This document shows positions 1 through 64,000 of a stretch of DNA of 64,000 nucleotides, one piece after another (within the stretch, counting starts at the first letter, position 1; each line of letters starts with the position of its first letter). Source of the DNA: Bryopsis sp. KO-2023 (Eukaryota > Chlorophyta > Ulvophyceae > Bryopsidales > Bryopsidaceae); NCBI GenBank assembly GCA_030272585.1, contig BSYQ01000003.1:7874001-7938000 (forward strand). The letters run 5' to 3'. The position numbers and the translations under genes are program-made. Under the pieces are notes generated by a model. It was not told where the DNA came from. It saw only the letters and a list, made by a program, of their open reading frames with translations, and made no database searches.

Positions 1-616
1 GCTTATCAGCGGCGCCCGAAGCAGACGCTGGCCCAGGCGCTCGCGAACACTTCCGCGACGCAACTGGCAGTCGAGTGGCGCGCATTGGCCAACCGGCATC
101 TCGAACCCGCGACACAAGCGACCTACCAGTCGAGGATTCGCCAGTACGTGCGCACGTGCGAGCTGCTGGAACTTCCTCCGTTTCCGCCCACGCTCGACAC
201 CTTGGCGTCGTGGATTGCGACCCAGACGCGAATGCAGCTGCAATTTGGGACCATCGACACCGGGGTCACGGCGCTGGTCGACCTGTGCGCGACACAGGGC
301 TGGCCGTCACCACGTGATCACCCCCTCCTGCGTCGCGTTCTCAAAGGAGCTCGGAAAACGCTCGGTGACGGAACCGTCAACGCAAAGGACCCTTTTTCGC
401 TGGACCATCTCCAGCGGATGGTAACGGTCGCCCGCGCAACCCAGCTCGAGCGCGGTCAGCGCGATGCCGTCGCGATGGCGTTGGCCTTTTTCGGCCTCCT
501 ACGCGTCTCAGAAATGTGCGCTTTGCGGGTTGCGGACGTCGTTTTCCATACCCCTGAGGGGTTCGAGTTTTTCTTACCAAAGTCAAAAACCGACTCTATG
601 CGCCGGGGTGCCTGGG
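1..616 (+). pseudogene. Tyrosine recombinase of a DIRS-order element, 5' segment (interrupted; start lies outside the window)
   Basis: The frame is open from base 1, so the true start is upstream. The translation is a phage-integrase-type tyrosine recombinase: an N-terminal SAM-like DNA-binding half, then the start of the catalytic half with GLLRVSE (catalytic Arg I, about 510) and SKTD. Such enzymes integrate DIRS/PAT/Ngaro retroelements through a circular DNA intermediate. The gene is cut after base 616 by element A; the next segment is 26483-26629 and the last is 31342-31571. The three pieces total 993 bases (331 codons) in one frame once insertions and duplicated target sites are removed. 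A Crypton is the alternative, but the split repeat downstream favours a PAT/Ngaro retroelement. Confidence 0.85.
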
Positions 617-1146
617 TGTAACCCCAAACCACGTCGCCTCCACCGTTTTCGTCACACTGGTCAAGGCCAGAGTGCTATCGGGTAGAGGAGGGGTAGTTAG
701 GACAGTCCAGCCACAGTCTGGAAGTAGCAGTCCAGCTGCGGAAATGACGAGGTTGGACGGTCCTAGGGGTAGAGACTAAGGGAAGGGATTGAGGGAGGTT
801 AGGAAGATCAGCTAGGCTTGATAGGTTAGGTAGTCCCCATCAGTAGGTGGGATCCTAGGTGATCAGTGGGACTAGGGTGAGTCAGGCGGCAGCCTATTTA
901 ATGGCTGATCTTAGGTTATTGGATATTCTGGGTGAGGCTTTTGTGTTTATTCGAGTTTGGACCTTTATTGATTATTGTAAGAAAGCTTGTGTGAAGAGTC
1001 CTGAGTAAGGTGCCTTGCAAAGGCCGTGTGATCAACTTCAAGAGGGGCTGTCCCCACTTCCGCCGTTCCCGTTCTGCAGAAACGCCATCACCACCGTTAA
1101 GTACGGCTGCAGGGGTGACCCCAGAGGTCAAGGTTACCCTATTTGT
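617..1146 (+). repeat. Element A 5' LTR (530 bp)
   Basis: It begins TGTAACCCC right after the target duplication and ends at the primer-binding site. A TATA-like ctattta (894-900) is the only promoter-like motif I see. The 3' LTR at 25940-26476 matches it but has seven more bases (GGTTACA) at its outer end. Confidence 0.93.
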
Positions 1147-1159
1147 TGGTTTCGGAGCC
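1147..1159 (+). other. Element A primer-binding site
   Basis: TGGTTTCGGAGCC lies directly after the 5' LTR, starting with the TGG that pairs with a tRNA CCA end. It differs from the plant initiator-Met type (TGGTATCAGAGC). B and C have the same 13 bases; D1 and D2 share the first 12. Confidence 0.75.
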
Positions 1160-1178
1160 AGGTTGCGCACACTTTTGA

Positions 1179-4100
1179 GCTGTGCTGCAGCAGGCGTGCT
1201 ACACATTCTGGGAAAACGTGCAGGAAGGCAGTCTGGACGATCAGGAGTTAAAGGCGGCTGGCTTTCGCCTGCGCCTATACCATTGGCAGGAACGGGAACA
1301 GGTTGCAGAGGAAGTAGCTTATAGACCACCCCTGACAATACACCCTGAGTTTATCGGACCCATACCTGCCATATTTGAGGACGAGTGGGTTGCTGTGTGG
1401 TGCCATCGTTTCCGCGCGAAGAGTTTTTGGTGGATATATCAGAGTGTACTCACAGGCCTGTTAACCAAGGAAGAGGGGGACTCACAAACTCGTGAGCTGT
1501 TCAGTAACGACTTATCTGGTCTTTTCAAGCTAGCCCGAGACAGAGCGCGTGATCACGAGGTCTCACGGCTGTTCTGGGGAGAGCACGAGGCAGCACGGCT
1601 GGGTACAGAGCGAGTGGAAGAACGAGTATCGGAGGAACTGCAAAAAGCCGAGCAGCAGTGGAAAACGAAGTTCCTCAAGGGTCTTGAAGACGAGTACCAC
1701 CAAAGAACGGAGGGAGACGCCGAGGGATCACGCCCGGCAAGCAGAAATTCCCCAGATCTGAGTGGCGGCGCAGGAGAAGTTGGAGGAGTTGGAGAACCTG
1801 AGGAAAAACCGGACAGCGAGATCAGTGAAGAGAGCCTTGGTGGCAGCGCGGAGACAGTGCACGACGAGACTGAGCAAGGCAGCGCGAGAGAGCAGCCCAG
1901 GGTTGAGTCGGAGGACGAGGAAAGAGAGAGCCACGAAGACTTTCCCCGTGATTGGGAAGCCGAGGTTGTTGTAGAAGAAGTCGAAGTCGAACCTGTTGAA
2001 GAAGGAGCCTCTGAAGGAGATCTTGTTGGAGCCACTGACCAAGAGAAAGCCGAGGTTGTTGTGGAAGAAGTCGAAGTCGAACCTGTTGAAGAAGGAGCCT
2101 CCGAAGGAGATCTTGTTGGAGCCACTGACCAAGAGGAAGCCGAGGTTGTTGTGGAAGAAGTCGGAGTCGAACCTGTTGAAGAAGGAGCCTCTGAAGGAGA
2201 TCTTGTTGGAGCCACTGACCAAGAGGAAGCCGAGGTTGTTGTGGAAGAAGTCGAAGTCGAACCTGTTGAAGAAGGAGCCTCCGAAGGAGATCTTGTTGGA
2301 GCCACTGACCAAGAGGAAGCCGAGGTTGTTGTGGAAGAAGTCGAAGTCGAACCTGTTGAAGAAGGAGCCTCCGAAGGAGATCTTGTTGGAGCCACTGACC
2401 AAGAGGAAGCCGAGGTTGTTGTGGAAGAAGTCGAAGTCGAACCTGTTGAAGAAGGAGCCTCCGAAGGAGATCTTGTTGGAGCCACTGACCAAGAGGAAGC
2501 CGAGGTTGTTGTGGAAGAAGTCGGAGTCGAACCTGTTGAAGAAGGAGCCTCTGAAGGAGATCTTGTTGGAGCCACTGACCAAGAGAAAGCCGAGGTTGTT
2601 GTGGAAGAAGTCGAAGTCGAACCTGTTGAAGAAGGAGCCTCCGAAGGAGATCTTGTTGGAGCCACTGACCAAGAGGAAGCCGAGGTTGTTGTGGAAGAAG
2701 TCGAAGTCGAACCTGTTGAAGAAGGAGCCTCCGAAGGAGATCTTGTTGGAGCCACTGACCAAGAGGAAGCCGAGGTTGTTGTGGAAGAAGTCGGAGTCGA
2801 ACCTGTTGGAGAAGGAGCCTCTGAAGGAGATCTTGTTGGAGCCACTGACCAAGAGGAAGCCGAGGTTGTTGTGGAAGAAGTCGGAGTCGAACCTGTTGAA
2901 GAAGGAGCCTCTGAAGGAGATCTTGTTGGAACCACTGACCACGAGGAAGCCGGTGTTGAACCAGTTGAGGAAGGAGGAAGTGCGGCCGTTCCAGGGAGTA
3001 GCGGAGAGACCAACGGAGCGGGATCAGGCGGAGGAACTGAGTACCACAGCGCCGCTAGTTGGGCGGAAGGAAGAGCCTATCGTATCGAGCCAGGGTTTCC
3101 AGAGGACCCTTCTGAGCCATCGAGTACCACTTCAGACGAGGAAGAGTCCCACGAAGGAGAAGGCGAAAGAGAGTCGACCTCCAGTTCTGGGGAAGGATCG
3201 TTACCCCCAGATCAGCCCCCGCTGAACCCATTTTTTGCCTTTGACGAAGAAGAAGGCGAGAGTGGATCATCCTCCAGTGCTGAAGAAGAACCGTTACCGG
3301 ACCAGCCCCCGCTGAACCCATTTGCCTTTGAGGTTGGACTTCCCTATCTCCAACCACCAGTCCCACCTGTTCCTCCACCCGTTCCACCTGTACCACCTGG
3401 TCCACCACCAGTCCCTCCACCACCTCCTCCACCACCTCCTCCACCACACCCACCAGGCGGAGTCGGTGCCATGGCCCACCCCAGAGGACCTCCAAACAGG
3501 CTGATCAACAGTCAGTTAACCGCCTTCACTGGGGCAGAGAAGGAAGATGTGGCCACCTGGATACGGTCATACGAGATTCTCGCCACAGGCTCAGGGTGGA
3601 GTGTACCACCAGCGGTGCCGGACCATGAGGATCAGAGAATTGAGAGACTCGTCCTGTATACGACGGGGAAAGCGCGATCATGGGTGGACAATTGGACGGC
3701 CAGACACCCTACACATGTGGGAGGGCTGCCGAACCCAGAAAGGACATGGCAGGAGTTACAAATGGGCATGTTGGCAAGGTTTGGAGTGGCGCCAGCGACG
3801 TTGGTGGCCCGTATCTTGGAACGGAAACAAAAGAATGACGAAACTGTGGGGGAATACGCTTCTGCACTCTCCCAGATGCAGCAACAACTCAATGCGAGTC
3901 GAGCCCCAGGCAGTCCCGCCGTGGCCGACGAACTTCTACTGCAATTGTTTAAGAACGGAGTGCGGGAGGATCTTGCCCCCATCCTGCTGGGTTTTACAGG
4001 AGATACCCTGGATGAAGCAGTGGCAAGAGCCAGACAGATCGAAGAGAGACAAGTGCGGCCGGGGCCAAAGCGAAAGACAACGATCAACACACTGGAGGAA

Positions 4101-4268
4101 CTGCAGGACCAAGCAGTGATGGAGCCAGTCCTGGCGGAAGTAAATATTATGGATCAGCGGGTGAACGAACAAATCGAGAATTTGAGGAAGGAGGTGCGCG
4201 AACACCAAACCACCACGGACTCGCGACTCAGAGGAGTGGAGCAGCATGTGAGAACCTCTGGGCAGTAG
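1179..4268 (+). pseudogene. gag: Element A gag, N-terminal part, ended by a nonsense codon
   Basis: The frame opens 20 bases after the primer-binding site and has no in-frame ATG until 3471 (MAHPRG, gccATGg context). The first ~764 codons hold an acidic region with eleven 30-residue repeats, then a polyproline run just before that ATG. After it comes a Retrotrans_gag-like capsid region (about 3490-4060; ARSWVDNW and related motifs) and a coiled-coil-like stretch. A TAG at 4266 stops the frame; B has CAG (Gln) there and reads through for 1688 codons. The upstream part may start at a non-AUG codon (GTG at 1182), be joined by splicing, or go untranslated. Confidence 0.8.
1952..2955 (+). repeat. 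90-bp minisatellite inside element A gag (11 copies)
   Basis: The unit is exactly 90 bp and encodes 30 residues of the type EVVVEEVEVEPVEEGASEGD followed by LVGATDQEEA. Variants are V-E-V versus V-G-V and EKA versus EEA; the last unit reads TTDHEEAG. The unit has no stop in several frames, which creates long spurious frames on both strands. Confidence 0.95.
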
Positions 4269-6251
4269 TTTGGCGAACTCAAAAGTATGATCTCCACTCT
4301 ATCAGGAATGGTGGCGGATGTGAGACAGCCTAATGTGCCAGAGCCAGGAGGAGGGAACTATGGAAATACTGGGGGTACCGGAGCAAACCAAGTGCCAATC
4401 AATGGAGGCAGAGGGCAAGGGGCCTACAGAGGCAATGGCTGGGGAAATGGAGGAGGCAGAGGACGGGGAACTCGGAACAATGGCAATGGAGGAAGAGGCT
4501 GGGGAGGAGGGCGTTATGATGTGAACAAAGTCAGATGTTGGCACTGCTCGCGCCTTGGCCATTATGCCAGCCAGTGTCCTGAACATTTAAACTTCTTCCA
4601 GGCGGAAATGGGGGACCACCTGGTGATGGACTTTGAGCAAACGGACCCTGGGGCAACCACCACAGAAGGACCCGAGGAGGTTCTGGCACCAATCTGGTAC
4701 TCTGAAATGGATATTGACCACGGAGGCTTGGACGGGGACCAGGGAGGCAGTGGAGGAACCCCCATGGACACGAGCCCAATACCTTCAGAACCTCGAGCAG
4801 ATGCTGGGGAGGAAATTGTGATGGAGGAACCAAAGAAGGAACCAGAACCCCCACGGGAGCCGGAGGAGAAGACAAAGTCTGTGCCTGAACCAGAAGATGT
4901 GCCGAGGCCACGAGATGAGCCACAAGGATCGAGACCGGTTATGTTACCACCTATGTTATCTCCACCCATGCGGCCACCGTCCCCACGGAATACCATGACC
5001 AAGAAAAAGAAAATGGGGAAAAAGACGGCGGGGGAGCCAAAAGAGAAGAGAATGTTTACGGCGGCAGAGGCCAAAAAGTTTGTGGAGGGTCTGATGACGG
5101 AGGTTCCAGTGGCGAGTCTGTGCCAGCACCACCCGGAGTTGATCGATGCATGGTTGAAGGCACTGAGGGTGCCCATGGCTAAAGTACCTGCAATCACTAC
5201 TGTGGAGGGAGTGGGCAAGCCCAGCCCATATGCAGTCACTACCGCCACAGCCAAGATCATGGAGACCAAGGTACCAGGGGCCATCATTGATACGGGGGCG
5301 AGTGCTTGTGTGATATCGGCCCAACTCCTAGCACGGACAGGGTTGACCCACCTGATGGAGGCACCGAAGGGGAGGTACAGGGATTGCAATGGCGAGACTA
5401 GGCAAGCTCTGGGGTACATCCCTGCCCTGCCCATCGCCCTTGGACAATGCAAACAGATCGTACCGTGCCATGTAGTGGAGAACGAACATCTATCCCTGAT
5501 CATTGGGACCCCGTGGTTGGTGGATACCGGTACAGAGATCCACTTTGGTTTCAAGCGGCTCACTCCGTGTGTGGCTGGACGGCGAGTAGGTCACGTACCC
5601 ATCGAGTTCCTTCACACAACGACGCCTGAGAGTGCTGCAGTCGTCGCAGTTTACCAAACCCTCCGATCGATCGAAGAAACGAGCGCCGCCCCAGAACCGC
5701 CAGCAGCCCCCACTGGAAAGCAGCCACAGCAGGATTCAATGACGAGCCAGACGCCACCGGGGGAACGCCGACCAGATGGGTTTATCCAGCCCTACCTCTA
5801 CGTTCCTCAACCCCCTCCTCTGTGGGTCACCAAGCGCCAGAAGGCAGTGCTGCAGGAGTGCTGCGCTATTCGGCGGGGAAAGGGGATGAGTGAGGCGGCG
5901 GCCACACATCTGTATCACCAAGAGGCAGAAATACTGGACACCAGGGGGAGGCACCACGGAGGGACAAAGAGGGAGTTCAAAAAGATCCACGACGAAAGGT
6001 TGAGATGCGAGGGAGAACCGAGAAAAAGGGATGCTATCACAAGGGAGTATTTCCGAAGGTGCGACGCTGTGACGAGCGCACAGAGGGAGGAGTCGGAGGA
6101 GATGTTGGGGCACTTCCGCAGGGAGGCCCAGAGGTGGAGGCCAGTGGAGGGTGGCGAGACTGGAGGGGGGACCTCCACAGCAGCCGCAGCTGGCGGGGAG
6201 GGGAGGAGTGAGCCACCAAGGGTGGTGAGCTACGACTCCTCGGATTTTTAA
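4269..6251 (+). CDS. Element A gag C-terminal part and protease (frame resumes after the nonsense codon)
   Basis: This continues the gag frame and in B is fused to it. Visible in order: a Gly/Arg/Asn-rich stretch (4340-4520), one CCHC zinc knuckle C-x2-C-x4-H-x4-C (about 4535-4576; nucleocapsid RNA binding), an acidic and proline-rich linker, and a retropepsin-like protease with IDTGAS (5287-5304) and LIIGTPWL near 5491. A basic C-terminal region follows. In this copy it could be made only by readthrough or re-initiation, for example at the ATG at 4290. Confidence 0.8.
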   Translation, partial: FGELKSMISTLSGMVADVRQPNVPEPGGGNYGNTGGTGANQVPINGGRGQGAYRGNGWGNGGGRGRGTRNNGNGGRGWGGGRYDVNKVRCWHCSRLGHYASQCPEHLNFFQAEMGDHLVMDFEQTDPGATTTEGPEEVLAPIWYSEMDIDHGGLDGDQGGSGGTPMDTSPIPSEPRADAGEEIVMEEPKKEPEPPREPEEKTKSVPEPEDVPRPRDEPQGSRPVMLPPMLSPPMRPPSPRNTMTKKKKMGKKTAGEPKEKRMFTAAEAKKFVEGLMTEVPVASLCQHHPELIDAWLKALRVPMAKVPAITTVEGVGKPSPYAVTTATAKIMETKVPGAIIDTGASACVISAQLLARTGLTHLMEAPKGRYRDCNGETRQALGYIPALPIALGQCKQIVPCHVVENEHLSLIIGTPWLVDTGTEIHFGFKRLTPCVAGRRVGHVPIEFLHTTTPESAAVVAVYQTLRSIEETSAAPEPPAAPTGKQPQQDSMTSQTPPGERRPDGFIQPYLYVPQPPPLWVTKRQKAVLQECCAIRRGKGMSEAAATHLYHQEAEILDTRGRHHGGTKREFKKIHDERLRCEGEPRKRDAITREYFRRCDAVTSAQREESEEMLGHFRREAQRWRPVEGGETGGGTSTAAAAGGEGRSEPPRVVSYDSSDF

Positions 6252-6424
6252 GTGGGCCGGCCACCGACGTCCTTCTTCGGCGACACCTGAAGGGGTGGCG
6301 GAGGTGGTTCGGTCCCACAAAGGGGAATAAAGGGAAAAGGGGAAGAGGGCGGCGTGGCAAGCGTGCGGGTAAACGAGAACAATGGCGTCGAGCAGGCAGG
6401 AGGATCAAGGAGCAGGAAGCGAGA

Positions 6425-8263
6425 ATGCAACGCCAAACGGAAGAAGTGGAAAGGGCCAGGAGTCTGTGGCCGGACTCATGGGCCATGCAATGCTTAAACC
6501 ATAGCAGAACAGTGGAGGCAGAAATCCTTATGAGGGAGGGAATGGGAGAAGAAAAAGAAAAAAAGGGAAAAGAAAATTCAGGGGAAAGGAAAGCCAAAGA
6601 AACAGAAAAAGAAAAGGAAAGAAAAGAAAAAGGAGAAAGAAAAGAAAGGTTTGGGTTGAGGGAAATGGGACAGGCAGCAGTTCAGCTGCAGGAAAATCAG
6701 ATTTGGGCAGGGGTGGTTCCCCTTGGGACTTCTGATGTAGAAAATAAAACGTTTGCCACAGAAAAGGAAAGGGAAGAGAAAAAGGTGTCACTTAGAGAAA
6801 AACTGGAAGAACTGAAAATTAGTCCCCATCTTACCCCCCACCAAAGAAAAGAGCTGCTGGAGCTTCTGCAGCAGTACCCCGATGCCTGTGCTTGGTCCTC
6901 GGATCAAGTCGGGCAAACCAACATATTATACCACGAGATCCCTACCGGAGATCATCCCCCTATCAGGCAGAATCCCTACCGGTTCAGTTTTGCGGAGAAC
7001 CAGGTAGTCAAATCGGAGGTGGCGAGGATGCTCCTGGATGGAGTGGTGCGGAAGTCAAAGTCCCCGTGGGCCTCACCGATCGTCTTGGTTCCAAAGCCAG
7101 ATGGGTCGGTGCGGTTCTGTGTTGATTACCGCAAGCTTAACAAGGTGACCACCCGGGATAGCTTTCCTCTCCCGAGGATCGAGGATGCGATCAACCAGTT
7201 CTCGGAGGCCAAGTTCTTCACCGCTCTGGATTTGAGGTCAGGGTATTGGCAGGTCAGGATGAGCACTGCCTCCGCGGAGAAAACGGCCTTCATCACTCAG
7301 GAGGGGCTATATGAGTTTGTGGTGATGCCCTTCGGGCTCAGTAACGCCCCAGCGACATTCCAAAGGATGATGAACGAGGTACTGGGACCTATGCTGTGGA
7401 AGGGGGTGATCGTGTACTTGGATGATATCATCATCTATGCGGAGACTTGGGAAAAGCATCAGGAGATCTTGGCAGAGGTGCTGCAGCGGCTGAAGGAGGC
7501 CAACCTGAGGATCAGCCCGAGGAAATCGGACTTCGGGTTTGAGGAGCTACTCTACTTGGGCCACATCGTGGGAAAAGGGGAAATCAAGATGAATCCGAAG
7601 AAGGTAGCCACAGTGGAGCTGCAGGAGCCACCGGTGGATGTGTCTACTCTGAGGTCCTTCCTTGGCCTTACTTCTTACTACAGGAGATTTGTGCGCGACT
7701 ATGCAAGGATCGCTGCACCTCTGACGGAGTTGTTGAAGAAGGATGTGCCATTTGAATGGAGGGAACGACAACAACAAGCATTTGAGAGGCTGAAGAAAAG
7801 CATAACCGATCAACCAGTCCTGGCTCCACCACAGCCACACCTACCATACACTCTGCAGACAGACTGGAGCAGCCAGGCTGTGGGGGCAGTACTCTGCCAG
7901 AAGGATGAGCAAGGGAGAGAGCATGTGGTAGCCTATGCCAGCAAAAGACTCAACCCAGCGGAGAAGAACTATTCGGTAGTGGAGGGGGAGTGCCTGGCAG
8001 TGGTATGGGCTTGCACCCTATTCAGGCCATACATCTATGGCACGGAATTTGTGCTGCAGACAGACCAGCGGGCATTACAGTGGTTGATGACAGGTACTAA
8101 ACTGACGGGAAAACTGATGAGGTGGGCACTCCGCCTACAGGAGTTTGATTTCAGGATTGAGTTCCGCGCTGGAAAAAGCAATGCGAATGCGGATGCACTG
8201 ACCAGGCTTCCAGTTCCACTGGATCATCCGATAGTCAGTGGATCCACAGCACTTCGTCCATAA
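6425..8263 (+). CDS. pol: Element A pol: reverse transcriptase and RNase H (612 aa)
   Basis: It starts at an ATG 173 bases after the gag-protease stop, in another frame. After a Lys/Glu-rich N-terminus (about 120 residues) comes a Ty3/gypsy reverse transcriptase with VDYRKLN, LDLRSGYWQ, PFGLSNAP and the active-site YLDD at residues 331-334, then RNase H (TDWSSQAVGAVL; ADAL near the end). The frame stops after RNase H; integrase is a separate frame downstream, whereas gypsy pol is usually one polyprotein. It is almost identical to the B copy at 14346-16184. No disabling change is seen. Confidence 0.95.
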   Translation: MQRQTEEVERARSLWPDSWAMQCLNHSRTVEAEILMREGMGEEKEKKGKENSGERKAKETEKEKERKEKGERKERFGLREMGQAAVQLQENQIWAGVVPLGTSDVENKTFATEKEREEKKVSLREKLEELKISPHLTPHQRKELLELLQQYPDACAWSSDQVGQTNILYHEIPTGDHPPIRQNPYRFSFAENQVVKSEVARMLLDGVVRKSKSPWASPIVLVPKPDGSVRFCVDYRKLNKVTTRDSFPLPRIEDAINQFSEAKFFTALDLRSGYWQVRMSTASAEKTAFITQEGLYEFVVMPFGLSNAPATFQRMMNEVLGPMLWKGVIVYLDDIIIYAETWEKHQEILAEVLQRLKEANLRISPRKSDFGFEELLYLGHIVGKGEIKMNPKKVATVELQEPPVDVSTLRSFLGLTSYYRRFVRDYARIAAPLTELLKKDVPFEWRERQQQAFERLKKSITDQPVLAPPQPHLPYTLQTDWSSQAVGAVLCQKDEQGREHVVAYASKRLNPAEKNYSVVEGECLAVVWACTLFRPYIYGTEFVLQTDQRALQWLMTGTKLTGKLMRWALRLQEFDFRIEFRAGKSNANADALTRLPVPLDHPIVSGSTALRP

Positions 8264-8449
8264 GGATCTTCCGGGGATCTCAAGATCATGGCTGGAAAAA
8301 GAGGAACCATTGTTGGTCCAATGGGGGTACTTCTAGACTGAAGGCAAGGCCACACGAACCCCGAAAAAGTAGCGTGGAACACCGTGACCGTTCGGACTTC
8401 GTGATTTGCCACAGTTGCTGCCGTGATCAAAGGAGGAGGTCAAAGGAGA

Positions 8450-9043
8450 ATGGATCCATGGGCGGATGCGGAACTGATGGAATTCTTGAAAACAACGGCA
8501 TTACCCGCTGAGAAACGAGCAAAAGCGAGGGTGCGAAAAAGGGGTCAGAGATATCGATGGGTGGGAGGAGATCTACACCCACTCAAGTGCTTGAGTAAAC
8601 AAGGAGAATGGCTAGAGGTGCCAAAAGAGGAGCAAAGGCCAACTGTGGTCCGAAAAGTCCACAGAGAAAATGCGCACATCGGCGGCAGAGGATTGTGCCA
8701 GAAAGTGCAGCAGAGATACTGGTGGCCATATATAAGGAAAGAGGTAGAACAAGTGTGGCAGACGTGCCACAGCTGCAGAAGAAGTCAGAAAGCGCCTAAG
8801 GAACGACACCCATTAAGGCAGCATATACCGTTAAGAGCCTGGGAGAGACTGGGTATGGACTTGATCACCCTGCCCACCACCGGAACGGGAGAAAAATATG
8901 TGATAGTCATGGTAGACTACTTCACCAAGTGGACGATCGCCGGGGCATTAACGAGTAAGAGGAGTTCTGCGGTGGCGGCGTGGCTGAAGGCCTCGGTGTT
9001 CCATCCATATGGACCGCCCGCCTCCATCATCACAGACAACGGG
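8450..9043 (+). pseudogene. Element A integrase, N-terminal segment (cut by element B)
   Basis: I chose the ATG at 8450 (MDPWADAEL). The HHCC zinc-binding domain (H-x4-H near 8660; C-x2-C near 8767) and the first half of the catalytic core follow: GMDLITL holds the first Asp and TDNG the second. B is inserted directly after TDNG, between codons. The rest is at 21996-24893. The 198 codons end on a codon boundary, and joining across B restores TDNGSEF. Confidence 0.92.
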
Positions 9044-9580
9044 TGTAACCACAAATAGGGTAACCTTGACCGCTGGGGTCACCCCTGCAGCCGTACTTAA
9101 CGGTGGTGATGGCGTTTCTACAGAACGGGAACGGCGGAAGTGGGGACAGCCCCTCTTGAACTTGATCACACGGCCTTTGCGAGGCACCTTACTCAGGACT
9201 CTTCACACAAGCTTTCTTACAACGATCAATAAAGGTCCAAACTCGAATAAACACAAAAGCCTCACCCAGAATGTCCAATAACCTAAGATCAGCCATTAAA
9301 TAGGCTGCCGCCTGACTCACCCTAGTCCCACTGATCACCTAGGATCCCACCTACTGATGGGGACTACCCAACCTATCAAGCCTAGCTGATCTTCCTAACC
9401 TCCCTCAATCCCTTCCCTTAGTCTCTACCCCTAGGACCGTCCAACCTAGTCATTTCCGCAGCTGGACTGCTACTTCCAGACTGTGGCTGGACTGTCCTAA
9501 CTACCCCTCCTCTACCCGATAGCACTCTGGCCTTGGCCAGTGTGACGAAATCGGTGGAGGCGACGTGGTTTGGGGTTACA
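9044..9580 (-). repeat. Element B 3' LTR (537 bp)
   Basis: On the minus strand it runs from TGTAACCCC at 9580 to GGTTACA at 9044. The outer seven bases are missing from B's 5' LTR. Its inner edge sits in the palindrome GGTTACAGCTGTAACC (9574-9589). Confidence 0.92.
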
Positions 9581-9589
9581 GCTGTAACC

Positions 9590-10649
9590 ACTCCCCTCCT
9601 CCCTGAACTTTTGTCCCCAAAAGTTTTAACATCCCCTCCCCTCTTTTCTGAACTGTTTCTGTGTCTAGACTTCCATTTTCAAGATAACTGGGGTCAGAAC
9701 TGTTGGAGAAGTGGTGAATAGAAAGACCTAACTGCCTATTCAACCACTAAGTCCACAGATGCAGTGTCCCCAGTACTACAGAACAAGTGCTAAGTGTCAG
9801 TATGTTGGGATCCAAAATAAAAGTTTTTTTTTTTTTTTTTTCTTTTTTTTTTTTTCAATTATCACTTTCTACACAACAGGAAAAATGTCTGTTAACCTTG
9901 ATAACACAAGCACAACACAATCCACAGCTGTTCTGTCAGCTTGTTCACTTCATCCCTAGAAATACTGAGCAACCTGCCTTCTCAACCAGTAGGCTTGTTC
10001 TCTTTTTTTTTTTTTTTTTTTCTTTTCCAGGTCCAATAACCAGAGGTTTCTGTTTGTTTATTCCCCCCCCCCCCCCTTTTTCATGCCTTCCCCCAAAAAG
10101 ATACCTAACCCATCAGACACCCACTCCTGCCACAGTGTTTTACTGCCTGCCCACTTCAGCAGCAGACAGTCTGTTCTCTAACCCTCATAGCAACTTGGAA
10201 TCATGTATCAAAAAGATTTAAGAAAGAACCCTGAACTCTGAACTCTTACTCTCTCTTCCTCACTTCCTTTTCTTTTTCATTCTTACTGGTCCAATCCAGT
10301 TCAGCTACTACTTTTCTTTGAGAAGGCTGTCTCTATAGCCATTCTCATGAAAAACCAATAAAACAAAAACAAAAACAATAAAAGCAAAAACAAAAAGTCA
10401 TCAAAAAGAGAGCCCTGAACTCTGAACTCTTACTCTCTCTTTCTCACTTCCTTTTCTTTTCCATTCTTACTGATCCAACCCAGTTCAGCTACTACTTTTC
10501 TTTGAGAAGGCTGTCTCCATAGCCATTCTCATGAAAACCAATAAAACAAAAACAAATAAAAACAATAAAAACAAAAACAAACAGTCACCCCTCCCCCATT
10601 TTCCTTCCTTTTTCTTTTTTTTTTTTTTTTTTTTCACCTTCCCCCCTTT
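9590..10649 (-). other. Element B 3' untranslated region
   Basis: No convincing gene lies here. On the + strand it shows long T tracts (9825-9856, 10002-10021, 10614-10634), a C tract near 10063-10076, and a tandem duplication of about 175 bp (roughly 10225-10400 and 10405-10580) with small differences. On the element's own strand the sequence next to the LTR is purine-rich, as expected for a polypurine tract. Confidence 0.75.
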
Positions 10650-13600
10650 TTAGGCTGTCGGCGGCGGCGGTGGTGGTGGTGGTGGCGGTCCTCCCTGACC
10701 TCCGCGACAGTGCTCCGGCGGCTCTCCTCCTGCTGCTGGATCGTCTGGACCTTCGTCTTCTCGGGGCCGCTTGGCTGCGCTGCCTCTCTCCAGGGGGATC
10801 TCGTCAGGGAACGGCCGACGGAGCTCGGGGTATCGCCCCCACATCTCCGCCGTTAGCGTGCGCCAGTATGCCGTCGTCGGGAAGTTTCGGGCTTCTGCTT
10901 CGCATCGCCAGCAGCGATTTTGGAAAACCTCGTCGGCGGTGATGCCAGGGCGATACTCCGGGATCCATGAAAGGTCCGCCGCCGGGATGTCCCCCAGCGT
11001 GAGTTCGCGTCCGCGGCAGAAGAGGTCGGGGCGCCGCAAGGCCACGAGGATGGCCAACACATCCTTCGCACAAGCTTTCCAGGATTTCCCAAAGCGATCC
11101 CTCGAGCAGTGTCTGTGATGCCCGGGTGTATTGGCAAACTTACAGGCGGTTGGGATGTACGCGTTGGAGCCGGGCGGTTTTGAACAACGGCTGCAACGCG
11201 TACCCATCCCTGGAGTGCCGCCGCCGCTGCTCTGGCCGTGCTGTCCCTTTCCATCACCCGGTGCTGTTGCGTCCGTGGGCCCTTCGTCCTCGCCAGTCTC
11301 CGTATCCGTTCCCGAAAAATCCAAGACGGCCTTCTTGAGCTTCCCTTTTCCTGAGGCGAGTCGAGTGGTTGGGCCCTTCCTTGGCGCTCCTCCCTTCGAT
11401 GCTGGAGTCCCGCTTTGGCTTAATCCCGGGGTAGTTCCTGTGGGGGTTCCTGCTCCAAAGGTGAATGGGGCCTGGACATTCTGGAACATCTGGAAGGGGC
11501 GTGGTGGCCGAGGTCCTGCCATGGGTGGAGCTGGTGGTCTGATTGGCCCTGGTGGCAACAAGACGAGTTGGGAGGCTGGAGGCACTTCCTCCGTCGTTGG
11601 GGGTTCAGCTGGTGGATCCTGGGATCCTACTTGCTCCGCTTGGTGGGCAAATGAAACTGGATCAGGTTCCTCCACACGAGGCTGTGACACCGTCTCCTCC
11701 CATCCTCTCCGGTAGTGCATCCCAGGCAGCGGCTGGTGTCCCGCCAACGATCGATCTCTTTCCTCCCTCTGCACCTCCGCCCATTCCTGAGCCGACAGTG
11801 GCTGTGGATGTGGTGGGCTTCCTGGGATCACATCAGCTGGAGCTGGGGGTTCATCCTCTGGTGTTGTTGGCTGCTCCTCCCCCACTTTCTCCCCAGTCCC
11901 TGCTTCACTCCCAACCAATCCTGAGCCTTCCCCCACTGTGGTTTCCTCATGCTGCCCCCCTCCTGTGGCTGCTGTTGCTGCTGTGGCTGCTGTTGCTGCT
12001 GTGGCTGCTGTTGCTGCTGTTGATCCCTCCAGACCTCCTTGTCCAGGCTGATGGAGTGGCTGTTCTCCTGTTAATGTTGCTGTAGCTTCCTCCAAGTCTT
12101 CTGGACCCAACTGAGGAGGTGGCTTTCCTCCTTCCCCAATGTCCCCAGCCTTGAGGCTTTTCACCGTTTTCTTTCGTGGGTGGCTGCTTCGGGGGTGTAG
12201 CGATCCTTTTTCCTTCCCCGTCAGTTCCGCGATCCGATCCTTCTGGCGATCCAAGAGGTCCGCCATCTTCTTCATCCGCCTCCGTTGTTGCTCCCATTGG
12301 TTCCACGGCACCATGTCGCAGGTAGCCTGCGACCCCTGATCCCGCTGCTCTTCTTCGTCGGTTTGGGTGGCAACATTCTGGGTTTCCGGCTGGGTCATAT
12401 GGCTCGCAAGGATCGCCGCAAAGTACGCGGCCACTGCATCAATTTGCAGCTCCACCGGCAGATTTCGGAAGGTGGCGGGGAGTTCTACTGGTGGAGGTTG
12501 TGATGGCCCGGCTGCTGGAAAAGCGATCTCCACCATGGGCTCGCTGACCAACTCCTCCACTGTCTCCTCCTCCTGCAATCCATATTCCGCCTCCAAATCT
12601 GCTGTATCGAGGCTGCCGGATTCAGCCATGGGTGTGTCGTCATTTCCTTGCCCTGGTTGATTTCCGCCACCCCTTTGCGATGATCCACTGCCCCCTCGCT
12701 CTGGCTGATCGCCGCTACCCTCACGTGCGCCACCGATTGGCCCTACTCCGCCTCCGCCACTACTCAACACGCCACATATAATGGCCAGGAAACATACGAA
12801 TCGGAACATGGTCGCTGGGCTCTCGAAAAGTGCAAATTCGTCTAACAATTCGCCGCCGCTGTTGGGTTTTTCTGCACTTCCGCCACGAGACTCCTCCACG
12901 TCCGTCCTCTCAATGAGGCGACACTGTACCCTGTCCACAGTCCATGCATCCCTTGGGGTCTGACCCACCTTTACCAAATCCCCACGTAATTCCTGGACCA
13001 TCCATGGCCCCTGATTAAATTCCATCTCCTTGGGGTGGTAGGGGAACCGAATTGAGCACAACATCACCATGTCCCCTACTTGCAGTTCTGCTGGAGCTTT
13101 ACCCCGCCTGATCGTCTCCCAAAGGTGCCCCAGCTGCTGTTTGACCCTTGCTTTCTGCAAGGCTCTGGCAAGACTCCCCTCCTGAGCTTTCCTCTCCTCA
13201 TTCATAAACCTCAGGGTGACCTGGCGCTGCAGCTCCACTGCATCTGCCCGGCGTAACTCCCCTCGCAATTCTGCTAAGCGTTCATTTCGTTTGGTTTTGG
13301 TGGAAAACTCCCGGAAAAACAATGCCTTGGCGGGGCTGAGTCCGGTGGAGGTGTGTTCCCTGGTGTTGATAGCATAAATCACCTCCTGCAGTTTCTCCGG
13401 CCATTGGGGCGTGATCCCGCCGCCACACTCCCTCCGCAATAGTTGTTGTATCTCCCGGTTCATTCTTTCGACCAGCCCATTGGTCTCCGGGTGGTATGGG
13501 CGTCCTTTCCTCAGCTGGACTCCCCACTGCTGTAGAAGTTCTGCCACCTCTCCTTCGAATTCACTCCCGTTGTCTGTGATGATGGAGGCGGGCGGTCCAT

Positions 13601-14159
13601 ATGGATGGAACACCGAGGCCTTCAGCCACGCCGCCACCGCAGAACTCCTCTTACTCGTTAATGCCCCGGCGATCGTCCACTTGGTGAAGTAGTCTACCAT
13701 GACTATCACATATTTTTCTCCCGTTCCGGTGGTGGGCAGGGTGATCAAGTCCATACCCAGTCTCTCCCAGGCTCTTAACGGTATATGCTGCCTTAATGGA
13801 TGTCGCTCCTTAGGCGCTTTCTGACTTCTTCTGCAGCTGTGGCACGTCTGCCACACTTGTTCTACCTCTTTCCTTATATATGGCCACCAGTATCTCTGCT
13901 GCACTTTCTGGCACAATCCTCTGCCGCCGATGTGCGCATTTTCTCTGTGGACTTTTCGGACCACAGTTGGCCTTTGCTCCTCTTTTGGCACCTCTAGCCA
14001 TTCTCCTTGTTTACTCAAGCACTTGAGTGGGTGTAGATCTCCTCCCACCCATCGATATCTCTGACCCCTTTTTCGCACCCTCGCTTTTGCTTGTTTCTCA
14101 GCGGGTAATGCCGTTGTTTTCAAGAATTCCATCAGTTCCGCATCCGCCCATGGATCCAT
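10650..14159 (-). CDS. Element B integrase with a long C-terminal extension
   Basis: The start chosen is the ATG at 14159. Residues 1-430 are a gypsy integrase: HHCC zinc domain, core with DLITL, TDNG and the Glu in NGLVERMNRE, then a GPY/F-like module. About 740 residues unknown in ordinary integrases follow: a hydrophobic stretch starting MFRFVCFLAIICGVL (ATG at 12809), an acidic and Gly/Pro-rich linker with an Ala-Ala-Thr run, and a Cys/His domain (C-x2-C-x13-C-x7-H-H-x-H-C, later C-x2-C; about 10800-11205). It ends in a polyproline run. This is the intact form of A's broken gene; the tail's function is unknown. Confidence 0.88.
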   Translation of the reverse strand: MDPWADAELMEFLKTTALPAEKQAKARVRKRGQRYRWVGGDLHPLKCLSKQGEWLEVPKEEQRPTVVRKVHRENAHIGGRGLCQKVQQRYWWPYIRKEVEQVWQTCHSCRRSQKAPKERHPLRQHIPLRAWERLGMDLITLPTTGTGEKYVIVMVDYFTKWTIAGALTSKRSSAVAAWLKASVFHPYGPPASIITDNGSEFEGEVAELLQQWGVQLRKGRPYHPETNGLVERMNREIQQLLRRECGGGITPQWPEKLQEVIYAINTREHTSTGLSPAKALFFREFSTKTKRNERLAELRGELRRADAVELQRQVTLRFMNEERKAQEGSLARALQKARVKQQLGHLWETIRRGKAPAELQVGDMVMLCSIRFPYHPKEMEFNQGPWMVQELRGDLVKVGQTPRDAWTVDRVQCRLIERTDVEESRGGSAEKPNSGGELLDEFALFESPATMFRFVCFLAIICGVLSSGGGGVGPIGGAREGSGDQPERGGSGSSQRGGGNQPGQGNDDTPMAESGSLDTADLEAEYGLQEEETVEELVSEPMVEIAFPAAGPSQPPPVELPATFRNLPVELQIDAVAAYFAAILASHMTQPETQNVATQTDEEEQRDQGSQATCDMVPWNQWEQQRRRMKKMADLLDRQKDRIAELTGKEKGSLHPRSSHPRKKTVKSLKAGDIGEGGKPPPQLGPEDLEEATATLTGEQPLHQPGQGGLEGSTAATAATAATAATAATAATGGGQHEETTVGEGSGLVGSEAGTGEKVGEEQPTTPEDEPPAPADVIPGSPPHPQPLSAQEWAEVQREERDRSLAGHQPLPGMHYRRGWEETVSQPRVEEPDPVSFAHQAEQVGSQDPPAEPPTTEEVPPASQLVLLPPGPIRPPAPPMAGPRPPRPFQMFQNVQAPFTFGAGTPTGTTPGLSQSGTPASKGGAPRKGPTTRLASGKGKLKKAVLDFSGTDTETGEDEGPTDATAPGDGKGQHGQSSGGGTPGMGTRCSRCSKPPGSNAYIPTACKFANTPGHHRHCSRDRFGKSWKACAKDVLAILVALRRPDLFCRGRELTLGDIPAADLSWIPEYRPGITADEVFQNRCWRCEAEARNFPTTAYWRTLTAEMWGRYPELRRPFPDEIPLERGSAAKRPREDEGPDDPAAGGEPPEHCRGGQGGPPPPPPPPPPTA

Positions 14160-14345
14160 TCTCCTTTGACCTCCTCCTTTGATCACGGCAGCAACTGTGG
14201 CAAATCACGAAGTCCGAACGGTAACGGTGTTCCACGCTACTTTTTCGGGGTTCGTGTGGCCTTGCCTTCAGTCTAGAAGTACCCCCATTGGACCAACAAT
14301 GGTTCCTCTTTTTCCAGCCATGATCTTGAGATCCCCGGAAGATCC

Positions 14346-16184
14346 TTATGGACGAAGTGCTGTGGATCCACTGACTATCGGATGATCCAGTGGAACTGGA
14401 AGCCTGGTCAGTGCATCCGCATTCGCATTGCTTTTTCCAGCGCGGAACTCAATCCTGAAATCAAACTCCTGTAGGCGGAGTGCCCACCTCATCAGTTTTC
14501 CCGTCAGTTTAGTACCTGTCATCAACCACTGTAATGCCCGCTGGTCTGTCTGCAGCACAAATTCTGTGCCATAGATGTATGGCCTGAATAGGGTGCAAGC
14601 CCATACCACTGCCAGGCACTCCCCCTCCACTACCGAATAGTTCTTCTCCGCTGGGTTGAGTCTTTTGCTGGCATAGGCTACCACATGCTCTCTCCCTTGC
14701 TCATCCTTCTGGCAGAGTACTGCCCCCACAGCCTGGCTGCTCCAGTCTGTCTGCAGAGTGTATGGTAGGTGTGGCTGTGGTGGAGCCAGGACTGGTTGAT
14801 CGGTTATGCTTTTCTTCAGCCTCTCAAATGCTTGTTGTTGTCGTTCCCTCCATTCAAATGGCACATCCTTCTTCAACAACTCCGTCAGAGGTGCAGCGAT
14901 CCTTGCATAGTCGCGCACAAATCTCCTGTAGTAAGAAGTAAGGCCAAGGAAGGACCTCAGAGTAGACACATCCACCGGTGGCTCCTGCAGCTCCACTGTG
15001 GCTACCTTCTTCGGATTCATCTTGATTTCCCCTTTTCCCACGATGTGGCCCAAGTAGAGTAGCTCCTCAAACCCGAAGTCCGATTTCCTCGGGCTGATCC
15101 TCAGGTTGGCCTCCTTCAGCCGCTGCAGCACCTCTGCCAAGATCTCCTGATGCTTTTCCCAAGTCTCCGCATAGATGATGATATCATCCAAATACACGAT
15201 CACCCCCTTCCACAGCATAGGTCCCAGTACCTCGTTCATCATCCTTTGGAATGTCGCTGGGGCGTTACTGAGCCCGAAGGGCATCACCACGAACTCATAC
15301 AGCCCCTCCTGTGTGATGAAGGCCGTTTTCTCCGCGGAGGCAGTGCTCATCCTGACCTGCCAATACCCTGATCTCAAATCCAAAGCGGTGAAGAACTTGG
15401 CCTCCGAGAACTGGTTGATCGCATCCTCTATCCTCGGGAGAGGAAAGCTATCTCGGGTGGTCACCTTGTTGAGCTTGCGGTAATCAACACAGAACCGCAC
15501 CGACCCATCTGGCTTTGGAACCAAGACGATCGGTGAGGCCCACGGGGACTTTGACTTCCGCACCACTCCATCCAGGAGCATCCTCGCCACCTCCGATTTG
15601 ACTACCTGGTTCTCCGCAAAACTGAACCGGTAGGGATTCTGCCTGATGGGGGGATGATCTCCGGTGGGGATCTCGTGGTATAAAATGTTGGTTTGCCCGA
15701 CTTGATCCGAGGACCAAGCACAGGCATCGGGGTACTGCTGCAGAAGCTCCAGCAGCTCTTTTCTTTGGTGGGGGGTAAGATGGGGACTAATTTTCAGTTC
15801 TTCCAGTTTTTCTCTAAGTGACACCTTTTTCTCTTCCCTTTCCTTTTCTGTGGCAAACGTTTTATTTTCTACATCAGAAGTCCCAAGGGGAACCACCCCT
15901 GCCCAAATCTGATTTTCCTGCAGCTGAACTGCTGCCTGTCCCATTTCCCTCAACCCAAACCTTTCTTTTCTTTCTCCTTTTTCTTTTCTTTCCTCTTCTT
16001 TTTCTGTTTCTTTGGCTTTCCTTTCCCTTGAATTTTCTTTTCCCTTTTTTTCTTTTTCTTCTCCCATTCCCTCCCTCATAAGGATTTCTGCCTCCACTGT
16101 TCTGCTGTGGTTTAAGCATTGCATGGCCCATGAGTCCGGCCACAGACTCCTGGCCCTTTCTACTTCTTCCGTTTGGCGTTGCAT
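14346..16184 (-). CDS. pol: Element B pol: reverse transcriptase and RNase H (612 aa)
   Basis: It is nearly identical to A's pol. ATG at 16184; reverse transcriptase with VDYRKLN, GYWQ, PFGLSNAP and YLDD; RNase H with TDWSSQAVGAV and a closing ADALTRLP. About 190 bases separate its stop from the integrase ATG, so integrase is not fused to it. No frameshift or stop is seen. Confidence 0.95.
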   Translation of the reverse strand: MQRQTEEVERARSLWPDSWAMQCLNHSRTVEAEILMREGMGEEKEKKGKENSRERKAKETEKEEERKEKGERKERFGLREMGQAAVQLQENQIWAGVVPLGTSDVENKTFATEKEREEKKVSLREKLEELKISPHLTPHQRKELLELLQQYPDACAWSSDQVGQTNILYHEIPTGDHPPIRQNPYRFSFAENQVVKSEVARMLLDGVVRKSKSPWASPIVLVPKPDGSVRFCVDYRKLNKVTTRDSFPLPRIEDAINQFSEAKFFTALDLRSGYWQVRMSTASAEKTAFITQEGLYEFVVMPFGLSNAPATFQRMMNEVLGPMLWKGVIVYLDDIIIYAETWEKHQEILAEVLQRLKEANLRISPRKSDFGFEELLYLGHIVGKGEIKMNPKKVATVELQEPPVDVSTLRSFLGLTSYYRRFVRDYARIAAPLTELLKKDVPFEWRERQQQAFERLKKSITDQPVLAPPQPHLPYTLQTDWSSQAVGAVLCQKDEQGREHVVAYASKRLNPAEKNYSVVEGECLAVVWACTLFRPYIYGTEFVLQTDQRALQWLMTGTKLTGKLMRWALRLQEFDFRIEFRAGKSNANADALTRLPVPLDHPIVSGSTALRP

Positions 16185-16357
16185 TCTCGCTTCCTGCTCC
16201 TTGATCCTCCTGCCTGCTCGACGCCATTGTTCTCGTTTACCCGCACGCTTGCCACGCCGCCCTCTTCCCCTTTTCCCTTTATTCCCCTTTGTGGGACCGA
16301 ACCACCTCCGCCACCCCTTCAGGTGTCGCCGAAGAAGGACGTCGGTGGCCGGCCCAC

Positions 16358-19300
16358 TTAAAAATCCGAGGAGTCGTAGCTCACCACCCTTGGTGGCTCA
16401 CTCCTCCCCTCCCCGCCAGCTGCGGCTGCTGTGGAGGTCCCCCCTCCAGTCTCGCCACCCTCCACTGGCCTCCACCTCTGGGCCTCCCTGCGGAAGTGCC
16501 CCAACATCTCCTCCGACTCCTCCCTCTGTGCGCTCGTCACGGCGTCGCACCTTCGGAAATACTCCCTTGTGATCGCATCCCTTTTTCTCGGCTCTCCCTC
16601 ACATCGCAACCTTTCGTCGTGGATCTTTTTGAACTCCCTCTTTGTGCTCCCATGGCGCCTCCCCCTGGTGTCCAGTATTTCTGCCTCCTGGTGATACAGA
16701 TGTGTGGCCGCCGCCTCACTCATCCCCTTTCCCCGCCGAATAGCGCAGCACTCCTGCAGCACTGCCTTCTGGCGCTTGGTGACCCACAGAGGAGGGGGTT
16801 GAGGAACGTAGAGGTAGGGCTGGATAAACCCATCTGGTCGGCGTTCCCCTGGTGGCGTTTGGCTCGTCATTGAATCCTGCTGTGGCTGCTTTCCAGTGGG
16901 GGCTGCTGGCGGTTCTGGGGCGGCGCTCGTTTCTTCGATCGATCGGAGGGTTTGGTAAACTGCGACGACTGCAGCACTCTCAGGCGTCGTTGTGTGAAGG
17001 AACTCGATGGGTACGTGACCTACTCGCCGTCCTGCCACACACGGAGTGAGCCGCTTGAAACCAAAGTGGATCTCTGTACCGGTATCCACCAACCACGGGG
17101 TCCCAATGATCAGGGATAGATGTTCGTTCTCCACTACATGGCACGGTACGATCTGTCTGCATTGTCCAAGGGCGATGGGCAGGGCAGGGATGTACCCCAG
17201 AGCTTGCCTAGTCTCGCCATTGCAATCCCTGTACCTCCCCTTCGGTGCCTCCATCAGGTGGGTCAACCCTGTCCGTGCTAGGAGTTGGGCCGATATCACA
17301 CAAGCACTCGCCCCCGTATCAATGATGGCCCCTGGTACCTTGGTCTCCATGATCTTGGCTGTGGCGGTGGTGACTGCATATGGGCTGGGCTTGCCCACTC
17401 CCTCCACAGTAGTGATTGCAGGTACTTTAGCCATGGGCACCCTCAGTGCCTTCAACCATGCATCGATCAACTCCGGGTGGTGCTGGCACAGACTCGCCAC
17501 TGGAACCTCCGTCATCAGACCCTCCACAAACTTTTTGGCTTCTGTTGCGGTAAACATTTTCTTCTCCTTTGGCTCTCCCGCCGTCTTTTTCCCCATTTTC
17601 TTTTTCTTGGTCATGGTATTCCGTGGAGACGGTGGCCGCATGGGTGGTGGGAACATCGGTGGTAACATAACTGGTCTCGATCCTTGTGGCTCATCTTGTG
17701 GCTTCGGCACATCTTCTGGTTCAGGCACAGACTTTGTCTTCTCCTCCTGCTGTGGGGGTTCTGGTTCCTCCTTTGGTTCTTCCATCACAACTTCCTCCCC
17801 AGCATCTGCTCGAGGTTCCGAAGGTATTGGGCTCGTGTCCATGGGGGTTCCTCCACTGCCTCCCTGGTCCCCGTCCAAGCCTCCGTGGTCAATATCCATT
17901 TCAGAGTACCAGATTGGTGCCAGATCCTCCTCGGGTCCTTCTGTGGTGGTTGCCCCAGGGTCCGTTTGCTCAAAGTCCATCACCAGGTGGTCCCCCATTT
18001 CCGCCTGGAAGAAGTTTAAATGTTCAGGACACTGGCTGGCATAATGGCCAAGGCGCGAGCAGTGCCAACATCTGACTTTGTTCACATCATAACGCCCTCC
18101 TCCCCAGCCTCTTCCTCCATTGCCATTGTTCCGAGTCCCCCGTCCTCTGCCTCCTCCATTTCCCCAGCCATTGCCTCTGTAGGCCCCTTGCCCTCTGCCT
18201 CCATTGATTGGCACTTGGTTTGCTCCGGTACCCCCAGTGTTTCCATAGTTCCCTCCTCCTGGCTCTGGCACATTAGGCTGTCTCACATCCGCCACCATTC
18301 CGGATAGAGTGGAGATCATACTTTTGAGTTCGCCAAACTGCTGCCCGGAGGTTCTCACATGCTGCTCCACTCCTCTGAGCCGCGAGTCCGTAGTGGTTTG
18401 GTGTTCGCGCACCTCCTTCCTCAAATTCTCGATTTGTTCGTTCACCCGCTGATCCATAATATTTACTTCCGCCAGGACTGGCTCCATCACTGCTTGGTCC
18501 TGCAGTTCCTCCAGTGTGTTGATCGTTGTCTTCCGCTTTGGCCCCGGCCGCACTTGTCTTTCTTCGATCTGTCTGGCTCTTGCCACGGCTTCATCCAGGG
18601 TATCCCCTGTAAAACCCAGCAGGATGGGGGCAAGATCCTCCCGCACTCCATTCTTAAACAATTGCAGTAGAAGTTCGTCAGCCACGGCTGGACTGCCTGG
18701 GGCTCGACTCGCATTGAGTTGTTGCTGCATCTGGGAGAGTGCCGAAGCGTATTCCCCCACAGTTTCGTCATTCTTTTGTTTTCGTTCCAAGATACGGGCC
18801 ACCAACGTCGCTGGCGCCACTCCAAACCTTGCCAACATGCCCATTTGTAACTCCTGCCATGTCCTTTCTGGGTTCGGTAGCCCTCCCACATGTGTAGGGT
18901 GTCTGGCCGTCCAATTGTCCACCCATGATCGCGCTTTCCCCGTCGTATACAGGACGAGTCTCTCAATTCTCTGGTCCTCATGGTCCGGCACCGCTGGTGG
19001 TACACTCCACCCTGAGCCTGTGGCGAGAATCTCGTATGACCGTATCCAGGTGGCCACATCTTCCTTCTCTGCCCCAGTGAAGGCTGTTAACTGACTGTTG
19101 ATCAGCCTGTTTGGAGGTCCTCTGGGGTGGGCCATAGCACCGACTCCGCCTGGTGGGTGTGGTGGAGGAGGTGGTGGAGGAGGTGGTGGAGGGACTGGTG
19201 GTGGACCAGGTGGTACAGGTGGAACGGGTGGAGGAACAGGTGGGACTGGTGGTTGGAGATAGGGAAGTCCAACCTCAAAGGCAAATGGGTTCAGCGGGGG

Positions 19301-21424
19301 CTGGTCCGGTAACGGTTCTTCTTCAGCACTGGAGGATGATCCACTCTCGCCTTCTTCTTCGTCAAAGGCAAAAAATGGGTTCAGCGGGGGCTGATCTGGG
19401 GGTAACGATCCTTCCTCGGCACTGGAGGTCGACTCTTTTTCTCCTTCTCCGTCGTGGGACTCTTCCTCGTCTGAAGTGGTACTCGATGGCTCAGAAGGGT
19501 CCTCTGGAAACCCCGGCTCGATACGATAGGCTCTTCCTTCCGCCCAACTAGCGGCGCTGTAGTACTCAGTTCCTCCGCCTGATCCCACTCCGTTGGTCTC
19601 TCCGCTACTCCCTGGAACGGCCGCACTTCCTCCTTCCTCAACTGGTTCAACACCGGCTTCCTCGTGGTCAGTGGTTCCAACAAGATCTCCTTCAGAGGCT
19701 CTTTCTTCAACAGGTTCGACTCCGACTTCTTCCACAACAACCTCGGCTTCCTCTTGGTCAGTGGTTCCAACAAGATCTCCTTCAGAGGCTCCTTCTTCAA
19801 CAGGTTCGACTCCGACTTCTTCCACAACAACCTCGGCTTCCTCTTGGTCAGTGGTTCCAACAAGATCTCCTTCAGAGGCTCCTTCTTCAACAGGTTCGAC
19901 TCCGACTTCTTCCACAACAACCTCGGCTACCTCTTGCTCAGTGGTTCCAACAAGATCTCCTTCAGAGGCTCCTTCTTCAACAGGTTCGACTCCGACTTCT
20001 TCTACAACAACCTCGGCTTCCTCTTGGTCAGTGGTTCCAACAAGATCTCCTTCAGAGGCTCCTTCTTCACTAGGTTCGACCCCGACTTCTTCCACAACAA
20101 CCTCGGCTTCCTCTTGGTCAGTGGTTCCAACAAGATCTCCTTCAGAGGCTCCTTCTTCAACAGGTTCGACTCCGACTTCTTCCACAACAACCTCGGCTTC
20201 CTCTTGGTCAGTGGTTCCAACAAGATCTCCTTCAGAGGCTCCTTCTTCAACAGGTTCGACTCCGACTTCTTCCACAGCAACCTCGGCTTCCTCTTGGTCA
20301 GTGGTTCCAACAAGATCTCCTTCAGAGGCTCCCTCTTCAACAGGTTCGACTCCGACTTCTTCCACAACAACCTCGGCTTCCTCTTGGTCAGTGGTTCCAA
20401 CAAGATCTCCTTCAGAGGCTCCTTCTTCAACAGGTTCGACTCCGACTTCTTCCACAACAACCTCGGCTTCCTCTTGGTCAGTGGTTCCAACAAGATCTCC
20501 TTCAGAGGCTCCTTCTTCAACAGGTTCGACTCCGACTTCTTCCACAACAACCTCGGCTTCCTCTTGGTCAGTGGCTCCAACAAGATCTCCTTCAGAGGCT
20601 CCTTCTTCAACAGGTCCGACTCCGACTTCTTCTACAACAACCTCGGCTTCCCAATCACGGGGAGAGTCTTCGTGGCTCTCTCTTTCCTCGTCCTCAGACT
20701 CAACCCTGACCCACTCTCTCGCGCTGCCTTGCTCAGTCTCGTCGTGCACTGTCTCCGCGCCGCCACCAAGGCTCTCTTCACTGATCTCGCTGTCCGGTTT
20801 TTCCTCAGGTTCTCCAACTCCTCCAACTTCTCCTGCGCCGCCACTCAGATCTGGGGAATTTCTGCTTGCTGGGCGTGATCCCTCGGCGTCTCCCTCCGTT
20901 CTTTGGTGGTACTCGTCTTCAAGACCCTTGAGGAACTTCGTTTTCCACTGCTGCTCGGCTTTTTGCAGTTCCTCCGATACTCGTTCTTCCACTCGCTCTG
21001 TACCCAGCCGTGCTGCCTCGTGCTCTCCCCAGAACAGCCGTGAGACCTCGTGATCACGCGCTCTGTCTCGGGCTAGCTTGAAAAGACCAGATAAGTCGTT
21101 ACTGAACAGCTCACGAGTTTGTGAGTCCCCCTCTTCCTTGGTTAACAGGCCTGTGAGTACACTCTGATATATCCACCAAAAACTCTTCGCGCGGAAACGA
21201 TGGCACCACACAGCAACCCACTCGTCCTCAAATATGGCAGGTATGGGTCCGATAAACTCAGGGTGTATTGTCAGGGGTGGTCTATAAGCTACTTCCTCTG
21301 CAACCTGTTCCCGTTCCTGCCAATGGTATAGGCGCAGGCGAAAGCCAGCCGCCTTTAACTCCTGATCGTCCAGACTGCCTTCCTGCACGTTTTCCCAGAA
21401 TGTGTAGCACGCCTGCTGCAGCAC
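16358..21424 (-). CDS. gag: Element B gag and protease (one 1688-codon frame)
   Basis: This is the unbroken form of A's gag. The frame opens just after the primer-binding site, but the first in-frame ATG is at 19135 (MAHPRG), about 764 codons in. Order: an ATG-less N-terminal region with eleven 30-residue acidic repeats, polyproline, capsid-like region, Gly-rich stretch, CCHC knuckle, protease with IDTGAS, basic tail. At the site of A's nonsense codon it has CAG. The start given is a GTG with no independent support; translation may begin only at 19135. Confidence 0.8.
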   Translation of the reverse strand: MLQQACYTFWENVQEGSLDDQELKAAGFRLRLYHWQEREQVAEEVAYRPPLTIHPEFIGPIPAIFEDEWVAVWCHRFRAKSFWWIYQSVLTGLLTKEEGDSQTRELFSNDLSGLFKLARDRARDHEVSRLFWGEHEAARLGTERVEERVSEELQKAEQQWKTKFLKGLEDEYHQRTEGDAEGSRPASRNSPDLSGGAGEVGGVGEPEEKPDSEISEESLGGGAETVHDETEQGSAREWVRVESEDEERESHEDSPRDWEAEVVVEEVGVGPVEEGASEGDLVGATDQEEAEVVVEEVGVEPVEEGASEGDLVGTTDQEEAEVVVEEVGVEPVEEGASEGDLVGTTDQEEAEVVVEEVGVEPVEEGASEGDLVGTTDQEEAEVAVEEVGVEPVEEGASEGDLVGTTDQEEAEVVVEEVGVEPVEEGASEGDLVGTTDQEEAEVVVEEVGVEPSEEGASEGDLVGTTDQEEAEVVVEEVGVEPVEEGASEGDLVGTTEQEVAEVVVEEVGVEPVEEGASEGDLVGTTDQEEAEVVVEEVGVEPVEEGASEGDLVGTTDQEEAEVVVEEVGVEPVEERASEGDLVGTTDHEEAGVEPVEEGGSAAVPGSSGETNGVGSGGGTEYYSAASWAEGRAYRIEPGFPEDPSEPSSTTSDEEESHDGEGEKESTSSAEEGSLPPDQPPLNPFFAFDEEEGESGSSSSAEEEPLPDQPPLNPFAFEVGLPYLQPPVPPVPPPVPPVPPGPPPVPPPPPPPPPPPHPPGGVGAMAHPRGPPNRLINSQLTAFTGAEKEDVATWIRSYEILATGSGWSVPPAVPDHEDQRIERLVLYTTGKARSWVDNWTARHPTHVGGLPNPERTWQELQMGMLARFGVAPATLVARILERKQKNDETVGEYASALSQMQQQLNASRAPGSPAVADELLLQLFKNGVREDLAPILLGFTGDTLDEAVARARQIEERQVRPGPKRKTTINTLEELQDQAVMEPVLAEVNIMDQRVNEQIENLRKEVREHQTTTDSRLRGVEQHVRTSGQQFGELKSMISTLSGMVADVRQPNVPEPGGGNYGNTGGTGANQVPINGGRGQGAYRGNGWGNGGGRGRGTRNNGNGGRGWGGGRYDVNKVRCWHCSRLGHYASQCPEHLNFFQAEMGDHLVMDFEQTDPGATTTEGPEEDLAPIWYSEMDIDHGGLDGDQGGSGGTPMDTSPIPSEPRADAGEEVVMEEPKEEPEPPQQEEKTKSVPEPEDVPKPQDEPQGSRPVMLPPMFPPPMRPPSPRNTMTKKKKMGKKTAGEPKEKKMFTATEAKKFVEGLMTEVPVASLCQHHPELIDAWLKALRVPMAKVPAITTVEGVGKPSPYAVTTATAKIMETKVPGAIIDTGASACVISAQLLARTGLTHLMEAPKGRYRDCNGETRQALGYIPALPIALGQCRQIVPCHVVENEHLSLIIGTPWLVDTGTEIHFGFKRLTPCVAGRRVGHVPIEFLHTTTPESAAVVAVYQTLRSIEETSAAPEPPAAPTGKQPQQDSMTSQTPPGERRPDGFIQPYLYVPQPPPLWVTKRQKAVLQECCAIRRGKGMSEAAATHLYHQEAEILDTRGRRHGSTKREFKKIHDERLRCEGEPRKRDAITREYFRRCDAVTSAQREESEEMLGHFRREAQRWRPVEGGETGGGTSTAAAAGGEGRSEPPRVVSYDSSDF
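19655..20650 (-). repeat. 90-bp minisatellite inside element B gag (11 copies)
   Basis: It has the same unit and copy number as in A, but B units mostly read VGVEP with TTDQ where A units mostly read VEVEP with ATDQ. Both arrays end in the unit with TTDHEEAG. Each array looks homogenised within its own lineage. Confidence 0.93.
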
Positions 21425-21446
21425 AGCTCAAAAGTGTGCGCACCCT

Positions 21447-21459
21447 GGCTCCGAAACCA
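21447..21459 (-). other. Element B primer-binding site
   Basis: The minus strand reads TGGTTTCGGAGCC directly after the 5' LTR, identical to A. Confidence 0.75.
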
Positions 21460-21989
21460 ACAAATAGGGTAACCTTGACCGCTGGGGTCACCCCTGCAGC
21501 CGTACTTAACGGTGGTGATGGCGTTTCTACAGAACGGGAACGGCGGAAGTGGGGACAGCCCCTCTTGAACTTGATCACACGGCCTTTGCGAGGCACCTTA
21601 CTCAGGACTCTTCACACAAGCTTTCTTACAACGATCAATAAAGGTCCAAACTCGAATAAACACAAAAGCCTCACCCAGAATGTCCAATAACCTAAGATCA
21701 GCCATTAAATAGGCTGCCGCCTGACTCACCCTAGTCCCACTGATCACCTAGGATCCCACCTACTGATGGGGACTACCCAACCTATCAAGCCTAGCTGATC
21801 TTCCTAACCTCCCTCAATCCCTTCCCTTAGTCTCTACCCCTAGGACCGTCCAACCTAGTCATTTCCGCAGCTGGACTGCTACTTCCAGACTGTGGCTGGA
21901 CTGTCCTAACTACCCCTCCTCTACCCGATAGCACTCTGGCCTTGGCCAGTGTGACGAAATCGGTGGAGGCGACGTGGTTTGGGGTTACA
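21460..21989 (-). repeat. Element B 5' LTR (530 bp)
   Basis: It starts TGTAACCCC at 21989 and ends at the primer-binding site. It matches the 3' LTR except that the outer GGTTACA is absent. Confidence 0.92.
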
Positions 21990-21995
21990 AACGGG

Positions 21996-24893
21996 AGTGA
22001 ATTCGAAGGAGAGGTGGCAGAACTTCTACAGCAGTGGGGAGTCCAGTTGAGGAAAGGACGCCCATACCACCCGGAGACCAATGGGCTGGTCGAAAGAATG
22101 AACCGGGAGATACAACAACTATTGCGGAGGGAGTGTGGCGGCGGGATCACGCCCCAATGGCCGGAGAAACTGCAGGAGGTGATTTATGCTATCAACACCA
22201 GGGAACACACCTCCACCGGACTCAGCCCCGCCAAGGCATTGTTTTTCCGGGAGTTTTCCACCAAAACCAAACGAAATGAACGCTTAGCGGAATTGCGAGG
22301 GGAGTTACGCCGGGCAGATGCAGTGGAGCTGCAGCGCCAGGTCACCCTGAGGTTTATGAATGAGGAGAGGAAAGCTCAGGAGGGGAGTATTGCCAGAGCC
22401 TTGCAGAAAGCAAGGGTCAAACAGCAGCTGGGGCACCTCTGGGAGACGATCAGGCGGGGTAAAGCTCCAGCAGAACTGAAAGTAGGGGACATGGTGATGT
22501 TGTGCTCAACTCGGTTCCCCTACCACCCCAAGGAGATGGAATTCAATCAGGGGCCATGGATGGTCCAGGAATTACGTGGGGATTTGGTAAAGGTGGGTCA
22601 GACCCCAAGGGATGCATGGACTGTGGACAGGGTACAGTGTCGCCTCATTGAGAGGACGGACGTGGAGGAGTCTCGTGGCGGAAGTGCAGAAAAACCCGAC
22701 AGCGGCGGCGAATTGTTAGACGAATTTGCACTTTTCGAGAGCCCAGCGACCATGTTCCGATTCGTATGTTTCCTGGCCATCATATGCGGCGTGTTGAGTA
22801 GTGGCGGAGGCGGAGTAGGGCCAATCGGTGGCGCACGTGAGGGTGGCGGCGATCAGCCAGAGCGAGGGGGCAGTGGGTCATCGCAAGGGGGTGGCGGAAA
22901 TCAACCAGGGCAAGGAAATGACGACACACCCATGGCTGAATCCGGCAGCCTCGATACAGCAGATTTGGAGGCGGAATATGGATTGCAGGAGGAGGAGACA
23001 GTGGAGGAGTTGGTCAGCGAGCCCATGGTGGAGATCGCCTTACCAGCAGCCGGGCCATCACAACCTCCACCAGTAGAACTCCCGGCCACCTTCCGAAATC
23101 TGCCGGTGGAGCTGCAAATTGATGCAGTGGCCGCGTACTTTGCGGCGATCCTTGCGAGCCATATGACCCAGCCGGAAACCCAGAATGTTGCCACCCAAAC
23201 CGACGAAGAAGAGCAGCGGGATCAGGGGTCGCAGGCTACCTGCGACATGGTGCCGTGGAATCAATGGGAGCAACAACGGAGGCGGATGAAGAAGATGGCG
23301 GACCTCTTGGATCGCCAGAAGGATCGAATCGCGGAACTGACGGGGAAGGAAAAAGGATCGCTACACCCCCGAAGCAGCCACCCACGAAAGAAAACGGTGA
23401 AAAACCTCAAGGCTGGGGACATTGGGGAAGGAGGAAAGCCACCTCCTCAGTTGGGTCCAGAAGACTTGGAGGAAGCTACAGCAACATTAACAGGAGAACA
23501 GCCACTCCATCAGCCTGGACAAGGAGGTCTGGAGGGATCAACAGCAGCAACAGCAGCTACAGCAGCAACAGCAGCCACAGGGGGAGGGCAGCATGAGGAA
23601 ACCACAGTGGGGGAAGGCTCAGGATTGGTTGGGAGTGAAGCAGGGACTGGGGAGAAAGTGGGGGAGGAGCAGCCAACAACACCAGAGGATGAACCCCCAG
23701 CTCCAGCTGATGTGATCCCAGGAAGCCCACCACATCCACAGCCACTGTCGGCTCAGGAATGGGCGGAGGTGCAGAGGGAGGAAAGAGATCGGTCGTTGGC
23801 GGGACACCAGCCGCTGCCTGGGATGCATTACCGGAGAGGATGGGAGGAGAGGGTGTCACAGCCTCGTGTGGAGGAACCTGATCCAGTTCCGTTTGCCCAC
23901 CAAGCGGAGCAAGCAGGACCCCAGGATCCACCAGCTGAACTCCCAACGACGGAGGAAGTGCCTCCAGCCTCCCAACTCGTCTTGCTGCCACCAGGGCCAA
24001 TCAGACCACCAGCTCCACCCATGGCGGGACCTCGGCCACCACGCCCCTTCCAGATGTTCCAGAATGTCCAAGCCCCATTCGCGTTCGGAGCAGGAACTCC
24101 CACAGGAACTACCCCGGGATTAAGCCAAAGCGGGACTCCAGCATCGAAGGGAGGAGCGCCAAGGAAGGGCCCAACCACTAGACTCGCCTCAGGAAAAGGG
24201 AAGCTCAAGAAGATCGTCATGGATTTTTCAGGAACGGATACGGAGACTGGCGAGGACGAAGGGCCCCCAGACGGAACAGCACCGGGTGATGGAAAGGGAC
24301 AGCACGGCCAGAGCAGCGGCGGCGGCACTCCAGGGATGGGTACGCGTTGCAGCCGTTGTTCAAAACCGCCCGGCTCCAACGCGTACATCCCAACCGCCTG
24401 TAAGTTTGCTAACACACCCGGGCACCACCGACACTGCTCGCGAGACCGCTTTGGAAAATCCTGGAAAGCGTGTGCCAAGGATGTGTTGGCCATCCTCGTG
24501 GCCTTGCGGCGCCCCGACCTCTTCTGCCGCGGACGCGAACTCACGCTGGGGGACATCCCGGCGGCGGACCTTTCATGGATCCCGGAGTATCGCCCTGGCA
24601 TCACCGCCGACGAGGTCTTCCAAAATCGCTGCTGGCGATGCGAAGCGGAAGCCAGGAACTTCCCAACGACGGCATACTGGCGCACGCTGACGGCGGAGAT
24701 GTGGGGGCGATACCCCGAGCTCCGTCGGCCGTTCCCTGACGAGATCCCCCTGGAGAGAGGCAGCGCAACCAAGCGGCCCCGAGAAGACGAAGGCCCAGAC
24801 GATCCAGCAGCAGGAGGAGAGCCGCCGGAGCACTGTCGCGGAGGTCAGGGAGGACCGCCACCACCACCACCACCGCCGCCGCCGACAGCCTAA
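21996..24893 (+). pseudogene. Element A integrase, C-terminal segment with hydrophobic and Cys/His tail
   Basis: This resumes in frame after B, starting SEFEG, and contains the catalytic Glu (NGLVERMNRE). A GPY/F-like region lies near 22490-22660. The hydrophobic segment starts at the ATG at 22752 (MFRFVCFLAIICGVL, then a Gly-rich run). A Ser/Glu/Pro-rich linker follows; its Ala-Ala-Thr run (near 23540) is shorter than in B. The Cys/His domain begins with C-x2-C at 24348 and extends to about 24750, with CWRC late in it. The frame ends in polyproline. The 966 codons are open apart from the B insertion. Confidence 0.88.
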
Positions 24894-25939
24894 AAAGGGG
24901 GGAAGGTGAAAAAAAAAAAAAAGAAAAAGGAGGGAAAATGGGGGAGGGGTGACTGTTTGTTTTTGTTTTTATTGTTTTTATTTGTTTTTGTTTTATTGGT
25001 TTTCATGAGAATGGCTATGGAGACAGCCTTCTCAACGAAAAGTAGTAGCTGAACTGGGTTGGATCAGGAAGAATGGAAAAGAAAAGGAAGTGAGAAAGAG
25101 AGAGTAAGAGTTCAGAGTTCAGGGCTCTCTTTTTGATGACTTTTTGTTTTTGCTTTTATTGTTTTTGTTTTTGTTTTATTGGTTTTCATGAGAATGGCTA
25201 TAGAGACAGCCTTCTCAAAGAAAAGTAGTAGCTGAACTGGATTGGACCAGTAAGAATGGAAAAGAAAAGGAAGTGAGGAAGAGGGAGTAAGAGTCCAGAG
25301 GTCAGGGTTCTTTCTTAAATCTTTTTGATACATGATTTCAAGTTGCTATGAGGGTTAGAGATCAGACTGTCTGCTGCTGAAGTGGGCCGGTAGTAAAACA
25401 CTGTGGCAGGAGTGGGTGTCTGATGGGTTAGGTATCTTTTTGGGGGAAGGCATGAAAAAGGGGGGGGGGGGGGGAATAAACAAACAGAAACCTCTGGTTA
25501 TTGGACCTGAAAAAAAAAAAAAAAAAAAAAAGAGAACAAGCCTACTGGTTGAGAAGGCAGGTTGCTCAGTATTTCCAGGGATGAAGTGAACAAGCTGACA
25601 GAACAGCTGTGGATTGTGTTGTGCTTGTGTTATCAAGGTTAACAGACATTTTTCCTGTTGTGTAGAAAGTGATAATTGAAAAAAAAAAAAAAAAAACTTT
25701 TATTTTGGATCCCAACATACTGACACTTAGCACTTGTTCTGTAGTCCTGGGGACACTGCATCTGTGGACTTAGTGGTTGAATAGGCAGTTAGGTCTTTCT
25801 ATTCACCACTTCTCCAACAGTTCTGACCCCAGTTATCTTGAAAATGGAAGTCTAGACACAGAAACAGTTCAGAAAAGAGGGGAGGGGATGTTAAAACTTT
25901 TGGGGACAAAAGTTCAGGGAGAAGGGGAGTGGTTACAGC
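24894..25939 (+). other. Element A 3' untranslated region
   Basis: No gene is seen. It has A tracts (24908-24923, about 25511-25531, 25679-25697), a G tract (25459-25474), and two tandem copies of about 175 bp (roughly 24955-25130 and 25135-25310), the same duplication as in B. It ends in purine-rich agggagaaggggagt followed by GGTTACAGC and the 3' LTR, a plausible polypurine tract. Confidence 0.75.
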
Positions 25940-25946
25940 TGTAACC
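25931..25946. promoter_or_regulatory. 16-bp palindrome at the inner edge of element A's 3' LTR
   Basis: GGTTACAGCTGTAACC equals its own reverse complement. Its right half (TGTAACC) begins the LTR; its left half repeats the last seven bases of the integrated element, which the 5' LTR lacks. The same 16 bases occur in B (9574-9589) and C (27098-27113). Confidence 0.85.
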
Positions 25947-26476
25947 CCAAACCACGTCGCCTCCACCGTTTTCGTCACACTGGTCAAGGCCAGAGTGCTA
26001 TCGGGTAGAGGAGGGGTAGTTAGGACAGTCCAGCCACAGTCTGGAAGTAGCAGTCCAGCTGCGGAAATGACGAGGTTGGACGGTCCTAGGGGTAGAGACT
26101 AAGGGAAGGGATTGAGGGAGGTTAGGAAGATCAGCTAGGCTTGATAGGTTAGGTAGTCCCCATCAGTAGGTGGGATCCTAGGTGATCAGTGGGACTAGGG
26201 TGAGTCAGGCGGCAGCCTATTTAATGGCTGATCTTAGGTTATTGGATATTCTGGGTGAGGCTTTTGTGTTTATTCGAGTTTGGACCTTTATTGATTATTG
26301 TAAGAAAGCTTGTGTGAAGAGTCCTGAGTAAGGTGCCTTGCAAAGGCCGTGTGATCAACTTCAAGAGGGGCTGTCCCCACTTCCGCCGTTCCCGTTCTGC
26401 AGAAACGCCATCACCACCGTTAAGTACGGCTGCAGGGGTGACCCCAGAGGTCAAGGTTACCCTATTTGTGGTTACA
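25940..26476 (+). repeat. Element A 3' LTR (537 bp)
   Basis: I see no mismatch to the 5' LTR over the shared 530 bases. It then has GGTTACA before the target duplication cctggg. Confidence 0.93.
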
Positions 26477-26482
26477 CCTGGG

Positions 26483-26629
26483 TGAAGATCAGTCGCCTTC
26501 CCACGTCCTGTGCGGGGGTCTGCCCAGATAGACTTTTGAGGGAAATTTGGCCGACGAACAAGTCGTCATTTTTATTTCCCATGACGACACGCCTAGACAC
26601 GGCCATCACAACGCGCGTGTTTCGTCAGC
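26483..26629 (+). pseudogene. Tyrosine recombinase, middle segment
   Basis: These 147 bases lie between elements A and C and continue the YR frame exactly (the codon gtg is completed across the A insertion). They encode the part between the SKTD region and the C-terminal catalytic box. The segment ends with gtcagc, the target duplicated by C. Confidence 0.82.
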
Positions 26630-27104
26630 TGTAACCCCAAATAACGTCGTCTCTCCCTATTAGGTCACCCCTGCGGAGGGACTGATCGTGGGGAGAACGG
26701 AAAAGAGCCTAAGGGCTCGTGGTTGAACGTGGTAGTGTGCAAAGGTCGGATAGGAGAAGACAAAGACTCAAACAAAAAGAGAGCTTACATCGAATATGTT
26801 CAGAGGTGCTTTATAAATACAAAAACTGTAGCTTCAGCCCCAATGGACTTCAGCTACAACCTAGCTACCTCTTTGACCTATAATAACCCTTACTAACCCT
26901 TATTGAACCTAACAAATGGACGGTCTAACTACTACCCAACTGCCCTTAAAAACCTTGACAAATCATTATAAAAAACCCTGCTGTGGCAGGACTGCTCCTT
27001 CACCACAATCATTACTGCACTGCTGCCACAGTCCCAGTTCTGTGGCAGCACTCCTCCTGTGGAGGTGACCAAATCGGTTTAAGGCGACGTGGTTTGGGGT
27101 TACA
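26630..27104 (-). repeat. Element C 3' LTR (475 bp)
   Basis: It carries a clear TATA-like motif (minus strand TATTTATAAA, 26811-26820). It is seven bases longer than the 5' LTR because of the outer GGTTACA. Confidence 0.92.
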
Positions 27105-28602
27105 GCTGTAACCCACTTCGTTTCCACTGTGATGTACTCCGAATTTCATACCATCTACTCAAATGATCAGCCACAAAATTGGCTTTCCCATCTATGTGTT
27201 GTACGGAGATACTCGAACAACCGCTGAACTGCAAAATTTCTTTGATCCCCGTTACTGCCCTCAAAGTTCTCAAATCCTTAATCGGTGCTGCCTCTTTCCC
27301 CTCTTGGGTGAGGTGAGCCCATAAACTTTTCACTGCCGCCCAATTATCGGAAACAATTTGAACGGCAGTTCCCCTCCACAAATCTGTGGGTATTTCCTTA
27401 ACGGCGCTCATAGCTGCCAACACTTCCCCCAAAAAACTTGAATGTTGTCCACCTATTTTTCCGTGTCCGAGGTATAAAATCCTTCCCGAACCATCTGTCA
27501 AAATATATCCAAAATACTCTGATGTATCAATAGAAGCCCAATCAACAAACAACTTCCGCTGAGTATCGCCGGCAGAAAATGCACGGCAATAACAACGACT
27601 CAGCCATTGTGATACCTTACTTTGTAGTTCCGCCTTCACTTCCTGTGGCGGTACTTGATTGGCTTCCATCTTGGATAGCAAATGTTGCATGTCCCACTCC
27701 AGAGTCGAGTTTTTGAAAGCGTTCAGCAAACCGCGGAGCTGCTGAATCTCCCTCAGTTCCGCCGTTCTAACCAGTTTAGCAATAGTTTCATTCACTTTTT
27801 CCCAAGGTATATCCGGATGAAACTTTCCTTGTTGAATGTGGAACCCGAGAAACTTCACCTCAGTTCCACTGACGATTTTCCTTTGGTTGATCTGAAGTCC
27901 ATATTCCTTGCAACGCGAAACTATTTTACCGAAGTTCTGGAAGCACTCCTCCACAGTAGCGCCGCCAATGAGCAGATCATCCATGTAGCGGCGGAACTCC
28001 TCCAAACCTTCAAAGACGCGGCACATCTTGTCATTGAATACTCGAACGGACCACGAAGTACCGTGTGGAATGGTACTGTTGACGAACTCCTTGCTTCCCA
28101 CTTTAAACGCCGTTAGCGCTTTGACCTCCTTCTTGATCGGCACTTTATTGTATGCCTTGGCTATGTCCACGACGATGAAGTACTTCCACTTGCTCGGAAC
28201 GGATCGCACGAGTCTTCTTGCGTCTTGAATGCCCGGTTGGTGCTCATCACTGCCGTAGGTATTGAGCTTCCTGAAGTCTATGATCGGCCTCGGTCCCTTT
28301 CTCCTTTCGCAGTAGCTTATCTGGGATGGATTCCAGTATACGCCGCGAGGGTAGTCCTTCCGTTGCAACGGTTCTATGAACCCGAGCTCCACTTGTTCCT
28401 TTAGCCACTCCTTCACTTGTTCTTCGGACAACCTCTGGTCTTGGATACTCCTTTGAGGGACGTTCGATTTCGGCGGCTCTCTCCTATAGCCGCACTCCTC
28501 CATCGAGACTGCCATTTCCTCCATTTTCGTTTGCTTCGGAGGTATGATCGGGCCAAATACCTCCGGGTGTTTCCTCACCATGTCCTTTAGTGCTTCTGCC
28601 AT
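27100..28602 (-). CDS. pol: Element C reverse transcriptase and RNase H (500 aa)
   Basis: ATG at 28602. The reverse transcriptase is divergent: RPIIDFRKLN, VVDIAKAYNKVP (first catalytic Asp) and YMDD near residue 207, instead of the YLDD/FIDD of A, F and D. RNase H follows with VDWASIDTSEYFGY, a Glu in GEVLAA, an Asp in VSDNWAA, and ADHLSR at the end. The stop codon (27100-27102) lies within the palindrome at the LTR edge. No HHCC or DDE integrase motifs are present. The lineage is LTR-retrotransposon-like; I cannot place it further. Confidence 0.88.
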   Translation of the reverse strand: MAEALKDMVRKHPEVFGPIIPPKQTKMEEMAVSMEECGYRREPPKSNVPQRSIQDQRLSEEQVKEWLKEQVELGFIEPLQRKDYPRGVYWNPSQISYCERRKGPRPIIDFRKLNTYGSDEHQPGIQDARRLVRSVPSKWKYFIVVDIAKAYNKVPIKKEVKALTAFKVGSKEFVNSTIPHGTSWSVRVFNDKMCRVFEGLEEFRRYMDDLLIGGATVEECFQNFGKIVSRCKEYGLQINQRKIVSGTEVKFLGFHIQQGKFHPDIPWEKVNETIAKLVRTAELREIQQLRGLLNAFKNSTLEWDMQHLLSKMEANQVPPQEVKAELQSKVSQWLSRCYCRAFSAGDTQRKLFVDWASIDTSEYFGYILTDGSGRILYLGHGKIGGQHSSFLGEVLAAMSAVKEIPTDLWRGTAVQIVSDNWAAVKSLWAHLTQEGKEAAPIKDLRTLRAVTGIKEILQFSGCSSISVQHIDGKANFVADHLSRWYEIRSTSQWKRSGLQL

Positions 28603-28664
28603 AGCTTCTTTGTCTTGTTCGGATCTAGTTAGGCCCGTCCGAAGTCCCCTTTCGACGGGCCTTT

Positions 28665-30647
28665 CTAGTTTGATACCTCCCGGTCATTGAATTTGACGGG
28701 TCCCTCGTGCACGAAAGTCGCAACCTTGTAGTTGCTCGGCAATTGGACGGGCAGGTCATTCCAATTGCTGATTTGGACGCGGAGGTACTGACCCTTGTAA
28801 TTCAATCCTGCATGAATGGCGATACTGCCATTCGGAACGACTGGACTGAGCTCGATCTCCTTGGATGTCTTGATCGGTATCCAGATCGTGGAGAGTGAAT
28901 GCGGCTTGAGCACCAAGTTTCTCCCCAGAGGTACCGAATAACGATCCTTTGCCACGTTGATGATCTTGAGATGCCTTTTGGCAGAAGTCAGCTCCACACT
29001 CTCTCCGTCCGTTTTCTCCCTTTCTGGAAGCACTACTTCCTCAGGCAGTCTTGTGACCATGCATTGGAGAGTTTTTCCAGATCCTATGTGGATCTTCTTC
29101 CTTCGAACGTCAATCACGGCGTTCAAGGAGTTGAGAATAGGCATGCCGACCAACAGCTCGTATCCGGGCTCCTTCATCACGTAGAAATCCGCAGAAACCT
29201 TCTTCCCCTCGGTTCCTATCTTGATGGAAGAAATGCTGCCTTCTGTCTCCACAGTCCTGCCATCAGCCGTTCGAATTTTACTGGGTGCTCCTTCTTGCTG
29301 TGGCGAGACTCCCAATCTTTTTGCCAGATCCGTGGAAATCACGTTGACGGCTGCCCCCGTATCGATGATAGCAAACTCTTCCACACTTTCTGCGGCTGTA
29401 GACACGAGAGACATCTTGGTCGTCAGGAGTCCTGCTGATTTTCCCACAGTCAAAACTTCCTTGTAAGTTTTGGTCTTCAAGATCCCTCCGGTTTCAGGAC
29501 TCTTGGAACTCCTTGTTTGCTTTGGTCCACCGGTTGGATTCCCGCGACGGTACTGCGTTCTCTCGGACTTCTTCCATTTCCTCGTCGGCACTTTTGCCAC
29601 AGGCACGGCAGAAATAGTCCCGACATAGTTTGTCTCGGGTTGATAGAGATCTTCTTCTTCCAATCCTTCAAACTCGTTATTGTCTTCGAATTGGGGTTCA
29701 TCGAATTGAACGGTTCTCGTAGGCATTCCACGATACGGCGTTCCTCCTCTTCTGAATCCACCTCCGTTGTTCCTGAATCCGCCGTTGCCTCCGCTTCCGC
29801 CGCCGCCGCTCTTTGCCAACCAGCTCAAAAAACCTTTGAATCTTCGATCTCTCTTACTCAATTGAGTGATGAAAAACTTGAGAGAGCCAAACGGTACCTC
29901 TTTCAGCTTTTGTTGCCAATCGGTCTGCGGAAGTTCTCCTTGTCTCACCGGCGCTTCCGTTTCTGCAGTTGCTGTAGTCTCGCCTACCGCTCCAATGTCC
30001 ATTGCGTCCCCTCCAGTGTGGGCGCTGGTATCAACCAAACGAAAGACGTTGATCAACCATTCCTTTGCGTTTTGGATCACATCCTTGTAGTTAATGGTCG
30101 GCATTCCCGCGATACCGTTTCTGCAGTCCTTCGGAAGGAGTTTGAAGAAGATGTCCTTGACTCTTGTATCTTCGACATCGGCTTCTACCGCCAGAGCTTC
30201 CTGGCGAAAGTGCTCCAGCCAAACTAGCCATGTTTGGCCTTTCTTCTTGACACACTTCCTCAATATTGCTTCTTTCTCCGCGGGAGACTCGTTTATGATC
30301 CTCGAGTGCACCAGATATCCAACCAAGTTCATCTTCAAATTGTCGATCGTGGCGTTGGTCGCCGGAGGATCTCTTCTACCCCTGTCATGGGTTCCTGGCG
30401 GATATGCTGCGTCAAAACTGGCAACTGTGTGTGGAGACACTTCGTAGATAATCGGAAGGATATTCTCCCCGGCTCCGTCGGGTGAATAATGGTCCACCAA
30501 ACACGCACAGAACTGCGGAAATGCTGCATATAAGTGTGCTCTTTGGAAAACATATCTGAAGTTCCTGGAAGTCACCGTCTCAAAGCGAGAGATTTTGTCC
30601 AACGGAGCTGCCGGCAGTGGCGGCGGTAATGGCATTGGTGCTGCCAT
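28665..30647 (-). CDS. gag: Element C gag and protease
   Basis: The first in-frame ATG is at 30647 (MAAPMPLPPP), but the frame stays open upstream to a TAG directly after the primer-binding site, giving about 67 more ATG-less codons. The N-terminal half is capsid-like (FPQFCACLVDHY, WLVWLEHFRQEAL, LPKDCRNGI). A Gly/Arg-rich region (GGGGSGGNGGFRNNGGGFRR) replaces the zinc knuckle. The protease has IDTGAAVNVIS and LLVGMPIL. Its stop is 62 bases before the pol ATG. It differs clearly from A/B gag in sequence. Confidence 0.83.
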   Translation of the reverse strand: MAAPMPLPPPLPAAPLDKISRFETVTSRNFRYVFQRAHLYAAFPQFCACLVDHYSPDGAGENILPIIYEVSPHTVASFDAAYPPGTHDRGRRDPPATNATIDNLKMNLVGYLVHSRIINESPAEKEAILRKCVKKKGQTWLVWLEHFRQEALAVEADVEDTRVKDIFFKLLPKDCRNGIAGMPTINYKDVIQNAKEWLINVFRLVDTSAHTGGDAMDIGAVGETTATAETEAPVRQGELPQTDWQQKLKEVPFGSLKFFITQLSKRDRRFKGFLSWLAKSGGGGSGGNGGFRNNGGGFRRGGTPYRGMPTRTVQFDEPQFEDNNEFEGLEEEDLYQPETNYVGTISAVPVAKVPTRKWKKSERTQYRRGNPTGGPKQTRSSKSPETGGILKTKTYKEVLTVGKSAGLLTTKMSLVSTAAESVEEFAIIDTGAAVNVISTDLAKRLGVSPQQEGAPSKIRTADGRTVETEGSISSIKIGTEGKKVSADFYVMKEPGYELLVGMPILNSLNAVIDVRRKKIHIGSGKTLQCMVTRLPEEVVLPEREKTDGESVELTSAKRHLKIINVAKDRYSVPLGRNLVLKPHSLSTIWIPIKTSKEIELSPVVPNGSIAIHAGLNYKGQYLRVQISNWNDLPVQLPSNYKVATFVHEGPVKFNDREVSN

Positions 30648-30854
30648 GATTCCAGCGGAACTACTGCTACCCGATGAATCCTCCGAGCTTGAGCTTTCAG
30701 TTGTGTCCAAATGCAGTTCTTCCGGCGGTTGTAGTCCTTCCTCCTTGAAGAGCTCTCTATATCTCTTCCTTAGATCTCGATTTGATTCGAGATACTCGAG
30801 TAGCTCCTTGGATAACCACGGTGGGGTCGACCCCTCAGCCAGATTTTCGACCTA

Positions 30855-30867
30855 GGCTCCGAAACCA
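30855..30867 (-). other. Element C primer-binding site
   Basis: The minus strand reads TGGTTTCGGAGCC, directly after the 5' LTR and followed by TAG. It is identical to A/B although the internal genes are unrelated in detail. Confidence 0.75.
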
Positions 30868-31335
30868 CCAAATAACGTCGTCTCTCCCTATTAGGTCACC
30901 CCTGCGGAGGGACTGATCGTGGGGAGAACGGAAAAGAGCCTAAGGGCTCGTGGTTGAACGTGGTAGTGTGCAAAGGTCGGATAGGAGAAGACAAAGACTC
31001 AAACAAAAAGAGAGCTTACATCGAATATGTTCAGAGGTGCTTTATAAATACAAAAACTGTAGCTTCAGCCCCAATGGACTTCAGCTACAACCTAGCTACC
31101 TCTTTGACCTATAATAACCCTTACTAACCCTTATTGAACCTAACAAATGGACGGTCTAACTACTACCCAACTGCCCTTAAAAACCTTGACAAATCATTAT
31201 AAAAAACCCTGCTGTGGCAGGACTGCTCCTTCACCACAATCATTACTGCACTGCTGCCACAGTCCCAGTTCTGTGGCAGCACTCCTCCTGTGGAGGTGAC
31301 CAAATCGGTTTAAGGCGACGTGGTTTGGGGTTACA
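30868..31335 (-). repeat. Element C 5' LTR (468 bp)
   Basis: It begins TGTAACCCC at 31335 and ends at the primer-binding site. The TATA-like motif is at 31041-31050 on the minus strand. Confidence 0.92.
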
Positions 31336-31341
31336 GTCAGC

Positions 31342-31571
31342 GGTTGGACGAGTATGCGCGTTTCTGTTTTGGGTCCTCCGCTCGTTCGTTTTCCACCCAC
31401 AGTTTACGAAAAGGGGGGGCGACGCTTATGGCTTCCAAACAAATTCCGCTGCGCTACATCAAGGAACACGGCCGATGGCGTTCGGACGCAGTGTTTCGTT
31501 ATCTCCTCCCCAGCGACTCCCACGTATGGGACCACACGCGCGAAGTCGCCCGCGTCCTGGGCAGCACCTAA
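31342..31571 (+). pseudogene. Tyrosine recombinase, C-terminal segment
   Basis: This continues the YR frame after element C (cgt cag | cgg). It carries the rest of the catalytic site: HSLRKGGAT (His and Arg II of H-x-x-R) and GRWRSDAVFRYL (Trp and the nucleophile Tyr), then a TAA stop at 31569-31571. All four catalytic signatures therefore survive across the three segments, with no other disabling change seen. Confidence 0.88.
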
Positions 31572-31646
31572 TTTCGCCCTGCACCTCCTTCTTGAACACT
31601 CCCCTCCACGCTACAACCTCCTAAAAGCATCTCCTAGCATGCTGGA

Positions 31647-31914
31647 CGGGTGAGAGTAGAAGGAAGGAAAGAGTTCTTGGAGAAAAAAGAGGTGCTAAGG
31701 CGTGGTGATACCAGTTTAGGAACGAGTGGTTTTTCAGAGTAGCTCAGAAGTGAAGTGGGATTTGCAGTGGACAGGATTGGGACTTTGTAATTTTCTTGAG
31801 CAGTAAAAGTGCAAGGAGTGGGAAGTCCACTGGACATGTTATTCAAATGTACTGACAGAATAAAGTAAAGCACAACCTGGCAAACCAGACGAACTGGTGG
31901 ATGGCCTAGTTTAA
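31647..31914 (+). repeat. Split direct repeat, copy B1 (268 bp)
   Basis: It starts 76 bases after the YR stop with cgggtgagagtagaagg and ends ctagtttaa. It matches 32571-32836 with one mismatch that I can see (aaacc versus agcc). It contains AATAAA at 31859-31864, a plausible polyadenylation signal for the YR transcript. Confidence 0.88.
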
Positions 31915-32098
31915 GTGTCGTCTGTAACATCCATGTAATGGATGTTCAGACAGGTTAAAGGAGGCTGATGAGCCAGATGAGGGAGGCTGAGTAAGCTGTT
32001 GTGAATTGCAGGAAACAAAACCAGTTCTGGAACCAAGAGGAGTTAGTCTTTTTTTCGACAAGAGCCTTGTCGTTTTCAACACCCGGCCCTCCCTCCCG
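31915..32098 (+). repeat. Probable A2 segment of the split repeat
   Basis: This 184-bp spacer lies between the two B copies. In PAT/Ngaro elements (A1-genes-B1-A2-B2), A2 copies the element's left end, which would lie outside this window, so the identity is inferred from position. It ends with pyrimidine-rich sequence. Confidence 0.5.
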
Positions 32099-32106
32099 GG
32101 TGAGAG

Positions 32107-32570
32107 CAGTGATAGGACTTTACGGTTACGGTCACCGTAACCGTACCGTAACGCCGTAACCGGACCGTAACCGGAGTACAATTTTCGTCGGAAAATCGTA
32201 CTTTTACGGCCGTAACCGTAGCTCCGTACCGCTCCGTACCGCTCCGTACCGGACCGTAATGACCGTAACGGCCGTACCAACCGTAAACCATAGAAAGTGA
32301 CCCCCGCGGGGTCCCGCGATTCCAAAGGAACCCAGGGGGATTCGAACCTGCGACCCTACAGACTGCAGCCTAACGCTTTAGCACTGAACCACACTACTTC
32401 ACGATGATTTAGGGCCTGCCGTAGCTATACCGTACCTGTTCCGTACCGTAAAAACAGCATATTACTCCGGTTACGGTACGGAATTACGGCCGTAGTACGG
32501 TGACCGTAACCCGACCGTAACCGGACCGGACCGGAGCCGGACCAAAAAATCGGCCCAAGTCCTATCTCTG
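32107..32570. mobile_element. hAT-type miniature element, copy 3 (464 bp), with tRNA-like core
   Basis: Inverted ends CAGTGATAGGACTT and AAGTCCTATCTCTG, 8-bp target duplication ggtgagag (32099-32106 and 32571-32578), no coding capacity. The arms are built from repeats of CCGTAAC/CCGTACC. The centre carries, on the minus strand, a tRNA-like segment with a B box and an A-box-like stretch (about 32305-32400). It is more diverged than the other two copies, so probably older. It sits at the A2/B2 junction of the split repeat. Confidence 0.9.
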
Positions 32571-32836
32571 GGTGAGAGTAGAAGGAAGGAAAGAGTTCTT
32601 GGAGAAAAAAGAGGTGCTAAGGCGTGGTGATACCAGTTTAGGAACGAGTGGTTTTTCAGAGTAGCTCAGAAGTGAAGTGGGATTTGCAGTGGACAGGATT
32701 GGGACTTTGTAATTTTCTTGAGCAGTAAAAGTGCAAGGAGTGGGAAGTCCACTGGACATGTTATTCAAATGTACTGACAGAATAAAGTAAAGCACAACCT
32801 GGCAAGCCAGACGAACTGGTGGATGGCCTAGTTTAA
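32571..32836 (+). repeat. Split direct repeat, copy B2
   Basis: It is nearly identical to B1. Its first two bases (cg) lie left of the hAT insertion at 32097-32098. Its end at 32836 is the likely right end of the YR-bearing element. Confidence 0.85.
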
Positions 32837-33973
32837 CCGGAAATAACTACGTGACTAATGACTCTGCAAGGGAATGATTTAAGCAGTAAGAAAACAAGAA
32901 CGGTAATTCTTGTTTTTCCTTCTTGTTTTCGCCTGCTCGCTTTCGGCTTAGGTCGCTGGCGGTGTGGGTGATATTCACTCAAAAAAAAAAACAAGTTCTC
33001 TCGAAACCAAACAGTCGGTCTGTTTTGGTTTGTTCTTCTACAAGTTCCGCACGCCTCGACGACCGCTGCTCTTCAACAAACCGCCGCTGCTTCGCTGCTT
33101 AGCTGCCGACTCCACCTGCTGCTCTCGTCGCCTCCTGCCGCCGTATCTTCCCCGACATCGTGCCGCGCCTCGGACCTCATTCCTCTTCTGTCGGGACCTT
33201 CCTTCGAGCCGACCTCCAGTCGCCGTGCCAGCTTCAAGTCCAGAACAGACTGGCCTCAAGTCCGGCATTACCGGCACATAAGTCCAGTACCCCTGGCACC
33301 AAGTCCGGCATTACCGGCACAAAGTCCAGCATCCCTGGCAACCAGTCCGGCATTACCGGCAACAAGTCCAGCGCTCCTGGCACCAAGTCCGGCATTACCG
33401 GCAACGAATCCAGAATACCTACGTCCAGCATCGCTGGCACCCAGGTCCGGCATTACCGGCAACAAGTCCAGCAGTCTAGCAACCGGGGCACGGTTTCGCG
33501 TCCAACTTTCGGATTTGCTTTACTCTCCCCACCGTCGTTTATCAGTCCAGTATCCCTGGCACAGTATTCTGCAACCAGTGGTTTCCAAGAACCCTACCAC
33601 CCTGTGAGGTTGGCTTGCCTCAGTGGTTTCAGAGTGTAACTAAGGAGGTCTCAATTCCCCCAGCAGTTGTAAATTCAGACACTCACACCTACATTGTCAA
33701 ACCAGTGAAATCCCAGTTTTCACATCAACATCCTGAGGCACAACCAGGCACACACACACTGAAATTGTCCTACTACAGTTCCTGTAGCAGAGCCTACAGC
33801 CAGTCACTCTCCCTAGTTGAGATTGAGTTACTGGCACGAGTTTCTGGCGTCACGCGCTTTGCGTTGCGAGTCAACGCCGGGGCTTCGCGTCCACGCTCGA
33901 CTGTAATAACAGCAACCCCAACAACTCTCCTATCACATTTCCGCACACCAGTAAATTGCGCTCTCGCGTGTGG
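32837..33973 (+). other. 5' region of the second DIRS-order element
   Basis: No supported gene is seen in this stretch. A small inverted repeat (aaaacaagaa against ttcttgtttt) lies at 32889-32930, and a minisatellite at 33237-33475. It probably contains the left terminal repeat and leader of the element whose gag starts next, but I cannot place its left edge. Confidence 0.5.
33237..33475 (+). repeat. Short minisatellite of the type aagtccggcattaccggca
   Basis: About 15-20-base units alternate between agtccggcattaccggca and agtccagc-a-ccctggca forms. They are imperfect and uneven in spacing, and several frames stay open. Direct units without separate spacers exclude a CRISPR array. Confidence 0.8.
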
Positions 33974-35151
33974 ATGGACACAGGGTTCTGGTCGCGTTTT
34001 TCTCCCAATCGCCCAACTATGCCTGATTCCATTCCGGACACCCATACTATTGACGACGACGTCTCGGCTCCAGCGACGGCTGACCAATTGTCGCAGCTCA
34101 TATCCCACGTCTCCGCAATCGCAGAGACCCAACATGATATCCGGAGGGAAAACTCGTCCTTACGCACGGAACTAGCTCGAACGACTGCGGCGTCGCACCA
34201 GGAAAGTCTAACCCCCATCACTCACTCCACGTTCTTGGGTCCTGCTGCTGCTCTAGCCATGGAACTTGAACGCACCCTGCACCAAGCAAGAGACTTACCG
34301 GCAAAGGAAGAACGTACACTCATTCAAGGCAGTGTAGCGTTAACACGCGCGGTGATCGTTAAAGGTCATGCCCAAGGCTGGAAGAATCCGGTTGTCACGC
34401 AAATGATACTCCGTATCACTGAAGAAGAACGCACGAAAGCTGCAGAGGACAGTCATTTTCCATCTCAGTGGTTGGCTGCACAACATGTCCCCGACATACC
34501 AGCCATGCCCAGAACGGAACGACGACAACCAGCTCAGTCCACGGAAATGTCGCTTTTACGCCGCTTACTTCCCGCTCTCAACAAGAGGCAAGCTGACAGA
34601 GCTCCGGACAGTCCGAAGAAAAGTAAGTTTCCTCGCTTGACCCATGCTGTACACTGTGGCGGAAAACCTGTTCAAGGAATGCCCCTGTTACACGTAGCTC
34701 CGCGAGCAACTACGGTTTCTGGAGTACAACCTCCACCCGACGTCACCGTCCAGAAATTGACGTCTGTCGTCGATTCAGTCCAGTTTCGCGACAATAGTCT
34801 CTTGGTGCGGCGTACCATTCATGGGACGTTCCTCGGCGCTCTAAAAAGACGCCCTGCGTTACGACCTTCCGTCGAATACGCAGATGCTCAAACGTGGGCT
34901 ACCAGTAATAATTTACCTTTACGATCAGGACCCTTCAAAACGGGTGATATCAGTCGTTTTTCCGAACAGTGGAAGGCCTTGTGCACTCCTGGTTCCCCAG
35001 TGCCCAACTGGGTAAAACATGGTTTTCGCGCAGACCTTCATGGTCTCAACACACTGATCGCGAAAAAACAGCTAAAACAGTACAAACTCCAAGACGACGA
35101 ATGGAAATTTCTCCGAACAGAAATCAAACGCATGATCGACTGGGGGGCCGT
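33974..35151 (+). pseudogene. DIRS-order element, gag-like protein and start of reverse transcriptase (cut by D1)
   Basis: The start is the ATG at 33974 (MDTGFW) or 34019 (MPDSIPDTHT); the latter begins a helical N-terminus. The middle is basic, Arg/Gln/Lys-rich and not recognised. The C-terminal part (VPNWVKHGFRADLHG ... DDEWKFLRTEIKRMIDWGAV) resembles the start of DIRS/Ngaro reverse transcriptases, which have the E-x-x-x-L-x-x-x-G-A/V-I motif. D1 interrupts after DWGAV. The frame resumes at 46208 and 47415; the three parts total 561 codons without a stop. Element F then interrupts it again. Confidence 0.75.
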
Positions 35152-35572
35152 TGTTAGTCTTTTAGCGCTATACGAGGTAGTTTGGGATAGAGCCGAGGGT
35201 GGCTGACGCATGTGGGTTCGCGAGTAAGACAGATTAGACCCAGAGTTTGGGGCATGCGTCAGCGTACTACACTTAGGGGTACTTAAGAGGCCCACTCGTT
35301 GTTTTGACATCTTCTTTACTTTGTAAGAACTCGGGATTCGTGGGATTGGTGTGTTCCCGCTTGTGTGTGTGTTTGTGTGTGTGTGTGTCTAAGTGTTTGC
35401 CTGACGCAATCACTTATCCAACCAAGTGCTCTAGTAGCGTTCACAACCGCGCTAGCTAGAGAGTTGTCTAAAGCAACAAACCCCACAAGTATACTTGCGT
35501 TAGCCAGCAAGTTATCACGAATCCAACCAACACAGCCGACCACTATTGCGTCACCCACAAGCTTCACTATCA
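35152..35572 (+). repeat. D1 5' LTR (421 bp)
   Basis: It starts tgttagtctttt and ends cttcactatca, with a GT-rich microsatellite near 35363-35390. No clear TATA box is seen. Unlike A/B/C, the 5' and 3' LTRs end at the same base. Confidence 0.93.
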
Positions 35573-35574
35573 AT

Positions 35575-35586
35575 TGGTTTCGGAGC
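35575..35586 (+). other. D1 primer-binding site
   Basis: TGGTTTCGGAGC starts two bases after the LTR, the usual gypsy spacing. It shares its first 12 bases with A/B/C, so all four families appear to use the same tRNA. Confidence 0.7.
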
Positions 35587-35717
35587 GAGGCAAGAACTTT
35601 AAGTTCTTGAGATCGAAACTTGTGAACGTGGCGCAACAAACGTTTTTGTTTGTTTGTTTGGTAGAGAGAAACTCCAACCGTGGTTGTTGAGTACTCCCAA
35701 ATAGTGGCTGAGAGACC

Positions 35718-38700
35718 ATGGCTGACCGTGAACACGCATTGGCAGTGCGCGAGCCTCAAGTTGAAGAGCCAGGGATTGAACCTGAGTTCGATGAGGAATT
35801 GCCTGACGCACCCAATGTTGTGTATCAACAAATAAACGTCCAGAACATCCACAATGTCCAGCAAGCAGCTGTCGACATAGACATGGGAGCTGATGCGGAA
35901 GCCTTAAGAGAGGATGTGGATGCGGTCCATGACCGTGTGGACGATTTAGCCCACGGGCTAAGGGGTCACTTGCAGCAAGTTGACCAGACACTGGGGCAGA
36001 GGCTAGCCCATACTGAGGCCTCTGTGTCGAACCAACTGGTTGGCGCATCAGAGGTGATCGGGCAGGCGCTGGAAACACAGCACCAGCATGCGCGACAGGT
36101 TGAGGCCACACAGCATGCGGTGGTGTCGCAACAGGAGAAGCTGGATTCAGTAGCGGCTCAACATAGTCGATACGAGCAGAGGCTATTGCGCCAAGATATC
36201 GACCATAGAAAAGAAAGAGCCGAGATCAAAGCTTCTGTGGACGCAATAACGAGGAGAATGGATGCCGCAGACATTCTAGCGGACTCTCGTTTTGCTGACC
36301 TAAAAGAAGCAACTGAAGCATCAGCACTTCAGTTAAAACAACTCTCCGAGTTATCCCTTGTTCAAGGGCGGAGAATTGAAGGCTTATTAGGAACTGTTGC
36401 GGATTCCAACGAAAAAGTCGAACGGACTCTAGAATTGTTTCGGGAGTCCTTGCACAAACAAGGTGCTGAGGTGAAGCGTTTGCAGAGCTCAAGAGTAGCA
36501 ATTCAAAAAGATTTGATTGCCTTGGAGAAAAAGGCATCCAAAACCTGGGATCAGCAGCAAGATGCAGCTGATGTGGTTGCCTTAAGATTATCTGGCCTGG
36601 AACGAAGCATGGAGGATGTGAGTGGCGGAAGTCAGAGTGCCCAAAGTGGAAGTGATGCTCGAGCAGTATCACCAGAGCGAGAAGAATCAACTTCTCCTGA
36701 GCCTGAGGACTCAGCCTTTGGGATGCCGCTGCCGAAGAAATCAGTAAAGCAGTTGGCTGCATCATGGCCGCCACTGGACCAGAGCTTCGCGGTAGGAATG
36801 GTTGGGGCAGGAACCTCAACAATACCGGCTCCTCCAGCAGTACAGGTCGAGGAGGGTGAAATTGTTGCTGCAGAAGCACCACCATGCACTGCAGTGGACA
36901 GCGCACCAGACGCTGATTTCACATTCCCTCAATTGATACCTCCAAGTACAAGAGCTCAGCCTGGAGTACGCATCTCAGAACCCGACTCTGCCGATGGATC
37001 ACGTAGACCCACACGAACTAACCCAAGAGTTCTCTCCTCAGCAGAAGTGTTATATCAAATTGACCTTGAGCGTGCTAAGGCACAGGTCAGAGAAGAGAAA
37101 GGAAAAGAACCCATGCAGATCCCCACACGTACTGGAAGATTGGGACTTGGGTTAAGTGCTTTGGGAGCAAGGGTAGAAAATAATCCCTTTGCTGCACTTG
37201 GTTCATATGAGTCTACTGGTGGACCCAGTCGAGTTCCTCGCATGCGAGGTAACTTTGGAGACCCTGGTGATGACGACCCAGATGATGATGGCGGTGATGA
37301 TTACCGCGACAGACGAAACCGCCCACCTTCCCGCATTCCAGGTGCGCCTGATGGCGGAGGAGGTGGTGGCGGCGGTGGAGATGGTGGAGGCGGTGGACCT
37401 CCCGGTGGACCTCCTGGTGGAGGTGGAGGTGGAGGTGGCGCTGGACCAGCAGGGCCAGGACCTCCTAGGCAAGGACAGTGGTTGCCTAGCACCGTCAAGT
37501 TGCAAATGCCTCGCGCATTTAACGGAAGTGGAGAACCAAAAGCCCGTAAATGGCAAGTGCTCATGACGCGGTACTTGAGAACCTGCGGACAGAGATAGGA
37601 CTTTACGGTTACGGTCACCGTAACCGGACCGTAACCACCGTAACCGGACCGTAACCGGAGTACAATTTTCGTCAGAAAATCGTACTTTTACGGCCGTAAC
37701 CGTAGCACCGTACCACTCCGTACCGCTCCGTACCGGACCGTAACGACCGTAACGGCCGTAACAACCGTAAACCGTAGAAAGTGACCCCCGCAGGGTCCCG
37801 CGATTCCAAAGGAACCCAGGGGGATTCGAACCCGCGACCCTACTGACTGCAGCCTAACGCTTTACCACTGAACCACGCTACTTCACGGTGATTTAGGGCC
37901 TACCGTAGTTATACCGTACCTGTTCCGTACCGTAAAAACAACATATTACTCCGGTTACGGTACGGAGTTACGGCCGTAGTACGGTGACCGTAACCCGACC
38001 GTAACCGGACCGGACCGGAGTCGGACCAAAAATTTGGCCCAAGTCCTATCTCTGCCTGCGGAGTGCATGAAGCACAGTGGCAATCGATTATGGCCACTAA
38101 CCTTTATGGGGCTGCCTCGGATTGGTTAACGATGCAAGAGTTGAAAATTCACCGAGGTGAAAGACCACCCTTCCGTGACTGGATGGACTTCATGGATGGC
38201 TTAGCTACAGCTTTCGAATTCTCTAGTGATCGAGATGAAGCGTGGCGTGACCTCCACAAACTCAAGCAGACTGGAACCGTGAAACAGTTCGTTAAAGAGT
38301 TTCAGCGGTTAGTCTTGAGGATTCCAGACCTCGAAGAGGATCACCAGTATTTGCTCTTCGTGGATGGACTTAAGAGTGAAGTTCAGAAGTTAGTCGCTGC
38401 AACGGTACCTCGAGATGTCGAGGCCGCCATCATATCCGCCGAACGATTGGAAGCCCTTGGAGTTGGAACACAAGGCCAAGGAGGGCAAACCAATCAGAAA
38501 AAGAAAGGCGTCTGGCGTGGTGGAAGAAAGAAGAAAGGCCAGAATCAGGGTCAGCAGCAGCAGAACCCCACACCACCAGCCCAAGCACCACCACAAGCTG
38601 CCGCAGGAGTGCAACAGCAGCAGCAACAGCAACAAGGACGAGGAGGAGGACGTGGTGGTGGTGGACGTGGACGCGGTGGTGGTAACCGTGGAAGAGGACA

Positions 38701-38842
38701 AGCCAATCAGGGAAGACAGAACCCCCAGGGGGGAGGGGGATATAATTGTTATCTTTGTGGAAAGAAGGGTCACCCTGTGAGGCAATGTCCTAGATTGGAG
38801 GAGGTGAAAAACCTCCCCGATGTAAAAAAAATGTTAAACTGA
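35718..38842 (+). pseudogene. gag: D1 gag (interrupted by a hAT element at 37590-38054)
   Basis: ATG in context accATGg. Once the hAT element and one copy of its target duplication are removed it encodes 883 residues, as in D2. The first ~300 residues are coiled-coil-like; then come an acidic Ser/Pro region, a Gly-rich run (about 37350-37450), a Retrotrans_gag-like domain (PRAFNGSGEPKARKWQ to KQFVKEFQRLVLRIPD), a second Gln/Gly/Arg-rich stretch, and a CCHC zinc knuckle (YNCYLCGKKGHPVRQC, about 38742-38790). The insertion lies on a codon boundary after 37589. Confidence 0.9.
37590..38054. mobile_element. hAT-type miniature element, copy 1 (465 bp), with tRNA-like core
   Basis: Ends CAGAGATAGGACTT and AAGTCCTATCTCTG, 8-bp target duplication cctgcgga (37582-37589 and 38055-38062); D2 shows the empty site. 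The tRNA-like core is on the minus strand, with B box GGTTCGAATCC (37822-37832) and A box TGGTTCAGTGG (37865-37875). It is non-autonomous, with no frame of its own. Confidence 0.95.
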
Positions 38843-39096
38843 CCGCCAGGCAGGAAACTGCTTCGTCTGAGCCTGGCCGACGCAAACGTCGTAAGCGAAA
38901 TAGAGTTCGTAGGCGGCGTAGGAAGCATAGATCAAAAGTAGGTGCCTCGAAAAAGGTTTGTACTCACAGCGGAAAACCTGAGGCGCGGACTAGTACACCG
39001 CGTGAAGAGAGAACAGAGACACTCTCCACATCTACCCAATCGGCACATGACAACTGCGATTGGAAAAATGAACAGAAGGAAAGCACACCGGATGAG
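38843..39096 (+). other. D1 gag-pol spacer
   Basis: These 254 bases lie between the gag stop and the first pol ATG. The sequence is Arg/Lys-codon-rich in more than one frame, with no recognisable domain. The same spacer is in D2 (58458-58711). Confidence 0.5.
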
Positions 39097-42000
39097 ATGG
39101 ACGCGCCTCATGCGTCATCTGCATCTCTTCCCTCTGTTAGTGAATCTGTGGGCTCATTGGAGTCGCAGAGTAGTCTACAGGAGTCCCTGCCTGCAGACGT
39201 AGACGATAGTGGGTCAGAAACAACCCAGCGGTCTACCACAGAGCGAGTTAATGTGTCAGAAGTTCGATCAACTTCGTCAACCAAGGGTGACACATGCCCT
39301 CTGTTAAAAATTCAAGAAGTGCCTGTGAGAGGGTACGAAGTAAAAGCACGGATCAAGACCACGGACCTTTATGCATTCATTGATTGTGGAAGTACCGCAA
39401 ACTATATCAATGATAAGGTAGCGCGTGATCTCGGGTTGTCGATTACACCAAGCTCAAAGAGAGCAATGTTGGCAAACGGAGATATTAAAGAACTGGCTGG
39501 CAGCTGTAACAACCTCCGAGTAAAGATAGGAGGGCTGAAGTGCAAAATGAAAGCGGATCTGTTCCCAGACCTTGGTTATGACCTAATATTGGGCATGCCT
39601 TGGTTGCAGAAAGAAAACCCCCGCATAGACTTTCAGCAAAATGAGATTTCAGTTAGCAAAAACAGCCAAGTGTTTCATCTCCCGTTGCGTCATCCAACCC
39701 AAGAGAGTATTGAACCTGAACGAAAAGTACAGTCGATACTGCAAGAAGTGCCAGTGACTGAGTGTTCAGCTAAGAGAATGATGCGTCATCTCAAAACAGA
39801 GACAGCATTCATGGTTGTAGTGCAAGAGTCTGAAGAGAAAGCTTTAGGCCAACATGAATTGCCTGACGCAATAGAGCGAACACAGCCATTCAACACTGAG
39901 GATGAGATTGGCAAACTTATTCGTTCAGACACCCCTGCCGAAATTAAAAAGGTGATAGAAACACACCGTGGTGTGTTCCCTCGTGATTTACCCCCAGGGA
40001 TCCCTCCGAAGAGAAAAGGTCATGAGTTTAAGATAGACCTGGAGGATCCAACACCTATCCATCGTCCAATATACAAGCTTTCACCAGCAGAGCTGGATGA
40101 AGTGAAAGCACAAGTGGACTACCTTCTGGAACAGAAGAAAATCAAACCATCCGAGTCCCCTTGGGGCGCGCCAATCCTGTTTGTACCGAAAAAGGATGGA
40201 GGCTTAAGGATGTGTGTGGATTACAGGTGGATCAATAAGGTGACGGTGAAAAACCGATATCCTTTACCCCTGCCAGAAGAATTGATGGATAGAGTGTTTA
40301 AAGCCAAAGTGTTCTCGAAGTTAGATCTGCGATCAGGCTATTGGCAATTTCCAGTAAGGCCATCTGATACAGATAAAACAGCGTTCCGTACGAGATACGG
40401 TCACTTTGAGTTTTTGGTAGCGCCTTTTGGGCTAACCAATTGCCCAGCGCAATTCCAAACTCTAGTGCAGGATCTACTCGCAGAGTTTTTAGATGATTTT
40501 GTTGTTGTCTTTATCGATGACATACTCATCTTCTCTGAAAACATGGAACAGCATACCGAACACTTAGAGAAAGTCCTGTCGCGACTAGCAGAATATCAGC
40601 TTTTTGCTAAGGCAAGTAAAAGTGAGCTGGCTGTCGCAACAGTAGACTATCTTGGCTACCGCATTAGCGGAAGTGGGTTAAAACCTCAGGAACAAAAAGT
40701 GAAGGCAGTGAAGGAGTGGAAGGAACTACAGAGTGTTAGTGATGTACGTAGTTTCCTTGGAATGGTTTCATACTACAGGAAATTCATTCCCCAGTTTGCA
40801 CATATTGCTGGACCACTCCATGACTTAGTGAAAAAAGACCATCCCTGGAGATGGGGACAGGTGGAGCGTGGCGCATTCAATGAACTGAAAAAGCGTCTAA
40901 GTCAAGCTCCCGTCCTTATTTTTCCAGATGCGTCATTGCCTTACACTGTGATCACTGATGCGTCGAATGAGGCCATCGGTGCCGTGTTAACACAGGATCA
41001 CGGAGAGGGGCTACAGCCAATAGCTTACCTCTCACGTAGATTCAAGCCTGCCGAGCTTAACTATGCACCATACGATAAAGAGTTGTGTGCCATATGTTAT
41101 GCGATGGTGCAGTGGAGACATTATCTAGAAGGTTGTGCGGGTGGAGTAACAGTGTTCACTGACCACCAACCTCTGACGCATATTCTGTCGCAGAGGAACC
41201 TTTCTAGAACCCAAGCAAGATGGCTTGAGGCGGGGTACCTGACTTCGATCAACCCCAAGATCTCCTACATCAAAGGCAAGGCTAATGTGTTAGCAGATGC
41301 TCTCTCCCGCAGTGTTCCTAAGCCCGTGGAAACTGCGATGAACATTTCCACTTGGCACGTGCATCAAGCAAGCCAAGACGAGTGGAAACAAGCCCTCCAA
41401 GCTGATAACTCCTTGGTGAAGATATTGCGGAAGCTTGAGAGTGGCGAGGAAGTTGAGGGATATTTCCTCAGAGAGGGAATACTCTGGACGGTCCCAAAGA
41501 AAGGATTAGTCGAGAAAGTAGTGGTTCCTAAAGGCCAGCGCAATAAGATTATGAAGGAGTGCCATGAGACACCTTCAGCAGGCCATACAGGACCAGCGCG
41601 AACAGGAGAAATCCTAGCGCGGCGATATTGGTGGAAGGGGTGGATGAATGAGTTGAAGGCATTTGTGCGCGAATGCCCTGTGTGCCAACAAATAAAGGCT
41701 GACACACAGAAGCCTATGGGCTTACTTCAACCCCTGCCAATACCTGAGCGGAAGTGGGAGCAGATTACCACTGACTTGGTGACAGATCTACCAGCATCCA
41801 ATGGGTTTAGTGCTGTAGCTGTCTTTGTCGATAGACTTACCAAGTTTGTGCATTTCGCCCCATGTACGAAAGAAATTACCGCTGCAGGATACGCCCAACT
41901 TTTTATCGAACATGTTTACCGCAACCATGGCCTACCTAAAGTGATTGTGTCTGATAGAGACCCTCGCTTTACCAGCAAGTTCTGGCAGACGCTTTTTAAA

Positions 42001-43310
42001 GCTCTGGGTACAGAGATTCGTATGAGTACAGCTTACCACCCTCAAACGGATGGGCAGAGTGAGGTTACCATACGTACTTTGGAAAATTTCCTGAGGCCAT
42101 ATGCTGAGAGGTATCCCCATAAGTGGGTTGAGTATTTACCTACAGCAGAGTTTGCAGCAAACAATGCAGTGAATGCGAGTACAGGGTTCGCACCTGCATA
42201 TTTGATGTATGGGTACCATCCAGAAACACCAAACATTGGTGGGACGGCAACGCAATTTCAAGTGGAAGCAGTTAAGACAATGGTAGCACGGATGGCACAG
42301 GACTTAGATACCGCAAAAGCATATTACTCTAGAGCACAACACAGAATGTGTGTGAGTGCAAACAAGAAGAGGAAAGATATTGCTTTTGAGAAAGGGGATA
42401 AAGTCCTGATAAAAAGCCGTTTTATTCCGTTGGCTGCTTTGAACAAAGTGAGTCCAAAACTGCGCCGTCGATTTGTGGGTCCCTTTGAAATTGTGGAGAA
42501 AATATCAAAGGTGGCTTACAGAGTTCAACTTCCGGAAACATGGCTCATTCACCCAGTGTTTCATGTTTCTAAGTTCAAGCGTTATCACCAGAGATAGGAC
42601 TTTACGGTTACGGTCACCGTAACCGGACCGTAACCACCGTAACCGGACCGTAACCGGAGTACAATTTTCGTCAGAAAATCGTACTTTTACGGCCGTAACC
42701 GTAGCACCGTACCACTCCGTACCGCTCCGTACCGGACCGTAACGACCGTAACGGCCGTAACAACCGTAAACCGTAGAAAGTGACCCCCGCAGGGTCCCGC
42801 GATTCCAAAGGAACCCAGGGGAATTCGAACCCGCGACCCTACTGACTGCAGCCTAACGCTTTACCAATGAACCACGCTACTTCACGGTGATTTAGGGCCT
42901 ACCGTAGTTATACCGTACCTGTTCCGTACCGTAAAAACAACATATTACTCCGGTTACGGTACGGAGTTACGGCCGTAGTACGGTGACCGTAACCCGACCG
43001 TAACCGGACCGGACCGGAGTCGGACCAAAAATTTGGCCCAAGTCCTATCTCTGGTTATCACGCCTCGAGTGATAACAGCAGGCAGATACAACCTCCAGAA
43101 GGAGAGTTGATTGGTAGCGAAGTAGAGTATGAGGTCGAAAATATCCTAAGGGCTAGAGGTAAACGCAACCGCGAATACCTAGTGCTGTGGAAAGGATACG
43201 ATCTACTTGACGCTACTTGGGAACCTGAAGCTAATCTGGTTAACGCACCAGATATACTTCGCGCATTTAAAGAGAAAGAAAGAAAAGAGTTGCAGAAAGG
43301 AAGAGAATAG
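39097..43310 (+). pseudogene. pol: D1 pol: protease, reverse transcriptase, RNase H, integrase, chromodomain (cut by a hAT element)
   Basis: Without the hAT element at 42589-43053 it encodes 1246 residues, as in D2. Protease: FIDCGSTANYI. Reverse transcriptase: VDYRWINK, LDLRSGYWQ, PFGLTNCPAQ and FIDD at residues 472-475. RNase H: TDASNEAIGAVL and ADALSR. Integrase: HHCC (H...H, CPVCQ), then DLVTDLP, SDRDPRF and the Glu in DGQSEVTIR. The chromodomain lies in 43107-43300 (YEVENILRARG...YLVLWKGYDLLDATWEP), the module chromoviruses use to target modified chromatin. The interruption lies between integrase and chromodomain. Confidence 0.93.
42589..43053. mobile_element. hAT-type miniature element, copy 2 (465 bp), with tRNA-like core
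   Basis: It has the same ends as copy 1 and is nearly identical to it. The target duplication is gttatcac (42581-42588 and 43054-43061); the D2 pol gene shows the empty site. Both copies in one D1 element suggest a recent burst. Confidence 0.95.
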
Positions 43311-43759
43311 GGAAACAGAGTGTTTGATGGCTAAGGTGGAACTCCTTATAGCAAGGGGGCGCGAAAAAGGATACCTTAGAAAAACTCTGTCGACTTCCAA
43401 ACCAACTCTTTAACTTTAATGCGTTAGGTGCCTAAGTTATTTGGTTGGCGCAGTAAGTGTAGCTTCAGTAGTACTTTAGAAACCGGGCAAACGATGTCAC
43501 ATTCGAGATAGTGTGGTTGTTCCGAGAAAACCCCTATCAAGTGACGTGTTGAGGTGGTCTTGACGAGACTCCAACCGAGCGAAACGTTGGTGTCTCACCC
43601 CAATAACCCAACGAGGAAAGTGTACGAGTCACCCAGCCTTATAAGCGCAGCCCTCGAACCATTTTGCCCTAGTGTTTGTGTAAACGGAGCGAGCTCCTGA
43701 GTGAAAAAAAGTCTAAAGACGCACAAACCGTTGTTATTTCTTTCTTTCCGACGAACATA
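43311..43759 (+). other. D1 spacer between pol and the third frame
   Basis: No domain or convincing frame is seen in these ~450 bases. They may hold a leader or splice site for the third frame. The matching spacer in D2 is 54267-54716. Confidence 0.5.
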
Positions 43760-45588
43760 ATGGCTGCCGATACACCCGCCGCAATTATTGCGAGATTGGA
43801 AGCGGAGGTAGCTCAAAAAGAAGAGGAGCTGCAGCACTTTACGTCGACCGCAGAGGAAGTGCTGCAGAACAATGAGGCCTTAACCCGGCAGCTCTCAGAG
43901 TTGAGTGACCGGACGAAAGCAGCTGAGGCTGCGAAGGAGGCAGCGGAGAAAGCCAAGGAAAAGGCGGAGGCGGAAAAGAAAGAAGCGGAGGACAAGACCA
44001 AGGTCTTGGAAGAAAAATTGGAAGCCATGAAGCTGAAAAAGCAAAGGTTCCAATCTCACATGATGGCTAACCATCGTGAGAATGACCTCCGTAAACAAGC
44101 TCTCGGGGGAATGGTGGATCGATTTACCGCGGTAGAGGAAACGCTGCAGCGAGCTGTAGCAACCGCGTGGAGTGCAGCAGCCAACAACCTGAAGAAAGAA
44201 TTGGCAGAACAAGAGCTGCAGATCGATTTGCTGGGAGAATCCCTCAGAGACGGCTCTGAAAAACTTCAAGTGCAGAGCGAAACAACGGACAAGATGCTGC
44301 GTTTGAACCCGGCGGTACCAGCACCACGGGTACGCGAAGAACTGGATCGCCAAGTCCAAGTTCTGTTGTCATTGACAACTTGTCAAACGCAACACTTGAT
44401 CTGGAACCGTCCAAGGACGATGATGCGGGAGGCTCAAGCAAGGGCAAGGGGAAAGGGAAAAACAAACGCCCAAGCTCGCCGTGTAGGGATGAAGATCCAC
44501 ACGGAAAGAGAAGGCGAGAGGACGGTGACGATGAAGGTGGTGAGCCACCGAGGGATCGTATGCCTGGAGATGCAGCAAGAGCCAACTTGTTACTCAAGTT
44601 AAAGGCTGCCGCATTAAAGACTCCAGCACCCTCACAACCAGCACCAACAGTTCAGACTCCCGGAGATGAGGCTACCGCAATAGCACCGGGGGAGGACTTA
44701 TTCGACATGAGAGAGGAGGAGCTTTTGGACTTGGATTTTAACGAAGAAATTGACTTCGGCAGTCCACCTCCTAGGCTCGAAGGTCCTAGTTCTGAACTGG
44801 AGGACGGGGAAATAAGGAATGATGAAGGGCCAAGCCAGGTGACAGAGGTTCAGCGTGCGGTCCATCCACCGTTGGAGTTAGCTCCAACAGAAGCAGCACT
44901 TCGGGCTTTCCGAGAAAAGGTTAAGCTCAGAAGACTAAGGGCGGCTGCTCAGGACAAAGTGGATGCTGCACCTAGCGAAGTGAACCTGTCACGGGAGGAT
45001 ATCGAGAAGGCTTGCAACCCCATCACTGCGTCAGAGAAATGGCCGAAGGTCCAATATACTAACCCCAGGGACCGAGCCTTGCAAAATTACCGCGGCAACC
45101 GGCACTTTCACGAGTTGCCCATGTGCATTTGGTGCGGGAGAAGCCCAATGCAAGCAAGTGCTCAGCGGCTGACGCAGAAGAAGTATTCCGTCCTTCCTTG
45201 TGGGTATCACCTCGTGTGTGATGCTCACTGGTTGGCATACTCGATGCTGGGGCGCATCGTCACGGCGGTCCAAAAAGTCGCGGAAGTGGACAACAAGTCC
45301 ATCGCCACCGTCTCCCCATTCTCTCTACCTGCCCATATGTTGAAGCTGACACGCTCGACGTTCGAAGAAATCCCTTCGTTCCCGGCTGAGCACGAGAAGT
45401 TGCCACACTGCAACATGTGTGTGAAGCGGCAGCTCAAGGTGTCCGGCATCACAAGGGATCTGCCATTCCTTAAGTCCAAGAGGGTGGCTGCCGCATTTGA
45501 TCCCTGTGTCCGGTATCGTGCAGTGCAGCAAGCGCATGCGCAGGAGCAGCGTGCTATTCAGCAAGCGCAAGCGCAGGAACAGCGTTAA
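43760..45588 (+). pseudogene. D1 third frame: coiled-coil protein with a RING-like Cys/His domain (frameshifted)
   Basis: ATG at 43760 (MAADTPAA). Residues 10-120 are heptad-rich coiled coil (Glu/Lys/Ala); next come a Lys/Arg patch that could be a nuclear signal, an acidic region, and a Cys/His cluster at 45124-45425: C-x2-C-x21-C-x2-H-x2-C-x2-H, then C-x2-C about 60 residues later, resembling RING spacing. It ends in Gln/Ala repeats. A 14-bp insertion (44371-44384, absent from D2) shifts the frame, so the first part ends at 44602 and the second stays open to 45588. The position is that of an env gene, but no membrane segment is seen. Function unknown. Confidence 0.75.
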
Positions 45589-45783
45589 GGAGGAGGGAAA
45601 AGGAGTTATCGTCGACCAAGTGTGTGCGTGCAGCAGCTGTCAGAGACGTCAGAGCAAGAGACAGGTCCAAGACAGTTGGGTGTGGGTATGGGAGTGGGTG
45701 AGTTTTGTGTTTGTGTTTTTGTGTTTTTGTTTTTCTTTGTGTTTTGGTGTGCGTGGGCGCCCACTTTTTGCGGGGGGGGCGTA
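45589..45783 (+). other. D1 3' UTR with polypurine tract
   Basis: This is a GT-rich stretch ending in gcggggggggcgta immediately before the 3' LTR, a likely plus-strand primer. No gene is seen. Confidence 0.65.
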
Positions 45784-46202
45784 TGTTAGTCTTTTAGCGC
45801 TATACGAGGTAGTTTGGGATAGAGCCGAGGGTGGCTGACGCATGTGGGTTCGCGAGTAAGACAGATTAGACCTAGAGTTTGGGGCATGCGTCAGCGTACT
45901 ACACTTAGGGGTACTTAAGAGGCCCACTCGTTGTTTTGACATCTTCTTTACTTTGTAAGAACTCGGGATTCGTGGGATTGGTGTGTTCCCGCTTGTGTGT
46001 GTTTGTGTGTGTGTGTGTCTAAGTGTTTGCCTGACGCAATCACTTATCCAACCAAGTGCTCTAGTAGCGTTCACAACCGCGCTAGCTAGAGAGTTGTCTA
46101 AAGCAACAAACCCCACAAGTATACTTGCGTTAGCCAGCAAGTTATCACGAATCCAACCAACACAGCCGACCACTATTGCGTCACCCACAAGCTTCACTAT
46201 CA
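45784..46202 (+). repeat. D1 3' LTR (419 bp)
   Basis: It is the pair of 35152-35572, with a two-base shorter GT repeat and one visible substitution. Confidence 0.93.
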
Positions 46203-46207
46203 GCCGT

Positions 46208-46340
46208 CGAGGACGTTTCTCACCTCCGCGACGACCCGCAGGAAGTCGCCTTTTTATCACCTCTCAAAACAGCACCCAAACCGCCCCCCGACTTGTTTCG
46301 ATTCTGTTTCGATGCTCGTGCGGTCAATGAATGCCTCCAG
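46208..46340 (+). pseudogene. DIRS-order reverse transcriptase, middle segment
   Basis: It continues the frame cut by D1, reading EDVSHL... to RFCFDARAVNECLQ. The FRFCFDARAVN part matches the reverse transcriptase motif that usually reads R-x-x-x-D-x-R-x-L-N. It ends with atgcctccag, which is repeated on the far side of foldback element E. Confidence 0.8.
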
Positions 46341-47404
46341 CCTGGCTAGGGATATGATAGGCAATGATCGGCCTGCTAAAAATAGGTCTAAACGGGGTCG
46401 GATCGGGATCGGATTTTCACTAATGTCTATTATAGGGTGATACAAAAATAATCGGGTTTTTTTTTTTTTTTTTTTACCGATCATGATCGGTGCCGATCAT
46501 CGGTGATCGGTGTCTTGATCGGACCGATTAATCGGGATCGGCGACCGATCCGATCAAAGAACGGCGTCGGCCGATCCCGATCCCGATCCGATCAAGGCGC
46601 GGAGCTGTGATCGGAATAGTCGGCCGATCAAAGTCGGCGTTTTTTTTTTGATCGGTACAATGATCAGGGAGAACCGATCATGATCGGTATGAAAGGCGCG
46701 AAGTCGGTGAATTTGATAAATTTCCGATCAGATCGAATCTGCCGATCACCCACCGATCCCGATCCGATCATGATCGGAAATCGGGTGACGCGCAAAGTAA
46801 CCCCCGCAGGGTCCCCAGAACCCAAGGGAACCGAGTGGGATTCGAACACCGTACCGCACGGTGTCGAGTCATCTACACTGAGCGCTAAGCCAAGTGGACC
46901 ACGATGATTTTGTGGCTGTTGCGATGATATACCTTAATCTGTTTGTAATTCTGTGAAATTAGGGTATATTATTGCAACAACCACAAAATCATCGTGGTCC
47001 ACTTGGCTTAGCGCTCAGTGTAGATGACTCGACACCGTGCGGTACGGTGTTCGAATCCCACTCGGTTCCCTTGGGTTCTGGGGACCCTGCGGGGGTTACT
47101 TTGCGCGTCACCCGATTTCCGATCATGATCGGATCGGGATCGGTGGGTGATCGGCAGATCCGATCTGATCGGAAAACGCCGATCCCGATCCCGATCCGAT
47201 CTGGTTTCCGAGGCAGAATTGGGTGATCGGCCGATTTTGATCGGAAAAGTCGGACCGATTTTTGTGATCGGTCCGATTTTGATCGGTGATCGGTTTGATC
47301 GGACCGATCTGATCGATGATCGATTTGATCGGAAATTACGGGTGCCGATCTTGATCGGAGATCGGTTTGATCGATGACCGACAGATCGGGATCGGATCCC
47401 TAGT
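46341..47404. mobile_element. Element E: foldback element with an inverted pair of tRNA-like sequences (1,064 bp)
   Basis: It is flanked by a 10-bp direct repeat atgcctccag (46331-46340 and 47405-47414), and removing it restores the DIRS frame exactly. Near-perfect inverted arms of ~180 bp (about 46755-46934 and 46965-47145) surround a 30-bp loop. Each arm carries a tRNA-like segment; on the right arm (+ strand) an A-box-like tggctta starts at 47004 and a B box ends near 47058. Outer arms are rich in GATCGG, with the ends sharing CTAGGGAT. A Mutator-like foldback (9-11 bp duplications) or a hAT relative is possible. There is no coding frame of its own. Confidence 0.85.
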
Positions 47405-47414
47405 ATGCCTCCAG

Positions 47415-47786
47415 GCTCCCAGCTTTCGCCTCGAAGGTATTCAGGTGGTAAAGGAGATGCTGCGCACCGGAGACTTTCTCTGGGGTTTTGATTTTAAAAA
47501 AGGATACTTCCAGATGCCCCTACACCCTGACCTTCAGCGCGTATGCTGTTTTGAATTGGATGGGCGGGTGTATCGTTTCAAATGCGTCCCCTTCGGCCTG
47601 TCGAACGCTCCTTTCGCTTACACCAAACTGTTGCGGCCGTTAATCAGAAAATGGCGGAGCCTGGGGATCAGAGTTGTTCTGTATTTCGACGACGCACTGT
47701 TTTTTAATTCATCTCTAGAAGACGTCCTCGCGACGCAGAGATTGGTTTTCGCCGACCTTTTTGCGCTCGGGTTGAGATTGAACGTG
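47415..47786 (+). pseudogene. DIRS-order reverse transcriptase, active-site segment (cut by element F)
   Basis: It resumes in frame: FKKGYFQMPLHPDLQR, VPFGLSNAPFAYTKLLRP and RVVLYFDDALFF. These match DIRS/Ngaro reverse transcriptases (KLLRP after the GLS-AP motif; FDD in place of YLDD). The frame is lost after LGLRLNV, where element F begins at 47787. The remainder (RNase H, perhaps methylase and YR) would be on the far side of F, outside the window. Confidence 0.85.
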
Positions 47787-48222
47787 TGTCCCTAACTTTT
47801 GAGGTTGCTCTTTAAAAAGATCCGGAAGGACTATTGTCACTTCCTTTTCAGGAGGAGTCCAACCACTTTGGGAAAATACAACGGAGACAAAAAGAAGAGA
47901 TAAAACTCGAGGGCTGTATTACATTCATCCTGACCGACTTTAAATAGTCGAAACGCAACCTCTAGCCAACTGCTGATCAACTGTAAATCAGCTTCTAATG
48001 GCTTCAGTAAATTGTCCCATTCTGTATCAGTTTGTCGTACTAATCCCCCAGATCATCGATCAAATCAAAAACTCCACAGGGCCTGTTCCTCTATATGTCC
48101 CAGAATTACCCCATAACATTCCAGCAAAACCCGAAGTACTCTTTCCAATCGTATTGTCAATGTATTTCCAGTTATTTTTAAAAACAACCTGCCCCCCTGT
48201 CCAACCTTCTTAACCACCCACA
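47787..48222 (-). repeat. Element F 3' LTR (about 436 bp, inferred)
   Basis: The outer edge is set by loss of the DIRS frame, the inner edge by the ACA-GC-TGT arrangement seen in A/B/C. The outer start (tgtccctaac) and the sequence just inside the LTR (tgtccctact at 48225) share TGTCCCTA. Without the 5' LTR the limits are an inference. Confidence 0.65.
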
Positions 48223-48428
48223 GCTGTCCCTACTCTCCCCTTTGAAAATTCGTCCCGAATTTGCTTCCAATGGAAAAGGAAAAAGAAATCATATCCACAG
48301 CAATCATATCGACAGAAATCATGTCCACAGAGATCATGTCTCCAGAAATCATGTCCCCAGAAAGGACAGAACACCCTGAAAAATCAACAGAAACAAACAA
48401 AACAAAAATACCCCAAACAGTCATCTCA
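48223..48428 (-). other. Element F 3' UTR and polypurine tract
   Basis: The minus strand reads GGGGAGAGTAGGGACAGC next to the LTR, a purine-rich tract like that of A/B. The rest contains several short atcatgtc-cagaa repeats and no gene. Confidence 0.6.
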
Positions 48429-50882
48429 CTAGAAATCGGGAGCCGATTCTTCCGACGATTCCACAACGTCCTCCGACGACTCCGACGACTCCTCCACACT
48501 CTCTGCGGGCTCGTAATCAGGCCTCCAATCAATACGTCCTGCCACCCGGTCGGCCGTAAACAGCTCCTTCAGCGTCTTCGTTATTACTGAGCCGGTCATT
48601 CGCGGGTTGACATATAAGCCGTAGATCTCGGGTTGGTTAACGAGGATCGTCTGAATGAGCGGCCGCCAATGGGAACCGATCGGCAAACGGAGCTCGATAA
48701 GGTCGCACTGAACACAGCGATAGCGGAGCAAGCGGTCCACATCCAGGTTTTCGCTAGCAGGGGTGATCGCGACGAGCTGATCACGCGGAAGTGGAAGAGC
48801 CACCGCCAGAGCCGCCCCTTCACCGCGCACAATCCCCGACGACATCCCAACCGACCATGCCACCATCTTGCGTAAGCATGCACGTCTGCTTCTGCCAAAA
48901 CAGCAGAACTGGTGCTGGTGATGCGTGCCAACCAACCGACACGCAGAGGAGCGATGTGGCCGAGCCCTGACCCCGGGTTGCCTTGTGCAGACAAAACACC
49001 GCCCTGGATTCCTCGTCCCCAAGCACTCCAAAATGTCCCCCTGCGGTCCGAGAACATGCAACGGCGCGACAGCCACCCGATCCGCGTTCGCTCGAAGGCG
49101 CGCCACCTCCCTTTCCAACTCGGCATGTCTGTTCCGATCGGTTTCCGCCTGTCGTGAGAGTGTTTCCACTTGCCGTTCCCAAACTCGCGCGCGCTCCTCA
49201 GTTGTGGTGATCACGTTTTCTTGATCACGAAGGTATTCGATCAGCCGACTGGTGCTGTCCTGCAACCGCCGAAAGCAACGATCTCCATCGCCCTCCAACT
49301 CGACGTAGCCTCCGACGGCTTCCAGATCGACCTCCACCTGTTCCACAACTGCCTCCACATCCATTTCTTCCAATTCACTCGACTCTGAACTCTCTGGATC
49401 GCCTACATCCCCAGTAGGATCGACCTGAGGTTCGTCCTCGTCGGTGTTGTAAACCCACAGCGCGTCCATCGTAAGCAACAAAAAAAAGAGTAAAAGGAAA
49501 GAGGGGGTATCAATAGTCTTCGTTCCAGGCAGGGTAGCGAGAAAATCAGCGAAAGGTCCCTCTTTTTCGGTATCGTCCGATGCATCATCCTCGTTCGACG
49601 TCTCTGGTTCCACCGGGTCACATTGCTGCCTTTGCACCACCCAAGAATGATTAGGTGTTTGACCAACCCAAACGAGTGATCCTTGCAGGCGCTGAACCAT
49701 CCATGGCCCTTCCGTATACGCATTCCTTTTCGCTCGAAACACTCTTTCCTCTGGGTTAACCATCACCATGTCCCCCACTTGAAGCGGTTTCCACGCTCGT
49801 TTAGAGTGAGACATCAGCCGGCGCACCTGTGTTTTTACTCTTTGTTTGTGCATGGCCACGTTGATCCCTCCTTGTTGCCACCTCTGATCCTCCTTCCGCA
49901 TTCGAAAGAGTATAACCCTTTCCGTTTCCCAAGCATCCTTTTCTCTCCATTCGCCTTGTTTTTGATATCGGATCTCTTTGTCTTCCTCTGTGTCCTCATG
50001 TGTTAAATCCCGAAGGAAGAAAGCTTCTCCCGGTGTCACACATGTAGCTGAGTGCTTTCTCGTATTTATTTCGAATAACGCCTGCGGGAGCTTCTTCGGC
50101 CAATCCCTGGGAATATACCCGTTGCCTATTTGTCGTAGTTTTCGTTGTAGTTCCTGATTTACCCTTTCCACCATCCCATTTCCCTCTGGATGGTGGGGTC
50201 GTGAACGTTTCACCAACACTTTCCATTTTTCCATGACCTCCAAAAAGGTACCGAAGAATTCTTTTCCATTGTCCGTCACCAAAACTTGTGGTGCTCCATA
50301 TCGGTAAAACACTTCCTCCTCGATCCAAGCTGCAACTTCCTTACTGTCCTTTGAATAGAGGGCTCCCGAACATGTCCACCGAGAGTAGTAGTCGATCAAA
50401 ACCACTGCATAACGATGGGATGTTTGCTCTGCCCGGGGTAGAGTGATCAAGTCTAACCCAACACGTTCCCAAGGCTGTAGCACCACTTGATGTCGATAAG
50501 GTGCTGGCCGAATTGTTGCTTTCCTTGTCTTTCGACAGCCAATGCAAACTCGCAGGTGCTTTCGTACCGTGGAGACCATGTTTGGCCACCAATAATTCTT
50601 CTTTAACTTCTTCACTGTTTTATAGATCCCCATGTGTCCTCCTTGGGTGTGTACTCGCAGAATTGTCTGTCTTCGCCGCGCGGTTCGAAGAACTGCTTTC
50701 CACCGCTGATCAGCGTCCAAATACTCCAACTTGTGCTCTGTTTCAGTTCGCCAGCGATAACGTTTCGCTCGTTTTCGAATTCGTTCTCTTTTTGCTCTAT
50801 CTCCTATATCAACCAGTGCACTGCTCCCCTGCAGCGTTTGCAGTAACAACTGATCGTCCCATGGCTCGGTTTTTCGAGGCAT
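48429..50882 (-). CDS. Element F integrase with hydrophobic segment and Cys/His tail (817 aa)
   Basis: The ATG at 50882 overlaps the RT-RNase H stop as TAATG, suggesting coupled re-initiation. Residues 1-430 are integrase: H...H and C-x2-C (CIGCRKT), DLITLP, TDNGKEF and NGMVERVNQE, then a GPY/F-like region (GPWMVQRLQGSLVWVG). A strongly hydrophobic stretch (SFLLLFFLLLTMDALW, about 49457-49510), an acidic and coiled-coil region, and a Cys/His domain follow: C-x2-C-x15-C-x5-H-H-x-H-x2-C-C, later CVQC (about 48600-49005). The tail order matches A/B despite low similarity. The frame is intact. Confidence 0.88.
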   Translation of the reverse strand: MPRKTEPWDDQLLLQTLQGSSALVDIGDRAKRERIRKRAKRYRWRTETEHKLEYLDADQRWKAVLRTARRRQTILRVHTQGGHMGIYKTVKKLKKNYWWPNMVSTVRKHLRVCIGCRKTRKATIRPAPYRHQVVLQPWERVGLDLITLPRAEQTSHRYAVVLIDYYSRWTCSGALYSKDSKEVAAWIEEEVFYRYGAPQVLVTDNGKEFFGTFLEVMEKWKVLVKRSRPHHPEGNGMVERVNQELQRKLRQIGNGYIPRDWPKKLPQALFEINTRKHSATCVTPGEAFFLRDLTHEDTEEDKEIRYQKQGEWREKDAWETERVILFRMRKEDQRWQQGGINVAMHKQRVKTQVRRLMSHSKRAWKPLQVGDMVMVNPEERVFRAKRNAYTEGPWMVQRLQGSLVWVGQTPNHSWVVQRQQCDPVEPETSNEDDASDDTEKEGPFADFLATLPGTKTIDTPSFLLLFFLLLTMDALWVYNTDEDEPQVDPTGDVGDPESSESSELEEMDVEAVVEQVEVDLEAVGGYVELEGDGDRCFRRLQDSTSRLIEYLRDQENVITTTEERARVWERQVETLSRQAETDRNRHAELEREVARLRANADRVAVAPLHVLGPQGDILECLGTRNPGRCFVCTRQPGVRARPHRSSACRLVGTHHQHQFCCFGRSRRACLRKMVAWSVGMSSGIVRGEGAALAVALPLPRDQLVAITPASENLDVDRLLRYRCVQCDLIELRLPIGSHWRPLIQTILVNQPEIYGLYVNPRMTGSVITKTLKELFTADRVAGRIDWRPDYEPAESVEESSESSEDVVESSEESAPDF

Positions 50883-51835
50883 TACTTTTGCACAACTCCT
50901 TGCTTTTTCTTGGTAAACACGGTTCCTTTTCTTCGCACAATTTTATTGTCTCCTACTCCGTGATCCAAGGGTACTGGTAATCTCGAGAGAGCATCGGCAT
51001 TAGCATGTCGCTTCCCCGCTCGATATTCGATCTCAAAGTCAAATTCTTGCAATCGCATGGCCCATCGCAACAGTCTTCCCGTCAGATTTTTCCCAGTCAT
51101 GAGCCAAACTAGAGCTTGATGGTCCGTTTGTAAGGTGAACCGATTTCCATACAGAAAAGGTCGAAAATAAGTACAGGCCCAGACGACTGCGAGGCATTCG
51201 CCATCAACAGCCGAATAGTTTCGCTCCGCAGGGCTCAAACTCTTGCTCGCATAGGCTATGACCTTTTCTGTTCCGTCCGCCTGTTTTTGTGACAGTACAG
51301 CTCCAATGGCGGCTGAACTCCAATCCGTTTGAAGGATGTAAGGTTGATCCAGTTGAGGTGTTGCCAGTGCTGGTTCCGAAGTGATCGCTTCCTTCAAATG
51401 CTCAAACGCCGCCTGTTGCTCCTTTCCCCAAACATAGGGTACGTTTTTCCGAAGAAGGAGGTTGAGGGGAGCCGCCACTTGTGCATAATCTTGAATGAAT
51501 CTTCGGTAGTACGATGTCAACCCCAAGAACGACCGTAGTCCTGAGACATTCACCGGAGGTGTTTGCACTCGTACCGTGAAGACTTTCTTCGGATTCATCT
51601 TGATCTGATCGTTGCCAACGATATGGCCGAGGTATAACAACTCCTCAAACGCAAAATCTGATTTTCGTGGACTAATCCGCAGATTAGCATCCCGTAGCCT
51701 TTCCAACACTTCCCTCAACAACTTTTGATGCTCTTCCCAAGAACTTGCATGGATCACGATATCATCCAAATAAACCACTACACCCTTCCATAATAAGGGA
51801 CCCAAAACTTCATTCATCAAACGTTGAAAAGTGGC
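50882..51835 (-). pseudogene. pol: Element F reverse transcriptase 3' part and RNase H (separated by D2)
   Basis: It resumes after D2 with TFQRLMNEVLGP, has YLDD in VVYLDDIVIH, the connection motif FLGLTSYYRRF, and RNase H (TDWSSAAIGAVL to ADALSRLP). It ends with TAA overlapping the integrase ATG (50882-50884). Its 5' part is 61935-62834. Confidence 0.92.
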
Positions 51836-52256
51836 TGATAGTGAAGCTTGTGGGTGACGCAATAGTGGTCGGCTGTGTTGGTTGGATTCGTGATAACTTG
51901 CTGGCTAACGCAAGTATACTTGTGGGGTTTGTTGGTTTAGACAACTCTCTAGCTAGCGCGGTTGTGAACGCTACTAGAGCACTTAGGTTGGGAAGTGATT
52001 GCGTCAGGCAAACACTTAACACACACACACACAAACACACACACAAGCGGGAACACACCAATCCCACGAATCCCGAGTTCTTACAAAGTAACTATGAGTG
52101 TCAAAACAACGAGTGGGCCTCTTAAGTACCCCTAAGTGTAGTACGCTGACGCATGCCCCAAACTCTGGGTCTAATCTGTCTTACTCGTGAACCCACATGC
52201 GTCAGCCACCCTCGGCTCTATCCCAAACTACCTCGTATAGCGCTAAAAGACTAACA
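51836..52256 (-). repeat. D2 3' LTR (421 bp)
   Basis: The minus strand starts TGTTAGTCTTTT at 52256 and ends ACTATCA at 51836. It is preceded by the polypurine tract cggggggggcgta and shares D2-specific bases with the 5' LTR that differ from D1. Confidence 0.93.
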
Positions 52257-52451
52257 TACGCCCCCCCCGCAAAAAGTGGGCGCCCACGCACACCAAAACA
52301 CAAAGAAAAACAAAAACACAAAAACACAAACACAAAACTCACCCACTCCCATACCCACACCCAACTGTCTTGGACCTGTCTCTTGCGCTGACGTCTCTGA
52401 CAGCTGCTGCACGCACACACTTGGTCGACGATAACTCTTTTTCCCTCCTCC

Positions 52452-54266
52452 TTAACGCTGTTCCTGCGCTTGCGCTTGCTGGATAGCACGCTGCTCCTGC
52501 GCATGCGCTTGCTGCACTGCACGATACCGGACACAGGGATCAAATGCGGCAGCCACCCTCTTGGATTTAAGGAATGGCAGATCCCTTGTGATGCCGGACA
52601 CCTTGAGCTGCCGCTTCACACACATGTTGCAGTGTGGCAACTTCTCGTGCTCAGCCGGGAACGGAGGGATTTCTTCGAACGTCGAGCGTGTCAGCTTCAA
52701 CATATGGGCAGGTAGAGAGAATGGGGAGACGGTGGCGATGGACTTGTTGTCCACTTCTGCGACTTTTTGGACCGCTGTGACGATGCGCCCCAGCATCGAG
52801 TATGCCAACCAATGAGCATCACACACGAGGTGATACCCACAAGGAAGGACGGAATACTTCTTCTGCGTCAGCCGCTGAGCACTTGCCTGCATTGGGCTTC
52901 TCCCGCACCAAATGCACATGGGCAACTCGTGAAAGTGCCGGTTGCCGCGGTAATTTTGCAAGGCTCGGTCCCTGGGGTTAGTATATTGGACCTTCGGCCA
53001 TTTCTCTGACGCAGTGATGGGGTTGCAAGCCTCCTCGATATCCTCCCGTGACAGGTTCACTTCGCTAGGTGCAGCATCCACTTTGTCCTGAGCAGCCGCC
53101 CTTAATCTCCTGAGCTTAACCTTTTCTCGGAAAGCCCGAAGTGCTGCTTCTGTTGGAGCTAACTCCAACGGTGGATGGACCGCACGCTGAACCTCTGTCA
53201 CCTGGCTTGGCCCTTCATCATTCCTGATTTCCCCGTCCTCCAGTTCAGAACTAGGACCTTCGAGCCTAGGAGGTGGACTGCCGAAGTCAATTTCTTCGTT
53301 AAAATCCAAGTCCAAAAGCTCCTCCTCTCTCATGTCGAATAAGTCCTCCCCCGGTGCTATTGCGGTAGCCTCATCTCCGGGAGTCTGAACTGTTGGTGCT
53401 GGTTGTGAGGGTGCTGGAGTCTTTAATGCGGCAGCCTTTAACTTGAGTAACAAGTTGGCTCTTGCTGCATCTCCAGGCATACGATCCCTCGGTGGCTCAC
53501 CACCTTCATCGTCACCGTCCTCTCGCCTTCTCTTTCCGTGTGGATCTTCATCCCTACACGGCGAGCTTGGGCGTTTGTTTTTCCCTTTCCCCTTGCCCTT
53601 GCTTGAGCCTCCCGCATCATCGTCCTTGGACGGTTCCAGATCAAGTGTTGCGTTTGACAACAGAACTTGGACTTGGCGATCCAGTTCTTCGCGTACCCGT
53701 GGTGCTGGTACCGCCGGGTTCAAACGCAGCATCTTGTCCGTTGTTTCGCTCTGCACTTGAAGTTTTTCAGAGCCGTCTCTGAGGGACTCTCCCAGCAAAT
53801 CGATCTGCAGCTCTTGTTCTGCCAATTCCTTCTTAAGGTTGTTGGCTGCTGCACTCCACGCGGTTGCTACAGCTCGCTGCAGCGTTTCCTCTACCGCGGT
53901 AAATCGATCCACTATTCCCCCGAGAGCTTGTTTACGGAGGTCATTCTCACGATGGTTAGCCATCATGTGAGATTGGAACCGCTGCTTCTTCAGCTTCATG
54001 GCTTCCAATTTTTCCTCCAAGACCTTAGTCTTGTCCTCCGCTTCTTTCTTTTCCGCCTCCGCCTTATCCTTGGCTTTCTCCGCTGCCTCCTTCGCAGCCT
54101 CAGCTGCTTTCGTCCGGTCACTCAACTCTGAGAGCTGCCGGGTTAAGGCCTCATTGTTCTGCAGCACTTCCTCTGCGGTCGACGTAAAGTGCTGCAGCTC
54201 CTCTTCTTTTTTAGCTACCTCCGCTTCCAATCTCGCAATAATTGCGGCGGGTGTGTCGGCACCCAT
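52452..54266 (-). CDS. D2 third frame: coiled-coil protein with a RING-like Cys/His domain
   Basis: ATG at 54266 (MGADTPAA), uninterrupted here. Order: coiled coil (residues about 10-120), a conserved helical block, basic patch (KGKGKGKNKRP ... GKRRR), acidic region, then C-x2-C-x21-C-x2-H-x2-C-x2-H with a later C-x2-C (about 52620-52920), and Gln/Ala repeats at the end. It lies downstream of pol, where env would be, but has no signal peptide or membrane segment. A RING-like or other cross-brace zinc fold is an inference from spacing only. Confidence 0.82.
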   Translation of the reverse strand: MGADTPAAIIARLEAEVAKKEEELQHFTSTAEEVLQNNEALTRQLSELSDRTKAAEAAKEAAEKAKDKAEAEKKEAEDKTKVLEEKLEAMKLKKQRFQSHMMANHRENDLRKQALGGIVDRFTAVEETLQRAVATAWSAAANNLKKELAEQELQIDLLGESLRDGSEKLQVQSETTDKMLRLNPAVPAPRVREELDRQVQVLLSNATLDLEPSKDDDAGGSSKGKGKGKNKRPSSPCRDEDPHGKRRREDGDDEGGEPPRDRMPGDAARANLLLKLKAAALKTPAPSQPAPTVQTPGDEATAIAPGEDLFDMREEELLDLDFNEEIDFGSPPPRLEGPSSELEDGEIRNDEGPSQVTEVQRAVHPPLELAPTEAALRAFREKVKLRRLRAAAQDKVDAAPSEVNLSREDIEEACNPITASEKWPKVQYTNPRDRALQNYRGNRHFHELPMCIWCGRSPMQASAQRLTQKKYSVLPCGYHLVCDAHWLAYSMLGRIVTAVQKVAEVDNKSIATVSPFSLPAHMLKLTRSTFEEIPPFPAEHEKLPHCNMCVKRQLKVSGITRDLPFLKSKRVAAAFDPCVRYRAVQQAHAQEQRAIQQAQAQEQR

Positions 54267-54716
54267 TATGTTTGTCGGAAAGAAAGATATAAACAACGGT
54301 TTGTGCGTCTTTAGACTCTTTTTCACTCAGGAGCTCGCTCCGTTTACACAAACACTAGGGCAAAATGGTTCGAGGGCTGCGCTTATAAGGCTGGGTGACT
54401 CGTACACTTTCCTCGTTGGGTTATTGGGGTGAGACACCAACGTTTCGCTCGGTTGGAGTCTCGTCAAGACTACCTCAACACGTCACTTGATAGGGGTTTT
54501 CTCGGAACAACCACACTATCTCGAATGTGACATCGTTTGCCCGGTTTCTAAAGTACTACTGAAGCTAAACTTACTGCGCCAGCCAAATAACTTAGGCACC
54601 TAACGCATTAAAGTTAAAGAGTTGGTTTGGAAGTCGACAGAGTTTTTCTAAGGTATCCTTTTTCGCGCCCCCTTGCTATAAGGAGTTCCACCTTAGCCAT
54701 CAAACACTCTGTTTCC
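54267..54716 (-). other. D2 spacer between pol and the third frame
   Basis: It matches 43311-43759 of D1. No gene or domain is seen. Confidence 0.5.
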
Positions 54717-57700
54717 CTATTCTCTTCCTTTCTGCAACTCTTTTCTTTCTTTCTCTTTAAATGCGCGAAGTATATCTGGTGCGTTAACCAGATTAGCTTC
54801 AGGTTCCCAAGTAGCGTCAAGTAGATCGTATCCTTTCCACAGCACTAGGTATTCGCGATTGCGTTTACCTCTAGCCCTTAGGATATTTTCGACCTCATAC
54901 TCTACTTCGCTACCAATCAACTCTCCTTCTGGAGGTTGTATCTGCCTGCTGTTATCACTCGAGGCGTGATAACGCTTGAACTTAGAAACATGAAACACTG
55001 GGTGAATGAGCCATGTTTCCGGAAGTTGAACTCTGTAAGCCACCTTTGATATTTTCTCTACAATTTCAAAGGGACCCACAAATCGACGGCGCAGTTTTGG
55101 ACTCACTTTGTTCAAAGCAGCCAACGGAATAAAACGGCTTTTTATCAGGACTTTATCCCCTTTCTCAAAAGCAATATCTTTCCTCTTCTTGTTTGCACTC
55201 ACACACATTCTGTGTTGTGCTCTCGAGTAATATGCTTTCGCGGTATCTAAGTCCTGTGCCATCCGTGCTACCATAGTCTTAACTGCTTCCACTTGAAATT
55301 GCGTTGCCGTCCCACCAATGTTTGGTGTTTCTGGATGGTACCCATACATCAAGTATGCAGGTGCGAACCCTGTACTCGCATTCACTGCATTGTTTGCTGC
55401 AAACTCTGCTGTAGGTAAATACTCAACCCACTTATGGGGATACCTCTCAGCATATGGCCTTAAGAAATTTTCCAGAGTACGTATGGTAACCTCACTCTGC
55501 CCATCTGTCTGAGGGTGGTAAGCTGTACTCATACGAATCTCTGTACCCAGAGCTTTAAAAAGCGTCTGCCAGAACTTGCTGGTAAAGCGAGGGTCTCTAT
55601 CAGACACAATCACTTTAGGTAGGCCATGGTTGCGGTAAACATGTTCAATAAAAAGTTGGGCGTATCCTGCAGCGGTAATCTCTTTAGTACATGGGGCGAA
55701 ATGCACAAACTTGGTAAGTCTATCGACAAAGACAGCTACAGCACTAAACCCATTGGATGCTGGTAGATCTGTCACCAAGTCAGTGGTAATCTGCTCCCAC
55801 TTCCGCTCAGGTATTGGCAGGGGTTGAAGTAAGCCCATAGGCTTCTGTGTGTCAGCCTTTATTTGTTGGCACACAGGGCATTCGCGCACAAATGCCTTCA
55901 ACTCATTCATCCACCCCTTCCACCAATATCGCCGCGCTAGGATTTCTCCTGTTCGCGCTGGTCCTGTATGGCCTGCTGAAGGTGTCTCATGGCACTCCTT
56001 CATAATCTTATTGCGCTGGCCTTTAGGAACCACCACTTTCTCGACTAATCCTCTCTTTGGGACCGTCCAGAGTATTCCCTCTCTGAGGAAATATCCCTCA
56101 ACTTCCTCGCCACTCTCAAGCTTCCGCAATATCTTCACCAAGGAGTTATCAGCTTGGAGGGCTTGTTTCCACTCGTCTTGGCTTGCTTGATGCACTTGCC
56201 AAGTGGAAATGTTCATCGCAGTTTCCACGGGCTTAGGAACACTGCGGGAGAGAGCATCTGCTAACACATTAGCCTTGCCTTTGATATAGGAGATCTTGGG
56301 GTTGATCGAAGTCAGGTACCCCGCCTCAAGCCATCTTGCTTGGGTTCTAGAAAGGTTCCTCTGCGACAGAATATGCGTCAGAGGTTGGTGGTCAGTGAAC
56401 ACTGTTACTCCACCCGCACAACCTTCTAGATAATGTCTCCACTGCACCATCGCATAACATATTGCACACAACTCTTTGTCGTATGGTGCATAGTTAAGCT
56501 CGGCAGGCTTGAATCTACGTGAGAGGTAAGCTATTGGCTGTAGCCCCTCTCCGTGATCCTGTGTTAACACGGCACCGATGGCCTCATTCGACGCATCAGT
56601 GATCACAGTGTAAGGCAGTGACGCATCTGGAAAAATAAGGACGGGAGCTTGACTTAAACGCTTTTTCAGTTCATTGAATGCGCCACGCTCAACCTGTCCC
56701 CATCTCCAGGGATGGTCTTTTTTCACTAAGTCATGGAGTGGTCCAGCAACATGTGCAAACTGGGGAATGAATTTCCTGTAATATGAAACCATTCCAAGGA
56801 AACTACGTACATCGCTAACACTCTGTAGTTCCTTCCACTCCTTCACTGCCTTCACTTTTTGTTCTTGTGGTTCTAACCCACTTCCGCTAATGCGGTAGCC
56901 AAGATAGTCTACTGTTGCGACAGCCAGTTCACTTTTACTTGCCTTAGCAAAAAGCTGATATTCTGCTAGTCGCGCCAGGACTTTCTCTAAGTGTTCGGCA
57001 TGCTGTTCCATGTTTTCAGAGAAGATGAGTATGTCATCGATAAAGACAACAACAAAATCATCTAAAAACTCTGTGAGTAGGTCTTGCACTAGAGTTTGGA
57101 ATTGCGCTGGGCAATTGGTTAGCCCAAAAGGCGCTACCAAAAACTCAAAGTGACCGTATCTCGTGCGGAACGCTGTTTTATCTGTATCAGATGGCCTTAC
57201 TGGAAATTGCCAGTAGCCTGATCGCAGATCTAACTTTGAGAACACTTTGGCTTTGAACACTCTATCCATCAATTCTTCTGGCAGGGGTAAAGGATATCGG
57301 TTTTTCACCGTCACCTTATTGATCCACCTGTAATCCACACACATCCTTAAGCCTCCATCCTTTTTCGGTACAAATAGGATTGGCGCGCCCCAAGGGGACT
57401 CGGATGGTTTGATTTTCTTCTGTTCCAGAAGATAGTCCACTTGTGCTTTCACTTCATCCAGCTCTGCTGGTGAAAGCTTGTATATTGGACGATGGATAGG
57501 TGTTGGATCCTCCAGGTCTATCTTAAACTCATGACCTTTTCTCTTCGGAGGGATCCCTGGGGGTAAATCACGAGGGAACACACCACGGTGTGTTTCTACC
57601 ACCTTTTTAATTTCGGCAGGGGTGTCTGAACGAATAAGTTTGCCAATCTCATCCTCAGTGTTGAATGGCTGTGTTCGCTCTATTGCGTCAGGCAATTCAT

Positions 57701-58457
57701 GTTGGCCTAAAGCTTTCTCTTCAGACTCTTGCACTACAACCATGAATGCTGTCTCTGTTTTGAGATGACGCATCATTCTCTTAGCTGAACACTCAGTCAC
57801 TGGCACTTCTTGCAGTATCGACTGTACTTTTCGTTCAGGTTCAATACTCTCTTGGGTTGGATGACGCAACGGGAGATGAAACACTTGGCTGTTTTTGCAA
57901 ACTGAAATCTCATTCTGCTGAAAGTCTATGCGGGGATTTTCTTTCTGCAACCAGGGCATGCCCAATATTAGGTCATAACCAAGGTCTGGAAACAGATCCG
58001 CTTTCATTTTGCACTTCAGCCCTCCTATCTTTACTCGGAGGTTGTTACAGCTGCCAGCCAGTTCTTTAATATCTCCGTTTGCCAACATTGCTCTCTTTGA
58101 GCTTGGTGTAATCGACAACCCGAGATCACGCGCTACCTTATCATTGATATAGTTTGCGGTACTTCCACAATCAATGAATGCATAAAGGTCCGTGGTCTTG
58201 ATCCGTGCTTTTACTTCGTACCCTCTCACAGGCACTTCTTGAATTTTTAACAGAGGGCATGTGTCACCCTTGGTTGACGAAGTTGATCGAACTTCTGACA
58301 CATTAACTCGCTCTGTGGTAGACCGCTGGGTTGTTTCTGACCCACTATCGTCTACGTCTGCAGGCAGGGACTCCTGTAGACTACTCTGCGACTCCAATGA
58401 GCCCACAGATTCACTAACAGAGGGAAGAGATGTAGATGACGCATGAGGCGCGTCCAT
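54717..58457 (-). CDS. pol: D2 pol: protease, reverse transcriptase, RNase H, integrase, chromodomain (1246 aa)
   Basis: It is the intact form of D1 pol, with ATG at 58457 (MDAPHASS). Protease FIDCGSTANYI near residue 93; reverse transcriptase with FIDD near 472; RNase H; integrase with HHCC, then DLVTDLP, SDRDPRF and QSEVTIR; chromodomain over the last ~75 residues. Gag is a separate frame 254 bases upstream, so pol needs its own start or a bypass. The chromodomain suggests integration into modified chromatin, as known for chromoviruses. Confidence 0.95.
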   Translation of the reverse strand: MDAPHASSTSLPSVSESVGSLESQSSLQESLPADVDDSGSETTQRSTTERVNVSEVRSTSSTKGDTCPLLKIQEVPVRGYEVKARIKTTDLYAFIDCGSTANYINDKVARDLGLSITPSSKRAMLANGDIKELAGSCNNLRVKIGGLKCKMKADLFPDLGYDLILGMPWLQKENPRIDFQQNEISVCKNSQVFHLPLRHPTQESIEPERKVQSILQEVPVTECSAKRMMRHLKTETAFMVVVQESEEKALGQHELPDAIERTQPFNTEDEIGKLIRSDTPAEIKKVVETHRGVFPRDLPPGIPPKRKGHEFKIDLEDPTPIHRPIYKLSPAELDEVKAQVDYLLEQKKIKPSESPWGAPILFVPKKDGGLRMCVDYRWINKVTVKNRYPLPLPEELMDRVFKAKVFSKLDLRSGYWQFPVRPSDTDKTAFRTRYGHFEFLVAPFGLTNCPAQFQTLVQDLLTEFLDDFVVVFIDDILIFSENMEQHAEHLEKVLARLAEYQLFAKASKSELAVATVDYLGYRISGSGLEPQEQKVKAVKEWKELQSVSDVRSFLGMVSYYRKFIPQFAHVAGPLHDLVKKDHPWRWGQVERGAFNELKKRLSQAPVLIFPDASLPYTVITDASNEAIGAVLTQDHGEGLQPIAYLSRRFKPAELNYAPYDKELCAICYAMVQWRHYLEGCAGGVTVFTDHQPLTHILSQRNLSRTQARWLEAGYLTSINPKISYIKGKANVLADALSRSVPKPVETAMNISTWQVHQASQDEWKQALQADNSLVKILRKLESGEEVEGYFLREGILWTVPKRGLVEKVVVPKGQRNKIMKECHETPSAGHTGPARTGEILARRYWWKGWMNELKAFVRECPVCQQIKADTQKPMGLLQPLPIPERKWEQITTDLVTDLPASNGFSAVAVFVDRLTKFVHFAPCTKEITAAGYAQLFIEHVYRNHGLPKVIVSDRDPRFTSKFWQTLFKALGTEIRMSTAYHPQTDGQSEVTIRTLENFLRPYAERYPHKWVEYLPTAEFAANNAVNASTGFAPAYLMYGYHPETPNIGGTATQFQVEAVKTMVARMAQDLDTAKAYYSRAQHRMCVSANKKRKDIAFEKGDKVLIKSRFIPLAALNKVSPKLRRRFVGPFEIVEKISKVAYRVQLPETWLIHPVFHVSKFKRYHASSDNSRQIQPPEGELIGSEVEYEVENILRARGKRNREYLVLWKGYDLLDATWEPEANLVNAPDILRAFKEKERKELQKGRE

Positions 58458-58711
58458 CTCATCCGGTGTGCTTTCCTTCTGTTCATTTTTCCAATCGCAG
58501 TTGTCATGTGCCGATTGGGTAGATGTGGAGAGTGTCTCTGTTCTCTCTTCACGCGGTGTACTAGTCCGCTCCTCAGGTTTTCCGCTGTGAGTACGAACCT
58601 TTTTCGAGGCATCTACTTTTGATCTTAGCTTCCTACGCCGCCTACGAACTCTGTTTCGCTTACGACGTTTGCGTCGGCCAGGCTCAGACGAAGCAGTTTC
58701 CTGCCTGGCGG
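58458..58711 (-). other. D2 gag-pol spacer
   Basis: It corresponds to 38843-39096 in D1. No domain is seen. Confidence 0.5.
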
Positions 58712-61363
58712 TCAGTTTAACATTTGTTTTACATTAGGGAGGTTTTTCACCTCCTCCAATCTAGGACATTGCCTCACAGGGTGACCCTTCTTTCCACAAA
58801 GATAACAATTATATCCCCCTCCCCCCTGGGGGTTCTGTCTTCCCTGATTGGCTTGTCCTCTTCCACGGTTACCACCACCGCGTCCACGTCCACCACCACC
58901 ACGTCCTCCTCCTCGTCCTTGTTGCTGTTGCTGCTGCTGTTGCACTCCTGCGGCAGCTTGTGGTGGTGCTTGGGCTGGTGGTGTAGGGTTCTGCTGCTGC
59001 TGACCCTGATTCTGGCCTTTCTTCTTTCTTCCACCACGCCAGACTCCTTTCTTTTTCTGATTGGTTTGCCCTCCTTGGCCTTGTGTTCCAACTCCAAGGG
59101 CTTCCAATCGTTCGGCGGATATGATGGCAGCCTCGACATCTCGAGGTACCGTTGCAGCGACCAGCTTCTGAACTTCACTCTTGAGTCCATCAACGAAGAG
59201 TAAATATTGGTGATCCTCTTCGAGGTCTGGAATCCTCAAGACCAAACGCTGAAACTCTTTTACAAACTGTTTCACTGTTCCAGTCTGCTTGAGTTTGTGG
59301 AGGTCACGCCACGCTTCATCTCGATCACTAGAGAATTCGAAAGCTGTAGCTAAGCCATCCATGAAGTCCATCCAGTCACGGAAGGGTGGTCTTTCACCTC
59401 GGTGAATTTTCAACTCTTGCATCGTTAACCAATCCGAGGCAGCCCCATAAAGGTTAGTGGCCATAATCGATTGCCACTGTGCTTCATGCACTCCGCAGGT
59501 TCTCAAGTACCGCGTCATGAGCACTTGCCATTTACGGGCTTTTGGTTCTCCACTTCCGTTAAATGCGCGAGGCATTTGCAACTTGACGGTGCTAGGCAAC
59601 CACTGTCCTTGCCTAGGAGGTCCTGGGCCTGCTGGTCCAGCGCCACCTCCACCTCCACCTCCACCAGGAGGTCCACCGGGAGGTCCACCGCCTCCACCAT
59701 CTCCACCGCCGCCACCACCTCCACCGCCATCAGGCGCACCTGGAATGCGGGAAGGTGGGCGGTTTCGTCTGTCGCGGTAATCATCACCGCCATCATCATC
59801 TGGGTCGTCATCACCAGGGTCTCCAAAGTTACCTCGCATGCGAGGAACTCGACTGGGTCCACCAGTAGACTCATATGAACCAAGTGCAGCAAAGGGATTA
59901 TTTTCTACCCTTGCTCCCAAAGCACTTAACCCAAGTCCCAATCTTCCAGTACGTGTGGGGATCTGCATGGGTTCTTTTCCTTTCTCTTCTCTGACCTGTG
60001 CCTTAGCACGCTCAAGGTCAATTTGATATAACACTTCTGCTGAGGAGAGAACTCTTGGGTTAGTTCGTGTGGGTCTACGTGATCCATCGGCAGAGTCGGG
60101 TTCTGAGATGCGTACTCCAGGCTGAGCTCTTGTACTTGGAGGTATCAACTGAGGGAATGTGAAATCAGCGTCTGGTGCGCTGTCCACTGCAGTGCATGGT
60201 GGTGCTTCTGCGGCAACAATTTCACCCTCCTCGGCCTGTACTGCTGGAGGAGCCGGTATTGTTGAGGTTCCTGCCCCAACCATTCCTACCGCGAAGCTCT
60301 GGTCTAGTGGCGGCCATGATGCAGCCAACTGCTTTACTGATTTCTTCGGCAGCGGCATCCCAAAGGCTGAGTCCTCAGGCTCAGGAGAAGTTGATTCTTC
60401 TCGCTCTGGTGATACTGCTCGAGCATCACTTCCACTTTGGGCACTCTGACTTCCGCCACTCACATCCTCCATGCTTTGTTCCAGGCCAGATAATCTTAAG
60501 GCAACCACATCAGCTGCATCTTGCTGCTGATCCCAGGTCTTGGATGCCTTTTTCTCCAAGGCAATCAAATCTTTTTGAATTGCTACTCTTGAGCTCTGCA
60601 AACGCTTCACCTCAGCACCTTGTTTATGCAAGGACTCCCGAAACAATTCTAGAGTCCGTTCGACTTTTTCGTTGGAATCCGCAACAGTTCCTAATAAGCC
60701 TTCAATTCTCCGCCCTTGAACAAGGGATAACTCGGAGAGTTGTTTTAACTGAAGTGCTGATGCTTCAGCCGTTTCTTTTAGGTCAGCAAAACGAGAGTCC
60801 GCTAGAATGTCTGCGGCATCCATTCTCCTCGTTATTGCATCCACAGAAGCTCTGATCTCGGCTCTTTCTTTTCTATGATCGATATCTTGGCGTAATAGCC
60901 TCTGCTCGTATCGACTATGTTGAGCCGCTACTGAATCCAGCTTCTCCTGTTGCGACACCACCGCATGCTGTGTGGCCTCAACCTGTTGCGCATGCTGGTG
61001 CTGTGTTTCCAGCGCCTGCCCGATCACCTCTGATGCGCCAGCCAGTTGGTTCGACACAGAGGCCTCAGTATGGGCTAGCCTCTGCCCCAGTGTCTGGTCA
61101 ACTTGCTGCAGGTGACCCCTTAGCCCGTGGGCTAAATCGTCCACACGGTCATGGACCGCATCCACATCCTCTCTTAAGGCTTCCGCATCAGCTCCCATGT
61201 CTATGTCGACAGCTGCTTGCTGGACATTGTGGATGTTCTGGACGTTTATTTGTTGGTACACCACATTGGGTGCGTCAGGCAATTCCTCATCGAACTCAGG
61301 TTCAATCCCTGGCTCTTCAACTTGAGGCTCGCGCACTGCCAATGCGTGTTCACGGTCAGCCAT
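58712..61363 (-). CDS. gag: D2 gag (883 aa)
   Basis: ATG at 61363 in accATGg context. It has a long coiled-coil N-terminal half, an acidic Ser/Pro middle, a Gly-rich run (about 59640-59730), a Retrotrans_gag-like domain, a Gln/Gly/Arg-rich RNA-binding-type stretch, and one CCHC knuckle (CYLCGKKGHPVRQC). At 883 residues it is long for a gypsy gag. It shows the empty site of D1's first hAT insertion. Confidence 0.93.
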   Translation of the reverse strand: MADREHALAVREPQVEEPGIEPEFDEELPDAPNVVYQQINVQNIHNVQQAAVDIDMGADAEALREDVDAVHDRVDDLAHGLRGHLQQVDQTLGQRLAHTEASVSNQLAGASEVIGQALETQHQHAQQVEATQHAVVSQQEKLDSVAAQHSRYEQRLLRQDIDHRKERAEIRASVDAITRRMDAADILADSRFADLKETAEASALQLKQLSELSLVQGRRIEGLLGTVADSNEKVERTLELFRESLHKQGAEVKRLQSSRVAIQKDLIALEKKASKTWDQQQDAADVVALRLSGLEQSMEDVSGGSQSAQSGSDARAVSPEREESTSPEPEDSAFGMPLPKKSVKQLAASWPPLDQSFAVGMVGAGTSTIPAPPAVQAEEGEIVAAEAPPCTAVDSAPDADFTFPQLIPPSTRAQPGVRISEPDSADGSRRPTRTNPRVLSSAEVLYQIDLERAKAQVREEKGKEPMQIPTRTGRLGLGLSALGARVENNPFAALGSYESTGGPSRVPRMRGNFGDPGDDDPDDDGGDDYRDRRNRPPSRIPGAPDGGGGGGGGGDGGGGGPPGGPPGGGGGGGGAGPAGPGPPRQGQWLPSTVKLQMPRAFNGSGEPKARKWQVLMTRYLRTCGVHEAQWQSIMATNLYGAASDWLTMQELKIHRGERPPFRDWMDFMDGLATAFEFSSDRDEAWRDLHKLKQTGTVKQFVKEFQRLVLRIPDLEEDHQYLLFVDGLKSEVQKLVAATVPRDVEAAIISAERLEALGVGTQGQGGQTNQKKKGVWRGGRKKKGQNQGQQQQNPTPPAQAPPQAAAGVQQQQQQQQGRGGGRGGGGRGRGGGNRGRGQANQGRQNPQGGGGYNCYLCGKKGHPVRQCPRLEEVKNLPNVKQMLN

Positions 61364-61494
61364 GGTCTCTCAGCCACTATTTGGGAGTACTCAACAACCA
61401 CGGTTGGAGTTTCTCTATACCAAACAAACAAACAAAAACGTTTGTTGCGCCACGTTCACAAGTTTCGATCTCAAGAACTTAAAGTTCTTGCCTC

Positions 61495-61506
61495 GCTCCG
61501 AAACCA
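61495..61506 (-). other. D2 primer-binding site
   Basis: The minus strand reads TGGTTTCGGAGC, two bases after the 5' LTR, as in D1. Confidence 0.7.
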
Positions 61507-61508
61507 AT

Positions 61509-61929
61509 TGATAGTGAAGCTTGTGGGTGACGCAATAGTGGTCGGCTGTGTTGGTTGGATTCGTGATAACTTGCTGGCTAACGCAAGTATACTTGTGGGG
61601 TTTGTTGGTTTAGACAACTCTCTAGCTAGCGCGGTTGTGAACGCTACTAGAGCACTTAGGTTGGGAAGTGATTGCGTCAGGCAAACACTTAACACACACA
61701 CACACAAACACACACACAAGCGGGAACACACCAATCCCACGAATCCCGAGTTCTTACAAAGTAACTATGAGTGTCAAAACAACGAGTGGGCCTCTTAAGT
61801 ACCCCTAAGTGTAGTACGCTGACGCATGCCCCAAACTCTGGGTCTAATCTGTCTTACTCGTGAACCCACATGCGTCAGCCACCCTCGGCTCTATCCCAAA
61901 CTACCTCGTATAGCGCTAAAAGACTAACA
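61509..61929 (-). repeat. D2 5' LTR (421 bp)
   Basis: It starts TGTTAGTC at 61929 and ends ACTATCA at 61509. It pairs with 51836-52256. Confidence 0.93.
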
Positions 61930-61934
61930 GTGGC

Positions 61935-62834
61935 AGGGGCATTGGAAAGACCAAAGGGCATTACCGTGAATTCATATAACCCTTCCTGCGTCACAAACGC
62001 TGTTTTCTCTGCTGAATCCGCATCCATTCGAACCTGCCAGTACCCTGACCTCAAATCTAATGCGGTAAAGTATTTGGATCCCGCAAACTGATTGAGGGCG
62101 TCGTCAATGCGCGGTAATGGGAAACTATCACGAACCGTTATTTTGTTTATTTGCCGATAATCAACACAAAACCGAATTGATCCATCTGGTTTGGGTACCA
62201 AAACGATTGGAGCCGCCCACGCTGACTTTGAAGGTCTGATCACACCATTTTCCAACATTCGAACTACTTCTGCCTTTACTACTGCATTTTCTTTTGGACT
62301 CAAACGATAGGGATTTTGGCGAATCGGTTTGTTATCCCCCGTATTTATTTCATGATAACAAACATTCGTCTGCCCCACATCTTTAGCCTCCCACGCACAA
62401 GCGTCGGGGAATTCTTCCAACAAATCGAGTAACTCTTTTCTTTTCTTTTTCCCCAAACTCGACGAAATTTTGAGATTGTCCAACAACTCCCGATATCCTT
62501 TCCCTTTTTCTTTTTCTTTTCCTTTTACTTTTTCTTTTCCGTTGTTTTTCCCTTGCTCAAATACTATTGCATCATCCCAAAACTCTTCATCGTCTGGAAC
62601 CCGAACATCTTTCCACGAAAGTCCTTTTTGTTTCATTTTTCTCTCTATCTCTTGCATATTATACACCGAATCACAATACCTCTGGCATTGTTGATCCCAT
62701 GTATTTTCCCATTGTTTATTCCGTTCTTTTTCTTTTTCCCGATTCAACTTTTGTACCTGGCTTTGTATCTTTTTAAACCACGTCCGGGTTTCCTTTTTCT
62801 GACCTTCTCGTTTTTCCCGTAGTTTATTTGACAC
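61935..62834 (-). pseudogene. pol: Element F reverse transcriptase, 5' part (cut by D2)
   Basis: A Lys/Arg/Gln-rich N-terminus is followed by gypsy reverse transcriptase motifs: VDYRQINK, LDLRSGYWQ, PFGLSNAPAT. D2 is inserted right after NAPAT. The frame begins 11 bases after the gag-protease stop. The first codon given is GTG (VSNKL), since no ATG precedes the conserved part closely; frameshift expression is possible. It is homologous to A/B pol. Confidence 0.9.
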
Positions 62835-62845
62835 GGAAGGTCTTT

Positions 62846-63783
62846 CTAAAAAGATGTAACCAAAAGGTCTGTTCTATCGTCTCCACACTGGCCCATAACA
62901 CTTGAAATATCTTCTTCCACAATCTCTGGAGCCTCTTCCACGGACTCAAACTGAATAGGAACGGCACTCAACCGTTGCCCTTGACGATAAGGGATTAATT
63001 GTTTGAACCCGAAATGGATTTCAGCATAGGCTTTCCCAAGCCAAGGCGTACCTATAATCAAGGGAAAGGTTGTGCTTCGAATGACATGCACAGGAACGGA
63101 GAGACGGCATTGGCCCACCGCTATTGGCAATGCTTCAATATATCCTGCTGCTTGGGTCGCATGTCCATTGCAATCAGTATATCGACCACGGGGAGTGGTA
63201 ACCCAATCTTCGATCCCCAACTTTTCCACTTCTGTCATTGCAATCACACATGCGCTGGCACCTGTATCCACCACGGTTTGTGGAATCCGTCGTTCCATCA
63301 CCTTTGCCGTTATTGTTGTCACCCGATATTTACGTTTACTGCCGGTGGCGTACAGGTGGATCCCTTCCTGTGCGGCTTTCGGTATCTTCATCGATTTCAA
63401 CCAAGCATCGACAACTTCGGGGTGTTTCTCGCAGAGTTCTGCCAATGGAATTTCTGCTTTTGTATTTTCCAATATCCGTTTTGCCTCAGCCGCCGTGAAC
63501 TTCCGAGCGCCTTCCTGGTTTTTCTTTCGTGGCGATTTGGATCCTTGACGCTTCGCTTTGGTCTTTGGCTTTGGACTATTGGAAAGCATGGGTAGCGGCA
63601 TCCTTGGCACTGGTACATCCACATTCACTTGCTGTTGCGGATATCTTTCCTCTTCTTTCTTCTTCCTTTCATCAATTTGTCCCGTTCTTGTTTCCGCTGT
63701 CCGCTCTTCTGCCTCGATCACAACATGCTTCTCTTTTGGTTCTGACTGTTTCTCTTCACCTACTTCGTCGATTTCCATCGGTT
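62846..63783 (-). pseudogene. Element F gag C-terminal part and protease (cut by C2; start outside the window)
   Basis: The protein resembles the end of A/B gag-protease: FTAAEAKRILE, LCEKHPEVVDAWLK (A: LCQHHPELIDAWLK), VVDTGASACVIA as the protease active site, and LIIGTPWL. The rest of gag lies beyond C2. Its stop (TAG at 62846) is 11 bases before the pol frame. This homology is the clearest evidence that F and A/B share a lineage. Confidence 0.88.
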
Positions 63784-64000
63784 GTAACCACAAATAGCGT
63801 CGTCTCTCCCTATTAGGTCACCCCTGCGGAGGGACTGATCGTGGGGAGAACGGAAAAGAGCCTAAGGGCTCGTAGTTGAACGTGGTAGTGTACAAAGGTC
63901 GGAAAGGAGGAGACAAAAACTCAAGCAAAAAAGAGTCTTACATCGAATGTGTTCGGAGGTGCTTTATAAATACAAAAACTGTAGCTTCAGCCCCAATGGA
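63784..64000 (-). mobile_element. Element C2: start of a second C-family element (truncated by the window)
   Basis: It is the 3' end of a 3' LTR on the minus strand, ending GTGGTTACA like A/B, then matching C's LTR closely, including the TATA-like motif at 63963-63972. The base string before it is atcggt; the second target copy is outside the window. It interrupts F's gag-protease frame. Confidence 0.85.

Follow-up and report, generated by a model that had tools for sequence, protein, structure and literature searches.

Right-end extensions of LTR retrotransposons in Bryopsis sp. KO-2023 suggest that cDNA ends are joined before insertion

Integration of retroviruses and LTR retrotransposons is generally described as using linear cDNA, and two-LTR circles are generally described as dead ends. 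The window analyzed here (the whole stretch of 64,000 nucleotides, G000:C3:7874001-7938000 within the 91-Mb genome of Bryopsis sp. KO-2023) contains three elements, A, B, and C, that raise the question of how the right LTR can come to be longer than the left one. An initial annotation of the sequence had described in each of them a 3' LTR consisting of the 5' LTR plus GGTTACA, a 5' LTR that stops at the primer-binding site (PBS) and lacks these bases, and an inner palindrome, GGTTACAGCTGTAACC. All three descriptions hold exactly for A, B, and C, and the extension is followed by a perfect 6-bp target site duplication (TSD; Table 1). The two LTRs of each element show 0 differences in the window comparison, a PBS beginning TGGTTTCGGAGC adjoins each 5' LTR, and GGTTACAGC immediately precedes each 3' LTR. 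The 16-bp palindrome is present 3 times in the window versus 0 times in 100 shuffles. Almost every copy that we examined has the extension on its right side, in letters that seem to derive from the left end of the same DNA, which suggests that the ends are joined before insertion.

Table 1. Positions in the window of the terminal and coding features of elements A, B, and C
Element	Feature	Position	Strand	Basis
A	TSD CCTGGG	611..616 and 26477..26482	+	
A	5' LTR, 530 bp, ending TTTGT right at the PBS	617..1146	+	
A	Primer-binding site TGGTTTCGGAGCCAGG	1147..1162	+	
A	Purine-rich tract ahead of 3' LTR, ..GGGGAGT	25914..25930	+	
A	Inner palindrome GGTTACAGCTGTAACC; predicted plus-strand origin 25931	25931..25946	+	
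A	3' LTR, part identical to 5' LTR	25940..26469	+	
A	Right-end extension GGTTACA	26470..26476	+	
B	TSD CCCGTT (element strand)	9038-9043 and 21990-21995		
B	Right-end extension GGTTACA	9044..9050	-	
B	3' LTR, identical to B 5' LTR	9051..9580	-	
B	Inner palindrome	9574..9589	-	
B	ORF with integrase (H2C2 + rve)	10650..14204	-	Pfam
B	ORF encoding RT and RNase H	14346..16397	-	Pfam
B	PBS	21444-21459	-	
B	5' LTR	21460..21989	-	
C	TSD GCTGAC	26624-26629 and 31336-31341		
C	Right-end extension GGTTACA	26630..26636	-	
C	3' LTR, 468 bp, identical to C 5' LTR	26637..27104	-	
C	Inner palindrome	27098..27113	-	
C	RT ORF	27114..28683	-	Pfam
C	Gag-like ORF with aspartic protease	28665..30851	-	Pfam
C	PBS	30852-30867	-	
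C	5' LTR, 468 bp	30868..31335	-	

Because no GGTTACA stands between U5 and the PBS in the 5' LTR, the RNA lacks it there as well. From the established pathway of reverse transcription, we infer that the right cDNA end must therefore stop at TTTGT and that every cycle would have to restore the extension. Neither the host nor the primer site is the cause, since two other elements in the same window with the same PBS core, D1 and D2, have ordinary ends, as previously noted (LTR ..ATCA/AT/TGGTTTCGGAGC; inner side ..CGTA/TGTTAG). D1 and D2 resemble the A-type elements in their 12-base PBS core, TGGTTTCGGAGC, and in their H2C2 plus rve integrase, and D2 additionally encodes a chromodomain. In contrast to the A-type elements, their LTRs end in CA two bases ahead of the PBS, the right end is equal on both LTRs, and the TSDs are 5 bp (GCCGT and GCCAC), which is what the ordinary linear route produces.

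The domain order of A and B is that of Ty3/Gypsy elements (Metaviridae). In Pfam searches, RVT_1 and RT_RNaseH of B are found in one ORF and Integrase_H2C2 and rve in the next, and the ORF coordinates place RT-RNase H upstream of the integrase. The LTRs of A and B have TG..CA ends, and a PBS (beginning TGG) and a purine tract are present. Unlike Ty3/Gypsy elements, however, they have a right LTR end that exceeds what the template allows and a 6-bp TSD, and they appear to require joined ends. Among named proteins, the best match to the B integrase comes from Rhizophagus irregularis (35% identity across 68% of the query), too remote a relationship for further conclusions. Neither of the two C ORFs has an integrase detectable by Pfam, and both an RT and an aspartic protease are present. 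C thus shows the pattern of an integrase-less element mobilized in trans, with the ends and TSD length of an integrase-bearing family, and is an apparent parasite that keeps its own RT. Since C shares its palindrome and TSD length with A and has no integrase that we could find, it is probably mobilized by an integrase from A-like elements. A search of genome_contigs found no relative of the C RT, and the C LTR had no match in plasmids.

Across the 91-Mb genome, the exact palindrome occurs 123 times, versus 0 times for a reversed control pattern. Outer ends could be parsed for 86 of 100 palindromes listed, the parse demanding an intact LTR end. The other 14 are six copies of family G, which has a shorter LTR, two tandem dimers (a middle LTR, then a PBS), three sites in one rearranged C9 locus, one rearranged G copy, one broken-off LTR, and one member of a further family. 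These 14 sites, and one C-type copy whose right end lacks GGTTACA, count against end joining. A palindrome spacer other than GC was seen at one site (AC at C7:5444980). A pattern for the 5' LTR/PBS boundary, which by design detects only 5' ends without the extension, had 124 matches at ≤1 mismatch, and the 100 listed are all exact. For 26 of 30 5' LTRs fetched, the same 6-bp TSD is present on a 3' LTR that we read (23 at first and 3 after adding loci L001 to L015 and dropping the distance limit), and, the extension aside, 22 of the 23 compared pairs show no LTR difference. Of the remaining four, one lies in the middle of a tandem dimer, one can be matched to a candidate partner that shares 5 of the 6 TSD bases (the two LTRs measure 561 and 565 bp), and two have no partner among the 3' ends read.

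The alignment of outer and junction ends across family copies, proposed in the initial annotation and applied here to copies fetched from across the genome, confines the extension to the 3' LTR in 26 of 26 paired elements. A 5' LTR with GGTTACA ahead of the PBS, named there as the observation that would speak against the model, was not found: the PBS follows 0 of the 86 parsed outer GGTTACA ends, and GGTTACA with TGGTTTCGG within 8 bases is absent from the 181 sequences (364,424 bases) examined. The annotation's view that ordinary linear ends are insufficient is also supported, since a right end derived from the U5/PBS boundary and shared by both LTRs is not what we found in the pairs, in families G and H, or in the 86 outer ends. 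Palindrome matches in 4 viral contigs have unrelated flanks.

If the extension comes from the left cDNA end, then families with another polypurine tract should differ in its letters, and they do. Family G has an LTR of 281 bp in the three copies measured, and its 5' ends read TTTTGGG/TGGTTTC in 9 of 9 cases (one of these, at C1:296321, is the rearranged copy L021). Its inner side is ..AAAA/GGTTACAGC in all four 3' copies read and in L021, and the bases found ahead of GGTTAC at its 3' ends are A (7/9), AA (1/9), and GA (1/9). In family H, the tract and inner junction are GGAGGGAGAG/ATGGGTTACAGC, ending GAGAG/ATGGGTTACAGC, the 5' LTR boundary is CCCTATT/TGGTTTCGGAGC, and the 3' LTR ends CCCTATT + ATG + GGTTACA, each in 4 of 4 copies; the same 6-bp TSD is present on both sides of all four (ACCGAC, CTCAGC, GGCGTC, and AGTATC). 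Among 41 joints of A (tract ..GGGGAGT), 34 are empty, 5 have T, and 2 have A. The C/F set has 53 joints. None of the 13 C-type joints (GACGTC..) contains an insert; the 40 F-type joints divide into 28 empty, 10 with T, 1 with C, and 1 with G.

Taken over the G, A, C/F, and H sets, the nonempty joints equal the end of their own family's tract in 27 of 32 cases; in 200,000 shuffles, the maximum was 23, and none reached 27. The 5 inserts at odds with the tract are A, A, C, G, and GA. Three more inserts lie outside the 32: the tract does not account for +G (L083, an A copy) or +T (L153, a C copy); +GT (L097), read from the outer side only, would fit it. The +T of A and F has two possible sources, the last base of the tract or a retained tRNA A. 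G and H are thus the main evidence for the covariation, with 12 matches among 13 ends. The right-end extension is best explained as having been taken from the left cDNA end, so that an LTR-LTR junction would precede integration; the tract dependence is indirect evidence, from sequence, that the integrated ends derive from such a joint. Families G and H, with their differing polypurine tracts, thus bear out the central prediction of the initial annotation, that the start of the plus strand supplies the extension. Its more specific assumption, that the plus strand starts at GGTTACAGC, probably stands mainly for A/F and C, but not for G, where the start would mostly be AGG.., or for H, where it would be ATGGG...

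The joint differs among insertions even when the LTR does not. Twelve A copies with identical last 75 LTR bases and 12 different flanks have joints of +0 (nine copies), +A (two copies), and +T (one copy), and an F haplotype represented by four copies shows +0 (2), +C (1), and +T (1). Since bases are added per copy (T, A, C, or G) even to identical LTR ends, the joint is made anew at each insertion. Where an addition has no counterpart in the tract, it resembles untemplated nucleotides at a junction of ends. A single locus also has the predicted raw cDNA ends: in a scrambled C-type element (C9:4150650-4152850, L154), the breakpoints coincide with the predicted cDNA termini, GGTTACAGC on the left and TTTGT on the right. 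There, GGTTACAGC and its LTR directly follow LTR base 134, with the tract missing; on the opposite side, a left end in inverted orientation halts at exactly the same base and is followed by RT ORF sequence with 97.7% identity to residues 395 to 523 of the C ORF. The right LTR end, TTTGT, runs into TTGCTC without GGTTACA. L154 also has an inverted 40-base copy of U3 at an LTR end, resembling a product of autointegration or template jumping.

These observations are very probably accounted for by a route in which linear cDNA is made, its ends are joined, the resulting palindrome is cut, and insertion follows, with a circle as the simplest joined form. Ordinary linear cDNA would have a right end at the PBS boundary (..TTTGT), without a terminal CA, and a left end that starts just past the polypurine tract, at least 9 bases outside the TG (GGTTACAGC/TGTAACC). 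Joining of the two, most simply in a two-LTR circle, would give ..TTTGT[0-2 nt]GGTTACAGCTGTAACC.., and the joint ..TTTGTGGTTACAGCTGTAACC.. would present two inverted CA ends around GC. Integrase, presumably the element's own in A and B, would cut both strands of the palindrome after CA (CA^GC^TG), so that each cut end would have a recessed 3' CA-OH and a 2-nt 5' overhang, the same arrangement as in a retroviral end after normal processing. Strand transfer at a 6-bp stagger would then yield TGTAACC...GGTTACA, with GC lost.

The joined ends in the circle-junction model of the initial annotation are therefore supported, but the circle is not the only form that would serve, since a circle, a linear concatemer, and an end jump by RT would leave identical sequence. 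In the last of these, RT would jump from ..TTTGT onto the minus-strand 3' end at the left end of the same or another cDNA, adding GGTTACAGC.., at times with an untemplated base, after which integrase would trim to CA on a linear molecule or concatemer. The A, C, and G additions foreign to the tract suit RT jumps as well as they suit end joining, integration needs GGTTACA on the plus strand alone, and loss of bases from the LTR end is not evident in the 86 parsed ends (a parse that requires an intact LTR end). Such a jump calls for an extra RT step in every cycle, and nothing decisive speaks against it; we consider it unlikely, and it discards only the closed circle while retaining the joined ends.

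The other explanations do without a joint. Direct copying from read-through RNA of a 3' LTR right end that already carries GGTTACA would agree with the single joint type in 4 of 4 H copies and 7 of 9 G copies. However, identical LTR ends carry different joints, the 5' LTRs that we read have no extension, and copying gives no reason for the joint to match the tract of its own family; on the haplotypes with mixed joints, we rejected this explanation, which is very unlikely. An origin of the extension from the tRNA primer, retained or copied at the 5' end of the minus strand, is suggested by the resemblance of GGTT in the A family to the PBS start, TGGTT, by the alignment of the two A-family ends with one gap, and by the +T, which could be a retained tRNA A. 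The letters nevertheless disagree (PBS TGGTTTCGG versus GGTTACA), and G has A and H has ATG, both under a PBS that begins TGGTTTC, so a tRNA origin was rejected on G and H and must be considered most improbable. Nothing was found in favor of chance, assembly error, or a target preference for GGTTACA, and we give this next to no credence: there were 0 shuffle matches, 78 different 6-mers follow the 86 outer ends, and the TSDs lie outside the extension in 26 paired and 4 H elements.

The proposed joining of the ends can be compared with other systems. A palindromic LTR-LTR junction was reportedly identified in 1984 as an integration substrate of spleen necrosis virus, a model since given up for retroviruses. 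The likeness lies in the palindromic junction; for that virus, however, linear DNA is said to give integrated ends as well, whereas here linear ends do not yield the integrated sequence. Foamy-virus and HIV-1 integrases, according to reports of 2005 and 2019, are said to cleave two-LTR circle junctions, which resembles the cutting proposed here. That activity is reportedly optional or confined to the laboratory; in the natural families described here, it would be the usual way of integrating. Like DIRS-like elements, the families described here would have a circular intermediate and have an internal copy of terminal sequence; unlike DIRS-like elements, which have a tyrosine recombinase and no TSD, A and B have an rve integrase and a 6-bp TSD. 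Assignment to the DIRS order was rejected, since a Pfam scan of four ORFs from B and C detected no tyrosine recombinase domain and 6-bp TSDs are present.

In several families, 86 of 86 standard outer ends parsed would record a joined-end intermediate in integrated sequence. It seems reasonably probable that these LTR retrotransposon families, one of them integrase-less, integrate only from a palindromic LTR-LTR junction, with a half site, GGTTACAGC, kept outside the left LTR, ligation completing the site, and circularization built into the life cycle. If so, end joining is a step of that cycle, the presence of integrase-site sequence outside the LTR is explained, and the families offer a natural system for a direct test of the circle-junction question. 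A leftover LTR-LTR junction, TATTTGNGGTTACAGCTGTAACC, a pattern that represents insert-free joints of some families only, was found 0 times in the genome; we counted this against the proposal, and it would be neutral if junctions are always cut. TTTGTGGTTACAGC was not seen among 100 listed of the 125 places matching a pattern with any base after TTTG. In each of two tandem dimers (G000:C3:701041-725462, flanked as a whole by a single TSD, CACGAT, and C6:4709046), the middle LTR common to both units precedes a PBS; these dimers are neutral because unequal recombination explains them.

Pattern matches were obtained in a genome search for a tRNA gene corresponding to the PBS, and ARAGORN found no tRNA in the four PBS-pattern regions read. 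At L174 and L175, the motif ..GCTCCGAAACCA is the PBS complement with an encoded CCA, and two 19-base forms of it recur in the genome; ARAGORN calls no tRNA at this motif, which is perhaps a SINE or the PBS of another LTR family read on the opposite strand. The gag-like ORFs of A and B contain in-register 90-bp repeats (window 1865-3064 and 19558-20757), evident as 11 overlapping copies of 300 nt offset by 90 bp. At 10650-14204 (-) and 48429-50942 (-), the integrase is followed by long extensions with a Cys/His-rich terminal stretch (CSRCSKPPGS...CKFANTPGHHRHCS), which was read by eye in A and B and, in a diverged form, in the element near 48 to 51 kb. A 465-bp element with inverted ends, CAGAGATAGGACTT.., is present at 37590-38054, 42589-43053, and 32107-32570 of the window, with 8-bp duplications at two of these sites (CCTGCGGA and GTTATCAC), and it resembles a hAT-type MITE.
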